Assembly: GCA_023374045.1 (NCBI GenBank)
Contig: CM041776.1
Coordinates: 471,375,375-471,439,374 of the forward strand
Source: Limonium bicolor
Lineage: Eukaryota; Streptophyta; Magnoliopsida; Caryophyllales; Plumbaginaceae
Direction of reading: 5' to 3'
DNA: 64,000 nt
A model generated the notes under the pieces. That model was not told where the DNA came from. It saw only the letters and a program-made list of their open reading frames with translations, and ran no database searches. The position numbers and the translations under genes are program-made. Below, one piece after another: positions 1 through 64,000 of the stretch (position 1 is its first letter; every line of letters starts with the position of its first letter).

Positions 1-548
1 GGGTCCACGATATTGAATTTGAACAAACGCAAGATAAGCAGAGAGATTAAGCATTTTAGCATAAAATGTCACCGAAAAGGGCACACTCCCCCACACTTAA
101 TTGAACAATGTCCTCATTGTTCACAGAAAAACAAGGGAAAGTTTCAGAAGACCTTTTCGGTAAGTAGATAAAATAGAGAGAACACAAGCTCACGAATATC
201 ATTTAAGCACATAAACGCTCCTCTGCAGATTTTATTTAAATAAAAGCATAATTAAAGAAACTGGTACTCCCCTGAGATTATTTTTGCTAGCGTTATAGGA
301 GTTCCCCCACACTTGAGCTTCAGCCTCAAGTAGCGTAGCTTGGTTGCGGTGTAGACATGAAATTGCACCTGCATAAGACACTAGAAGCAACCATACTACA
401 AACGGGGTTAATAGTTAGCAAAAACAAAATTGAAAGAGAACCTGATAATTAAAAGAGCATAAAAGCATATAAAAGATAAGTTCGTCCGGGTTGCCTCCCG
501 GAAAGCTGCCCTTGTTTAACGTCTTTGGCTAGACGCTTTGAAGCGTAC
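1..548 (-). other. 3' non-coding region of element A
   Basis: No coding potential. The block matches 21643-22175 in element F almost base for base with small indels, including a polypurine-like stretch (minus strand of ctcccccacactt near 86-98) and the short palindromic end near 496-545. This shared block ties A and F to one family and marks the pol-to-LTR spacer of the family. Confidence 0.75.
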
Positions 549-2892
549 TCAAATCTGAGGATCTTGTAGATTTATTGTACGAGCATCAACTGTCTCGAGA
601 TTACCACCCTGGTAATGCTTTAGTCTAGATCCATTGACCATGAAAGTTTGTTTTTTAGAATCCACCAACTCAACGGATCCATATGGGGTGACCTTGGAGA
701 CAGTAAATGGTCCAGCCCAATAGGATTTTAGTTTACCAGGAAACAGCTTTAACCTGGAATTGTACAACAGAACCAAATCCCCCTCATGGAACTCCCGTTT
801 AAGGATCATCTTGTCGTGCCACTTCTTGGCTTTCTCTTTGTAGATTCGGTTATTTTCATAGGCATCCTCTCGAAATTCTTCTAATTCAGTGAGCTGGAAT
901 TTCCTTTTGTCACCTGCTCTCAGTAGATCAAAGTTGAGGGCTTTCACGGCCCAGAATGATTTGTGCACGAGCTCGACCGGTAAATGACAAGCTTTGCCGA
1001 AGACTAGTCGATATGGGGACATGCCGATGGGCGTCTTGTAGGCTGTTCTATACGCCCAGAGTGCATCATCCAGCTTCAGGGACCAATCTTTTCGTGAAGA
1101 ATTAACGGTCTTTTGTAGGATCCACTTCAATTCTCGGTTAGAGACCTCAGCCTGGCCATTTGTTTGAGGGTGATAAGGCAAGGCTACCTTATGTCTCACT
1201 CCATATTTGGTCATCAAGGCTGTGAACTGCTTATTGCAGAAGTGGGATCCTTGGTCACTGATTATAGCACGTGGGACTCCGAATCGTGTAAATATGTTCC
1301 TCTTCAAGAACTTGAGTACTACCTTTGCATCATTTGTGGGAGAGGCGATAGCTTCCACCCACTTAGTGACATAGTCGACTGCCACCAAGATGAAGAGGTT
1401 TGAACAAGACGAAGGAAAGGGACCCATGAAGTCAATGCCCCACACGTCGAAAGGTTCCACCTCGAGTATGATGTTGAGAGGCATTTCGTGTTTTCTGGAG
1501 GTGTTCCCAAGTCTTTGGCACTCATCGCAGGAGGCTACAAAGGAATGACAGTCTTTATGTAAGGTTTTCCAGAAAAAACCTGATTGAAGTACCTTAGCCG
1601 CTGTTCGAGCTGGCCCATGATGTCCTCCGGCTTCAAGAGAGTGACAATGTCGTAGAATGTTTTGGATTTCATCTCGGGGCACACATCTTCTCACCATCCC
1701 GTCTGCACAGACCTTGAAAAGGAGAGGGTCCTCCCAGTAGTAATGCTTTACATCTGAAAAGAACTTCTTTTTCTGTTGGTAGGTTAGCCCATGTGGTATT
1801 ACTCCTCGTGCCAGGTAGTTGGCCATGTCAGCGTACCATGGATCACCGGTGTCACCAATCATAAAAACGCACTCATCTGGGAAGAATTCATTGATGGAAG
1901 TGCCATCACTTGGTGCCTCTATGCGAGATAGGTGGTCTGCTACTACATTCTGCACTCCTGGCTTGTCTCTGATTTCAATCTCAAATTCTTGTAGTAGGAG
2001 TATCCACCGGAGGAGTCGGGGTTTGGCATCTTCTTTGGCAAATAGATACCTCAGAGCGGAGTGATCGGTGTGAATTATTACTTTGCTTCCCAAGAGATAT
2101 GATCGGAATTTATCCAGAGCAAAGACTACTGCTAGAAGTTCCTTCTCAGTAGTTGAATAATTCTTCTGAGCGTCGTTGAGGGTTCTACTTGCATAGTAGA
2201 TGGTTCTCAAGATCTTCTCCTTCTTTTGACATAAAGCGGCACCCACTGCATAGTCGCTGGCGTCGCACATAATTTCGAATGGAAGGCTCCAGTCTGGTGA
2301 TATCACAATGGGGGCGGAGATGAGGCATTCTTTCAGTGTGTTGAAGGCTTGTAGGCATTTGTCAGTGAAGTCGAACTTGACGTCTTTAGCTAGGAGATCA
2401 CATAGAGGTTTCGAAATTTTGGAGAAATCCTTGATAAACCTTCTATAGAACCCAGCATGGCCAAGGAAACTTCTGATGTCTTTCACCGTCGATGGTGGTG
2501 GTAATTTTTCAATAACTTCGACCTTGGCTTTGTCAACTTCAATGCCTTTTGAAGATATTTTGTGCCCAAGAACTATTCCTTCTTTAACCATGAAATGGCA
2601 TTTTTCCCAGTTAAGCACAAGGTTAGTTTCTTCACATCGGGTGAGGATAGCGTCCAGATTATTTAGACAGGATTCGAAAGTGTGACCAAAGACAGAGAAG
2701 TCGTCCATGAAGACTTCGATGCTCTTCTCGAGATAGTCGCTGAAGATTGCCATCATGCATCTTTGAAATGTGGCTGGGGCATTGCATAGACCAAAAGGCA
2801 TCCGATTATATGCAAATGTCCCGTATGGGCATGTGAATGTGGTTTTGTCTTGGTCTTCAGAGGCAATGGGTATTTGAAAGTATCCTGAATAC
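549..2892 (-). pseudogene. pol of element A: RT C-terminal part, RNase H, integrase
   Basis: An open frame of about 780 codons. It starts inside RT just before MPFGLCNAP, continues through the active-site FMDD box, then RNase H ([32 protein letters not shown]), then integrase with its HHCC zinc domain (CHSL..HHG..CDECQ), the core Asp residues in GIDFMGPF and SDQGSHF and the Glu in [10 protein letters not shown], and a C-terminal region ending in [11 protein letters not shown]. All catalytic residues are present. The frame is cut off from the N-terminal RT by a one-base deletion near 2893, so no complete Pol can be made from this copy. The listed MPFG start at 2801 is internal to RT and is not a true start. 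Confidence 0.9.
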
Positions 2893-3286
2893 CATCCAGG
2901 AAGCAGTAGTAATCTTGCCCAGCCAATCTTTCCAGCATCTGATCAATGAACGGTAGAGGAAAGTGGTCCTTCCGCGTTGCGCTGTTCAGTTTCCTGTAAT
3001 CGATGCAGACTCTCCATCCCGTCGTGGTTCTCTGGGGGATTAGATCACCTTTGTCGTTGGGGACCACAGTGAGACCTCCTTTTTTCGGGACCACTTGAAC
3101 GGGGCTCACCCATTTGCTGTCGGAGATGGAGTAGATTATCCCAACGTCGAGAAGTTTGAGCACTTCTTTCTTTACTACGTCTTTCATGTTGGGATTCAGC
3201 ATTCTCTGTGGTTGGGCTAAAGGCTTGTAGGTATCTTCCATGTATATGTGATGTGTGCAGAAATGGGGGTTGATACCTTTGATGTC
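2893..3286 (-). pseudogene. pol of element A: N-terminal reverse transcriptase fragment
   Basis: A different frame from both neighbours, carrying the RT N-terminus: [58 protein letters not shown] and YYCFLDG. It follows protease after a frame change near 3286 and precedes the palm domain after a frame change near 2893. It was formerly continuous with the flanking segments; the two small indels are independent decay events. RT normally copies the element RNA inside virus-like particles. Confidence 0.88.
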
Positions 3287-4620
3287 CGATGGACCAGCCT
3301 ATTGCCTTCTTGTGGCTCTGAAGGATCTTCACAAGCTGTTCTGTACTTGTTAGGGATGAAGAAATAATAACAGGCAAGGTACAAAAATCAGAAAGGTAAA
3401 CATACTTCAGATGTGATGGCAATTGTTTCATTTCTACGAGAGGGGGTTGTTCAATGGATGGTGGTAACTTCTGAGTAGATAGCTCTAATGGTTCTGGTGG
3501 TGGGTAGCGTGGTTTCGTATATGATTTTATCTTATCCAGAGCTGCTACCATTTTGATTGTGTCAGGGTACATTAGTCGGTTATCACAGATTTCAGATAAA
3601 GCATTTTCAAGAGCGTCATTACGAATAATAGCAGATGAATTATCCTGCACAATAGAGTCGACAATGTCTATGAAAAAGGTATCTTCTATATCAGCGGGTT
3701 TCTTTATAACCTTGGACATGTCGTATTCTAAAGTTTCGTTATGCAGCCTTAAAATGATTTTTCCTTTTTCAACATCGATTAGTGCTCTAGCAGTTCTCAT
3801 GAAAGGTCGTCCTAAGATTAAGGGCACCCTAGTGTCTTCTTCCATGTCAATTACAATAAAATCAGCGGGGAACACAAAAGTTCCTACAGTAACAATCAAA
3901 TCTTCTATTATCCCTTTTGGGAATACTAAAGATCTATCTGCTAATTGTAATTGAATAGAAGTAGGCATGCATTTACCAATCTTAAGTTTGTTGAAAGTTG
4001 AGAGTGGCATTAAATTGATACTAGCTCCTAGATCACATAGCCCACTACCACAATCAACATTATCAATGGAACATGGAATAATTGGCAAACCTGGGTCTCC
4101 AAGTTTTGGAGGGAGACTCTTGAGAAGTACTGCTGACACTTCCTGTGTAAGGTGTACAGTTTCCACTTCCTGCAACGATCTTTTGTTGGTGATGATATCC
4201 TTCATGAACTTTGCGTATATTGGCATTTGTTTTAAAGCATCTGCAAAAGGAATATTAATCGTTAGTTTCTTGAAGTGAGTTAGAAACTTTCCAAACTGTT
4301 CATCTAAATTTTTCTTTCTTATTCTGTTTGGAAAAGGAAGTGGGGGAAGAATTTTAGTGAGAGAGGAAGGAGTAGATTCAGGAGGCTCCTTCTCCTCGGA
4401 AATAATTTTCGTAGGAGGTGGGGCTTCTTCAGCATCTTCCTGTTCTTCTTCTGGATTTTCTTGAGGCTCATGAGCTTGCTGTTCTTGGTTATCAGTATCA
4501 TCTCGGGGAAGAGATGAGTTGAGCGGCCTACCACTTCTCAATGTCACTGCCTTGGCCTGTTCCCTTGGATTTGGATTTGGCTGACTAGGGAAGGTACCTG
4601 AAACAGTATACTTATCCTAA
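3287..4620 (-). pseudogene. gag C-terminal remnant and aspartic protease of element A
   Basis: Open frame whose N-terminal part has the conserved QAKAVTLRSGR box of Athila-type polyproteins, then a Glu/Pro-rich linker, a conserved helix-rich segment (FGKFLTHFKKLTINIPFADAL), and the retropepsin-like motif LCDLGASINLMPLS with downstream ILGRPFM. It then enters the RT connection region (HKKAIGWSI). No ATG begins the frame; it continues upstream only to about 4620, where it meets a stop. The capsid and nucleocapsid parts of gag are absent, so this is a 5'-deleted polyprotein. Confidence 0.85.
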
Positions 4621-4811
4621 TACGATCCAACTTGATCCAATGTAATAGTACATCTATCCTAGTATGACTTGATCTGATCTTCTATCCTACCTTACCTGGT
4701 TTCTAACACAGAGTTTCACGAGAGTAAAGAGAGAGAAAGAGAGCTTATATTGGAATCGAGTGTGAGTTTGGTTGTCAAATGCTGCGTATCATATTTCATG
4801 GGGGTATGCCC

Positions 4812-4820
4812 CTATTTATA
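4812..4820 (-). promoter_or_regulatory. Putative TATA box, minus strand
   Basis: Minus-strand TATAAATAG followed by GGGGC, the usual context of plant LTR promoters. It would start RNA about 30 bases on (near 4785), running into element A. Prediction from motif only. Confidence 0.4.
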
Positions 4821-4899
4821 GTATTTTGGGCCTGGTTTTCATGGTGTCAGCCTGTATTTTTCATGTATAAGTACAGTTTTACCCCCTCTTTAATACCCT

Positions 4900-5070
4900 T
4901 GGTCGACCACAGGCGGTCGACCGTATTACATTTTACTTTGTCTATGTCCTATTTTCATCCGGCCGAGGACGGCCGGATGCCCTATGTGTTTCTACCTCCA
5001 TCCGGCTAATGCGGCCGGATGCTCTACGTATATCTGTTCTCATCCGGCTAGAGTGGCCGGAAGCTCTACG
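4900..5070. repeat. Cluster of GC-rich inverted repeats
   Basis: A GGTCGACC pair around 4902-4921, then three spaced CATCCGGC...GCCGGATG/GCCGGAAG palindromes near 4957-4980, 5008-5021 and 5040-5062, with CTCTACGT/CCTATGTG words between. Similar in plan, but not in sequence, to palindrome arrays in the other LTRs of this window. Confidence 0.6.
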
Positions 5071-5659
5071 TCCCTTGTTCTGACTTGGTACCATTTCTTC
5101 CCTTCTCATCAGTCCCACAAGTTCTATCTTTCTGAATTTTGGTGAAGAAAATAGAACTTCTGTCTTGTGCTTTGGCGAAAAATTTATTTTTGCAACTGCG
5201 GCCAACTCTGAGGCTCCTTGGTCTGTTCGTGCTTTGTCTTTACTTTATCCCAGTCCCACAAGTTCTTTTTCTTCATACTTGGAGAAAAGGAACTTTTTAT
5301 TGGCCATGTGCGAAGCTCGTGACTCAATCCTGTTGTGTTTTGCCTTTTGAATTTTTCCGCCTTTTTTGGTGTTGAATACGTAAGGTCCTTCTTTCGACTA
5401 ATTATCGGAGGCGTCTTTAGGAAGCATGTGGCCCTTCCTTTTCCTCTGCAAAAAGGTGTTTTTTGTTTGTACACACATATATATTTATTATTTGTTTGAG
5501 CGAGGGAAAACTTCTCTCAAAGTTTGAGTTTTTAAGTTTCTTCCTCTTTCCTTCTCTGCTCATTTGCTCTGACTTTCTTCTTCTTTCGTCACCTCCTGTT
5601 ATCGCGTTCTTCGCTCTCTCTCTCTGTTGCTTAACTTCGCTTTTGTGCTAAGCTCAACA

Positions 5660-8224
5660 ATGTCGTCCTCCTCCTCAAAACAGAAAAATCTTGCTTCTAA
5701 ATTTCCTCCCGCCATCGAGGCGATTCAAGGCTCTCGCTCTTCCGACGGTTTTCGCCCTTCGCAACTGAAGTTCACAAGACCCTTCCGTTCTGGGCGCCAA
5801 CCCTTTTCCTCTTCTCTTAATTATTCCTCCCTTTGCGATTGTCTTAGGGTGTCGAAGCCCCGCTTGGCACGCAAATTTACCTGCCATCCCCCGATTCTCA
5901 CCCTAACGATGATTTTGGGAGCGGGTACGTAGTTTTTGCTGATTTTTTTCGCTCCGGTCTGACCATTCCCCCGCATCCCTTTGTGCTGGGCTTCCTCCTT
6001 CGCCGCTGCTGCACTCTTGCTCACCTTCATCCAAAGGCTCTTTCGCATCTCCACGCATTCGTTTCTCTTTGCGAGGGTAGCAAAATTCGGCTGGAAGGCA
6101 CTGATTTCGTCCGATTCTTCTCAGTTAGGGTTGATTCGGCTAGCCTGACCCTTATCGCGAAGACTGGATACTCCCTCTTCGACTATAAGAAAGCTCACGA
6201 TTGGGGGTCACGGTGGTTCGTAATTGTCCCTCCATCCGGCCAAACTTTGGGTGTCCCTTACTGTGCTGAGGTTGGGAGAGGTCAGCTGATCAGCCCCCAA
6301 ATTCCTCCGGCCGAATTGCCGATCTCGAAGATTCTGAGGGCAGTAAACAAAAAACCACCGACTGTCGAGACGTTTTTCTCAAAGGAACGTTTGTCTTCTC
6401 TGAAGACATATCATAGTAAGTGCCTTTATTCCTTAATACAAACTCCGCCATTCCTGTCGGTTTTCTTATTATTTTGACATATTGCATGCAGATTTCTTCC
6501 AGAAGAGGGAAAAGGTCGGCCCCTTTTATAGCTGGAACCTCGTCACCTTCAAGATTGGGGACGAAAAGGTCAACTACTACGGTACGCTTGATGCGGCTGC
6601 TGCTGCGGCCGAACAACCTTTGGAGAGTGCTCCTGCTCCGGCAAAGCGTTCTAGGCAAGAATCCGAGGATGACCAAGCTGGTCATTCAAAGAAAAAGAAA
6701 AAACTAGAGTCGCCTGATCGTGCCGTTGCCAGATTGTCAGGTACATGGCATGTGAGCCCCAAGTCCGGGCGCCGTGTCTTCCTTCCCCTCACCCCTGGTT
6801 CGGGTTTAGACCTTGGTTCTCGCTCGGGGCGGGAGTCCGGTCTTCCGACTCCTATTTGTGAGCAATTTCCTGATTTGACAGGTTACTTTTCCTCAGATCC
6901 TGCTCAAGAAAACACCTTAGAGGCCACAGACCTCTGTGCTGATCCTCCGGCCGAACCAGGTTTGATTCTTGCTATGTCCTTCCGCTTCCGGCTTTGTATA
7001 TATTTGATAATGTGACCACATTTGCTTTTGTTATTGCGGCAGCCTCTGTTCCTGTCAAACAAAGATTAAAGAAGAAAACCACATCAAAGCCGAAGGCTCC
7101 TCAGCCAGGGATATCAGGAGAAGGGCAAACCTCTGGCGATCCTGAGGCCTCAGGACCATTCTCCATTGATGTTGCTGGGGCCATGGATGCGGCAAGGAAT
7201 AGAGGAATGGAATACCGTGAGGTGCCTGAGAATCCTGAGCTCCGGAGTAAGCAAAGAGAGGACTTCATAGCTTCCTCTTCTTCCTCCCCTCCTCCTCCTG
7301 TTCAAGAATCTTACACTGGACCCTCCCAAAAGGAAGGGTGGTTTTACCACTACGGGCACCCCCTCCCCTTACTATCCTGTGATGCTGCCAAGTATTCTTC
7401 TCTCTGGAAGGAGGCAATTAAGAGATCCAATCATCCAGACGGGATCTTTGCTCCTCCGGCAACTTTTACTGCTACTAAAAAGAGGCTGCGGATCGGAGAC
7501 GGGGGGCAGATGCTATCATGCGGCATTCCCTCCAGTAAATGATGTGTTTGACATGATGTGGGGGGGAATCTTTCAGGTTGACATGTGTGTCTCTTTTTAT
7601 GTTTCCCTTTTTGTTTTAGTGTGGCTCCTTCCCTGACTTTGTGTATCGTTGTTGTTTAGGTGATGTCCATGGCCCAAAGTACTGAGGTTCACTTTGGCAA
7701 TCTCCAATCCAGGCTTCGCCATGAGGAAAGCCGAGCCAACAATGCCAAAGAGGAGCTGAGGCTGACCCGCTCCTCTCATGACACTTATATTGACCAGGTC
7801 GAGTATGAGATCGATCGTAAGGCAAAGGAGAGAACCGAGGCAATCAACAAAGAACTGCAGTTGTCCCGGCGAGAATGTGAGCGTCAGCGTGATGAGTATG
7901 AGCTGCAGCTGCAGAAACTCCGGGAAGAGAACTTTTCTCTAAGAGGCCGGATCAAGGAAGCTGATAATACGTTGATAGAGGTATGAAACCGTCTCTTCTT
8001 TCCTTGGCTTTGGTTAAGGTGATTCGGTTCTTTCTTTGACCTAGGCATTATGCTGGATTAGGTGCGCACTATGCACCGGAACGATGTGAACAATCTTCAG
8101 GCTGAGAAGGCCTTTTTCTATGAGGAGCGGAATTCTTTCAAGCAGGAGGCTGAAACGCTCGAGCTGGAGAAGCAAACTCTTCAACGGGAGAATGAAGCTC
8201 TTGTGAAGGAAAAAGAAAAGCTTA
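5660..8224 (+). pseudogene. Multi-exon 'putative gypsy type transposon' gene with coiled-coil tail, broken
   Basis: ATG at 5660 (MSSSSSKQK) follows a pyrimidine-rich 5' UTR. Exon 1 runs to 6415 and holds a region like the plant Transposase_28/putative gypsy-type domain (FADFFRSGLTIPPHPFVL, then LHAFVSLCEG and FVRFFSV). Introns with GT-AG ends fit 6416-6491, 6960-7042, 7579-7659 and 7981-8061. Later exons give KVGPFYSWNL, a Lys-rich basic patch, Pro/Ser-rich linkers, FPPVNDVFDMMW, and a long Glu/Lys/Arg coiled coil from 7660 on. Two frameshifts lie in homopolymers: a C5 run near 5890 and a G6 run near 7502; decay or sequencing error are both possible. The 3' end is lost at the laccase junction. 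Function unknown; such ORFs are plant repeat-associated. Confidence 0.6.
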
Positions 8225-9549
8225 TAGTAAGCTTGTAACACATCAATCTTAGGTACTTGAAATGTTATGTTGTTCACACTAGCTGTTAATCTATTGTTGT
8301 TGGGTCCGGAACAGTTTGCACAAGGTAAGGTACCGACTGATATTGTGAGTATGAATCTTCTGTGGATTTGATTTGGGACAGTTATCGGATGTATGTTGGA
8401 GTTTAAAGATCTAAATCGTCGAGTGTAGGCAATGGCGGCAGCGGAGTCATTATAGTATGGGAGGTTAGGGAAGGTAGCGTTTGTGATGGTGGTTGTGGGT
8501 GGTGATGAGTGGCTGCTGTTGTATTGAAGTAGAGCGGTGGTAGTGGCATTGGAGTAAATTAGTTCCCCATAGGCACGAGCTGCTATGTAGTATTGATGGG
8601 TTGGGTTTTGGTTAGCTGTGATGAGGATGTCCATTGTTTGACCCGGTGTGATCATGATGTAATTGGTGAGTACAGGTTTTATATAGGCGGCATCAATCCC
8701 TACTACGGTTAGTTTGTGGTTTGCTACCGCGAAGAACATTTCTTCATTTAGTACGGCGTTGATTATGCGGAGTAGATATGTTTTCCCATGTTGCACGTTG
8801 ATTCTAGACATGTCTAAATGAATCCAAATATAAAGAAAAAATAGATTTAACAATTAAAAATGAATCGTGGGTTGCAAATCAAAAGCTATAAAGTACGCAG
8901 AGGCATGATTAATTATGTGCTAAGAATGAATTTAGATGAAATGACCTTAATTGTTTCTTTTCGGGTTAATATAACTTTTCACTAGATGGTAGGTGCTAAC
9001 TGAGCATATCTTGTTGTATTTGTACAAAAAATTGATTGTCTTGTCATATGGTGTACAAGGATAGAGTGTATATAATTATTTGTCCACAGACGTACCTTTA
9101 GTTGAGCATGGCTGTGTGTCCCCGGGTTGCCCGTTGATGGTGAAAGCATCTGACTTGTTGGTATCCCCGCCGGTAGCCAGTGACTGTTCAATCACCGCCG
9201 GCACGTCTCCCTTGTACCATGACGCTAAACATATATATATATACACAATATTCAAGTAAGCGTACTAATTAAAAGCAATTAGCGCTAAAGCAACAAAGAG
9301 AAATCAACGGAACTTTTTGAAAGAAGAAGTTAATTTAGGTAACACTTACTTTAATTGTTTGAAATTTATATAAAGAGTGGGTAGAACATGAATCGACAAT
9401 GGTAAATATAATCTATTAATAAATTATACATTAATTCATCAATTGCTGAGTGATATTTTATTATTTAAAAACAAGTACCAATATCTAATTAAAATTAGCA
9501 GATAACGCTATTGATCATCCATATCATTCGTCACAATTAATCATCGATC

Positions 9550-10165
9550 TAGACAGTGGCGGACCCAAAGTGTTAAACCTATGGGGTCCAATATTTTAGA
9601 GTACATGTACATATAAATATTAATATATTTATATACGGATTTTCATACTCATATTTAAAATATTTTACAATTGACTTTTACGTCTTCATTGCTAGTTTTA
9701 AAAAAAAAAAGCTACTTCTACTTGTAATTTTTTTAGATAATGCTACCGACTCACATAACTAGTCTATCCACAAATCTTAAACCAACCTACAAAACATACC
9801 ACATCAGAAACCAAAATGTTCAAACAAACAAAAAGAAGCTAAGTTTGAAGTGTAGTGAAGTTTCTGAACTATTGCTAATTCAAAAAAAAAATTATTTGGA
9901 CTGGACTGCGTCAAGGATTGGAATATTTTCTGGAAAAAAAAACAGAACAAAGTGGCAACTAAGAGGAATTGAACTCTAGACCATCAGTATTATTAGTTCT
10001 TAACCACTAGACCACAATCACTACTTGATAGTTATGTCATTTTATTATACTTATACAAGATTTTTATTTTATTTTTTATTTATTTTATTTTTTATTTTTA
10101 CTTTATAAAAAAGCTATGGGGTCCGGGACCCCATTGGACCCCATAAAATCCTATAGATACATTAA
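9550..10165. repeat. Possible non-autonomous insertion in laccase intron 3
   Basis: The 1057-bp intron 9225-10281 is long for a laccase. It contains AGTGGCGGACCCAAAG near 9556 and, at the far end (10113-10145), GGGGTCC words in both orientations that echo TATGGGGTCCAA near 9580. AT-rich A/T runs fill the middle. Clear terminal inverted repeats or a target-site duplication were not established, so class is open. Confidence 0.35.
9961..10016 (-). other. tRNA-like segment (SINE head or tRNA relic)
   Basis: On the minus strand TGGTCTAGTGG (10014-10004) resembles a Pol III A box and GAGTTCAATTC (9976-9966) a B box about 30 bases on, as in tRNAs and tRNA-derived SINEs. A full cloverleaf was not found, so it is more likely a SINE-type promoter or a decayed tRNA than a working tRNA gene. 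Confidence 0.35.
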
Positions 10166-11179
10166 GATTGATAAATAGCCTACTATCAATTGCGATATGA
10201 ATTAGGAAAGAAGCAAAATTAGTCAAAGGGTTTAGTTATACTAATTGCATATTAAATATACAGTCAGAATATATTGTGTACCAAGAACAATGGGTATTTC
10301 CCTATCTGGCTTAAGGAAAGGATATAGTTTCCCTCGCTTAGGGTAGACAAAGATGGCTCCGTGAACAGTAGCACGAGACCAGTCACTATGGGCATGCCAC
10401 CAGAGAGTCCCTTCCTCATCGGATAAGATGATCTCGTAAGTGTAGTTAGACCCTGGTTTGATAGGGCATTGTGTTACATATTCTGGCCCATCCGACCATG
10501 GGTTTCTTGGTTGTTTCACTCCGTGCCTGCAGTTTTTATATCGATTAGTACTCTGTAGCAGATCAAGTTGTTTTTGGAGGAAATTAATTAATATAGAAAC
10601 GTATAATGTTAGTGTATATAATAAGGTTTGCTTTTGCGATATATATTGAAACGATAGAGGTTGAGATCTATCGATGTACGACGTAGTACCAATGAATAGT
10701 GACACCATAATCGCCTTGGTTATGAACATTGACTTTAAGCCTGTCTCCTCGATGAAGGTGGATGGCTGGCCCAGGAAACATGCCATTCACGGTTAGTATC
10801 TTCTTCGTGCTGCACAGTCTAGTATACGTCGTTTCTTGGAGCTGCAAATGCAAGTTTATTCAAGGGGTCATCAATGGAAATAAAGTATGGGGAGCTAGCC
10901 TTAACTAAGCTGATATTTCGTTAACCCAAAAGCAGTATCTTCTTCATTATATTAAATCTGCATCATATATATAATAGCAGGTTTTTCAATCGTTCAAATT
11001 ATAGTAGAAAGCTAGCTAGCATGGTTATGTTAATTGTAATAAAAATAAAAACTTACGACCCAGTCAATGGTTGGAATATCTCTCATAGCTATGGACGGAT
11101 GAGCAACCATAATACTCATTATGAGCAATCCCCATATCTTCAAAGTTGAGCTCATACTACTGCTGCTCAAACAACTCAT

Positions 11180-11631
11180 TTTCTTTCTCTGTACCAATCT
11201 CTTGATTCTAAATTTCACTTCCTCCTCAATTCTCTTCTAATACACTGACACACCTTCAGTTTATATAAATTGTCAACAGAGACACTCCAATTTACACCGT
11301 AGTGAACTTACCTTTTCTTTTTTTTTTTCCATTTCCTTTACGCGTGTTTAAAGTAACTTTTGAATTTTATATAATATCTTTCATTATAGGCCATAGCAGC
11401 CGAGTAATAATGCTGTCACGTGTTTCACTCAGTTTAGCATATAGTAATTAATAAACCAATTTTACATGCTCACACTAATGTGCATCTCTGTTATCCCATT
11501 ATTTGTATGACGAATTTGTACTTTAAAACGCTAATCACGTCGTCTAGAATGTGTCCTTATTGCATGAACAAAGCTAGACACCAGGAGCTACCATACAACA
11601 CGGATCCATACAACACGGATCCATACAATTA
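11180..11631. other. Laccase 5' flank, no further gene seen
   Basis: AT-rich upstream DNA of the laccase. A 14-base direct repeat (CAACACGGATCCAT) occurs twice at 11596-11623 just before the Stowaway MITE. No clear core promoter could be assigned. Confidence 0.4.
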
Positions 11632-11869
11632 CTCCCTCCGTCCTGAATTGACCGTCCTGTTTGTTTTATGACACATTTTTCAACTTCATTATTAAGCATA
11701 TAAGATAAAATAATTTTATAAAACTAAATTTTGTAATATATAGTTTAACATATAAGGAATCATATACAAAACTTAAATTTTAAAAATTATTTTAATTTAT
11801 ATGTTAAAAGTTGAAGTCAAACGACATGTTTAAATAATAAACAGGACGGTCAATTCAGAACGGAGGGAG
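11632..11869. mobile_element. Stowaway-type MITE (Tc1/mariner)
   Basis: 238-bp non-autonomous element with near-perfect terminal inverted repeats beginning CTCCCTCCGTCC and ending GGAGGGAG, followed inward by matching GACCGTCCTGTTT/AAACAGGACGGTC arms. Flanked by the TA target duplication typical of Tc1/mariner (11630-11631, 11870-11871). AT-rich core, no ORF. Confidence 0.92.
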
Positions 11870-11871
11870 TA

Positions 11872-12352
11872 TATAACTATTTATTCGAATGCACAACTAA
11901 CTCGTTTGACCGCATTCAGAGTTGTTAAAACTAGGACCCCATCAATCATAAAGAGAAAGTGATAAAGGTATAACAATAAAGTTTGCTACATAGTAGATCC
12001 ACTGAGGTCAAGCAAAGTCTTCTCTAGTTATGATTACTAACTTCGTTTTTTTGTTTTGAATAAAATTACTATAACTTCGTTTTGGATTAGCTAAAATTGT
12101 ATCTTTGAGTTTCAAACTTAAACCCGTTTAGTTTGAAATTTATTAAACTGACCTTTATCCGAATTCGTGTACATAGAGTGTGGGAAGAGAAAAACTCCTA
12201 AATGGAAAGCTATTGTGCTTGGTTAGGAAAACGACTTAAGTGTATCCGACTATGTCAGCGTTACTAGTTAGAGCCTATTTGAAACGCAGTCGTGCTTACC
12301 TTCTCGGCAGTAGAATTAGGGATTTATATGGTGCTAATCATGTTTGTCTTAT
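11872..12352. other. Spacer without recognised feature
   Basis: AT-rich non-coding DNA between two MITEs; no ORF, RNA gene or repeat recognised. Confidence 0.4.
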
Positions 12353-12355
12353 TTA

Positions 12356-12680
12356 GGGCATCCACAATGGTTTTAAGTTTCTTAACACATTCTTAGATGA
12401 CATGTCATCTAAAAATTATATTTTATTACTTAAGAAACTCTATTCACTACAATAACAAAGTTTCTTATTCTTCTCTCTCTTAATGAACAACCAATCAACT
12501 ATCACTATTTAGAAGTGAGAGAAAATATGAAAGAGAGAGATACACATAGGTGGGTCTAATGTGTCATAAAAAGTGGGGTTCTTATTTAAGAACCTTGGGA
12601 AGAGAAAATGGGTGGAATCCACACCATTGTAGAACATTTCACATATATAACCGTGTCAAGAACCCTTATTGTGGATACCC
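12356..12680. mobile_element. Tourist-like MITE (PIF/Harbinger)
   Basis: 325-bp element with terminal inverted repeats GGGCATCCACAATGG... and ...TTATTGTGGATACCC, flanked by the 3-bp duplication TTA (12353-12355 and 12681-12683), the PIF/Harbinger signature. No coding capacity. Confidence 0.85.
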
Positions 12681-12725
12681 TTAGTACTGTATGTTACTTC
12701 ATTCTGAGGGCTGTAATAGCACTAG

Positions 12726-13170
12726 ACATATAATATGGACCGGACATTATTAATATGATGAACTGTTGTATTTGGGCCTGTGTGCTATCAATTTAGTCGG
12801 CTCATTGCATTTACCTGTAGTTTACGGGGCGTCTAATGAGGTGTGGGAGGGTCCGACATATGATATGAACCAGACATTATTACTATGATGGACTGCTGTA
12901 TTTAAGCCTGTAGTGTTATCAATCAAGTTAGCCCATTGCTTTTACTGTCACTCGGGTGCTGTTTGCGGGGCGGTTAGTGAGGTGTCGGAGGGTCCAGCAT
13001 ATGATATATGAACCGAACAATTATTACTATGATGGACTACTGTACTTGGGCTTGTACTGTTATAAATTAAGTCCGCCCATTACTTCTACCATCACTCAGC
13101 CGCTGTCTGTGGGGCGGCAAAGTAGACTCTTTGACCAGGGAGGTGTGGGATGGGAGGGTCCGATGTTGCT
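12726..13170. repeat. Degenerate tandem repeat, about 130-140 bp units
   Basis: Three diverged units start at CATATAATATGGACC (12726), CATATGATATGAACC (12857) and CATATGATATATGAACC (about 12999), each with ATTACTATGATGGACTGCTGTA-like and GAGGTGTGGGAGGGTCC-like segments. Non-coding; origin unclear. Confidence 0.7.
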
Positions 13171-13553
13171 CGTGGTCGTGGTGGTATGGGATGAAATGTC
13201 TAGCGGTTTGACTTGAAGGAGCGTCTTTCTTTGTTGCCTGCCTCAATCGTGAATTCATCCCACTGGTTTTGGTCATTTTATTGTACAACTGGTTGTATAT
13301 ATCTAAAAAATATCTTATGTGGTAGCGATGATATGTTTTTGAAGTTTTATATTTTTATTTTAAAATTTTGAAAACAGATTCTAATTTAAATAAGTCTATT
13401 ATTACTATGACCGCTCTCTAAAAATCTAAAGAAATTATACAAGTACAAAAATAATTTAATATTTAAATCCAAACTTTTAATTTAAATAAATATATTATTA
13501 CTATAACCAATAAAAAATATTAGAGAAAATCTACAACATAACCGGGTAATCTA
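13171..13553. other. AT-rich spacer next to the LINE 3' end
   Basis: Low-complexity AT-rich sequence, no gene or known repeat recognised. Confidence 0.4.
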
Positions 13554-13565
13554 TTTTTTTTTTTT

Positions 13566-16054
13566 GAAAAATGAAAAGGATATATTAATATGGAAGAGGC
13601 TGTACAAAGGGAGATACATAGGTATATGGGAGGACCTATGTGTCAGATAATGATTAAGTTACACAAAGCATAGGGCGGTGTAAGAGAGAACTACTCTAAC
13701 AACATACAAAAGCGGCGCGGGGCCGTCAAAAGCGGGGAAGGGACGAAAACCCCGTATAGCTCATGATGTACAAAAAGAGGGCAAAAGGGAGAGGATACAA
13801 CATTTTCAGAGCTAAGTACAAAGTATCCTATCCAGCTAAGCAAAATCTCTATTAGATGGTCCCATCTTAGTCTAAATGATTGCTTTAGTGGCAACCTTTA
13901 TGTCAAACACAATGTGGGTTGGGTCACGAGCGTGGTTGGCCATGACGCGCTTGCATCTCTCAATCCAAATGTTGTAGATGACGTTGGCGATGGCCGCTCT
14001 TCTAACTAGGTCAATCGCACGGTTTGTCTTGCAATAACGGGTCATCCAATGAATGCAGCTGCGGAGGCTAGACCTATTGGTGGGGATACCTAGCCAGTCA
14101 CAAACAGTCCACCAAATCCTACAAGAGAACCTGCAATGGAAAAAAAGATGATGGCTAGTCTCTAGAGCACGCTCACAGAGCCATCAACGATTAGCAACAC
14201 AGATGCCCCAAGATTGGAGCTTATCACAGGTTTTAAGTATACCACTAAAGGTGACCCATAAAATGAATTTGGATTTGGGGATAAACCAAGATCTCCAACA
14301 AATATTGTACCAAATGAAAGGCCTGGGAGAATGAGTTATATCATTGTATAAGGAACTGACACGAGGGCGGGCATTGTTAGAGAGGAGAAGCGACGACACA
14401 TCATCTAAAGAACCACATTGCACGATCCACCAATCTTTGGCAATGAGGATGGATTTCCAGGTCCAGGGATCATCTGCAATGGCTTTGGTCGTCCAGATAT
14501 CACGATCAGCTAAAAATAAGTTATGTATCCATCGAATTCAGAGACGCTCAGGATCATGAGCAATGGCGGAGATAGTTTTAAGCATGAAGCACATGTTCCA
14601 TTTATGAATGTCTTTCAGCCCTAGGCCTCAATTCTTCTTATCAGTGGAAATGGCATTCCAAGCGATAGGGGGGTGGTATTATTCTCAACATCTCCTGACC
14701 AAAGAAATGAGCGGAAGATTTTGGGATGCGATTCATGACATTCTTGGGAATGGATATGGAGGAGGCCCAGAATCTAACAGTGCCGAAGAGAGAGCTCTGA
14801 ATAAGGGAAAGACGCCCCGCGAATGAAAGTGTTTTACCTCCCCAAGAGGATATGGTTTTTTGGATGTTGTCAATCAGCGGGTTGAAATCCCTAGTTCTAG
14901 GATTCCTAGCAGAAATGGGAATGCCAAGATATCAGAAGGGAGAGCCTCGATTGAACCCAATAGAGCTAATGATCGAGTCAGCGCAAGGGGCCTTAACCCC
15001 GCTAAAGAAGATGTCTGATTTAGACGGGTTAAGCATAAGGCCCGAGGCCTCGAGAAAAGACTGACCTTGCTGAGCATGAGGGAAACAGAGGCTTGATTGC
15101 CTCTATAGAAAATGAGGGCGTCATCAGCAAAAGGAAGGTGGGTGATGCGAAGAGGTTTGCATGTTGGGTGGTAACGGAAGGAAGGGGAATAGTGTAACTG
15201 GTCAAGAAGACGGGAGAGCATGTCCTTAACCAAAAAAAAGGTACGGGGATAAAGGGTCTCCTTGGCGCAGACCCCGCTCACCTTTGAAAAACCCCGAAGA
15301 GGAGCCATTGATGTTAATCGAGAAGGAGGTGGTAGTCACGCATTGCATGATCCAATTCACAAACTCGGGAGGGAAATTAAGAAATGATAGGGTCTCCTTT
15401 GGGAACGACCAGCTTACGGTGTCAAAAGCTTTCCTGATGTCCATATTCATCATGCAACGGGGGGAGATGTGGGCCCTTTGATAATGTTTCATTAGGCAAA
15501 AGCAGAGTTGGATGTAATCCGACTTCCCTTAAAAAAGGCTCCTTGACTATCATTCACGGGGAAGGGAAGAGCCTCTTTAAGTCTATCTGCAAGGATTTTA
15601 CTGATGATCTTGTAAAGGGTGTTGCAGCATGAGATGGGTCTGTAATCCTCAGGGGAGCAGACAACATCTGATTTCGGAATAATAGTAATGAGAGTGGTGT
15701 TGATTTGCCTGAGAAGTTTGCCACTGTGAAAGAAGCTTTTGATAGCCAAGCAAACGTCTTCCCCAATGATATTCCAAGCCGCTTTAAAGAATTTGGCCGT
15801 GTAGCCATCAGGACCCGGAGCCTTGTCGTCTCCAATGAAGGAAAGGGCCGACATTATATCAGAGTTCTCGACAAGCCGGATTAGGGGGTCCCACCTGGAT
15901 GGGTCCAGAGTTCTAGCGTTCTCCAATCTAAGGTCATTGAAGGTGCGGGGGTTGGTCACTCTGGTACTCAACGTATGTTGGAAATGAGTGACAAGGCATC
16001 TTTCAATGTCAAGAGGGGTATTGAGAACCTTACCAAGGTCATTGGTGATGGAAG
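13566..16054 (-). pseudogene. LINE ORF2: reverse transcriptase and zf-RVT region
   Basis: Minus-strand RT of plant L1 type, with motifs in order: [62 protein letters not shown], and the catalytic box FADDALIFY (near 15100). A zf-RVT-like tail (PKSKFILWVTFSGIL, then LQSWGI and CERALETSHHLFFHC) follows at 13900-14290. Several frame changes and stops break it. ORF2 normally nicks target DNA and primes reverse transcription of the LINE RNA there. Confidence 0.87.
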
Positions 16055-17839
16055 TGTTACACCAAAATTTTGACCCCCGTGGTTAGGGTCTGTAAGGCTT
16101 TGGTGTTGTGAGAGGCACTTCAATCAAGTAATGAGAGATTCCGGCTCGATCGGCGCATTCCGGGACATGGGGAGCAGTTTCGTCATCATCAGGGGCGTTT
16201 TCGTAATTTTTAAGGCTCCAAATACCTCCTCTAGGCTTTCTCTCTCCTCTAAAAGATTCTCAAATCAACTTGAAATGTTTTTGAAATTTTACCCATGATA
16301 GAGGATGACATTTTAAGCATAATGGCGTTGGAATTTTGATTTTTTGAATTTCCAATAATTTTCTAGCAATTTTCGATTGAATCTGATGAGAAATTGAATT
16401 TAAAAATATTCCAACATTTAAAAAATTCGATTCCACTTCAAAAAAATCATAATTTTCATCCTTGACACGTGGCTAAAATTTCACAGCAAAATTCCTTTGG
16501 GAAGTCACTTAATTAAAATGCCAAAAAATCTTACTTTTACTAGATTTTCTTTATCTTTAAGAAAGTCTATATAAAGGGATAAATCTCTTGATCAAATCAG
16601 AATCTCACAAGCTCAAGAACCCTAAGAAGTCAGAAAGCATAGCCTCCCCTCTCTCTCTCATGTTTTTCAACATCCGTCCACCCAAATCATACCGAAATTC
16701 ACCAGAAATCACCATCTAAGCTCGTTTTCCAATTCCCAAAGCCTCAACAATCATCAAAACCCCACATAAACACCACCGAAACGTGAAGAACAGCAAGAAC
16801 AACCAATAATCAGAAGCTTGGTTTGAAAACCTTTCGGGTCTGCCATCAACGAAACATTCGACGAATCCCGGTGTGAAGGATCATTGTAAACCCGAAGGTA
16901 AAACTGGTAGAAATTCCACTTTCCTAACTCCCTACGACCTTATCAGTCTTGCCTCAAAATTTGGGTTCAAACCAACTCTTTTCGGCATCTGTATTACTAA
17001 TTGTTTTAGCTACTGCCTTGTTACTTGTTTGCTAAGTTTCGTATTAATTTTGACTTCAAATTGAATTCTTTCAATTACTAACATGCTTATAATCTTTCAG
17101 GCTACGTACCCATAAAATTTGAGTAGAAAACACCGTCGGGAACCACCAGAAAACCCCTGTCCGTGGGTGGTCCGTGACCTCGGACCTATGGTCCGGGACC
17201 ACGGACGGGTTGTCCGTGGCCACGGACTCCCACGGACGGCGGCGGGATTTTTAAAATTTCAAAATTTAGGTTTTTCTAAATAATGTCCGGGCCCACGGAC
17301 AACGTGTCCGTGACCCCGGACTTTTTCAAAATTCCGTTTTCCCTTAAATTCAACTTTTCTGTAAAACTAGGTTAATTGGGGTCCGTGGTCTCGGACATGG
17401 GGTCCGTGGCTACGGACGTAAACAAAATTTGACCTAATTCTGCCTCTGAAACCCTAGTTTAGGTATTTTTAATTTCACTTTAATTTTCTGTCAAAAAATG
17501 TTAAAAAAAAAAACAGAAGCGCGCACTTAGGTTAAAAAGACTCTTAATATGCCGTAATTAAACTAAGTAGAGGAAAAACGACTTCTAGGGGTAATGAAAG
17601 TAATTGAACCCTAAATACGTCGTATACCAAGCCCCCGAACCCGAACTCTCCTTTCCTAATTTGATCTAGGTAAAAATTAGGTGGCGACTCATAATAGGTT
17701 CCAGTGAGCTAGCTTAGGTTTTAATAATTAATGTTATATGGCATAGTTATTAATCTTAGGTTATAAGTGGACCTAAAGCTCGACTAGATCCTAATCAACT
17801 TAATCAACATAGGGTAGGGTTTAAAAATCGAGGCTCACC
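16055..17839 (+). repeat. 5' LTR of element E
   Basis: Begins TGTTACACC and ends near GGCTCACC just before the PBS. Matches 28444-30200 throughout with scattered substitutions and small indels, clearly more diverged than the LTR pairs of F and D. CTATATAAA at 16566-16574 is a plausible TATA box (TATATAAAAGG in the other copy near 28956). A GC-rich GTCCGTGG/CCACGGAC palindrome cluster lies at 17158-17425. Confidence 0.88.
17155..17425. repeat. GTCCGTGG/CCACGGAC palindrome cluster in E LTR
   Basis: About ten GTCCG..GG or CC..CGGAC words in alternating orientation, giving many short stems (for example GTCCGTGG with CCACGGAC). Downstream of the putative TATA box, so probably in the transcribed R/U5 part. 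A shortened version is at 29546-29785 in the 3' LTR. Confidence 0.7.
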
Positions 17840-17842
17840 GAC

Positions 17843-17860
17843 TGGCGACTCCGCTGGGGA
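17843..17860 (+). other. Primer-binding site of element E
   Basis: TGGCGACTCCGCTGGGGA immediately downstream of the 5' LTR, complementary to a tRNA 3' end (CCA side first). This sets the orientation of E as plus. Confidence 0.8.
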
Positions 17861-19276
17861 TAAATTCTTAACTTTAACCTGTTTAATTTTAAGAAAGAGG
17901 GCTTAACTCGAAAAATTCTTTATTTATCGCTTTACTACTTTGTTTGTTTACTTTCATGCGCACTTTAATTTTCTGCACCTTTGCATCATATGAGAGCGAG
18001 GGTCCACGCAAACCGGTTTCATCCCTGGACCAGTTTGAGGGTCTCCTGTCAGGGACTCACACCTTTTAGGTGATGTGAATAAGTGGGGGAAGAGAGGAGG
18101 GTGTCGTCTAACCACACCCCCTTAATACCTGGGCTTTAGCCCCAAGCATTTTCCTGGCAGTGCCCTTACCTAGCCTTGTTTGGTCATTCAAAGACCCGAC
18201 CGTAGACGCACACCTTTAGGTGATGTGGAAAAAGTGGGGAAACCCAAAGAGAATAGCGTGCAAGCCTTATTCCTTTGTGGTAACTTGGGCCCACGCCCCA
18301 AGCACCTCTCCGGATCGATCCATACCCGGTTTGATTTAAGCGTCTAGTGAGAACATGTTGAACTTGTGTGGGCCTTACTTTCTTAGATGATCAGCCCACT
18401 ACCAAGCCTAGAAATTGATAGGATCTTTCCTACATCAACTCAGCCCAACCCGAATTCGCGGTTTTATTATTTGCAGCCCAAAGGCTCTATTTGGTTTAAC
18501 ATGTGACTTATGTGGGCTTCGGCCCAAAAGTTTAGACTTAGGTGGTTTCTTTTTCAGCCCAATTTGGTTTATCCATTTAGTTCTAGGCCCATAAAAAAAT
18601 CCACCTAAAAGTAATCCATGAGACATGTAAGCCAATCAAGCCTTCCACTGAAATTCTTCCGACCCAAGGCCCATTCTAGTATAGGAAAAATCTTCACTTG
18701 GGCTTTAGCCCAAAATCCTAGATCTAGGCATCATCTTTCAGGTTTAATCAATACTACTCATTCAGGTTTCAGTCCAAATTCCAATCTAGGGTTTTGTTCA
18801 GCAATCATTCCAGCGCAAATACCACACTCATGACTCATTCTATTTAGGGCCCATAGACCAATTCATAGTTTTGGCCCATAAGCTTCGCTTTCAATCCAGA
18901 AGTTCGGCCCATAGCACAAAACATTTGAATCCAAGATAGTTTGCATAGCTCATTCATTCTAGTTTCTAGCTTCAAGGCCCAATAAGAACATTAAACGAAT
19001 CTCAGACTTCAAGGTTTTCTCTCTCGGCCCAGTGGCCCATTCACGGTTCGTGTGGCCTCCTTCAGCCCGTTTGTTTCACTTCCAGATTAAGGGTATTCAG
19101 GCCCGCACATCTGTTCTATCCTAGGAGTCACTCTAGCTCATGCACTTCACTCTTAGCTTGGAAAAGATTCAGACCCTGGTTCCTCCTACGTAACCCATAT
19201 GCATTCCTAGTTCAGACATTTTACGAAGCCTATTCGAAGTTCAGAAGGAAGACAATCACGGTCATCTCAATGGCAT
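17861..19276 (+). repeat. Element E internal region, left part: non-coding repeats
   Basis: No coding frame of any retroelement protein. 18060-18330 holds two diverged copies of a segment with CACACCTTT(T)AGGTGATGTG. From 18380 to 19090 the words GGCCCA/AGCCCA recur roughly every 30-60 bases, as a degraded tandem repeat. Ends at the F insertion, whose target duplication is 19272-19276. Confidence 0.6.
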
Positions 19277-20974
19277 TGCAGACGTGTATATCTGAGTGGT
19301 TAAACTGGTGTAAAAATAAAAGAAAATTAAAACTCAAACTAAACGTCGGGCTGCAAACAAATCCAGGTCGTGGTAGTATAGTGAAATGTAAGCGACCGGA
19401 TATCGAACCGTGTGACTAATGTGCATATTATAGTACCTAAGTGTGTCACAAAAAGGGGGGATTAATTGACTTGTATTATAAATAAAAAGGAAAGATAAAA
19501 TAAACTAAGTTAATAGATAAATTAAACGGAACTCTGGGTCAGGTTATTATAATCTGCTTAACTATGCTATCTCTACTGGTTTAATGTAATAATTTGGCAA
19601 GATTCCTGTTATTATCTTAAGGTCCGATGAAAACTCATAAGAACTCGTTTACCTGAAAATGCAAGGTCCGATGAAAACTCAAGCAAAATACGTATAAACG
19701 GCAGAGGCGTAAGAGGAATTTTATTCTTGCAACTGAGTACTAACTTAAACGATGAAAATAAGTTTCCTCCAGTTTTACGGCTTAATTAACCTATCTATTT
19801 TTCACCGATCAGATTAGAAATAGATTTAGTAAAGCAATTTAATAAACTCATGACATTTATTAAATAGGTGCGAGATAACCTTTAATCGTAACAAACTGTA
19901 TTTAAATTAAAACCAGTAAAAATATTGCATAATTAATACAAACACATAATAACCATTCCCAGAGTATAAATATTCTAGCCTAACATATTAAATAGATAAA
20001 CAGAAACAAGAGTAATAGAAATCATCTGTAATCACTCCTGCATCCGTTCTGCTATTTTGTATACGTAGGACTAGAGGTGGATATGGTGGAATGTAAAATA
20101 AATAAAATGGAGAAGATGGGAGAAGAGAAATGGGACGTGTGATGTGTGGTCTGTAGTGTGGATGTTGGGTGGTGGATCTGTTAATGAAAGCAGAAGGTAC
20201 GTGTGTTTATATAGAGGAAAGGAAGAGGAAGAAAACAGAGGGAACACCGCGTGAGGATATTAAGGAATGGATTGGGGCGGCAGAAAGAGCTGGATCACGC
20301 GTGAAAGGATTTGCAGATTGATTGCTCATTTATTGCAGGGGACAAAACGCGTGCAGAGTAGATGGATATGGCGGAAGCAAGTTGCAGAGAGTCGGCGAAG
20401 AAGAAAACTGTCGCGTGAATTATCTGGACATTTACACGCGTCCGCGTAGATGTCCGCCTTAAATGGGGCGGTTCCTTATCTCTTGTCCGCCTTATATGGG
20501 GCGGTTCTTCATGCGGTCCTCACTATCTTGTCTGCATTGTTTCATACGGTTGCAGGGGCGGACACTTCTATCTCTCGTCCGCCTTGGCGTCCGCCTGGTT
20601 TTATGCGGACATCACTGTCCTGTCCGCCTAAGCGTCCGCGTCTGGTCATGCGGTTGTCCTCCAGTCATGTCCGCCTAAGCGTCCGCCTCCCCCATGCGGT
20701 TGCATGTGTTGTCGTGACTTATTTTCTTCAAACTTTGACCGGCTCTAGATTCTTCGTTTGGACTCCGTTTTCTGAGCCGTTTGCGTTTATGCGTTCGTCT
20801 CTTCATCTACTTTACTCCCAGCTTGGTTTTCCTCATGTTTAACCAATAAATTTGTGAGATAATAATAAAACATAAACTAGAGGAAAACTAACCGAAGTGG
20901 AGAAATGAGCAAGAAAAGTGCTAATATAATACATGAAATACACCTATAAATCATGCTCATTTGGACACTTATCA
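19277..20974 (-). repeat. 3' LTR of element F
   Basis: 1698 bp, TGCAGACG...CACTTATCA on the plus strand; matches 23550-25248 with few differences. Holds a GC-rich GTCCGCC/GGCGGAC/GCGGTCC palindrome cluster at 20440-20700 and a TATA-like TTTATATAG at 20206-20214 (minus-strand CTATATAAA). Confidence 0.9.
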
Positions 20975-20987
20975 CACCCCCACACTT
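20975..20987 (-). other. Polypurine tract of element F
   Basis: Minus-strand AAGTGTGGGGGTG directly against the 3' LTR, the usual plus-strand DNA primer. Confidence 0.8.
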
Positions 20988-22184
20988 ATCTTTTTGCTTG
21001 TCCTCAAGCAAAATCACGTACCCAAGTAAGTACGGAATGCTCAATATTAACAAATATTATTATGAAGGGTAGGATAAAGAGGTGAACAGGTCATGATCTT
21101 TTCAACTTATTGAGGAGTGTGAAAAATCAACTACTGGTGGCATAGGTGTGCTCAGGGCAAAAACAAAATATAGAGTTTCGGGGTATGATCCAAGGTACTT
21201 CAATGTTTCTTTTAGGTGACTCTAAGAACTTTTACCATGGCCAACTTCTCTCAAGAATGGGCATTGAGGAGAAAACAAAAGGAAAAATAGATTCATGCAT
21301 TTGTTTCACTTTTGCATAAGGGATGAGAAAATGTAGGCATCACGCCTTTGTATTTAAGAACACTCAATTCTCTTTGTTGTTTACCAATGGTGTCTCGCAA
21401 GTCCCTTATCTTTTTTTTTGTATTTTTCTTTCTCTTTTTTTTAACTGAGAAGTACCCCTTAGCAATCCCTAAGAGAGAAGACAGAAAAAAACCCTGAGCA
21501 ATAAAATCCAACCATTTGCAGATTATTTGGTCACACCGCATATAAAATGCTCCTCAAAAGTAATCAAAATTTTAAAATTTTGTACCATTTATCCCACAAT
21601 TCATAACAGTATTTATTCTTAAAGAGAACAACACACATATAAGGGGTCACGATATTGAATTGGACAAACGCAAGATAAGCAGAGAGATTAAGCATTTAAG
21701 CACAAAATTCCACCGAAAAGGGCACACTCCCCCACACTTAATTTGAACAATGTCCTCATTGTTTACCAGAAAAACAAGGGAAGGTTTCAGAAGACCTTTT
21801 CGGTAAGTAGATAAAATAGAGATAAAACAAAGGTCACAAATAAACATTTAAGCACATAAACACTCCTCTGCAGTTTTTATTTAAATAAAAGCATAATAAA
21901 AGAAACTGGTACTCCCCTGAGATTATTTTTGCTTGTTGTTAAAGGAGTTCCCCCACACTTGAGCTTCAGCCTCAAGTAGCGTAGCTTGGTTGCAGTGTGG
22001 ATATGAAGGTGCACCTGCATAAGACACTAGAAGTAACCATACTACAAACGGGGTTAAAAGTTAGCAAAAATAAATTTAAAGAGAACCTGAAAATTAAAAG
22101 AGCATAAAAGCAAATAAAAGTTCATCCGGGTTGCCTCCCGGGAAGCTGCCCTTCTTTAACGTCTTTGGCTAGACGCCCGCTTCG
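20988..22184 (-). other. 3' non-coding region of element F
   Basis: No gene. The part from 21643 is homologous to 1-548 (3' spacer of element A). A 14-base inverted repeat CTTCGTTATCCTGG (22180-22193) with CCAGGATAACGAAG (22223-22236) marks the edge of the deleted pol region. Confidence 0.65.
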
Positions 22185-23006
22185 TTATCCTGGATCAAAA
22201 ATAAAAGTAGACAACAGCTTTGCCAGGATAACGAAGTTAGCAGTAATTAAAAGCAAACCACCTGGATCAAAACAAAACGTTACTTCGGCAAATATAATAG
22301 GAAAATGAATACTCCACAAAATCTGGTGTTTGAGGAGGTACTGCTGGTAACGTAGTTCTAACAGAAGAACCGGTGGTGATGACTTTTCTTCCTCAAATTG
22401 GAGGATGTAAACATCCTCCTTTTGTAGGTGAGGCTCATAAAAAGAACGTTGATCGATATCATCTTCAGAGAAAAATGATTCTTCGAAGGTGATAATGGCG
22501 TTTTGTTTGGATATCTTGGCGGGAGGTGATGGCAATTCCTTCTCTTCATTTTCGAGGATGTAAGTATCCTCATCTTCTGGATAGAGCATAGAGAAGGATG
22601 GAAACAGGCGGTAGGTGACTGTAGAGGGAAGAGAGTAACTTACATCCGTAGTGGGGTGTTCTACCTCATGAACTGTTTTGCTCTTTGGTTGCTGTTCTTG
22701 TTGAGCGATTCTCTCCAGGTAATCTGGTTGATCCTCTAACCAGAGTTGTTCTTGGAATATGAGACAATCCTCATAATCATGAGCTCCCCCACATACGGAG
22801 CAGTATAAATACTGAGAATAGCAAAACTCTTGTTCGAACACCTGTTCCATTTGCCACGTAGCGATTCTCTCCAGGTAATCTGGTTGATCCTCTAACCAGA
22901 GTTGTTCTTGGAATATGAGACAATCCTTATAATCATGAGCTCCCTCACATACGGAGCAGTATAAATACTGAGAATAGCAAAACTCTTGTTCGAACACCTG
23001 TTCCAT
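22185..23006 (-). CDS. Gag fragment of element F with duplicated zinc knuckle
   Basis: 273-codon open frame. It starts with two tandem 52-residue units, each containing CSVC-x3-H-x4-C, an atypical C-x2-C-x3-H-x4-C knuckle (CSVCEGAHDYKDC and CSVCGGAHDYEDC). The DNA unit is 156 bp (starts at 22705 and 22861), so the duplication stays in frame. The rest is acidic and low-complexity with no known domain. The frame has no visible capsid domain. It may bind RNA as a nucleocapsid remnant, or be non-functional; expression is unknown. Confidence 0.55.
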   Translation of the reverse strand: MEQVFEQEFCYSQYLYCSVCEGAHDYKDCLIFQEQLWLEDQPDYLERIATWQMEQVFEQEFCYSQYLYCSVCGGAHDYEDCLIFQEQLWLEDQPDYLERIAQQEQQPKSKTVHEVEHPTTDVSYSLPSTVTYRLFPSFSMLYPEDEDTYILENEEKELPSPPAKISKQNAIITFEESFFSEDDIDQRSFYEPHLQKEDVYILQFEEEKSSPPVLLLELRYQQYLLKHQILWSIHFPIIFAEVTFCFDPGGLLLITANFVILAKLLSTFIFDPG

Positions 23007-23016
23007 TTGCCACGTA
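22705..23016. repeat. 156-bp tandem duplication in gag of F
   Basis: Two copies (22705-22860 and 22861-23016) differ at only a few positions, so the duplication is recent relative to the family. Confidence 0.9.
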
Positions 23017-23179
23017 CAGTTTTTTTTTGGATTTTCGTATATAAAACGTAACTAGTTATTCGGTGGAGAAATGAAGAAGCTGGAGCTATTTGGAGATGAC
23101 CGGAGTCGCGAGCTTGTTCTTCTCTCGGGGCGAGCTGGAGCAGTTTGGAAGTTGGGGAAGAACAGAGACTGAAATGCGG

Positions 23180-23350
23180 AGCTGGTGACGTCCGCTTGGA
23201 CGTCCGCGTGGAGGGGTGCGGACAGGTGTGCCCGCGCTGGTTGCGGTCCTCAGTGGCGTACGCTTGGACGTCCGCATGGGACAAGGCGGACAAGCCTCAT
23301 TGGCGTCCGCATCTCCGTCCGCATGAGGTTGGGCGGACGTGCTCGCGGAC
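23180..23350. repeat. GC-rich GTCCGC/GCGGAC cluster in F leader
   Basis: Repeated GCGGAC and GTCCGC words in both orientations in the leader between gag and the PBS, the same word set as in the U3 of F (20440-20700, 24715-24975). Confidence 0.65.
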
Positions 23351-23528
23351 AGGCTCTGTTGCGATTTTTTTTTACGTACTTAGCTGAAACAGATTATAAA
23401 ACAAACATACTAATAATATAAACAAAATATAAAAGATAATTAATATAAACAACAACAAAATAATATAGACGAAATATTCTAATATAACAAGTGAATAATC
23501 CGGGGCTTAGGGACTACAATAAATCTAC

Positions 23529-23546
23529 TCCCCGGCAACGGCGCCA
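23529..23546 (-). other. Primer-binding site of element F (tRNA-Asp type)
   Basis: Minus-strand TGGCGCCGTTGCCGGGGA, three bases from the 5' LTR. This PBS, complementary to a tRNA-Asp 3' end, is the one used by Athila-type elements. Confidence 0.88.
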
Positions 23547-23549
23547 TTT

Positions 23550-25248
23550 TGCAGACGTGTATATCTGAGTGGTTAAACTGGTGTAAAAATAAAAGAAAAT
23601 TAAAACTCAAAATAAACGTCGGGCTGCAAACAAATCCCGGTCGTGGTAGTATAGTGAAATGTAAGCGACCGGATATCGAACTGTGGGACTAATGTGCATA
23701 TTATAGTACCTAAGCGTGTCACAAAAAGGGGGGATTAATTGACTTGTATTATAAATAAAAAGGAAAGATAAAATAAACTAAGTTAATAGATAAATTAAAC
23801 GGAACTCCGGGTCACGTTATTATAATCTGCTTAACTATGCTATCTCTACTGGTTAAATATAATAATTTGGCAAGATTCCTGTTATTATCTTAAGGTCCGA
23901 TGAAAACTCATAAGAACTCGTTTACCTGAAAATGCAAGGTCCGATGAAAACTCAAGCAAAATACGTATAAACGGCAGAGGAGTATGAGGAATTTTATTCT
24001 TGCAACTGAGTACTAACTTAAACGATGAAAATAAGTTTCCTCCAGTTTTACGGCTTAATTAACCTATCTATTTTTCACCGATCAGATTAGAAATAGATTT
24101 AGTAAAGCAATTTAATAAACTCATGACATTTATAAATAGGTGCGAGATAACCTTTAATCGTAACAAACTGTATTTAAATTAAAACCAGTAAAAAATTCAT
24201 AATTAATACAAACACATAATAACCATTCCCAGAGTATAAATATTCTAGCCTAACATATTAAATAGATAAACAGAAACAAGAGTAATAGAAATCATCTGTA
24301 ATCACTCCTGCATTCGTTCTGCTATTTGTATACGTAGGACTAGAGGTGGATATGGTGGAATGTAAAATAAATAAAATGGAGAAGATGGGAGAAGAGAAAT
24401 GGGATGGACGTGTGATGTGTGGTCTGTAGTGTGGATGTTGGGTGGTGGATCTGTTAATGAAAGCAGAAGGTACGTGTGTTTATATAGAGGAAAGGAAGAG
24501 GAAGAAAATAGAGGGAACACCGCGTGAGGATATTAAGGAATGGATTGGGGCGGCAGAAAGAGCTGGATCACGCGTGAAAGGATTTGCAGATTGATTGCTC
24601 ATTTATTGCAGGGGACAGAACGCGTGCAGAGTAGATGGATATGGCGGAAGCAAGTTGCAGAGAGTCGGCGAAGAAGAAAACTGTCGCGTGAATTATCTGG
24701 ACATTTACACGCGTCCGCGTAGATGTCCGCCTTAAATGAGGCGGTTCCTTGTCTCTTGTCCGCCTTATATGGGGCGGTTCTTCATGCGGTCCTCACTATC
24801 TTGTCCGCATTGTTTCATGCGGTTGCAGGGGCGGACACTTCTATCTCTCGTCCGCCTTGGCGTCCGCCTGGTTTTATGCGGACATCACTGTCCTGTCCGC
24901 CTAAGCGTCCGCGTCTGGTCATGCGGTTGTCCTCCAGTCATGTCCGCCTAAGCGTCCGCCTCCCCCCATGCGGTTGCATGTGTTGTCGTGACTTATTTTC
25001 TTCAAACTTTGACCGGCTCTAGATTCTTCGTTTGGACTCCGTTTTCTGAGCCGTTTGCGTTTATGCGTTCGTCTCTTCGTCTACTTTACTCCCAGCTTGG
25101 TTTTCCTCATGTTTAACCAATAAATTTGTGAGATAATAATAAAACATAAACTAGAGGAAAACTAACCGAAGTGGAGAAATGAGCAAGAAAAGTGCTAATA
25201 TAATACATGAAATACACCTATAAATCATGCTCATTTGGACACTTATCA
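23550..25248 (-). repeat. 5' LTR of element F
   Basis: 1699 bp. Minus-strand TATA-like CTATATAAA at 24487-24479; the GTCCGCC palindrome cluster (24715-24975) lies upstream of it, that is in U3. High identity to the 3' LTR implies a fairly recent insertion. Confidence 0.9.
24479..24487 (-). promoter_or_regulatory. Putative TATA box of element F
   Basis: Minus-strand CTATATAAACAC in the 5' LTR, with about 0.9 kb of R/U5 sequence before the PBS. Confidence 0.45.
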
Positions 25249-25253
25249 GGCGT

Positions 25254-27088
25254 CCCGACGGCCCAGAGCTCGAGTCTTCAGTACGTTGGCATCAGACAGC
25301 CCAACATCACTATTTTAGAAGTTTTCTTGATTTGGTAGTTTTCTTTTCCTAGCCGTTCTTCCAACTTTTATGGTAGCTAGCTTCCTTTATCATTTTAGGT
25401 AGTTTTCTTAAGATTACAATTTTTGATGTTGTCTTTCCATTCATGAATTAGAGATAGTTCCATTTTCATAATTTTTTGTGCATATATTCACAAAACCAGA
25501 ACACCAAAAAATAAATAAGTCATCACGTCATTTCACCCACATCCGCTACCTTGATCACATACATCCCATGTGTCTCACCACACTCCCCTCTCCACTTGAA
25601 ACTCATTCTTGCGCAGGGAATATCTCACCACCTTGTTGGCTTCCGCCACTTATCACCTCTCAATAGAAAATTTCACCGTACACTGAAAGCATCACACTAC
25701 CATGTTTTACTTTCATCACTACATCACTCCACCAAAACAGCAAGACTTCATCGCCACGTACCACCACACATACAGCCACCTCCAACAAATAACCTGGGTA
25801 TTCAAAAGGCTTGTCAAAAGACCCCAAAACAATACTGGGGGCAATCTGAGTTAAGGGTCGATAACGTTTATTTCATTGGTTTAAAGTGCGCAAACAAGTC
25901 TCTGAGTGAACATTTCGCGAGAGTGCCTTTAGCGGTAAAACCATGAGCGAAAGAACGTGTCATTCTTACACGACTCCAGAGAGATCACATTCAAAGGTAA
26001 GGTAAACAACATGACTCCGACCGAAGGAGATAATTTGTAAATTTACGCTTAAAGCTATGAAAAGTAGCAAAGAACGGATACACGACTATTAGGGATGACG
26101 AAGCACCTAGGTACAGCACCTCACAGCCAAAAGCTTGTGAACCCTGACATTACACCCTAGGCACCCCCGCTGAGCTTTTCATATACAACCTCTTTTACAG
26201 CACTACAAACTCCACAAAACAAGTTAGCCAATGATGAATAATCGACCCGGTGACCAAAGGAAGCAAGGAGCCCGACGTCCAAACAGCGACTTCACAAGTC
26301 CAAAGAAGCAAAACCGCTACCAGCATGACGAAACGATCCGCAAAAGGTCCCAAAGTGACACAGGATCCAAGTGAGCTAACATCATAAACAGCTCTCAAAG
26401 TTCAAAACTGGGAAACACAAGATCCCCGAAGGAAAAGAGATTCATAGAAAGGCAAACCTGAAAAGCCTCGAAGAAATCCAAAATTGGAAGAAAGAGAGAG
26501 GGTGCAAGGAACAACCCAAGTTCCAAGCTCATAAGGGAAGTCATCAAGAAGTAGCCAAACGACTTCAAGACAAAGAAGGCAAGTCCGAGAGAAGGTGCAA
26601 GTTGCAGCTTTGGTTACCCTTATAGCTCCCCATATCCTAAACATTCATCCATCGTCCCATTGTCATTCATCACACCCCATAGCCACGTTACAAGCTTAAA
26701 AGACTTCCAACTTAATAGTTGTGTATCCAATCACGTGAAAGTAACAGGTTGAACGCGTAAATCTAACAAATGTCAAATTCAATGGTTGAGATGTCTTGAC
26801 CAAAAGGAGAGCACGACGGCGGCATTAAACAACTTGAGTGTAGGATAGAAGGCACCACATCAAGATAAACCCTGACCTTGTGAGGATGAGACTTGTTTTT
26901 GCGCAATTAATCAGAGAAAATACTGGGGGCAATCGATCGTTCCGATCGATTGCCGTAAAATCTTAAAGAACTCAAATTGCTTTAAGGAAAAATGCTGGGG
27001 GCAATTGTTGGTCCCAACAATTGCAACAGCGACACCGATTGAGACCTGAAAGCCTGAAACCTAAAGGTTCAAACCCTTCTCACATCAA
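25254..27088 (+). other. Element E internal region, middle: non-coding
   Basis: No retroelement protein recognised in six frames. PPT-like GGGGGCAAT words occur at about 25837, 26926 and 26998; the last two each run into a perfect palindrome (CAATCGATCG..CGATCGATTG and CAATTGTTGG..CCAACAATTG). Confidence 0.5.
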
Positions 27089-27260
27089 CAGGCCCGTCCT
27101 AAGCCTTACCTTCACGTCAAATTTCTTCAGGCCCGTCCTAAGCCCTACATCCACATCAAATTCCCTCAGGCCCGTCCTAAGCCCTTTCTTCACATTCAAA
27201 CATCCACAGGCCCGTCCTAAGCCCTTCATTCACATTCAAACATCCACAGGCCCGTCTTGA
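27089..27260. repeat. Minisatellite in E, about 39-bp units
   Basis: Five units starting CAGGCCCGTCCTAAGCC at about 27089, 27129, 27168, 27207 and 27247. Confidence 0.85.
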
Positions 27261-27355
27261 GCCCTACCATCTCCAGGTTTGACATAAGCCCTAATCCTTT
27301 TACATTCATTTATACCCATCATACACTTGACTCACTTTCACTTAGAACCAACATT

Positions 27356-27735
27356 TAGGCTCGTCATAAGACCTAGAACCACCTTTAGGCTCGTCATAAG
27401 ACCTAGATCCATCCTTTAGGCTCGTCAGAAGACCTAGATTCTACCTTTAGGCTCGTCATAAGACCTAGATCCAACCTTTAGGCTCATCATAAGACCTAGG
27501 TCCAACCTTTAGGCTCGTCATAAGACCTAGATCCCACCTTTAGGCTCGTAATAAGACCTAGAACCATCATTTAGGCTCGTCATAAGACCTAGAACCATCC
27601 TTTAGGCTCGTCATAAGACCTAGTTGCATTCCTTTAGGCTCGTAGTAAGACCCTTTAGCTTACCCACTCTTATCAAACACATTGCATTCATCTCATTCAT
27701 ATAGGCTTGTCATAAGACCTAGTTGCATTATCCAG
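27356..27735. repeat. Minisatellite in E, about 31-bp units
   Basis: About twelve units of TTTAGGCTCGTCATAAGACC plus TAGA.CCA.CC, with point changes (for example CGTAATAAG). Confidence 0.85.
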
Positions 27736-28056
27736 GCGCGTCACAAGACCTGGCAACAGGAAAGTTGGCGAGGTGATGGCAATAAATCCTCCTATGTTAT
27801 GTCAGCTTACTTTGGGATCAACGAATGGTGGGAGAAGGCAATAAGTCCATAGGGTTTTTTCCAGGAGTTATCCCTGCACACCGGCTTGGGGGCGATGGCA
27901 ATAAGTCCATATTGGGTCCAACCAGGAGCATTGGCACGGGTTTTGGTCCTTAGAAGCATTCGAGCATCATCAACATCATCAGCATCATCAGCATCATTAG
28001 CATCGTTAGCATTTCAGCATTCTTGCATTTGCATACCACCCAGTTTTCACATTTTA

Positions 28057-28325
28057 GGTTGTCAACGCCTTAGAATCGCTTGACATTACTTTATTTCACT
28101 TTACTTATAGGTAGTCAGCGCCTTAGAATAGCTTGACATCATTTTATTTATTATAGGTAGTCAACGCCTTAGAATCTCTTGACATTATTTCATTTTCTTA
28201 ACCTAGGTAGTCAGCGCCTTAGAATAGCTTGACACATTTTTCACTAACTAGGTAGTCAGTGCCTTAGAATAGCTCGACAACGTTTTATTGCTTAGGTAGT
28301 TAGCGCCTCCGAATGGCTGGATGTA
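28057..28325. repeat. Minisatellite in E, about 45-55-bp units
   Basis: Six units containing TAGGTAGTCAGCGCCTTAGA followed by ATAGCTTGACA and a T-rich spacer of variable length, ending about 110 bp before the 3' LTR. Confidence 0.85.
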
Positions 28326-28430
28326 GTCAACTCGGTTTCGGACAACATGGAGGATTTCGTGGAATCCAAAATTTTGGGGCATCACTCAAGCATCAACCAG
28401 ACTTTTCATATTCATTACAATGTCTAGTTG

Positions 28431-28443
28431 ACGGGGGGCAATC
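28431..28443 (+). other. Polypurine tract of element E
   Basis: ACGGGGGGCAATC directly before the 3' LTR start TGTTATACC. Confidence 0.75.
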
Positions 28444-30200
28444 TGTTATACCCAAAATTTTGACCCCCCTGGTTAGGGTCTATAAGGCTTTGGTGTTGTG
28501 AGGGGCACTTCAATCAAGTAATGAGAGATTCTGGCTCGATCGGCGCATTCCGGGACATGGGGAGCAGTTTCGTCATCGTCAGGGGCGTTTTCAAAAATTT
28601 TAAGGCTCCCAAGACCTCCTATAGGCTTTCTCTCTCCTCCGAAAGATGCTCAAATAAACTTGAAATGTTTTTCAATTTTAACCCATGATAGAGGATGACA
28701 TTTTTAGCATAATGGCTTTGGAATTTTGATTTTTCGAATTTCCAATAATTTTCTAGCAATGTTTGATTGAATCTGATGAGAAATTGAATTTAAAAATATT
28801 CCAACATTTAAAAAATTCATTTCCAATTCACAAAAATCATAATTGCCATCCTTGACAACTGGCTAAAATTTCACAGCAAAATTCCTTTGGGAAGTCACTT
28901 AATTAAAATGCCAAAAAATCTAACTTTTACTAGATTTTCTTTATCTTTAAGAAAGTATATAAAAGGATAAATCTTTTGATCAAATACAAATCTCACAAGC
29001 TCAAGAACCCTAGGAAGTCAGAAAGCATAGCCTCCCCTTTCTCCCTCATGTTTTTCAACACCCGACCACCCAAATCATACCGAAATTCACCCGAAATCAC
29101 CATCTAAGCTCGTTTTCCGATTCCCAAAGCCTCAACAATCATCAAAACCCCACATAAACACTACCAAAACATGAAGAACAGCAAGAACAACCAACAACCA
29201 GAAGCTTGGTTCGAAAACCTTTCCGGTCTGCCATCAACGGAACATTCGACGAATCCCGGTGTGAAGGATCATTGTAAACCCGAAGGTAAAACAAGTAGAA
29301 ATTCCACTTTCCTAACTCCCTACGACCTTATCAGTCTTGCCTCAAAATTTAGGTTCAAACCAACTCTTTTCGGCCTTTGTATTACTAATTGTTTTAGCTA
29401 CTGCCTTGTTACTTGTTTGCTAAGTTTCGTATTAATTTTGACTTCAAATTGAATTCTTTCAATTACTAACGTGCTTATAATCTTTCAGGCTACGTACCCA
29501 TAAAATTTGAGTAGAAAACACCGTTGGGAACCACCAGAAAACCCCTGTCCGTGGGTGGTCTGGGACCACGGACGGGTTGTCCGTGGCCACGGACTCCCAC
29601 GAACGGCGGCGGGATTTTGAAAATTTCAAAATTTAGGTTTTTCTAAAAAAATGTCCGGGCCCACGGATAGCCTGTTCGTGGCCCCAGACTTTTTCAAAAT
29701 TTCGTTTTCCCGTAAATTCAACTTTTTTGTAAAACTAGGTTAATTGGGGTCCGTGGTCTCGGACATGGGGTCCGTGGCTACGGACGTAAACAAAATTTGA
29801 CATAATTCTGCCTCCAAAACCCTAGTTTAGGTATTTTAATTTTCTGTCAAAAAACGTTAAAAAATAAAAAAAAACAGAAGCGCGCACTTAGGTTAAAACG
29901 ACTCGTAATAAGCTGTAATTAAACTAAGTAGAGGAAAAACGACTTCTAGGGGTAATGAAAGTAATTGAACCCTAAATAAGTCGTATACCAAGCCCCCGAA
30001 CCCGAACTCTCCTTTCCTAATTTGATCTAGGTAAAAATTAGGTGGCCACTCATAATAGGTTCCATTGAGCCAGCTTAGGTTTTAATAATTAATGTTATAT
30101 GGCATAGTTATTAATCTTAGGTTATAAGTTGACCTAAAGCCCGACTAGATCCTAATCAACTTAATCAACATAGGGTAGGGTTTAAAAATCGAGGCTCATA
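28444..30200 (+). repeat. 3' LTR of element E
   Basis: Matches 16055-17839. Ends GGCTCATA, then the GGAAG target duplication and the LINE resumes. The palindrome cluster is partly deleted relative to the 5' LTR (about 30 bp missing near 29560). Confidence 0.88.
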
Positions 30201-30205
30201 GGAAG

Positions 30206-31454
30206 CGATTGAGTTTTTATTTCTTCTCGCCTTAATTGCTCTGTGGAAGAATGTTGTGGAGTCATCAAACTTGAGCCAACGGGTTTTAGACAATTGCCTC
30301 ATAAATAAAAGCTCGTGGTTGTCCCTTAAGAGTGGCCGATGTCTTAGGAGTTTCTTTCTAAATATACGAGTAGGATTCTAGGGATCCTCGCCGAGCTTGA
30401 GCAGGGTATCACTGAGCTCCTTCCTAAGAGATTGAGCTTTATCAAGTAGTGAGCCAAATTCAGTACGATGGAGGGAAGAAGGGGTGAACTTCAGCTGGCG
30501 TTGCCTAGAAACAATGGTATACAAGCGGCTCCCCTTAGGAGGAGTGTTCCAATCATCTCGAACAAGAGGGGGGAAGGAGGGATCATTGGTCCAAAAATTG
30601 AGAAATTTAAAGCTTCGTTTATGAAGGATAGGGTAAGAGAGGGTAATAACCATAGGATTGTGGTCCGAGATAAGCGGGGGGAGAAAATTGGCGTAACTAG
30701 TTGGGAGAGTGAAAATGCAGTCCTCATTCACGAGAAATCGATCAAATTTATCCATTACCTTGGAGCGGTCGTGTTGATTGTTCCACCAAGAGTAAAAAAG
30801 CCCATAGTAGCGAAGATCTTGGAGTTCAGCACTGGATACACAGTTCACGAATTCACTAAAATCTCTAGACGAGGGGGTGCGGGGGCTCAGCCTATCTTCA
30901 GCGAAGAGAATATTATTGAAGTCTCCAGCAACCACTCAGGGGCCAGTAGGGGTACGGCTAAGATTAGTGATCTCCTCCCAAAGCTGGGATCTAAGTATGG
31001 GGTCGTTACTCCCATACACAACTGAAAGGGTGAAGAAGGTGGCACCCAAAAGCGTAACTTTGCAAGTTATCATTTGGGTTGTGCAATGAAGAAAGGAAAA
31101 GGAGATAAGGGTGGGGTTGAAGGAGACCCAAATGCGACCATTGGGATGCGAAGAGTAATTGTGAACAAAAATCCAGGAGGGAAAAAACCGGGCTAGAATG
31201 GACTGGTGGTTGTCAATTGAAACACGGGATTCAAGGATGCCAAAGATACAAAGCTTATTGATCAAAACAAAATTTTGAATTTCTCAGAGCTTGGGGGGGG
31301 GGGGGGGTCGTTGTACTCCCTGTTGTTCCAAATTGCAAGGATCATCAGGAGGTGGAAGTGGAAGGGATGAGGGGGGCAGAGAGTCTAGGGCCCTGATCAA
31401 AAACCGAGAAGGGGTTATTTAGTTGGAAGGAGAGGTCCTCAGCAAGAGAGCTCA
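30206..31454 (-). pseudogene. LINE ORF2 N-terminus: AP-type endonuclease
   Basis: Exo-endo-phos domain of an L1-type LINE, with motifs FGILESRVS, HPNGRIWVSFNP, LSVVYGSND, VVAGDFNNIL and SDHNPMV, the last two carrying catalytic Asp/Asn and Asp-His. An in-frame TGA at 30936-30938 lies just before VVAGDFNN where Trp is usual, consistent with TGG to TGA. Upstream (31265-31454) is linker. It nicks the target DNA that primes LINE reverse transcription. Confidence 0.87.
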
Positions 31455-33312
31455 CACTAGTATAAAACAGGCTTACCGCAGCACCTCTATTGCAGCGGTT
31501 GTAAGAAGAACCGCTGCAATAGGATGTTTTAAAATTTTCGCGTCACCTACCGCAGCGGTTCCTAGCTAACAACCGTTGCGGTAGGTGACGCAAAAATTTT
31601 AAAACGTCCTATTTCAGCGGTTCCTCTTACAACCGCTGCAATAGGGGCGCCGCGGTAGGTAGGTCGATTTTTTCAAAAAAAATCCGGCTTATTGTTTTAA
31701 AAAATTTCACTATCCCGGTTTTTTAAGTCTATTGCAGCGGTTGTTAGCTAGGAACCGCTGCAGTAGGTAGGTCAATTTTTTCAAAAAAAAATCCTGCTTA
31801 TTCTTTTATAAATTTCACTATCCCGCTTTTTTAAAAGCCTATTGCAGCGGTTGTTAACTAGGAACCGCTGCAGTAGGTAGGTCGATTTTTTTTTATAAAA
31901 AAATCCCGTTTATTCTTTTAAAAAATTTCACTATCCCGCTTTTTTTAAGCCTATTGCAGCGGTTGTTAGCTAGGAACCGCTGCAATAGGTAGGTCGATTT
32001 TTTCAAAAAAAAATCCCGCTTATACTTTTAAAAAATTTCACTATCGCGCTTTTTTTTAAGCCTATTGCAGCGGTTGTTAGCTAGGAACCGCTGCAATAGG
32101 TAGGTCGATTTTTTCAAAAAAAAATCCCGCTTATAGTTTTAAAAAATTTCACTATCCCGCTTTTTTTTAAGCCTATTGCAGCGGTTGTTAGCTAGGAACC
32201 GCTGCAATAGGTAGGTCGATTTTTTCAAAAAAAAATCCCGCTTATACTTTTAAAAAAGTTCACTATCGTGTTTTTTTAAGCCTATTGCAGCGGTTGTTAG
32301 CTAGGAACCGCTGCAATAGGTAGGTTGATTTTTTCAAAAAAAAAATCCCGCTTATACTTTTAAAAAATTTCACTATCCCGCTTTTTTTAAGCCTATTGTA
32401 GCGGTTGTTAGCTAGGAACCGCTGCAATAGACTTTTTGTTTTATTATAAAAGTTTCTTCTCTTCGCTGGCGACGCTCTGCACTCTCTTCTTCTGGCGACG
32501 CTCTGTGCTCTCTTCTTCTGGTGACGCTCTGCGCTCTCTTCTTCTCTTCACTCACGGTCAATGTCGAACAAGGTATGCATGCTCTGCGCTCTCTTCTTTT
32601 TTTCACTCATTGATTCTTCTTCTCTTCCCTCATGGTAATATACTCGAACTTATCTCTATACTTCGGTAATTTTGCAAGCCTAACTGGTGAACAAGAATAT
32701 ATATGTTTTCTGCCTTTTTCTCTTCTCATATTTGTGCCTCTTTCACTGTAATTTTGCAACTCTGATTGGTGAGCAAAGAACAAGGGTTGTGCCTATGTAG
32801 TCTCCTCTTATGATAATTTTGCAACAGGTTTGGTGAACAAGAAACTTGTTGTGCGCCTCTTCCACTATATATATGCACGGTAATTTTGCAACTTGATTAG
32901 GCAAACAAGGAACACGTTTTGCGCCATCTGAGAAGAGAAATCGTGAACTGGCGGAGCAGCTGCGCGAGGAAGAAGATGAAGCAGCTAATTTTTTTTCTAA
33001 TAAAGAATACCTATGGCAGCGGTTCCTAGCTAACAACCGCTGCAATAGGTGTGTTTTTTTGTCCTGACGCCCATCTATGGTAGAGGTTCCTAGCTAACAA
33101 CCGCTGCAATAGGTATGTTTTTTTTGTCCTGAAGCCCACCTATGACAACGGTTGTTAGCTAGGAACTGCTGCCATAGGTAACCTACTGCAGCGGTTCAAC
33201 AACCGCTGAGGTAGGGTCGAGACCCTATCGCAGCGCACCTCGTTACAGCGGTTCTAGAACCGCTAAGATAGACCCAAAACAACCGCTGCGATAGGTCTGT
33301 TTTGTACTAGTG
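31455..33312. mobile_element. Non-autonomous CACTA (En/Spm) transposon
   Basis: 1858 bp. Ends CACTAGTATAAAACAGGCTT and, inverted, CACTAGTACAAAACAGACCT, the CACTA superfamily terminus. Flanked by TCA (31452-31454) and TTA (33313-33315), a 3-bp duplication with one change; removing the element plus one copy leaves the LINE frame open. Subterminal GCAGCGGTT...AACCGCTGC repeats fill both ends. No transposase; the middle has only a short repeat TCTGGCGACGCTCTG (32466-32530) and four copies of AATTTTGCAA..GGTGAACAAG (32668-32910). Confidence 0.92.
31727..32432. repeat. Seven-unit hairpin tandem array in CACTA element
   Basis: Units of about 110 bp, each with GCAGCGGTTGTTAGCTAG then GAACCGCTGC (a perfect stem-loop with central TAGCTA), GGTAGGTCGATTTTTTC, an A-run, and TTTCACTATCCCGCTTTTTT. 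Starts at about 31727, 31841, 31951, 32060, 32169, 32279 and 32388. Confidence 0.9.
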
Positions 33313-33315
33313 TTA

Positions 33316-33870
33316 CGCTGGTGGCGGGGGCCTTTCCAACAGAGGCCTTCCCTTTCGGGGCCTTCCCCTTTGAGGGAACAACATGCCACGAGTCCGAGTC
33401 AGAGGAAGCCAACACTAGGTGAAGAGAGGGGGACATTAGCAAGTAAGGAAGATCGTGGAGGGAGGTAGTCCTACTAATAGGAGGTCGGGGATTCGACGGG
33501 GAGACGGGAGAGGAGCCAGGGGCTTGGCTAAGGAGGACTTAGGAATCACCGTCGGGGTGCTCAAAGGGGCAATAGGGCGGGGGAAGGGTGGGAAGGATCG
33601 GAGGTGCATTGGAAGAAGGAATGGGGACCAAACCCTTCGAGGAGCGGCCAGGAAGGCGGGGGGCGAAGCCGGGGCAGCGCAAGGAAGAGTGACCAAGCGC
33701 TTTACAAGAAGCATAAGAAAGTGGTTCCCATTTGTACACCACTTGCTGGGAAAAAGAGCCCCCCGGGGTACGAGTCTCAGTTTCTCTAATGACATCCTCG
33801 TTGAAGTCCACTTCCACAAGAGCTCTGGCATAAGAGATCCTAGATTTGTCAGTAGTGGATTGATCTGTAT
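33316..33870 (-). pseudogene. LINE ORF1 C-terminal part
   Basis: Minus-strand frame with SYARALVEVDFNEDV, then VVYKWEPLSYASCKALGHSS and a Pro-rich tail. This is the DUF4283/zf-CCHC_4 pattern of plant L1 ORF1 (RNA-binding). The first knuckle Cys is replaced by Tyr (Y-A-S-C-x4-H-x4-C). The N-terminal part is displaced beyond element B. Confidence 0.75.
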
Positions 33871-36800
33871 TGAAATACCCCGTAATTAAAAATAGTGATT
33901 AATTAGGCTAATAAGTAATTTAGAAGCTTAATTAAGTGTAAATAATCATGAGGGAACAAATCCCGAAGAAAACGGATCCTTAAAATGGATTAAAAACACT
34001 ACCGAACCTTAAAGCACGTTTTTCGAGGAGACCGGGAAAACGTGACTTTAAGCGGGTCAAATAGACTCGTAACAATTTTAGTCAACTAAATAGTCACTAA
34101 TAAATATTAGTGAAGCTTTAGAACCAATAAAATCGATAAAATGAGGAATTAGTATAAACTGTCAAAAACGGGAAGTTGTGGGGTAGAAACATAAATAACC
34201 CAAACTAGTGTGTCCAATATTGTAAATAAAATTTTACAAACCCACATGGGCTGTGTGTGTGTCTGATTTTGAGCCCCACTCACACCCCTTAATTCCCTTC
34301 TTATGAGCAAAAGGACAAAACAAATAAAAATAAAAAAGGTACTACTTTACTCACTCACCACTCTCTCTCCTCTATTCTACTCTCTCACTCACGTACACAT
34401 TCACCCTCCTCCTCTCTATTTTCTTCCTTCTTCAGCCGACAGCAATGGAGAAATGAGAGAACTCACACCATTCTCCACTTCTCTCCTCTTGTTTCTCCCT
34501 TGAATAGCCTCCAAAAATTATACAAATTACACCATTGTCTTCCTCTCATCAAGGAGAGTATTTTCCTCTTTTCAAAATCTGAAAAGGAGCATCTTCATCT
34601 CCATGGGTGTGTAGCATTTGGAGCTTCAAGACCACCATTAGAACCACCTCCTTCTCCTTGTCATCTTGAGGTAAAAATCTTCTTGAAACCCCACCTTTTT
34701 CTAGCCTTTATGGGCAAAACGAATTTAGACTAAACCCCTTGTTGGTTCTCTTGTGCTATAGCCGATTTTGGCATTCTTGAAGGGGTTGAAATATTGTTCT
34801 TGAACCATTCCAAGCTCCACTTACACCCTTGCAAGGTAATGAAATTTCTAAACCCTAAAACTTACATTAAAACTTAAATAATGGTTAGGGTTAGTTTTTA
34901 GTATTGAAATGTATATATGTATGGGCTGTAGTGCTAGAGAATTGAAATTACAAAACCGGTGGGAAGAGGAAGGAAAGAGAGAAGGAAGAAGCAAGAAGAA
35001 GAAGATAAACTAGAAGAAGAAAAAAGGTAATTATGCTTGTCTTTGTGTAGTCATGTATACATGTATGTAACAGATTTTAGTAACCTATTAAATGTGTATT
35101 GAATCTAGTAATGGGTAGTAGTGTAATGTGTAAGAGAATGCAAATGTTTTAAACCCTTAAAAAACATATAAAACTTGTGTAAACATAGTTGGGAATGGGA
35201 TGTTGTGTGTAGGAATTTGTAAGAGTGTTTTGTGTTGGTATTTGTGTATGAGAGTTTGTATATTGGTGATTGATGAAAACAGGTGAGATGGATAAAAATG
35301 TGTGTGAAAAGGATGTGGTGAGAGTATAAAAATGTAGGGGAGACTATGGCAAAATTTACCTAGGAATAGAACACTTAATGAACTAGAACTAGGTGAAAAG
35401 TATAAGTTGTAACAGATTTTGATGGAGATAGTTAGAGGGTAAATTGAGAGAGGTAGTGAATGTATTGTAGTGCATTAGGAGTGTTAGAAATGACATTAGA
35501 AGAGGGAGTTATAGATGGAGAGAGTTAGAGTAGAAATCTGTAGCAAAATGCAACTAGAGAAGAAACTATGTGAGTGTTGAAATGGAATTTGGGAAGAACA
35601 AGAGTGTAAGTTAGTATAGGATTTGTGTAATGAATTAAGGAATGAAATAACATGATTTAGAGTGTTTAATAAGTTTTAAAACATGTGGGATTGAGTGTAG
35701 GAACAATGGGGAAGTAATGGGTAAGATGAGGGACTGAAAACAGAAATAAAAATGCAAATACTAGACTGGACCGACCTTGGGACCGAACTTGCAAGGTCGG
35801 TCGAGCCCAGATTTACAAAGGACGGAAACCTTCTGGAATGGACCGACCTTGGGGACCGAACTTGCAAGGTCGGTCGGCCAGAAAATTTCCCGTCATAAAA
35901 CCTTCTGGAATGGACCGACCTTGGGACCGGACTTGCAAGGTCGGTCGGCCTAAAATTCGCCTGTAATGTAACTTACTGGAATGGACCGACCTTGGGACCG
36001 GACATGCAAGGTCGGTCGACTCCAGAATTTCGAAACCAGAACTCACTGGAATGGACCGACCTTGGGACCGGACTTGGCAAGGTCGGTCGGCCCTGTAATT
36101 TTCCAGCGTATTACCCTACTGACTTCGACCGACCTTGGGTCCGACCCTGGGTAAGGTCGGTTGGGTCAAACAAAAAAAATATAAATAATTATAATAAGTA
36201 TATATATATATACCCACATATACATATGTACATATATGTATAGGTACACCATAGTAAGTAAGGAAATAAACTTAAGTAGAGAAGAGTAAGTAAACAAAGT
36301 GTAAGTACAAGAATTTCAAAGACTTAGTAAGTATGAGTTAGGAAACGTAAGAGTAGTCGAGTTAAGTTAATGATAGTTAGATTAATCATTCGATCGTATG
36401 TATATCATTGGGTTTGATTTGTGAGCACCGAAGGAACGTTGGGATACAAGTACAACGGTGAACGGTATGAATTTCTCATGCCACGTATGCTACCTTGGTT
36501 ACTCTGATTTGTGTGTTGTGTGCTAATTGATCACCAAATAAGATAAATGCACGAATCGGAGTTATCATGCTTACTCGTGAATATGTAGTGTTGTATATTG
36601 ATGTATATTATCTTTAAATCTTAGTTTGTCCAATTCATGAAATGAATGGATGAATATGAGTGTGTGTATGCATGATGTATTGTATTGTGACCGAACATGT
36701 TTGTGATTGGACTTCTAACTTTTTTTTAACAAGCTAACCAATCTAACTTAAATTGGTAATTAAATTGGAATGAGTAGAAGTCCGATATAGTTTTGGCCAC

Positions 36801-37791
36801 GCGTGAGGGTGCAGAGACACAAGAGGTTGGATCCAAGCCCTGACTCTTAAACTGGTCCGCGGCTCAAACCCCTTAAATGGGTAGCATCCCGGATTGGTGA
36901 GTCAAGTAAATCCCGGTGGTGGGACGGTGTAGTCCCCTGGCCGGAGGTCATGCCGACTTAACAAGAGTAAGAGTAAGTAAGTAAGTAAGAATGAGTAAGT
37001 AAGTAAATGAAAGAAAGTAAGTAAAGTAAGAGCAAGTAACGTGTAATGGGTAAAAGAGTAATAAGCATTCCGATTAACCCGGAGGCACAAATTGGCTAAC
37101 CCTTGGAAAGGTAAGTAATGTGTATGCGATTGTATTGCTGTATGAATGGTGAATGGTATTGTGAATGAATGTATGTTGTATGTAAAGCATGTATGTATGT
37201 TAAAAATGAACCGCATGCCTATTTGACCTTAATTAGTCGGCGTGCCCTTGTTAGCACGCGGTATATGCGAAGTTCATGCGCAGCTTTTGCTGAGCCCCTT
37301 GGGGCGATGTTTTTAATATGGATGCAGGTACACGAGAAGGGTGAGGAAGATGGAGTTCTTAGTTTGTCTTCTTTTGATTGTAAACAATGAATTGAATGGT
37401 GTACTAAGTAGTACACGGCTGTAGATTTTGTTAGCCGGTGTACCATGTGGTACACCCATTGGATATGGATAGGATGGAATTGGTATAGATGAGTGGTTGT
37501 AGAAACTCATTAATTTTTGGTAAACTTGGAAGGGATGTAAATTGAATATACTTTGGTACTCGATAATCCATGAATGTAAGTATTCGGTATTTGATATTTG
37601 GTAAGTAATGTGGTAGCTCGGTATACTATGCCATCAGACTGTGACTGTAAGTAAGGTAAGCCTAGCTAGCCGTATGGGCGGTTAGCGGCATTGTACCACC
37701 TGTCGTAGTAAGTAGTAGTCTTCCGCTGTGAACTGATAGAATTAGGGGATAATTGGACGGTAAGCATAGGATTAACGGTAGGGGTGTTACA
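33871..37791 (+). repeat. 5' LTR of element B
   Basis: 3921 bp, TGAAATACC...GGGGTGTTACA, followed by the PBS. It is the inverse of 41477-45461. Contains the palindrome array at 35765-36165, a GTAA microsatellite (36966-37040) and a GAAGAA-rich tract near 34970-35030. Short open frames inside have no homology and are not genes. Confidence 0.9.
35765..36165. repeat. Six-unit ACCGACCTT...AAGGTCGGT palindrome array in B LTR
   Basis: Six units of about 70-77 bp: GGACCGACCTTGGGACCG, then GACTTGCAAGGTCGGTCG, then a variable AT-rich spacer with TGGAATGG. Each forms an 11-bp stem (GACCGACCTTG with CAAGGTCGGTC). GC-rich cores stand out in AT-rich LTR DNA. Confidence 0.92.
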
Positions 37792-37796
37792 AAAAG

Positions 37797-37808
37797 TGGT
37801 ATCAGAGC
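37797..37808 (+). other. Primer-binding site of element B (initiator Met tRNA)
   Basis: TGGTATCAGAGC, five bases after the LTR; the standard Met PBS of chromoviruses. Confidence 0.92.
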
Positions 37809-38003
37809 GTAGTTACGCTCTGATGCCCTAAGTTACCGAGCATAGGGATTACCGAGTTAGGATTTCAACCGTCTTAAGACGGATAATTAGAAACCTAACT
37901 AGGAACTACCGTTGTTAACAACGGATACCCTTGACGTTCCTAGGAACGATACCTTGCTTAAATTCCATGACCGTTGAGTCATATCTTGCGGAGCCTAATG
38001 TAA

Positions 38004-39498
38004 ATGTTAAATATTCAGATGTTAGGAAGAGGTCCAGGTCGCCGAGGGACCAATGACGGACCGGGCGCGCAGACGATAGCAGAGATCGTCGCCGCCACGG
38101 TAGCGCAGATGCTACCACAAGTAATCACTGCGATGCAACAAAACCAGCAGAATCAACAGACACAAGCAGGACCAATCCCTCCCCCTCCACCCAGAGAAGT
38201 GAACTGGGTAAAGGCCATCGCAGATCTCCGTCCTCCATGTTTTAGAGGCGAGAGCGATCCTGCCAAATTGGAAGCTTACATCTCCGAAATGGAGACCGCA
38301 TTCGAAACCCTCGAAGCTCCTGCTGGAGTTCGAGTGAGGTTAGCAGCATACTATCTAAAAGATGCAGCCATGGACTGGTGGAAGCTGGTCAAGAATGAGC
38401 ACGTCAACGACCCCACATTCGATTGGGAGTCCTTTGCATCCCTCCTCCGATCCAAATACTACCCGGAGCACGTGAAAACCAAGAAAAGGCTAGAGCTGGA
38501 CGCCTTGAAAATGACAGACAAGATGTCTGTGGATGAGTACTACCGCACCTTCACTTCTATCCTCCGTCTTCTACCTGATCTAGGATACACTGGCCAGGTG
38601 TTGGTCGATCGCTTCTATGGCGGTCTGAGTCATCGCCTGCGGTACGGTATGGGCTACACACGATTTACCTCCCTTCAGGTAAATATCGGTTAACCCTTAG
38701 TACCATTTCAACTCCTTGGATTCCTTAAATACTTTACCTTTACCTCTATCTTTTAAATAAGAATCCCGGCTAATACCTGAAACTTCAGGAGTGTTATCAC
38801 GCGGCTTCCCGCGTTGAGATCACTTGCCAACTGAGGGATGAAGAAACCGCGCTGAAGTGCAAGGCAAACAGTAAGAACACAAGTGCTGAGGAGCAGAACC
38901 AGGGTAAAAGCTGGAAAAAGAAGAAAGGGAAATTCTTTCACCAAACCTCAAAGAACTTCCCAAGTGAGAGCAGTGCCCATGCTGAGAAGGGCAACCCGGT
39001 TGAGATTCTTCAGCTAGGGTCATCTGCACCAGTGGCTGCGAAGCCACTGAGATCACACTCACCTAAGGGTAAACTTCTAATCCAAATTCATATTTGTATA
39101 AGTACCATATCTAGTATATCTCCGCACAAATGTGCTAATTCTCTAAACCTTAGGTTCTGGCTCCGGTTTCACCAAAAACTTCTCTGACAGCCGCGCTTAT
39201 GTGTGCCGCAAATGCAACCAAGATCATTCCGACAAGGATTGCCAAGGGAGAGAAATCCGGTGCTACAATTGTCAGAAGCCCGGACACCGAGCCAATGTAT
39301 GCCCCGAAAATGCCAAACCAAGAGGGAACTTCCAAAGCTACAAGCAGAGGGAAGGCAAGGAGGTTGCATCTGGCGATGCACCGACCCAGCAGGCACCACA
39401 GGGACAGGGATCCCGGGGTCCTCCGAGGGGCGCACCCCAGAGGCAGTCTGTTTTGCACGTGATTGACCGTGATGGGTCCGGTTCTAAGTCCAGCCCAG
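38004..39498 (+). pseudogene. gag of element B, three exons
   Basis: Exon 1 38004-38678 (ATG 38004, or ATG 38019 directly after ATATTCAG, which could be a leader-intron acceptor) holds the capsid domain (WVKAIADLRPPCFRGESDP, AAYYLKDAAMDWW, LLRSKYYPEHVK, FYGGLSHRLRYGM). Exon 2 38789-39068 is a Lys-rich linker (SWKKKKGKF). Exon 3 39154-39498 has two knuckles: CRKCNQDHSDKDC (C-x2-C-x3-H-x4-C) and CYNCQKPGHRANVC (canonical CCHC). GT-AG introns 38679-38788 (phase 0) and 39069-39153 (phase 1) recur at the same places in element D. The spliced gag has no stop. The element as a whole is broken, so I class it as a relic though gag itself is open. Confidence 0.8.
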
Positions 39499-40534
39499 GT
39501 AATTATCTAAAACCTTGAATCCTTGAGAAGCATGCCTAAGTATTAGAGTTACTGTAAGAATGAATGCATGAGTAAATAATTGAAGCATGTATGAAGCATG
39601 AAATGAAGTAGTTGAAACTAGTACTCACCGTAGATGAAATTCATAACCATAGGAAACTTTAGTATCTACTATCCAATACCTTCGAAACTGAATCAAGAAG
39701 AGACCGACATCACCAATCACTACTACATCAGCGAACAGTGTCAGGTCATCCGACCAGGTATGATTCTATTAAGGGAATACCTGACACCCGAAGCCTAAAT
39801 CTCAATCATCCGACGATGCAACGAGCTAGGAACGGGTCAAGGTGGATTTTATACACCCGAATTCCCCGGTGGAGCGAAGATGAAGCTGAAAATGATGTGC
39901 TTGGGAAAGGACTGGAATCCTTATACCAAGACATACCAAGAGACACGAACACAAGACGGAGCAACGCCACCGACAATACCTCCAGAATTTCAGACACTTG
40001 TGACACAAGCAGTAGAACTTGCACAACAATGCGAATATGATCCGATCCCCGCACTTGAAGCGAACCTCTGTATCGTCAACTTCTATGAGAAAGAAGGATG
40101 ACTTGGGTTACACTAAGACAAGGACGAGACAGCGGAATCTCTTGAACAAGGAATGCCCGTAGTGTCTTGGTCCATTGGTGATGACGCCATCTTTTTGTAT
40201 AGCGAGCAGAAGCGTGTGGACCTCGCAGAGAAATTGGTATTGAGATCAGGAGATGTCCTAATCATGGGTGGAAACTCTAGGATGCTGTATCACGGGATCA
40301 ACAAGATCAAGCTGAATACGGCACCACCGGCAATAATCAATGCCACACACATGAAACCAGGACGCCTGAACCTTACCTTTAGAAAGTATTAAATTCATAG
40401 TATCATGTAATCGATTAGTAACGTGTATTAGAGACACGGTATGTATGATGGTTGGTTTATCAATAAGGAGCAGTGTTCATTTAAAATTTCACTTGTGTCC
40501 ACCATCAATACTTATCCACTTGTGAATCCAATAG
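39499..40534 (+). other. gag-pol intervening segment of B with two alternative acceptors
   Basis: Donor CCAG/GTAATT at 39499 after the first base of a codon. Acceptor 1 CCATAG at 39652 leads into the AlkB frame; acceptor 2 CCAATAG at 40534 leads into the protease frame. Both give a glycine codon across the joint and continue in frame. No stop-free read-through exists between gag and protease, so splicing, or some recoding, would be needed for Gag-Pol. Confidence 0.7.
39653..40392 (+). pseudogene. AlkB-like 2OG-Fe(II) dioxygenase exon of element B
   Basis: About 246 codons, intronless. Resembles plant ALKBH1-type demethylases: RPGMILLREYLT, GGFYTPEF, MMCLGKDWNP, LCIVNFYEKEG, MPVVSWSIGDDAIFLY, SGDVLIMGG, YHGI and GRLNLTFRKY, then TAA. 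Iron ligands are His 40111-40113, Asp 40117-40119 and His 40291-40293; the 2OG-binding Arg is in NLTFR. Three in-frame stops (39796 TAA, 40099 TGA, 40114 TAA) inactivate it; the last lies between the His and Asp ligands. All three fit C-to-T or G-to-A change. Family members oxidatively remove methyl groups from nucleic acids; target here unknown. An ATG at 39635 is also in frame, so a separate start is possible. Confidence 0.88.
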
Positions 40535-41476
40535 GCTGTGGACTCGGTACCGAAGGTAACCTGAGTATCCTCACAGAAGCACAGGACGGCAAAAGCGGCA
40601 CCATCTTAACGGGAACATTCCCAGTGAACGGCATTGATGCCAATGTGTCATTCGACTCCGGCGCCTCTTACACCTTCGTATCACCATCTTTTGTGAAGAG
40701 GTTGAAGCTAGATGCGGATGAGCTACCGAATTTTCTGGTTACTCTCCCATCGAAGGAGCGAGTAAGATGCACCAAGTATTATAAAGCAGCCACGATTGAA
40801 ATCAAAGGCGAATCGTTTCCCATCTCCTTCATCGAGTTTAATGGATTGGGATTCGACTTAATCATCGGAATGAATTGGTTGGAGCTGCACAAGGGTAGAA
40901 TCCTCTGCGCCGAGCATCGATTGCTTCTCAAGAGTCCTTCTAGGGTTACCATATCTTACCGCCAGAGACCGAGAGAGCCTTCGACCACAGTCATCTCCGC
41001 CATGGCTATGTACCGGGAGCTCATAAAGGGCAAAGAAGTGTATTTGTGTTATGTACAAGACCTGAAGCGAGATCTAGAGTTCAGTGAAGATGTACCGATT
41101 GTATCCGAATTCCCTGACGTATTCCCTAAGGAGCTACCCGGCATGCCACCTCAGAGAGCGGTAGAATTTGAAATTGACCTTTTGCTAGGTACCGGTCCCA
41201 TTGCTAGGGCACCGTACCGCATGGCACCTGCTGAAATGACTGAACTGAAAGAACAACTACGTGACTTACTCGACAAAGGGTTTATACGCCCGAGCATATC
41301 ACCCTGGGGAGCACGGTCCTCTTTGTGAAGAAGAAGGGATGGGCCTCCGACTTTGTATTGACTACCGCGAGTTGAATGCGGTCACAGTCAAGAATAAATA
41401 CCCATTGCCACGCATCGACGACCTATTTGATCAGCTGAAAGGAGCGTCAGTCTTCTCCAAGATCGACCTCCGTTTC
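40535..41476 (+). pseudogene. Protease and N-terminal RT of element B
   Basis: Exon start GC/TGTGGACTC continues as ILTGTFPVNGIDANVSFDSG with the retropepsin box FDSGASYTFV, the flap-side GLGFDLIIGMNWL, then the RT N-terminus [22 protein letters not shown] and [13 protein letters not shown] one-base deletion near 41310 and another small indel near 41340 shift frame before [20 protein letters not shown]. The RT is cut at KIDLR by element C. Confidence 0.88.
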
Positions 41477-44400
41477 TGTAACACCCCTACCGTTAATCCT
41501 ATGCTTACAGTCCAATCATCCCTTAATCCTATCAGTTCGCAGCGGAAGACTACTACTACTACGGCGGGGGTGGTACAACGCCGCTAACCGCCCATACGGC
41601 TAGCTAGGCTTACCTTACTTACAGTCACGGTCTGATGGCATAGTATACCGAGCTACTACATTACTTACCAAATACCAAATACCGAATACTTACATTAATG
41701 GATTACCGAGTGCCAAAGTATAATCAATTTACATCCTTTCCAAGTTTACCCAAAAATAATGAGTTTCTACAAGCTACTCATCTATACCCCAATCCAATAC
41801 TTTCACTATCCAAAAGGGTGTACCCCATGGTACACCGGCTAACAAAATCTACAGCCGTGTACTACTTAGTACACCATTCCTAATCCATTGTTCACACACA
41901 AAAAGAAATAGAACTAAGTCTAAGTCTTCAACATCCTCACCCTTCTCGTGTACCTGCATTCATATTAAAAACATCGCCTCAAGGGGCTCAGCAAAATCTG
42001 CGCATGAACTTCGCATATACCGCGTGCTAACAAGGGCACGCCGACTAATTAAGGTCAAATAGGCATGCGGTTCATTTTTAACATACATACATGCTTTGCA
42101 TACAACATACATTCATTCACAATACCATTCACAATCCATACGGCAATACAATCGCATACACATTACTTACCTTCCCAAGGGTTAGCCAAATTGTGCATCC
42201 GGGTTAATCAGAATGCTTATTACTCTTTTACCCATTACACATTGCTTGCTCTCACTTTACTTACTTAATTACTTTCATTTACTTACTTACTCATTCTTAC
42301 TTACTTACTCTTACTCATGTTAAGTCGGTATGACCTCTGGCCCGGGGACTACACCGTCCCACCACCGGGATTTACTTGACTCACCAATCCGGGATGCTAC
42401 CCATTTAAGGGGTTTGGGCCGCGGATCAGTTTAAGTGTCAGGACTTGGATCCAACCTCTTGTGTCTCCACATCCTCACGCGTGGCCGAAACTATATCGGA
42501 CTTCTACTCATTCCAATTTAATTACCAATTTAAGTTAGATTGGTTAGCTTGTTAGGAATCAGTTAGAAGTACAATCACAAACACATTCGGTCACAATACA
42601 ATATATCATACATACACACACTCATATTCATCCATACATTTCATGAATTATACAAACTAGGATTTAAAGATAATATACAACAAGATACAACACTACATGT
42701 TCACAAGTAAGCATGATAACTCTGATTCGTGCATTTATCTTATTTGGTGATCAATTAGCACACAACACACAAATCAGAGTAACCAAGGTAGCATACGGGG
42801 ATGAGAAATTCATACCGTTCACCGTTGTACTTGTATCCCAACTTTCCTTCGGTGCTCACAAATCAAGTCCTATAACATACATGTAATCGAGTGATTAATT
42901 ATCTACAATTAACTTAACTCGTATCCCTATTACTTTCTTAACTCTTACTTACTATGTCTTTACACTTCTCACACTTACACATTACTTACTTACTCTTCAT
43001 TACTTTAAGTTTGTTTCCTTGTTTACAATGATGTACTTACATATATATGTACATATGTACATGTGGGTATACATGTATATATATATACTTATTATAATTA
43101 TTATTATTATTTTTTTTATGACTCGACCGACCTTACCCAGGGTCGGTCCCAAGGTCGGTCGAAGTCAGTAGGGAATTACGCTGGAAAAGTTCAGGGCCGA
43201 CCGACCTTGCAAGTCCGGTCCCAAGGTCGGTCCATTCCAGTGAGTTACTTGACGGAAAATTTTAGCCCGACCGACCTTGCAAGTCCGGTCGCAAGGTCGG
43301 TCCATTCCAGTAAGTTTCATGACGGGAAAATTTTGAGTCGACCGACCTTGCAAGTCCGGTCGCAAGGTCGGTCCATTTCAGTAGGTTTCATGACAAGAAA
43401 ATTTTGAGTCGACCGACCTTGCAAGTCCGGTCGCAAGGTCGGTCAATTCCAGTAGGTTTCATTACGGGAAATTCTTCTGGCCGACCGACCTTGCATGTCC
43501 GGTCCCAAGGTCGGTCCATTCCAGAAGGTTTCCGCCCTTTGTAAATCTGGGCTCGACCGACCTGGCAAGTCCGGTCCCAAGGTCGGTCCGGCCCAGTAAT
43601 TGCATTTTTATTTTTGTTTTCAGTCCCTCTTCTTACCCATTACTTCCCCATTGTTCCTACACCTAATCCCACATGTTTTTACACTAATTAAACCTCCTAA
43701 TACACCCTAGTTCATCCTTTAATTCATCACTCATTCCTATACTAATTTACACACTTGTTTCTAAATTCATTTAAGCACTTACACTAAGTCTTTCTTAGTT
43801 GCATTTGCTACAGATTTTTACTCTAACTCTCTCCATCTAGAGCTCCCTCTTCTAATGTCATTCCTAAAGCTTCTAATGCATTTCACACCTCTCCTAACCT
43901 ACCCACTAACTAACTTAAATCAAAATCTGTTACAAGGGTATATCTTTACCTAGTTTCTAGTTCTTAAGTGTTCTAGTTCTAGGTAAATTTTGCCATAGCC
44001 TCCCCTATATTTATACACTCTCACCACATTGTTTCACACACATAATCATCTATCTCACCTGTTTTCAACAATCACAATATACATAGCTCCCATATACATA
44101 TACCAACACTAAACAATCTTAAAAATTCCTGCACACTACATTCAACTCCCATCTAGGTTTCCACAAGTTTTTAATGTCTTTTAAGGGTTTAAAACATTTG
44201 CATTCTCCTGTACATTACACTACCACTACACTACCATTTTACAATACCCATTTTAAACTTCTAAAATCTGTTACATACATATATACAAGACTACACAAGT
44301 AAGTGTAATTACCTTCTTTCTCTTCTAGTTTTCCTTCTCTCCTTCTTTTCTCTTTCCACCGGTTTTAATAACTCAAATCCTATAACACCACAACCCATAC

Positions 44401-45461
44401 ATACACACCATTTTAATACACTAACCCTTAACCATTTTTTAAAGCTTAATGCATATTTTAGGGTTTAGAAATTCCATTACCTTGCAAGGGTGTAGGTAAT
44501 GCTTGGAACAACTCAAGAAAAATATTTCTCACCCTCCAAGAGTGCCAAAATCGGCTAGAGTACAAAGGAAACCAAACAAGGTTTTAGCTTAATTTTCGTT
44601 TTGCCCATAAGGCTAGAAAAATAGTGAGGTTTCAAGAACATTTTTACTCAACTGAACGAGGAGATGAAGGTGGTTGTAATGGTGGTCTTGAAGCTCCAAA
44701 TGCTACACACCCATGGATATGAAAGTTGTTGTGTTCGAATTTTGAAAGGAGGGGAATACTCTCCTTGATGAGAGGAAGACAATGGTGGTATTTTTATAAT
44801 TTTTGGAGAAGGTTTGGACACTCAACAAGAGGAGAGAAGTGAGTGTTTTTGTGGGTTCTCTCAAATCTCCATAGCCATCGGTAGGAGGAAGAAGAAGAGA
44901 ATAGAGAGTGAGGGGGAAGGGGGTGTTGTTACGTGAGTGAAGAGAATGGGGTAGGAGAGAGAATAGGTGAGTGAGGTAGTAAAGTGAGTTTACTTTATGC
45001 TTTTTATTTATTTTGTCCTTTTGCACATAAGAGGGAAATTAAGGGGTGTGAGTGGGGGCTTAAAATCGGACACACACACAGCCCACATGGGTTTGTAAAA
45101 TTCTATTTACAATATTGGACACACTAGTTTGGGTGATTTATGTTTCTACCCCACAACTTCCCGTTTTTGACAGTTTTTACTATTTTCTCGTTTTATTGAT
45201 TTTATTGGTTCTAAAGCTTCACTAATATTTATTAATGATTATTTAGTTGACCAAAATTGTTACGAGTCTATTTGACCCGCTTAAAGTCACGTTTTCCTGG
45301 TTTCCTTGAAAAACGTGCTTTAAAGTTCATTAATGTTTTTAATCCGTTTTAAGGATCCGTTTTCTTCGGGATTTGTTCCCTCATGATTATTTATGCATAA
45401 TTAAGCCTCTAAATTACTTATTAGCCTAATTAATCACTATTTTTAATTACGGGGTATTTCA
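41477..45461 (-). repeat. 3' LTR of element C
   Basis: 3985 bp, plus strand TGTAACACCCC...GGGGTATTTCA; reverse complement of the B LTR with moderate divergence. Carries a TTAC microsatellite (42240-42320) and a seven-unit version of the palindrome array (43120-43595). Confidence 0.9.
43120..43595. repeat. Seven-unit palindrome array in C LTR
   Basis: Same GACCGACCTTGCAAGTCCGG / CGCAAGGTCGGTC unit as in B but seven copies (about 43125, 43197, 43269, 43338, 43410, 43483 and 43555), so copy number varies within the family. Confidence 0.9.
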
Positions 45462-45921
45462 ATCTACCCCCTTAAGAAACTTTGCCCTTAAAGTTGCTCA
45501 AGATTAATAGTTTAAAAATTCCACTCATTAGGCAAACCAATTGCCATAATGTGTCTTACTACCACCTATGAGGTGTTTACTTCTCTTACGTTACAAGCAT
45601 ACACAATTCAAGCACAATACGAATTCACATACACAATCCACATTTCCATACACATCATATCCACATTACCCAATACACCACTGCAATTCACGATACACAT
45701 TACACAGATACATTACACATTACACATACACATCCATACACTACACATTACACATACATACATACACATACCAAATTCACTTGCACTACGTGTGCCATAC
45801 TAAACCTATTACAGTACCTACACACTATGCAGTGCTCACCCGAAGCAATGCAAAAGCAAAAAGGCTCTACCCCCCTTAAAAGGGGTACGCCCCGTACCCG
45901 TATTTATAAATACTAGATTAT
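45462..45921 (-). other. PPT and 3' spacer of element C
   Basis: Minus-strand AAGGGGGTAGAT against the LTR (45462-45473) is the polypurine tract. The rest is AC-rich simple sequence (ACACATTACACATAC, 45640-45780), no gene. Confidence 0.7.
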
Positions 45922-48108
45922 CTAGTCTATGAATAACTGTGGGTACTTAGCCTTCATGGCATCTTCCAACTCCCATGTCACTTCTTCGACATCATGGTTT
46001 GACCATAGGACCTTCACCATCCGTATAGACTTATGGCGAGTGTCTTTGGTCTTCCTATCAAGGATTCTCACTGGGGTTTCGACATATCTCATGGTCGGCT
46101 CAATGGATAGTCTCTCGGGCTCTAATACATGAGAAGGATCAGCGATATACTTCTTGAGTTGTGACAAATGAAAGACATCATGTACACGCCCCAAGTCCAC
46201 AGGTAATGCTAACCTGTAGGCTACGGATCCAACTCTTTCGGTAATAGTGTACGGCCCTACAAACTTTGGGCTTAGCTTGCCCTTCTGACCAAAACGGAAT
46301 ACACCCTTCATAGGTGAAACTCGTAAGAACACTTGGTCACCCACGGCGAACTCAAGGTCGCGTCGTCTCACATCCACATAGGATTTCTGTCTATCTTGGG
46401 CTGCCTTCATATTGGCTCGGATTTGTTGCACTTCCGCTTGGACTTGTTCTAGATACTCCGGTCCTATGATGACCGCTTCACTTGACTCATCCCAACACAA
46501 AGGTGTACGGCAGGGTCTACCGTATAGGGCTTGGAAATGTGACATCTTAATTGAAGCATGGTAGCTATTATTGTAAGAAAATTCGATAAGATGAAGCTTA
46601 TCTAACCAACTTCCCTGAAAGTCTAAGGCACATGCCTGAAGCATGTCCTTCAGTGTCTGGATGGTCCTTTCTGTCTGACCGTCGGTCTGAGGATGGAAGG
46701 CGGTACTCAGCTTCAATTCTGTACCCAACGCTTCCCGCGTAGCTTTCCAGTATCTCGAAAGAAATCTGGTGTTGCAGTCAGATACTATGGTTTTCGGGAC
46801 TCCATGATGTCTGATAATATCCTTGTCGAATAGCTTTGCGAGCTTCACTAGCTTCCAGGTGTCCTTCATCGGTATGAATCTGGCCACCTTGGTAAGGCGA
46901 TTGACTACAACCCAGATCATGTTGAGTCCTCCCCTGGTAGGTGGGAGTCCTACAACAAAATCCGTGGAGATATCATGGAACTTCCACTCCGGAACTGGCA
47001 TCGATTGTACCATTCCGCCCGGTCTACGATGTTCAAATTTTACCTTCTGGCATGTTAAGCATCTCAATACATATTCCGTCACATCCAACTTCATTCCAGA
47101 CCACCAGAAGTACCTCTTCATGTGTTTGTACATCTTGGAGGCTCCCGGATGGACTGACAATGTGGAACTGTGTGACTCTCGCAGGATGCGATTCCTTAGC
47201 TCAGCATTGCTTCGAGGGACACATAGCCTGCCATTCAACAGAATCAAACCATCTTCATGTAGCTTAAAATCATACTTCTTCTTCTCAAATGTGCCATTTT
47301 CGATCTTTTATCTGATTTCGGTTAGGTAAGGGTCGCTCAACTGAGCATCACGCACCTCGTCAACCAAGCTAGAAGAAGCGAGTAACGAATGGAGCGAGTG
47401 TGCTCGACGACTCAGGGCGTCGGCTACAATGTTTGTCTTCCCTTCCTTATACTGTAGGTCGATGTCGTAGTCTGAGAGAAACTCCATCAATCTTCTCTGT
47501 CTCAAATTCAGTTCTTTCTGTGTGAATACATACTGTAAGCTCTTATGGTCGGAGTAGATGGTGATGCTTACCCCATAGAGATAGTGTCGCCATATCTTCA
47601 AAGCGAAGACAATGGCTCCTAGCTCTAAGTCATGTGTCGGGTAATTCTCCTCATGCTTTTTCAGCTGGCGGGAGGCATAAGCCACAACCTTGCCATGCTG
47701 CATGAGTACGCATCCCATTCCCTTGCCTGATGCATCACAATATACCTCAAATCCCTCTGTGCCCTCTGGAAGAGTAAGGATGGGCGCTGAGGTCAATGAG
47801 TCTCTTAGGCTCTGAAATGATAATTCACACTCGTCTGTCCATACAAACGGTGCATCTTTCTTCATCAGTGTAGTCATGGGCTTAGCGACTTTTGAGAAGT
47901 CCTTTACAAATCTCCGATAGTAACCGGCTAGACCAAGAAAGCTCATAATATCAGTAACAGTCTTAGGTCTAGGCCATGATCGTACAGCTTCTATCTTAGA
48001 AGGGTCAACTGAGATACCAGCGCTCGAGATGACATGACCGAGGAATGATACCCGATCTAGCAAGAACTCGCATTTGGAGAACTTTGCATATAGCTGGTTC
48101 TCGCGCAG
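45922..48108 (-). pseudogene. pol of element C: RT end, RNase H, integrase, chromodomain
   Basis: RT thumb/RNase H ([74 protein letters not shown]) up to 47311, then a TAA at 47308-47310 where element D has Gln. Integrase follows: HHCC (ESHSSTLSVHPG...CLTCQ), DDE residues in STDFVVGLP, VSDCNTRF and QTERTIQ, the C-terminal GPYTITERVG region, and a chromodomain (PVRILDRK...IRMVKVLWSNHDVEEVTWELE). Chromodomains direct integration toward heterochromatin, matching the nested setting. One stop and the D insertion inactivate this copy. Confidence 0.9.
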
Positions 48109-51100
48109 TGTAACACCCCTACTAATTCGGCTCCTAATAATCCTATAAATGTCGTGCACAATAATATCTCGCAGCGGTAAAATAATAACTGTCGCCCTAA
48201 TGGTGTCACTGTTATCACACGCCCATACGGGTGATAACGATTTACCTGATAATCAACTCACGAAACGTATTCCCGCAGTGACCACAAGAGATAGATAGCA
48301 GTACTTAAACAATTTAAAACAAATCTAACACCAACAATTATTACAGACCGTGAGCATCTAAACCAAATACACCTCGGTTAAACAGCCCGAGTCCAAAATA
48401 ACCTGAGTATCACACCGTACCAAGTCTAAACCAACAGTAATACAATAATCACGCCTCGCTGCGACCCACCAGCTAATCACCTGAAATAAAGATGGTTTGT
48501 GGTATGGAATCAGCCCCTGCTGAGTATGTCATCACATGCCCCGTCATGCCCCCAAAAACCCCTCAATTATTTGGTCGAGAGCATGAGGTTCATTACATGC
48601 AATACCGTTTAATATATAAACTGTAAAATAAATAACAGTAATATCCAAACAACAATACAACCATCAATACACATAGTATACCACAAGTATAATCAATGAA
48701 CAACAAGTGAAACAACGAGGATGATAAACAATTATTAATTCTCATCCATGGTATAGAAACCAATATCGTTCGCCACTGTATAATTCTCAAATGTATTATT
48801 GTTCAGTTATACCTAGTGACAATGTCTCATTAAAACGACATGTCTCTAGTTACCCATATATTATGGCGGGTCACCCTTGGCAGTAGCCACTCCAACGGTA
48901 GAGTCTCCGACCAACGAGCCATTCTAGCTCACGGGAAATTTTCTTGATACTTACGGACCCGTACGCGGACATCCTGGTATCGTTTTTGTGATCACAGCGC
49001 GCACCAAGAGCCACATCCTCTTGGCTTTACTTCCATTCTTTAGTTACTTACTTATACCATCGCATCGCATTACCAAATTTTCTAACACAGCAGACTAAGG
49101 TCATTAGTCCAATCCGGAGTCTGTAAACTCGGGATCCAGTGTTAGGTACGAGAGCGGCGTATAGAAAGGCCAATGCTCCGTATGAAAGTCTTGGATAATA
49201 TATATGTATTATTATCCTAGTGCTACAACGTTTTTCTGACGTTCCTTATTTTCATATAAGATAGCACCATAGCCGCTAGTTCGTTTTATATATAGGTTCA
49301 TATATACGAACCAATACTGTTAACTCAACAACAGTAAATAATAAGCAGCTATAAATATACAGTTCATGCATATTAAATATCACATTCAGACAAACAATCT
49401 TATCACAGATCAGACAGAAGTCTGAACTGAGGAAGCCCTCAGAGACAATCAGAGACACGTAACAACATACCGTTCACCCTGATGTATTACGGTGGAGTAT
49501 GAACCAGCAAGTTCCTATGCTCCTTGTGTCACCTCTAACAGTCTAAGCAATACATAATGCTACTGATTAGCACACTGTATAACAACACAATCCTACGGTA
49601 CTTCGTACCGTCACTATTAACTCCCGGTTAACCCCCCGTTATTTACTGTCAATGTTTGTCGGGTTTTTGGTTCAACTCGAGATTGGAAAAAAAGTGTTAT
49701 ATTACATGCGTAGTCTTGTTTGTATATTAATACAGTTACTGTTGATCTTGTCATCGCATGTGGTTTAACATACCCTTGTATGTCGTATAGTCTGTTTCAT
49801 TATTGCATGTGTGATTCTATGTCATGTACACATCGCACCTTAGTATTTATTTTCTAAGGTTTGTCTCTTTTCTTCTTTTTTTTTTTATTTCAATGTGGTA
49901 TAATTCATTTGTAACTATACTTTTAATTATTCAAAATCCTTATTATTCCATGTATACTTCTAACATTAGCATTTTGATATCTAATGTTTATAATTCTTTT
50001 CTCCTTATCTATTATCATTTTGATTATGATAATTTATAATTATTGAACCAAATCATATTTTCTACACCATTACATATATTTATTTATACATGTGTGTTAT
50101 AGAACTTATTTATTATATGGTAAGTCTTATAATCTATATTCATCTTTTTAATGAATAACTCTTATATTATAAATGTTATAATTCTTAAACATTAAAAACC
50201 ATATATAAATTCCATTTAAAAAATGTTATTATTTTCGAATAGCACCTATGTCCTTAAATATTTACAAAACCCACCACTTAATTATGTAATGTTACATTAT
50301 TGTTATATAATTATAACATATCTTATGACATTTAAACCATTTAAAACAATTATAACCTATAGTCATATTTGTTTATAAAATACCAAATGACCCCTTATAT
50401 TTTCGGTTTTCAAAAACCACTAAACTTCTATAAATCACAAATTCTCCTCTTTATAACATATAGTTTTCTAATATCATCAAGACTATATATTATACATATG
50501 TCTTCGCAAAACCTTATATATAATTCCAAAAATCACCAAACTATACCAAAAGGTTAAATATTATTCCTAACCTTATACTTCCTTTAAATTTCGGTTTTCA
50601 CCCCTTTATTACCCATTGTAACAATGTTATAAAATACCTTATATATACTGTACAATTCATATGAACTCCAAATTTAACCAAATAAACTTCTAAAAATTTC
50701 TAATAACTTAAGGACTTTACTAAACTCTATTTAGCACCCTTAAGTTTTCGGTATTTACATTACTACCCCAAGTCTTATAAATCTTTTACAATTTAATAAG
50801 TATCTTATTATAAGGTAGTATTTTAATTTCTTAATTTTCTAAATTTGGTCAAAGTCTCCTATATAGTCAACTTTGACTCCTAATACCAAAGGGGAACCAA
50901 TTTTTCGGTAATTACAAATAATAACCTATACTTTTCTATTTTTACAATTTTGACCCAAAACTTTATAAAATGTTATAATTTTTATTAAATTCATTTAAAA
51001 ACCCTAAATTGTTCTAAATTAAGCCCACGGCTTTCTAAATTCCTAATAATTACGAATTGGCCCCAATTTTAATTATAAGCATAAATAAAACTAAATAAGC

Positions 51101-52815
51101 TTATAAACTTAAATAAAATGGCCTAATGACATGGCCTTATTACAACCTTGAACTTGCAAAATAAATTACACAATAAATGTCTCAAAATATAGCATATGTA
51201 TTCGGCCTCACTTAGATTTAATTATTTTTCCACATAATGTCATAATTTGACCATTATGTTAATTAAATCTCTTAAATGACTAGCTTAATTTATCTTAGCC
51301 ATTTTTTTCCATTTTTAGGTCAATATGACCTATATATATATATATATATATATTTTCACTCTCGGCCATAAATATATATATGCTTAAAAATTACAAAAAT
51401 CATAAGTTTAAGGTGTTTATACCTTGATTATGCCTTGTATGCTCTCGGCCACTTGTAGGAAAAATCACCACATGATTTAGACATGTTTAATAACACAAAA
51501 ACAAGATATGGTTACACTCCAAGCTTGAGCTTAACCATAAGGAATAATTAATGTAAGATTTAAGGCAAAAATCACCTTAAAAATGCAAGGGAAGTTCTAA
51601 GTGGTTTCGACCTGAACCAAACACACCACAAGGTGTTAGATCCACCATATTGACATAGGAAATAGTTAGATCTCGAAATACTACCTTGTTATTAGGTTTC
51701 ACCTTGGAAAAATGCCTTAAAAGAGAGTATTTCTCTTGGATCTTGGTCACCCTTGCTCCAAATGGCTAACCAACAGATTCCACATGAAAAGGAGAAGAAG
51801 ATGAGGCTATGACCAAAGTTTCTCAGCCAAACTCGAAGGGAATCAAAAGTTATGAGCTTAAAGCACATTTTTACCTTAAAATGTAGATTTGAACAACCTT
51901 GGTCCCTCTACTGGTCTCAACCGAGTTTAGCTCTTGTTCTAACCTTAGAACACTGAGAATAAGCCATAGGAATTGATGAGCCACGAAATCTAGGTGTTGG
52001 TGGTGAGAAGATGAAGAAAAAGAGCTAAAAATGACATTAAAACACTTACATTAGGAGCTTAGGAGCTAGGTTTGCCTTCCATGCTCAAGAACAGACCTTG
52101 AGAGCTTCAATGGGAGGGAGGAGCTCGGCTGGGATGAGTGGGAACGGACAAGGAGGAAGGAAAGAATGGGTAAGGTTTGAAATAATTGAAAAGTAAACTT
52201 AATTTTCAAAAGTAAATGGTATTAGGTATAGTTTGTCCCATAATGATTATAAGCTGTCTCCTCCCTCTTGCCAGCCGATTTCCAAGGGGGTAAATGGGTC
52301 ATTTACTGCCCATTGGCCATACTTGGTCATTTTGACTCATGCGGGCCCCACGTCGGGGTTTTATTAATATTTTAATATTAAATTTGTGAAAATCTGTAAA
52401 TTTGGAATTAAATTCCTAATATGATATGTATGATAAAATATCATATTTAAGGGTAATTATAATTTCTAAGCCCATTAAAAATCAATTTAAAAGGCAATCT
52501 CACAAAAAACGTGCTTTAAGGTGTTTTAGTGCACGTTTTGTGTCACTGGGTGCTCCTTAGCTTAGTTCTCCTTGAGAACGGTTTTGTTGTGTTCCTTACT
52601 TCACTATAATACTTAGGAATCCACTTTGGATCCTATTTGAGGTCATACAATCTTTATGATGTCTTAAAGCACATTTTTGGCTTTACCGATCTTAAGGCGT
52701 GTTTTGCCTTGTTGAGATCTTTTAGATTGTTCCCCAATTTTATTTAGATGTTTAATAACCATCTTAGATCATTGATAGATCATTTAATTATATTTTAAAG
52801 ATTAGGGGTATTTCA
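48109..52815 (-). repeat. 3' LTR of element D
   Basis: 4707 bp, plus strand TGTAACACCCCTAC...GGGGTATTTCA. Very AT-rich, with a TA microsatellite near 51333-51352. Short ORFs inside are not genes. No GC palindrome array like that of B/C was seen. Confidence 0.9.
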
Positions 52816-53245
52816 GTCTACCCCCCTTAAAAAGGCTTCGTCCCGAAGTCCTTAATCCTCTACAGTTCACCTAAGGAATCAAGTTCCACTAAGTAACCAA
52901 ACAGTCCATTGCTAAGGAGTAACTCCCACTAGGTTCAAACCTAGTCTATACATACAGTATATATCAAATAGCCAGACTTATGGTATAACTCATTCATATC
53001 ACAGGTGCACAACCAACTCATCAACCAAAAGTACTCAGCGGTACTATATATATTCAACCAGGTGCACTAAGGCACATACATACAATGTATCATACATACA
53101 ATCATTCAACCAACAAGTATGACGCAGCATACCAACAAAACACAACACAAAAACAAGACCTAATGCACAACATGTGCGCAAGCCAAGTGGTGTCTACCCC
53201 CCTTAAAAATGGTTTGACCACGAACCCGTATAAGTAACACAGCTA
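52816..53245 (-). other. PPT and 3' spacer of element D
   Basis: Minus-strand AAGGGGGGTAGAC next to the LTR (52816-52828) is the polypurine tract; the remaining 400 bp is non-coding. Confidence 0.75.
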
Positions 53246-56200
53246 CTACTCGAAGAGTGCTGGGTACTTCGCTCTCATGGAGTCCTCTAACTCCCATGTA
53301 GCCTCCTCCACCTCATGGTTCGACCAGAGAACCTTGACCATGCTAACGGTCTTGTTCCTAGTCTGCCTCGTCTTCGTATCGAGAATGCGGAGTGGTACTT
53401 CCTCATATCGTAGAGCGGGGTCCAACTCTAAAGTCTCTGGCTGCAAAACGTGCGATGGATGGGGCACATACTTCTTCAACTGTGAAACATGAAAGACGTC
53501 GTGCACCCTCCCGAGCTCTGCTGGTAATTCCAGCCTGTAGGCTAATGGGCCCACTCGCTCCCTAATCGCATAAGGTCCAACATACTTTGGGCTCAACTTG
53601 CCCTTCTGCCCAAACCGGAATATTCCCTTCATGGGTGACACTCTGAGGAATACCATGTCGTCGGTAGTGAACTCAATGTCTCTCCTCTTGGTGTCTGCAT
53701 TTGCTTTCTGCCGGTCCTGAGCTGCCCTCATGTTCTTCCTAATCTGTAGGACATCCTCCTTAATCTGCTCTAGGTACTCAGGTCCTAGGAGCGTAGTCTC
53801 GCTGGCCTCATCCCAGCATAAAGGAGTCCTACACGGTTGACCATAAAGTGCCTGAAATGGTGGCATCTGTATCGAGAAGTGGTAGCTGTTGTTGTAGGCG
53901 AACTCTATCAAGTGTAGATGCTCTAACCAGCTCCCCTGAAAATCTAAGGCACATGCTCTCAGCATGTCCTCCAGTGTCTGGATGGTCCTCTCACTCTGAC
54001 CGTCGGTCTGTGGATGGAACGCCGTACTAAGCTTCAACTTTGTACCCAAGGCTTCCTGAACCTGTCCCCAGAATCTGGACAAAAATCGAGGGTCCCTATC
54101 AGAAACAATAGTCTTTGGCACACCATGGTGCCGGATCACCTCCTTCTGGAACAAGTCCGCTAACTTCGGGACGTTCCAGGTATCCTTCATAGCAACAAAT
54201 TTGCCACCTTCGTCAGACGGTCCACAATGACCCAAATCGTGTTCAGTCCTCCCTTAGTCGGTGGGAGACCGACAACGAAATCCATCGATGTCCTCGAACT
54301 TCCAACAAGGAATAGGCATAGACTGCACTAAACCTCCGGGTCTCCTATGCTCAAACTTAACCTTCTGACAGGTCAAGCATCTAGCCATACTCAGCTACAT
54401 CCTTCTTCATCCCGCTCCACCAGAAATGAACCTTCAAATCCTTATACATCTTCGACGAACCAGGGTGGACGGATAAGGACGAGCAATGAGCCTCCTGGAG
54501 TATCTTCTCCTTCAGATCAGGAGACGACTCCGGAATACACAAACGGCCCTTCAGTCGAATCATGCCATCATCGCACAGTTCGAAGTCATATTTCAGCCTC
54601 TCAAAACAACCATCTATCATTTTCTGCCTGATACTCTGCATATAGTGATCACTCTCCTGTGCAGCTCGTATCTCATCAATCATACTGCTGTTTGCTAATA
54701 AGGTGAACAATGAATGAGCTCTGCGGCTCAGGGCATCAGCTACCACATTCGCTTTGCCCTCTTTGTACCTCAGGTCTATATCGTAGTCCTTCAAGAACTC
54801 GACCCATCTTCTCTGTCGCATGTTCAGCTCCTTCTGAGAGAAGAGATGCTGTAGACTCTTGTGATCAGAGTAGATAGTGACTGTCACACCATACAAATAA
54901 TGTCGCCAGATCTTCAAAGCGAAGACTACTGCGCCTAACTCAAGGTCATGTGTGGGGTAATTCACCTCATGCTTCTTCAGCTGTCGGGATGCGTAAGCTA
55001 CTACCTTCCCGTGCTGCATAAGCACACAGCCTAGACCGGTTCCAGAGGCATCACAGTATACCTCGAACCCATCAGTGCCCTCAGGGATAGTAAGAACGGG
55101 CGCTGATGTCAGGAGATCCTTCAGCGTCTGAAAGGACTGCTCACACTCTGCAGACCATAAGAACTGGGATTCCTTCTTCATTAGATTAGTCATCGGTTTG
55201 GCTTCCTTGGAGAAGTCCTTCACAACTTCGATAATACCCCCAAACCCAGAAAGCTACGGACGTCTGTGACTGTCTTCGGCCTTGGCCAACTCTTCACTGC
55301 CTCAATCTTAGCAGGATCTACAGATATGCCGCTAGCTGATATAATGTGTCCTAGAAATGACACGCTGTCTAACCAAACTCACACTTAGAGAGTTTGGCAT
55401 ACAGCTGGTTCACTCTCATAATATTCAACACCTGTCTCAAATGGAACTCATGATCTTCCTTGGTTTTTGAATAGATCAGAATATCGTCGATGAAGACTAC
55501 AACTGAACTATCAAGATGCTCTCTAAAAAGTCGGTTCATCAAGTCCATGAATATGGCTGGCGCATTCGTCAGTCCGAATGGCATAACGGTGAACTCGTAG
55601 TGTCCATACCGTGTCCTGAAAGCTGTCTTCTCAATGTCACCCTCTGCAATCCTAATCTGATGGTAGCCAGATCTGAGATCTATCTTCGAGAACACACTGG
55701 CTCCTCTCAGCTGATCAAACAAATCATCTATCCGTGGTAATGGATACTTGTTCTTGACTGTAACCGCATTAAGCTCGCGGTAGTCGATGCAGAGTCGCAT
55801 ACTGCCGTCCTTTTTCTTGACGAACAGCACTGGAGCACCCCAAGGAGAAACACTAGGTCGAATGAATCCCTTGTCGAGGAGGTCCTCCAGCTGTAGTTTC
55901 AGCTCCCTCATCTCAGCCGGTGCCATACGGTAGGGTGCCTTAGCAATGGGGCCCGTACCTGGCAACAAGTCGACGTCGAACTCAACCTCGCGCACAGGCG
56001 GCATGCCTGGCAGCTCATCAGGAAATAAGTCGGGAAAATCTACCACGACTGGAATGTCTACGTCCGCCACGTCGCTCTGTCTCGTGTCCTGTACATAACA
56101 GAGGAAGGCTTGTTGGCCCTTCCTAACATCCTTCATCAGGGATAATGCTGACACGATCTTGACAGTCGGCTCTCTCCTCACACTGCGGTATGACACTGTC

Positions 56201-56684
56201 CTGCCGCTCGGCCCCTTCAGTAATAGTCGATGCTCTGCACAATGAAGGCGGCCTCTATGTTTCTGTAGCCAATCCATGCCCACTATGATGTCAAAACCCA
56301 AGTTTCTGAATTCGATCAGATCAATGGGAAAGGTCTCAGTCATAATGCTGATCTCTAACCCTGTATACTGTCTGGTGCATCCTACTTTCTCCTTCGAAGG
56401 AAGGGTGACTGAAAAGTCTGAAAGCTGTTCGGGGGTGGCTCCCAGCTTCTTAGCAAATGCCGAGGAAATAAAAGAATGCGAAGCCCCTGAGTCGAACAAT
56501 ACGGTAGCACTAATGCCATCAACAAGAAAGGTACCTGAGATTACCTCTCGTATTAGCATCGAGTCCCAACGAATCACTAATTTACTGTTGTTTGTGATTG
56601 TCATACCTGTGATGACATTACCAGACTCCTTGGCTTGCGCCATGTCTAGGATGCAGATGGTACCCTCCTTTCCATTACTATAGC
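53246..56684 (-). pseudogene. Protease, RT, RNase H, integrase and chromodomain of element D
   Basis: Exon begins at 56684 after CTTCAG. Protease box [14 protein letters not shown] with [45 protein letters not shown] and the active-site [10 protein letters not shown]; RNase [16 protein letters not shown] and [11 protein letters not shown]; integrase HHCC, SDRDPRF and QSERTIQ; chromodomain with MVKVLWSNHEVEEATWELED. Frameshifts lie at about 55225-55370 (after CEFG) and 54235-54380 (around the first integrase Asp). MAQAKES at 56643 is an internal Met; the frame is open from the splice acceptor. Confidence 0.9.
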
Positions 56685-57673
56685 CTGAAGTTATGAATTA
56701 TCGGTATCAATAAAACTGAACACATATACTTGAAGGCAGAAAACTCTTATTTCATTCATTCCAACTGTATTATACAAGGTTACACACTTAACTACTACTA
56801 TTACATCAATACTGTCTGAAAGTCAAATTTAAACGGCCGGGTCGGATGTGGGTATCGTTCACTAAGGCGGGTGGTGCGGTATTGAGCTTAATGCTCTTAA
56901 TACCATGATATACAAGCCTTGACTCTCCATTAAATGCTAACATATCTCCAGACTTGAGGATGATCTTGCTTGCTAGATCCATCCTCTTCTGGTCTCCATA
57001 GATAAACTCAGCATCATCGCCGATGGAGAATGACACAACCGGTATTCCTCTGGTGATGGACTCGGTCGTCTCATCACTGTCCTGGTGCATCCCAAGCTTC
57101 CTCCCTGCTATAGTAGTTGATAATGCAAACGTCAGGTGTCATGTCGGGTAATGGATAAGTCTCACAGTCTTGAGCAATATCCATTGCGTTTCTCACCACG
57201 GTAAGGAAACTCTCAGGTATACTAGGTATAGGTATGTCACCTACCATCCTCACTTCTTGATAAACCCTAGTTTGTGGATCCCAATCTTTTCCTAAGCACA
57301 TCATGTGCAGTTTCATTCTAGAACCACTTTTAAATACAGGGGTATAAAAACCTCCTATGCCCTTACCCAAAGCTCTACACTCATTCACTATGGTGATTTG
57401 TTCATCTAGGGTTAGAAACTCTCTGAGAAGTATCATGCCCGGTCTGACTACGTGACACAGCTCACTAGGGTACTCCCGTCTTCCTTCCACGGGTCTAGGT
57501 GATCTCTGTCTTGTAAGTGTGGGGTAGTAGATATCGAAGTCTCCTAAGAGGTAAAAGGTTTCCTAGGTAAGTTGTTTATCTAAAGCGGTAACTTAAACAC
57601 ACATTCATGCTAAGGTAAAGCGTGTAACACTTAGTCATGCTCTCATACATTGGTTAAGGTTTCAAAAGCTAAC
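56685..57673 (-). other. gag-pol intervening segment of D with two alternative acceptors
   Basis: Donor GAAG/GTTAGC (intron starts 57673), phase 1. Acceptor 1 CTCTTAG at 57544 opens the AlkB frame; acceptor 2 AACTTCAG at 56685 opens the protease frame. Phases at all three borders equal those of element B, although the surrounding sequence has diverged. Confidence 0.72.
56806..57543 (-). pseudogene. AlkB-like 2OG-Fe(II) dioxygenase exon of element D
   Basis: About 246 codons ending LNLTFRQY and TGA. N-terminal part 57543-57092 (VRPGMILLREFLTLDEQ, GGFYTPVF, MMCLGKDWDP, VCIINYYSREE), C-terminal part up to 57099 in the next frame (LGMHQDSDE, IPVVSFSIGDDAEFIYG, SGDMLAFNGESRLVYHGI, RPGRLNLTFR). 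A single small indel near 57092-57104 separates them. The HxD motif (His 57087-57085, Asp 57081-57079), distal His in VYHG and the 2OG-binding Arg are intact, as is the N-x-Y (NYY) segment. No other stop. Closest family by motif is plant ALKBH1-type; expected activity is oxidative demethylation of nucleic acid, substrate not deducible. Confidence 0.9.
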
Positions 57674-58030
57674 CTTCACCGCGCTGGGTACTAGTGCCAG
57701 CGCCTGAAGCTCCCGCTGCATTCAGCGTACGGTTGCCCGGCGTGTTTCTCTGGCCCTGGTTCTGCTGCTGCGGCTGCTGTTGCTGCTGCCCTCACTGGGC
57801 TTGGGGCGCCGGCCCCCTCTGGCCACCTCGGGCTCCACCTCCTCCAGTAGGTGCGCCCTGAGTCCCCTTCGGTGGGCGGTACGCTCGGCTATCTGGATTA
57901 TTGAAGCACTCGTACGACCTGTGGCCCTTCTTTCCACAGTGGTGGCAGTCCACCGCTTGCCCGGTGCAGTCGACACCCGGGTGGTCTTTACCACAGCGCT
58001 TACAGTGAAAGTGGCGCTGGGGTGCAGAAC
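57674..58030 (-). pseudogene. gag of D, knuckle exon
   Basis: Exon bounded by AG at 58031 and GT at 57673. Encodes HCKRCGKDHPGVDC (C-x2-C-x3-H-x4-C) and CHHCGKKGHRSYEC (canonical CCHC), then a Gly/Pro-rich and a Gln-rich tail. A TGA near 57791 interrupts the frame before the Gln run, consistent with CGA to TGA. Nucleocapsid part that binds element RNA. Confidence 0.85.
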
Positions 58031-58114
58031 CTATTATCATGTCACACTCAGGTTAGTACAAGGATGGTAATGGTAGTGTAATACTCAATTTATTCACAAG
58101 GTTAGATCGCTTAC

Positions 58115-58533
58115 CCTTAGGGGGTACAGATCTAAGAGGCTGCACATCGTAGGTAGGCCCGGTCAGTAACGGGACCTTGTCCTTACCCTTTTGGCTGGCC
58201 TGCCCCTTCTTCTTCTCCCTCCAGGAGAACTTCTTCTTCCTGTGATCGTCAAAGTGTCAGGAATAGCAGGTATACAAGCAGGCAGTAAGTAAGTAATTTA
58301 AATGGATTAAATAACTTAAGGTGGTTCTTACTTCCAACCCTTACTGCCGCCTCCAGCCTCAGTCTCTGCCTTTCTCTGGGGCCTTACGCTTCTGCCCCTG
58401 GCCGTCCTCCCGGCTGTTCCCAATCTCAGTCCGAGAAGCGGCGTCATAACACTCCTGCAATGTATCAATGAGTTCCCCGAACCGGTAATGAATCAACTAA
58501 GCTACAAGGTACAAACTGTCAATTAGTTTTACC
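58115..58533 (-). pseudogene. gag of D, linker exons and two or three introns
   Basis: Capsid exon ends at 58533 (PTVQ). Intron 58455-58532 (phase 0) and intron 58031-58114 (phase 1) match those of element B. The linker is further split by a candidate intron 58240-58331 (GAA/GTAAGA...CACAG) that has no counterpart in B, where the Lys-rich SWKKKKGKF segment is continuous. A small frame change lies near 58375. The linker is basic and ends PLRSVPPK. Confidence 0.65.
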
Positions 58534-58887
58534 TGAACCGTAGGGTACAAGGTAGCACCCATGGCGGCCTTAATAGCATATCTCAACCCGCCTCTAAACT
58601 TCTCTACTTTCACAGCATCAGAATACACAACTCCTGGGACGAAGTCCAAGAGCCCGATAAACAAGGAGTAGTACTGATCTACTGTCAAACTACCCTGCCT
58701 CAGGGACTCAAACTCCTCCCTCTTCCTCTGCTTCAGATGAGCAGGGTAATACTTCTCTCTCAACAGTTCCACGAAACCAGTCCACCCAAAACCCTCTACA
58801 GCAAGATAATGTGCCTTCACGGACCTCCACCATGTGCTGGCAGCATCCTTCAGGTGAAAGGCAGCTATGCTAACTCGGTGCTCAGCA
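58534..58887 (-). pseudogene. gag of D, capsid exon, downstream half
   Basis: Capsid domain: FHLKDAASTWWRSV, FVELLREKYYPAHLKQRKREEF, VEKFRGGLRYAIKAAMG. It joins the upstream half (60910-61228) once solo LTR G and one AGGCA copy are removed. Confidence 0.88.
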
Positions 58888-58891
58888 GGCA

Positions 58892-60904
58892 TGCAAACGA
58901 TTTATTTGGTATATTAAAAACTAAGAAATACTCCTAGAATTCAATAATTCAATAGATCGTCAGGTTGCAAAAATCCCGGTCGAAATAGTATAGTAATTCA
59001 ATGAAGCGACCTGGGTGTCAATCCACGGGACTCGATAAGTAAGTCTAGCCTTAGGTAATGGTTAACTCAAAAAGGGGGGTTTTGTTTTGGTTTTGGGTTT
59101 CACAAATAGGTAACAAGAAAGTAAATAATAAGAATGAAATAATTAAAATAACATTCAGGAAAATAAATAACAAAATAAAATAAAATGATAGATGATATGG
59201 ATGAACGGGACTCTGGGTTCAGGTTAAAACCGTTTGATCAATTATGTCTACTGGTTAATTAAAGATAGATTGGCAAAATTCCTAATATTTTCTTAAGAGC
59301 TAAATCATAGTCTCAGAAGAACTCATTTACCAGAAATGCAGGACCTAATCTAGGTTCAAGCAGAAACACATGTAAACGGATTAAGTACGAGGAATATTAA
59401 TTTGCGTCTGGAGGAATAATTAATTAATCCAATCAATAATTCCACAGATATACAGATTAATTTAACCTATCTATTTATCACTTGGTCGGATCAAAATAGA
59501 TTTAGTAAAGCAATTTAATAAACTCATGACATTTATTAAAAAGCGCAAGAATAATATTAATCGTAACAATCCGTAATTAATTAAAACCAGAAAATATAAA
59601 TTACATAATTAAAACAAACTGAAATAAACCATCCCCCAGAGTAAATCCTCTAAACCGACATAATAAATAAATAGACAGAATAAGAAATCATCTTATCTGA
59701 CATCCCGATATTATCTTGTTATTTGGACTGATAATATGTCGATTTATCGGTTGAATAATGGGTGTGAATGGAAAATGGATGAATGGATTATGGAGGTGAG
59801 TGAGGTGTTGTATGGTGGTGATGTTGTGAATGAAATGGAATGGAGGATTAATATGAGTGAGATGGATGGAGGTGTAGTAGTAGTGGTGTGGAAACACCAC
59901 ATACTAGCTGTGGTGAACGATGGTGGTGTGTTCGGTTTGAGAGACGTTGTGTTCTATTTATAGAACAATCAGACAACTGACTGCATGTGATGGTGGAGGA
60001 ATTTGAGCTGGAAAGAAAAAGAGAATGTGGAGCGTATGTCGGGAATGAACGGCTGGAAAGGAATAACAACTAGTGGAGGAGAGCTGGTAATAAATGATGG
60101 GCTGGAATGGTAGTGGACGTAAGCGTACAGAAATATCTGCGCCTCTAAATTTCATATGCCTGCACCTCTCTTTTGTATTTGTCGGAAGAGTAGTCTGCGC
60201 CGCTGTTAGGTCCAAAATAGTAAGTTGAATTCATACTCGTACATTCCCTCTGTTTGTACAGTCTTTGTCGGAAAAGTCATGTGAGTAATACTTGGGGATG
60301 GAATTAACGATTGAATAATAAAGTGGCCAGCATCATGATTAGCCCGTGAGTGGAGTGGTGTTTGTCGTGAGGAAATTTATTGCTGATTGCATGTGATCAA
60401 CAATAAAAAGTGAGTGTCATGATTAGTCAATAATGATGATGTGAATAATTGATTTTTGTGTGAGTGCATGCTGATGTGCCATCGTGATGAATATACTGCA
60501 GCCAACAAGTGAATTAATTAGTAGCAGATTAATAATGAATAAATGACAAGATAAAATATATTGTGGATTTGTGAGTAATTTGCCGTGGATATAGAAGTGA
60601 ATGAGTGCAGCAACTCTATTTTGAATTTAGCCGTGAGTGATTATATGCTCATGGTGATGTGTCATTATTGAATTAATGATTACATGATGTTTTATAGTGC
60701 AGCGTGGAAGATTATATATATATATTAGATAAAAATAAATCTTCATTTCCTGGGTTTTTTCTACATTTGACACATAAAATGCATCAGTTCATATCAAAAC
60801 ATAAAACTAAGGAAAAACATATGATAAGTGAGAAATATGTCACAATTCATTGTAAACATAGCATGAAATATAGCCCTGAAAATAGATATATTTCCCACTT
60901 ATCA
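58892..60904 (-). mobile_element. Element G: Athila-type solo LTR in gag of D
   Basis: 2013 bp with TG...CA ends (TGCAAACGA...CCACTTATCA) and a perfect AGGCA duplication (58887-58891, 60905-60909). Co-linear but diverged homology to the F LTR (shared TTTAGTAAAGCAATTTAATA, TAAACTCATGACATTTAT). Minus-strand TATA TCTATAAATAG near 59963-59952. No internal region: recombined to a solo LTR. Confidence 0.9.
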
Positions 60905-60909
60905 AGGCA

Positions 60910-61228
60910 CATGTATGGCATCAAACGCCTTCTCGTGCTCCACAATGTATCTCTCGAGGACAGTGGGGTCAGCAACACCATCATAGGTCGGTACTCGCGT
61001 ATCAGCTACGCTCTTCAGCCAATTCGGCTCTCTAGGTGTGGGTACGGGTGGGACTACCGGTGGTGCAGGTGGTGCCCCTATATGGATACCTCCCAACTGA
61101 GCTAGCTGAGCGAGAACGGCAGCTACCGTCTCGGCCACGCCCACGGTAGGGGCCTCCGGAGGACCTGCTCCAGGCCCGCCGCCTCTTCCACCACCTCCTC
61201 TACCTGCTGATCGCCTCCCGGAAGACAT
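60910..61228 (-). pseudogene. gag of D, N-terminal half
   Basis: ATG at 61228 directly after GAATTCTTCAG, so the start may follow a leader-intron acceptor. Gly/Arg-rich N-terminus (MSSGRRSAGRGGGGRGGG), a Pro/Val-rich linker, then REPNWLKSVADTRVPTYDG opening the capsid domain. Confidence 0.85.
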
Positions 61229-61387
61229 CTGAAGAATTCAGAATCAAAGTCAGCTCTTGGTATATATACTGTACTTTCTCTACCATAACTTAACTCAAAT
61301 CATTTCCAACTATCTCCTGGTACTGGTGTGTAAATAACCTAGGCTCACGGTACTTAAACTACTATCTCTTGATCAGAGCGGTACTCC

Positions 61388-61399
61388 GCTCTGATACCA
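61388..61399 (-). other. Primer-binding site of element D (initiator Met tRNA)
   Basis: Minus-strand TGGTATCAGAGC four bases from the 5' LTR (61404). The leader 61229-61387 shows no gene. Confidence 0.92.
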
Positions 61400-61403
61400 C
61401 TTT

Positions 61404-64000
61404 TGTAACACCCCTACAAATTCGGCTCCTAATAATCCTATAAATGTCGTGCACAATAATATCTCGCAGCGGTAAAATAATAACTGTCGCCCTAATGGTG
61501 TCACTGTTATCACACGCCCATACGGGTGATAACGATTTACCTAATAATCAACTCGCGAAACGTATTCCCGCAGTGACCACAAGAGATAGATAGCAGTACT
61601 TAAACAATTTAAAACAAATCTAACACCAACAATTATTACAGACCGTGAGCATCTAAACCAAATACACCTCGGTTAAACAACCCGAGTCCAAAATAACCTG
61701 AGTATCACACCGTACCAAGTCTAAACCAACAGTAATACAATAATCACGCCTCGCTGCGACCCACCAGCTAATCACCTGAAATAAAGATGGTTTGTGGTAT
61801 GGAATCAGCCCCTGCTGAGTATGTCATCATGCCCCGTCATGCCCCCAAAAACCCCTCAATTATTTGGTCGAGAGCATGAGGTTCATTACATGCAATACCG
61901 TTTAATATATAAACTGTAAAATAAATAACAGTAATATCCTAACAACAATACAACCATCAATACACATAGTATACCACAAGTATAATCAATGAACAACAAG
62001 TGAAACAACGAGGATGATAAACAATTATTAATTCTCGTCCATGGTATAGAAACCAATATCGTTCGCCACTGTATAATTCTCAAATGTATTATTGTTCAGT
62101 TATACCTAGTGACAATGTCTCATTAAAACGACATGTCTCTAGTTACCCATATATTATGGCGGGTCACCCACGGCAGTAGCCACTCCAACGGTAGAGTCTC
62201 CGACCAACGAGCCATTCTAGCTCACGGGAAATTTTCTTGATACTTACGGACCCGTACGCGGACATCCTGGTATCGTTTTTGTGATCACAACGCGCACCAA
62301 GAGCCACATCCTCTTGGCTTTACTTCCATTCTTTAGTTACTTACTTATACCATCGCATCGCATTACCAAATTTTCTAACACAGCAGACTAAGGTCATTAG
62401 TCCAATCCGGAGTCTGTAAACTCGGGATCCAGTGTTAGGTACGAGAGCGGCGTATAGAAAGGCCAATGCTCCGTATGAAAGTCTTGGATAATATATATGT
62501 ATTATTATCCTAGTGCTACAACGTTTTTCTGACGTTCCTTATTTTTCATATAAGATAGCACCATAGCCGCTAGTTCGTTTTATATATAGGTTCATATATA
62601 CGAACCAATACTGTTAACTCAACAACAGTAAATAATAAGCAGCTATAAATATACAGTTCATGCATATTAAATATCACATTCAGACAAACAATCTTATCAC
62701 AGATCACACAGAAGTCTGAACTGAGGAAGCCCTCAGAGACAATCAGAGACACGTAACAACATACCGTTCACCCTGATGTATTACGGTGGAGTATGAACCA
62801 GCAAGTTCCTATGCTCCTTGTGTCGCCTCTAACAGTCTAAGCAATACATAATGCTACTGATTAGCACACTGTATAACAACACAATCCTACGGTACTTCGT
62901 ACCGTCACTATTAACTCCCGGTTAACCCCCCGTTATTTACTGTCAATGTTTGTCGGGTTTTTGGTTCAACTCGAGATTGGAAAAAAAGTGTTATATTACA
63001 TGCGTAGTCTTGTTTGTATATTAATACAGTTACTGTTGATCTTGTCATCGCATGTGGTTTAACATACCCTTGTATGTCGTATAGTCTGTTTCATTATTGC
63101 ATGTGTGATTCTATGTCATGTACACATCTCACCTTAGTATTTATTTTTCTAAGGTTTGTCTCTTTTCTTCTTTTTTTTTATTTCAATGTGGTATAATTCA
63201 TTTGTAACTATACTTTTAATTATTCAAAATCCTTATTATTCCATGTATACTTCTAACATTAGCATTTTGATATCTAATGTTTATAATTCTTTTCTCCTTA
63301 TCTATTATCATTTTGATTATGATAATTTATAATTATTGAACCAAATCATATTTTCTACACCATTACATATATTTATTTATACATGTGTGTTATAGAACTT
63401 ATTTATTATATGGTAAGTCTTATAATCTATATTCATTCTTTTTAATGAATAACTCTTATATTATAAATGTTATAATTCTTATAACATTAAAAACCATATT
63501 ATAAATTCCATTTAAATAAATGTTATTATTTTCGAATAGCACCTATGTCCTTAAATATTTACAAAACCCACCACTTAATTAATGTAATGTTACATTATTG
63601 TTATATAACATATCTTATGACATTTAAACCATTTAAAACAATTATAACCTATAGTCATATTTTGTTTATAAAATACCAAATGACCCCTTATATTTTCGGT
63701 TTTCAAAAACAACCACTAAACTTCTATAAATCACAAATTCTCCTCTTTATAACATATAGTTTTCTAATATCATCAAGACTATATATTATACATACGTCTT
63801 CGCAAAACCTTATATATAATTCCAAAAATCACCAAACTATACCAAAAGGTTATAAATATTATTCCTAACCTTATACTTCCTTTAAATTTCGGTTTTCACC
63901 CCTTTATTACCCATTTGTAACAATGTTATAAAATACCTTATATTATACTTGTACAATTCATATGAACTCCAAATTTAACCAAATAAACTTCTAAAAATTT
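61404..64000 (-). repeat. 5' LTR of element D, truncated by the window edge
   Basis: Aligns to 48109-50700 almost base for base with only scattered substitutions and short indels (for example GGCAGT vs GGCAGT context at 48877/62172 and an extra T at 62546). The rest of the LTR and the right target-site copy are outside. Confidence 0.9.

What the first reader, a model, noticed from the sequence alone, without database searches (positions are those of the whole stretch)
39653..40392. AlkB-like demethylase domain carried by an LTR retrotransposon (element B)
An intronless frame between gag and protease carries the full 2OG-Fe(II) AlkB core (GGFYTPEF, MMCLGKDW, HxD, VSWSIGDDA, YHG, GRLNLTFR), closest by motif to plant ALKBH1-type proteins. 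Ty3/gypsy elements do not normally encode this. Known context: some plant RNA viruses carry AlkB domains, and Arabidopsis ALKBH9B is reported to support mobilisation of the ONSEN retrotransposon by removing m6A. A retroelement with its own AlkB could protect its RNA or DNA from methylation. That role is inference. The lack of introns suggests capture of a spliced host transcript.
Basis: partly seen in the sequence, partly recalled or inferred. Interest (0 to 1): 0.95.

Follow-up and report, generated by a model that had tools for sequence, protein, structure and literature searches.

The report
Jumping gene carrying its own AlkB enzyme
A family of plant LTR retrotransposons has captured a DNA/RNA-demethylase-like gene (AlkB, ALKBH1 type) and appears to carry it as an optional exon between its coat-protein and replication genes; one orchid retrotransposon lineage was already known to have done something similar with a different AlkB gene.

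Summary
Confirmed and extended. Window 39653-40392 encodes an AlkB domain (PF13532, E 2.7e-43; rice ALKBH1, E 2.6e-70), broken here by three stops. A second element on the minus strand (D, 56806-57543) has it in the same place, between gag zinc knuckle and protease, with one frameshift. Relatives with the whole catalytic core in one frame exist in public contigs (P0001, P0002); all seven retroelement-type rows form one clade (100/98), beside, not inside, 45 angiosperm ALKBH1C/D-like rows. AlkB diverged between B and D under constraint like the protease's (pN/pS 0.38 vs 0.34). Gag is cut by AT-rich GT..AG gaps at matching positions and phases. The last gag donor joins in frame either to the AlkB exon or to the protease, suggesting that splicing chooses Gag-AlkB or Gag-Pol (inferred; no transcript seen, and one search found no fusion protein). 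AlkB in Ty3/gypsy is not new: orchid Ogre-type elements carry an ALKBH5-type m6A demethylase (PMC9289625). New here: another retroelement lineage (probably chromovirus), another AlkB subfamily, another gene plan. Substrate, species and copy number are unknown.

The parts
33871..37791 (+). 5' LTR of element B (TGAAATACCCC...GGGGTGTTACA)
   Evidence: ends read; inverted match to the 3' LTR of element C, 82.7% and 89.1% identity in two stretches
37797..37808 (+). primer binding site TGGTATCAGAGC (tRNA-iMet type; label recalled)
38004..38678 (+). gag exon 1 (capsid)
   Evidence: PF03732 E 1.7e-16, PF19259 2e-12; borders
38679..38788 (+). intron-like gap 1, GT..AG, 34.5% GC, phase 0
38789..39068 (+). 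gag exon 2
39069..39153 (+). intron-like gap 3, GT..AG, 30.6% GC, phase 1
39154..39498 (+). gag exon 3 with CCHC zinc knuckle; ends at the shared splice donor
   Evidence: zf-CCHC E 3.4e-6
39499..39652 (+). intron-like gap 4, GT..AG, 32.5% GC, phase 1
39653..40392 (+). AlkB (2OG-Fe(II) dioxygenase) exon of element B, three in-frame stops before its terminal stop
   Evidence: PF13532 E 2.7e-43; 5xeg E 2.6e-70; stops
40393..40534 (+). AT-rich spacer (33.8% GC) ending in AG: acceptor in phase with the donor at 39498, so 39499-40534 can act as one gag-pol intron holding AlkB
40535..41476 (+). protease and start of RT of element B, cut off by insertion of element C
   Evidence: RVP_2 E 1.6e-24; the RT start has no Pfam hit of its own here and rests on its DNA match to D's RT, 41110-41470,
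41477..45461 (-). 3' LTR of element C (same family as B), inserted in B
45925..48108 (-). RNase H, integrase and chromodomain-like end of element C; the rest of C lies beyond D
   Evidence: Chromo E 7.4e-4, below Pfam's cut-off
48109..52815 (-). 3' LTR of element D, preceded by purine tract AAGGGGGGTAGAC
   Evidence: 98.5% identical to the visible part of its 5' LTR
53249..54253 (-). integrase and chromodomain-like end of element D
   Evidence: SH3_Tf2-1 2.4e-25, Chromo 0.0018 below cut-off
54384..55253 (-). RNase H and integrase zinc domain of element D
55372..56684 (-). protease-RT frame of element D, starting at an acceptor in phase with the donor at 57674
   Evidence: RVP_2 1.1e-28, RVT_1 3.9e-35
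56806..57543 (-). AlkB exon of element D, one frameshift near 57105; HxD, H, R..R present
   Evidence: PF13532 8.4e-12 for the first half
57544..57673 (-). intron-like gap 4 of D, 36.2% GC, phase 1
57674..58030 (-). zinc-knuckle exon of D (one in-frame stop); CCHC read by eye, not put to Pfam
58031..58114 (-). intron-like gap 3 of D
58115..58239 (-). gag exon 2b of D
58240..58331 (-). intron-like gap 2 of D (absent from B at the same residues)
58332..58454 (-). gag exon 2a of D (frame disturbed)
58455..58532 (-). intron-like gap 1 of D
58533..58900 (-). rest of gag exon 1 (capsid) of D; an earlier part is at 60905-61033, split off by an insertion
   Evidence: tblastn with B gag, 28% identity, E 4e-36
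61404..64000 (-). 5' LTR of element D, cut by the window end; PBS TGGTATCAGAGC at 61399-61388

Best explanation
This is a lineage of plant Ty3/gypsy LTR retrotransposons with an integrase-chromodomain-like end that captured, once, the catalytic part of a plant ALKBH1C/D-type gene and kept it as an alternative terminal exon between gag and protease. SHOWN: the domain's identity, the same place in two divergent elements, one clade of retroelement-type AlkBs, conserved catalytic residues, amino-acid constraint. INFERRED from sequence: gag is spliced, and the last gag donor is joined either to the AlkB acceptor, giving Gag-AlkB that ends at AlkB's own stop, or to the protease acceptor, giving Gag-Pol with AlkB removed as intron. 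INFERRED from family knowledge: the Gag-AlkB protein enters the virus-like particle through its Gag part and there removes methyl groups (6mA/m6A, m1A or m3C) from the element's RNA or cDNA, shielding it from host marking or alkylation block. The two copies in the window are broken; uninterrupted relatives of the domain exist elsewhere.
For: PF13532 148.9 bits and OsALKBH1 E 2.6e-70. Model of the relative P0002: mean pLDDT 89.5, best solved match OsALKBH1, 51% identity, TM 0.90-0.91 to the target. Same order gag-zinc knuckle-AlkB-protease in B and D. Tree: 7 of 7 retroelement-type rows one clade, 100/98. HxD, H and RxxxxxR in all 5 rows that cover all these sites, counting B with a stop at x; P0003 (ends before RxxxxxR) and P0157 (covers none of the sites) are partial. 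pN/pS for AlkB 0.38 (bootstrap 0.31-0.47), protease region 0.34 (0.28-0.41). Seven intron-like gaps with 30.6-38.5% GC against 45.0-64.4% in exons; three of them at the same residues and phases in B and D; the B gag is stop-free once its gaps are skipped. Both acceptors, AlkB and protease, are phase 1 to the same donor in both elements. In D no in-frame ATG lies between the preceding stop and the AlkB exon, which argues against a free-standing ORF.
Against: No RNA evidence: the profile search with a gag-AlkB query listed no protein whose best local match spans both parts (0 of 45 hits, coverage at most 54% of the query), though that search only reaches relatives sharing short words. Frame compatibility alone is weak: 35 of 496 GT-AG pairs in B and 20 of 668 in D give an open join. 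The gaps are hardly less alike between B and D (44-53% of aligned bases) than the zinc-knuckle exon (49%) or protease (55.5%); AlkB is 59%. The D donor of gap 4 (GTTAGC) is a poor plant donor (recalled consensus). Only two elements were read at DNA level; the 'retroelement' status of P0001, P0002, P0003, P0005 and P0157 rests on the clade and uninterrupted frames, not on their contigs, which could not be opened. Constraint between B and D would also appear if both were captured separately from a constrained host gene, but the single clade speaks against that.
Confidence: 0.55

Rival explanations
1. AlkB is a separate open reading frame of the element, translated on its own (internal start or reinitiation), and acts as a free demethylase like the orchid ORF2 protein; the intron-like gaps are just untranslated spacers.
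For: In B an in-frame ATG lies 19 nt before the exon (39634); the predicted protein P0002 begins with a Met upstream of the domain; the orchid elements use a separate ORF (PMC9289625).
Against: D has no in-frame ATG between the preceding stop and the exon; the predicted P0001 begins only inside the domain; acceptor position and phase are kept although the ATG is not.
Confidence: 0.25
2. A passenger: a host ALKBH1 transcript was picked up once and drifted along without benefit to the element.
For: Both copies in the window are broken; B keeps a stop-free gag while AlkB has three stops.
Against: Amino-acid constraint equal to the protease's over a divergence at which silent sites are saturated; catalytic residues kept in every row that covers them, apart from the stop at x in B; uninterrupted relatives.
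Confidence: 0.1
3. The enzyme acts on host molecules (host mRNA, tRNA or DNA 6mA) to weaken silencing, not on the element's own nucleic acids.
For: The nearest characterised relative, OsALKBH1, is proposed to remove 6mA from genomic DNA (PMC7758401 passage); poplar authors suggest a chloroplast/tRNA role for ALKBH1D (PMC9530910 passage).
Against: The join to Gag, if real, would direct it to the particle; nothing here tests targets.
Confidence: 0.2
4. Two separate chance insertions of an ALKBH1 retrocopy into two elements.
For: AlkB genes have entered mobile genomes more than once (orchid Ogre-type elements, RNA viruses; PMC9289625 Discussion).
Against: Same place, same acceptor phase, exon lengths 740 and 738 nt and one clade, 100/98.
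Confidence: 0.03

Closest known systems
Phalaenopsis Gypsy_Pa_2799 elements with paALKBH5-like ORF2 (PMC9289625)
   Same: Ty3/gypsy LTR retrotransposon of a plant with a captured AlkB domain that keeps its cofactor-binding residues.
   Different: Those are Ogre/Tat elements with tRNA-Arg PBS, one gag-pol ORF and a separate 565-aa ORF2 whose AlkB is ALKBH5/9B/10B-type. Here: chromodomain-like end, iMet-type PBS, ALKBH1-type AlkB between zinc knuckle and protease, intron-like gaps in gag. Their screen of 121 angiosperm genomes reported the 2-ODD domain only in two Phalaenopsis species.
Plant ALKBH1C/ALKBH1D genes; OsALKBH1 (PDB 5xeg, 5xoi)
   Same: Same fold and catalytic core, about 50% identity; the captured part begins near the host's PFDIC motif.
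   Different: The host N-terminal region is missing from the exon; the retroelement rows have their own fixed residues and fall outside the sampled angiosperm host clade.
Ogre retrotransposon intron (PMC6317226 and PMC12786077 passages)
   Same: A plant Ty3/gypsy element in which splicing of part of the transcripts sets the polyprotein made.
   Different: [quoted passage not shown] here several gaps within gag plus an alternative exon. Splicing is shown for Ogre, not here.
AlkB domains of plant RNA viruses (Alpha- and Betaflexiviridae, Closteroviridae)
   Same: A mobile genome carrying AlkB (PMC9289625 Discussion).
   Different: Fold matches are distant (12-21% identity in the 50 viral models listed); several of those listed are replicase or methyltransferase/helicase polyproteins.

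Membership tests
AlkB / 2OG-Fe(II) oxygenase superfamily (PF13532) | Profile match above Pfam's curated cut-off | tested here: met
   B 148.9 bits, D first half 46.1 bits, P0001, P0002, P0003, P0005 127-158 bits; cut-off 31.2; P0157 lists no Pfam domain
AlkB / 2OG-Fe(II) oxygenase superfamily (PF13532) | HxD...H iron ligands and RxxxxxR 2OG-binding residues | tested here: met
   All 5 of 7 retroelement-type rows that cover all the sites (B with a stop at x)
AlkB / 2OG-Fe(II) oxygenase superfamily (PF13532) | Double-stranded beta-helix fold | tested here: met
   AlphaFold2 model of P0002, pLDDT 89.5, matches OsALKBH1 and E. coli AlkB; the window copies were not folded
AlkB / 2OG-Fe(II) oxygenase superfamily (PF13532) | Oxidative demethylation activity | not testable with these tools
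   needs purified protein
Plant ALKBH1C/D subfamily | Closer to plant ALKBH1 than to other ALKBH subfamilies | tested here: met
   By solved structures: OsALKBH1 51% identity, mammalian ALKBH1 about 20%, ABH2 16-17%, ALKBH5 17%, ALKBH6 15%; plant ALKBH8, 9 and 10 were not compared
Plant ALKBH1C/D subfamily | Nested among host proteins by descent | tested here: inconclusive
   Sister to all 45 sampled angiosperm hosts (host clade 97/90); nesting with eudicots, rice, Caryophyllales or lamiids not rejected, p-AU 0.15-0.37
Ty3/gypsy chromovirus | PR-RT-RH-INT order with LTRs | tested here: met
   read from D
Ty3/gypsy chromovirus | Chromodomain after integrase | tested here: inconclusive
   Chromo matches at E 7.4e-4 (C) and 0.0018 (D), below Pfam's cut-off of 25.1 bits
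Tekay/Del clade of chromoviruses | RT/RH/INT cluster with Tekay in a tree | not tested
   no reference elements at hand; resemblance of the integrase end is recalled only
Phalaenopsis Gypsy_Pa_2799 (Ogre/Tat) elements | ALKBH5-type AlkB in a separate ORF | tested here: not met
   ALKBH1-type, placed between zinc knuckle and protease
Phalaenopsis Gypsy_Pa_2799 (Ogre/Tat) elements | tRNA-Arg primer binding site | tested here: not met
   PBS reads TGGTATCAGAGC in B and D; its iMet label is recalled
Intron-bearing retrotransposon (Ogre-like expression) | Spliced transcripts | not testable with these tools
   GT..AG gaps, phase, composition and conservation of position only

The most novel reading that the evidence does not exclude
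An ancient retroelement lineage runs a splicing switch, Gag-AlkB or Gag-Pol from one donor, so that a captured DNA/RNA demethylase is built into its own particle and cleans the packaged RNA or the nascent cDNA; the capture predates, or came from outside, the sampled angiosperm ALKBH1 diversity.
Probability: 0.3. Interest if true: 0.88.

Novelty: new variant of a known kind. Interest (0 to 1): 0.66.

Why it matters
The orchid case was a single observation. A second lineage with a different AlkB subfamily would make AlkB capture a repeated solution of plant retrotransposons and point to nucleic-acid methylation or alkylation as a general restraint on them. The gene plan also offers a concrete, testable route (splicing to Gag) by which a retroelement could take an accessory enzyme into its particle, and raises the question whether the target is RNA (m6A, m1A, m3C) or the cDNA (6mA), since OsALKBH1 is proposed to act on DNA.

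Tried and rejected
Own-genome search for PF13532 (genome search) was tried 11 times and never answered, so host species, copy number and intact copies in the same genome are unknown. Scans of viral contigs for P0001 and P0002 and of prokaryote genome contigs for P0002 gave no relative. The profile search for a gag-AlkB fusion protein listed none. Constrained-tree tests to name the donor group rejected none of the four placements. Diagnostic residues (8 positions, 15 outgroup and bacterial rows) pull both ways: the retroelement state is the commoner one at 5 of 8 positions (once by only 2 to 1), the host state at 3 of 8, so I claim no date for the capture. Considered and rejected: chance similarity (E-values), separate insertions (one clade, same place), membership of the orchid family (subfamily and PBS differ). 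A donor-acceptor frame count showed that frame compatibility alone is weak support for splicing, and pairwise identities do not set gaps apart from exons; I lean on neither.

Full report
OBSERVATION. The + strand frame 39653-40392 holds the motifs in the finding. Read with X at its three in-frame stops it matches Pfam 2OG-FeII_Oxy_2 over the whole profile at 148.9 bits (E 2.7e-43, cut-off 31.2) and, in the PDB, rice ALKBH1 5xeg (E 2.6e-70), E. coli AlkB (best about 2e-20) and mammalian ALKBH1 (about 1e-11).

SURROUNDINGS. The frame lies in a + strand LTR element (B): 5' LTR 33871-37791, PBS TGGTATCAGAGC, gag capsid (PF03732 1.7e-16), CCHC zinc knuckle (3.4e-6), AlkB, aspartic protease (RVP_2 1.6e-24) and the start of RT, the last known only from its DNA match to D. 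B is cut in RT by the 3' LTR (41477-45461) of a minus-strand element C of the same family (LTR identity 82.7% and 89.1% in two stretches), and C is cut by a third element, D, on the minus strand (3' LTR 48109-52815; 5' LTR from 61404 past the window end; 98.5% identity over 2,607 aligned columns). D's coding part runs gag (28% identical to B's, E 4e-36), zinc knuckle (read by eye), AlkB, protease, RT, RNase H, integrase, chromodomain-like end. So AlkB occurs in two elements of different families at the same place. D's AlkB has one frameshift near 57105 and its gag is split by an insertion. The chromodomain matches of C (7.4e-4) and D (0.0018) are below Pfam's cut-off; 'chromovirus' is therefore likely, and 'Tekay/Del' only a recalled resemblance.

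INTRON-LIKE GAPS. The gag of B becomes stop-free if two stretches, 38679-38788 and 39069-39153, are skipped; both begin GT and end AG. D has gaps at the same two residue positions in the same phases (58532-58455, 58114-58031), and another (58331-58240) where B has continuous coding. The zinc-knuckle exon ends with a GT donor after 39498 in B and after 57674 in D; from it, the AlkB exon (39653; 57543) and the protease frame (40535; 56684) each begin after an AG in phase 1. The seven gaps have 30.6-38.5% GC, the two spacers between AlkB and protease 33.8 and 29.5%, the exons 45.0-64.4%. B also has an in-frame ATG just before the AlkB exon, D has none. I infer a spliced gag with AlkB as an alternative terminal exon. 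The controls are sobering: an open join is given by 35 of 496 GT-AG pairs in B and 20 of 668 in D, and the gaps are 44-53% alike between B and D, hardly less than the zinc-knuckle exon (49%) or the protease (55.5%). The argument rests on position, phase and base composition agreeing in two elements.

RELATIVES. A search of the protein collection with the B domain gave 34 hits; the first three and the fifth are frames from unnamed contigs: P0001 (69% identity), P0002 (58%), P0003 (69%), P0005 (66%); the fourth, and best named one, is Ipomoea nil P0004 (51%). P0002 spans the whole exon, P0001 the core from its first Met, P0003 and P0005 are partial. A second search, with residues 205-436 of P0004, gave 761 proteins, 120 listed; the named ones are nearly all flowering-plant proteins, several called ALKBH1C or ALKBH1D. 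A third, with a gag-AlkB profile, gave 45 hits, among them a fifth relative (P0157, 90 residues) and none whose best match spans gag and AlkB. P0002 also aligns with D at the start of the exon.

TREE. 59 rows (7 retroelement-type; 45 hosts: 42 of the 120 listed, two, and rice 5xeg; 7 outgroup): the retroelement rows form one clade (100/98), the hosts another (97/90), outgroup 90/86; the bootstrap had not settled, long branches were flagged, and P0157 fills only 31% of columns. Holding the retroelement rows with eudicots, rice, Caryophyllales or lamiids was not rejected (p-AU 0.318, 0.367, 0.169, 0.146). So: probably one capture, donor unresolved.

SELECTION. Between B and D, 239 AlkB codons: pS 0.78 (saturated), pN 0.30, ratio 0.38 (bootstrap 0.31-0.47); 257 protease-region codons: ratio 0.34 (0.28-0.41). 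The iron ligands and RxxxxxR are present in all five of seven retroelement-type rows that cover all of them (B has a stop between the H and D; P0003 has the ligands and ends earlier; P0157 covers none); of 45 hosts, all have the ligands and 44 both arginines. The domain was kept for its protein much as the protease was.

STRUCTURE. P0002 folds with mean pLDDT 89.5 (49-row alignment); best solved matches are the two OsALKBH1 entries (51% identity, TM to target 0.90-0.91), then E. coli AlkB (28-30%); mammalian ALKBH1 18-22%, ABH2 16-17%, zebrafish ALKBH5 17%. Viral AlkB models are distant (12-21% in the 50 listed).

PRIOR WORK. PMC9289625 (abstract, parts 1-4 of 7 and the Discussion read) reports Ty3/gypsy Ogre-type elements in Phalaenopsis with a separate ALKBH5-like ORF active on m6A RNA in vitro; in its screen of 121 angiosperm assemblies the domain turned up in two Phalaenopsis species only. 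A 2025 review (PMC12786077, passages) names that case and says plant LTR elements generally lack introns, with Ogre and EVADE as exceptions. In Neumann et al. (PMC6317226, passages) both occurrences of 'intron' concern Ogre. Searches for another AlkB-bearing LTR element showed none in titles and abstracts; of the papers listed there I opened only PMC9289625 and PMC12786077, and the library holds open-licence PubMed Central without preprints. OsALKBH1 as proposed 6mA demethylase: PMC7758401, passage. ALKBH1D role: PMC9530910, passage.

MECHANISM AND CONFIDENCE. AlkB identity about 0.98; belongs to the element family about 0.95; single capture about 0.85; spliced Gag-AlkB about 0.65; acts on the element's own RNA or cDNA about 0.45. 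The presence of intron-like gaps in DNA copies means the copied RNA kept them, as it must if full-length RNA is the genome; the exact absence of gap 2 in B could be a spliced RNA that was reverse-transcribed, or a gain in D. That is inference.

VERDICT. Real, and a new variant of a known kind: a second type of AlkB-bearing Ty3/gypsy element with an unusual proposed expression plan. Species, abundance, transcripts and enzyme activity remain open.

Noticed in passing
58240-58331 (minus) and 38789-39068: An intron-like gap in the gag of D is exactly absent from B at the same Lys-rich residues: an intron gain, or loss through reverse transcription of a spliced RNA.
   Followed up: partly
58890-60904: About 2 kb inserted in D's gag; 59172-59680 is 73% identical to part of the repeat pair at 19276-20974 / 23549-25248, so it may hold a related LTR.
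   Followed up: no
19276-20974 and 23549-25248: Direct repeats 98.4% identical, 4.27 kb apart, likely LTRs of a young short element, with a 156-bp tandem duplication at 22704-23015.
   Followed up: no
31648-32430 and 27340-27751: Tandem arrays with periods of about 110 and 31 bp.
   Followed up: no
35759-36170 and 43116-43606: Tandem repeats of about 72 bp inside the LTRs of B and C.
   Followed up: no
8044-10786 (minus): Frames that look like pieces of a laccase (multicopper oxidase) gene; recognised by eye, not tested.
   Followed up: no
552-4616 (minus): Another gypsy-type pol with long open frames (by eye); no AlkB match there in the tblastn.
   Followed up: no
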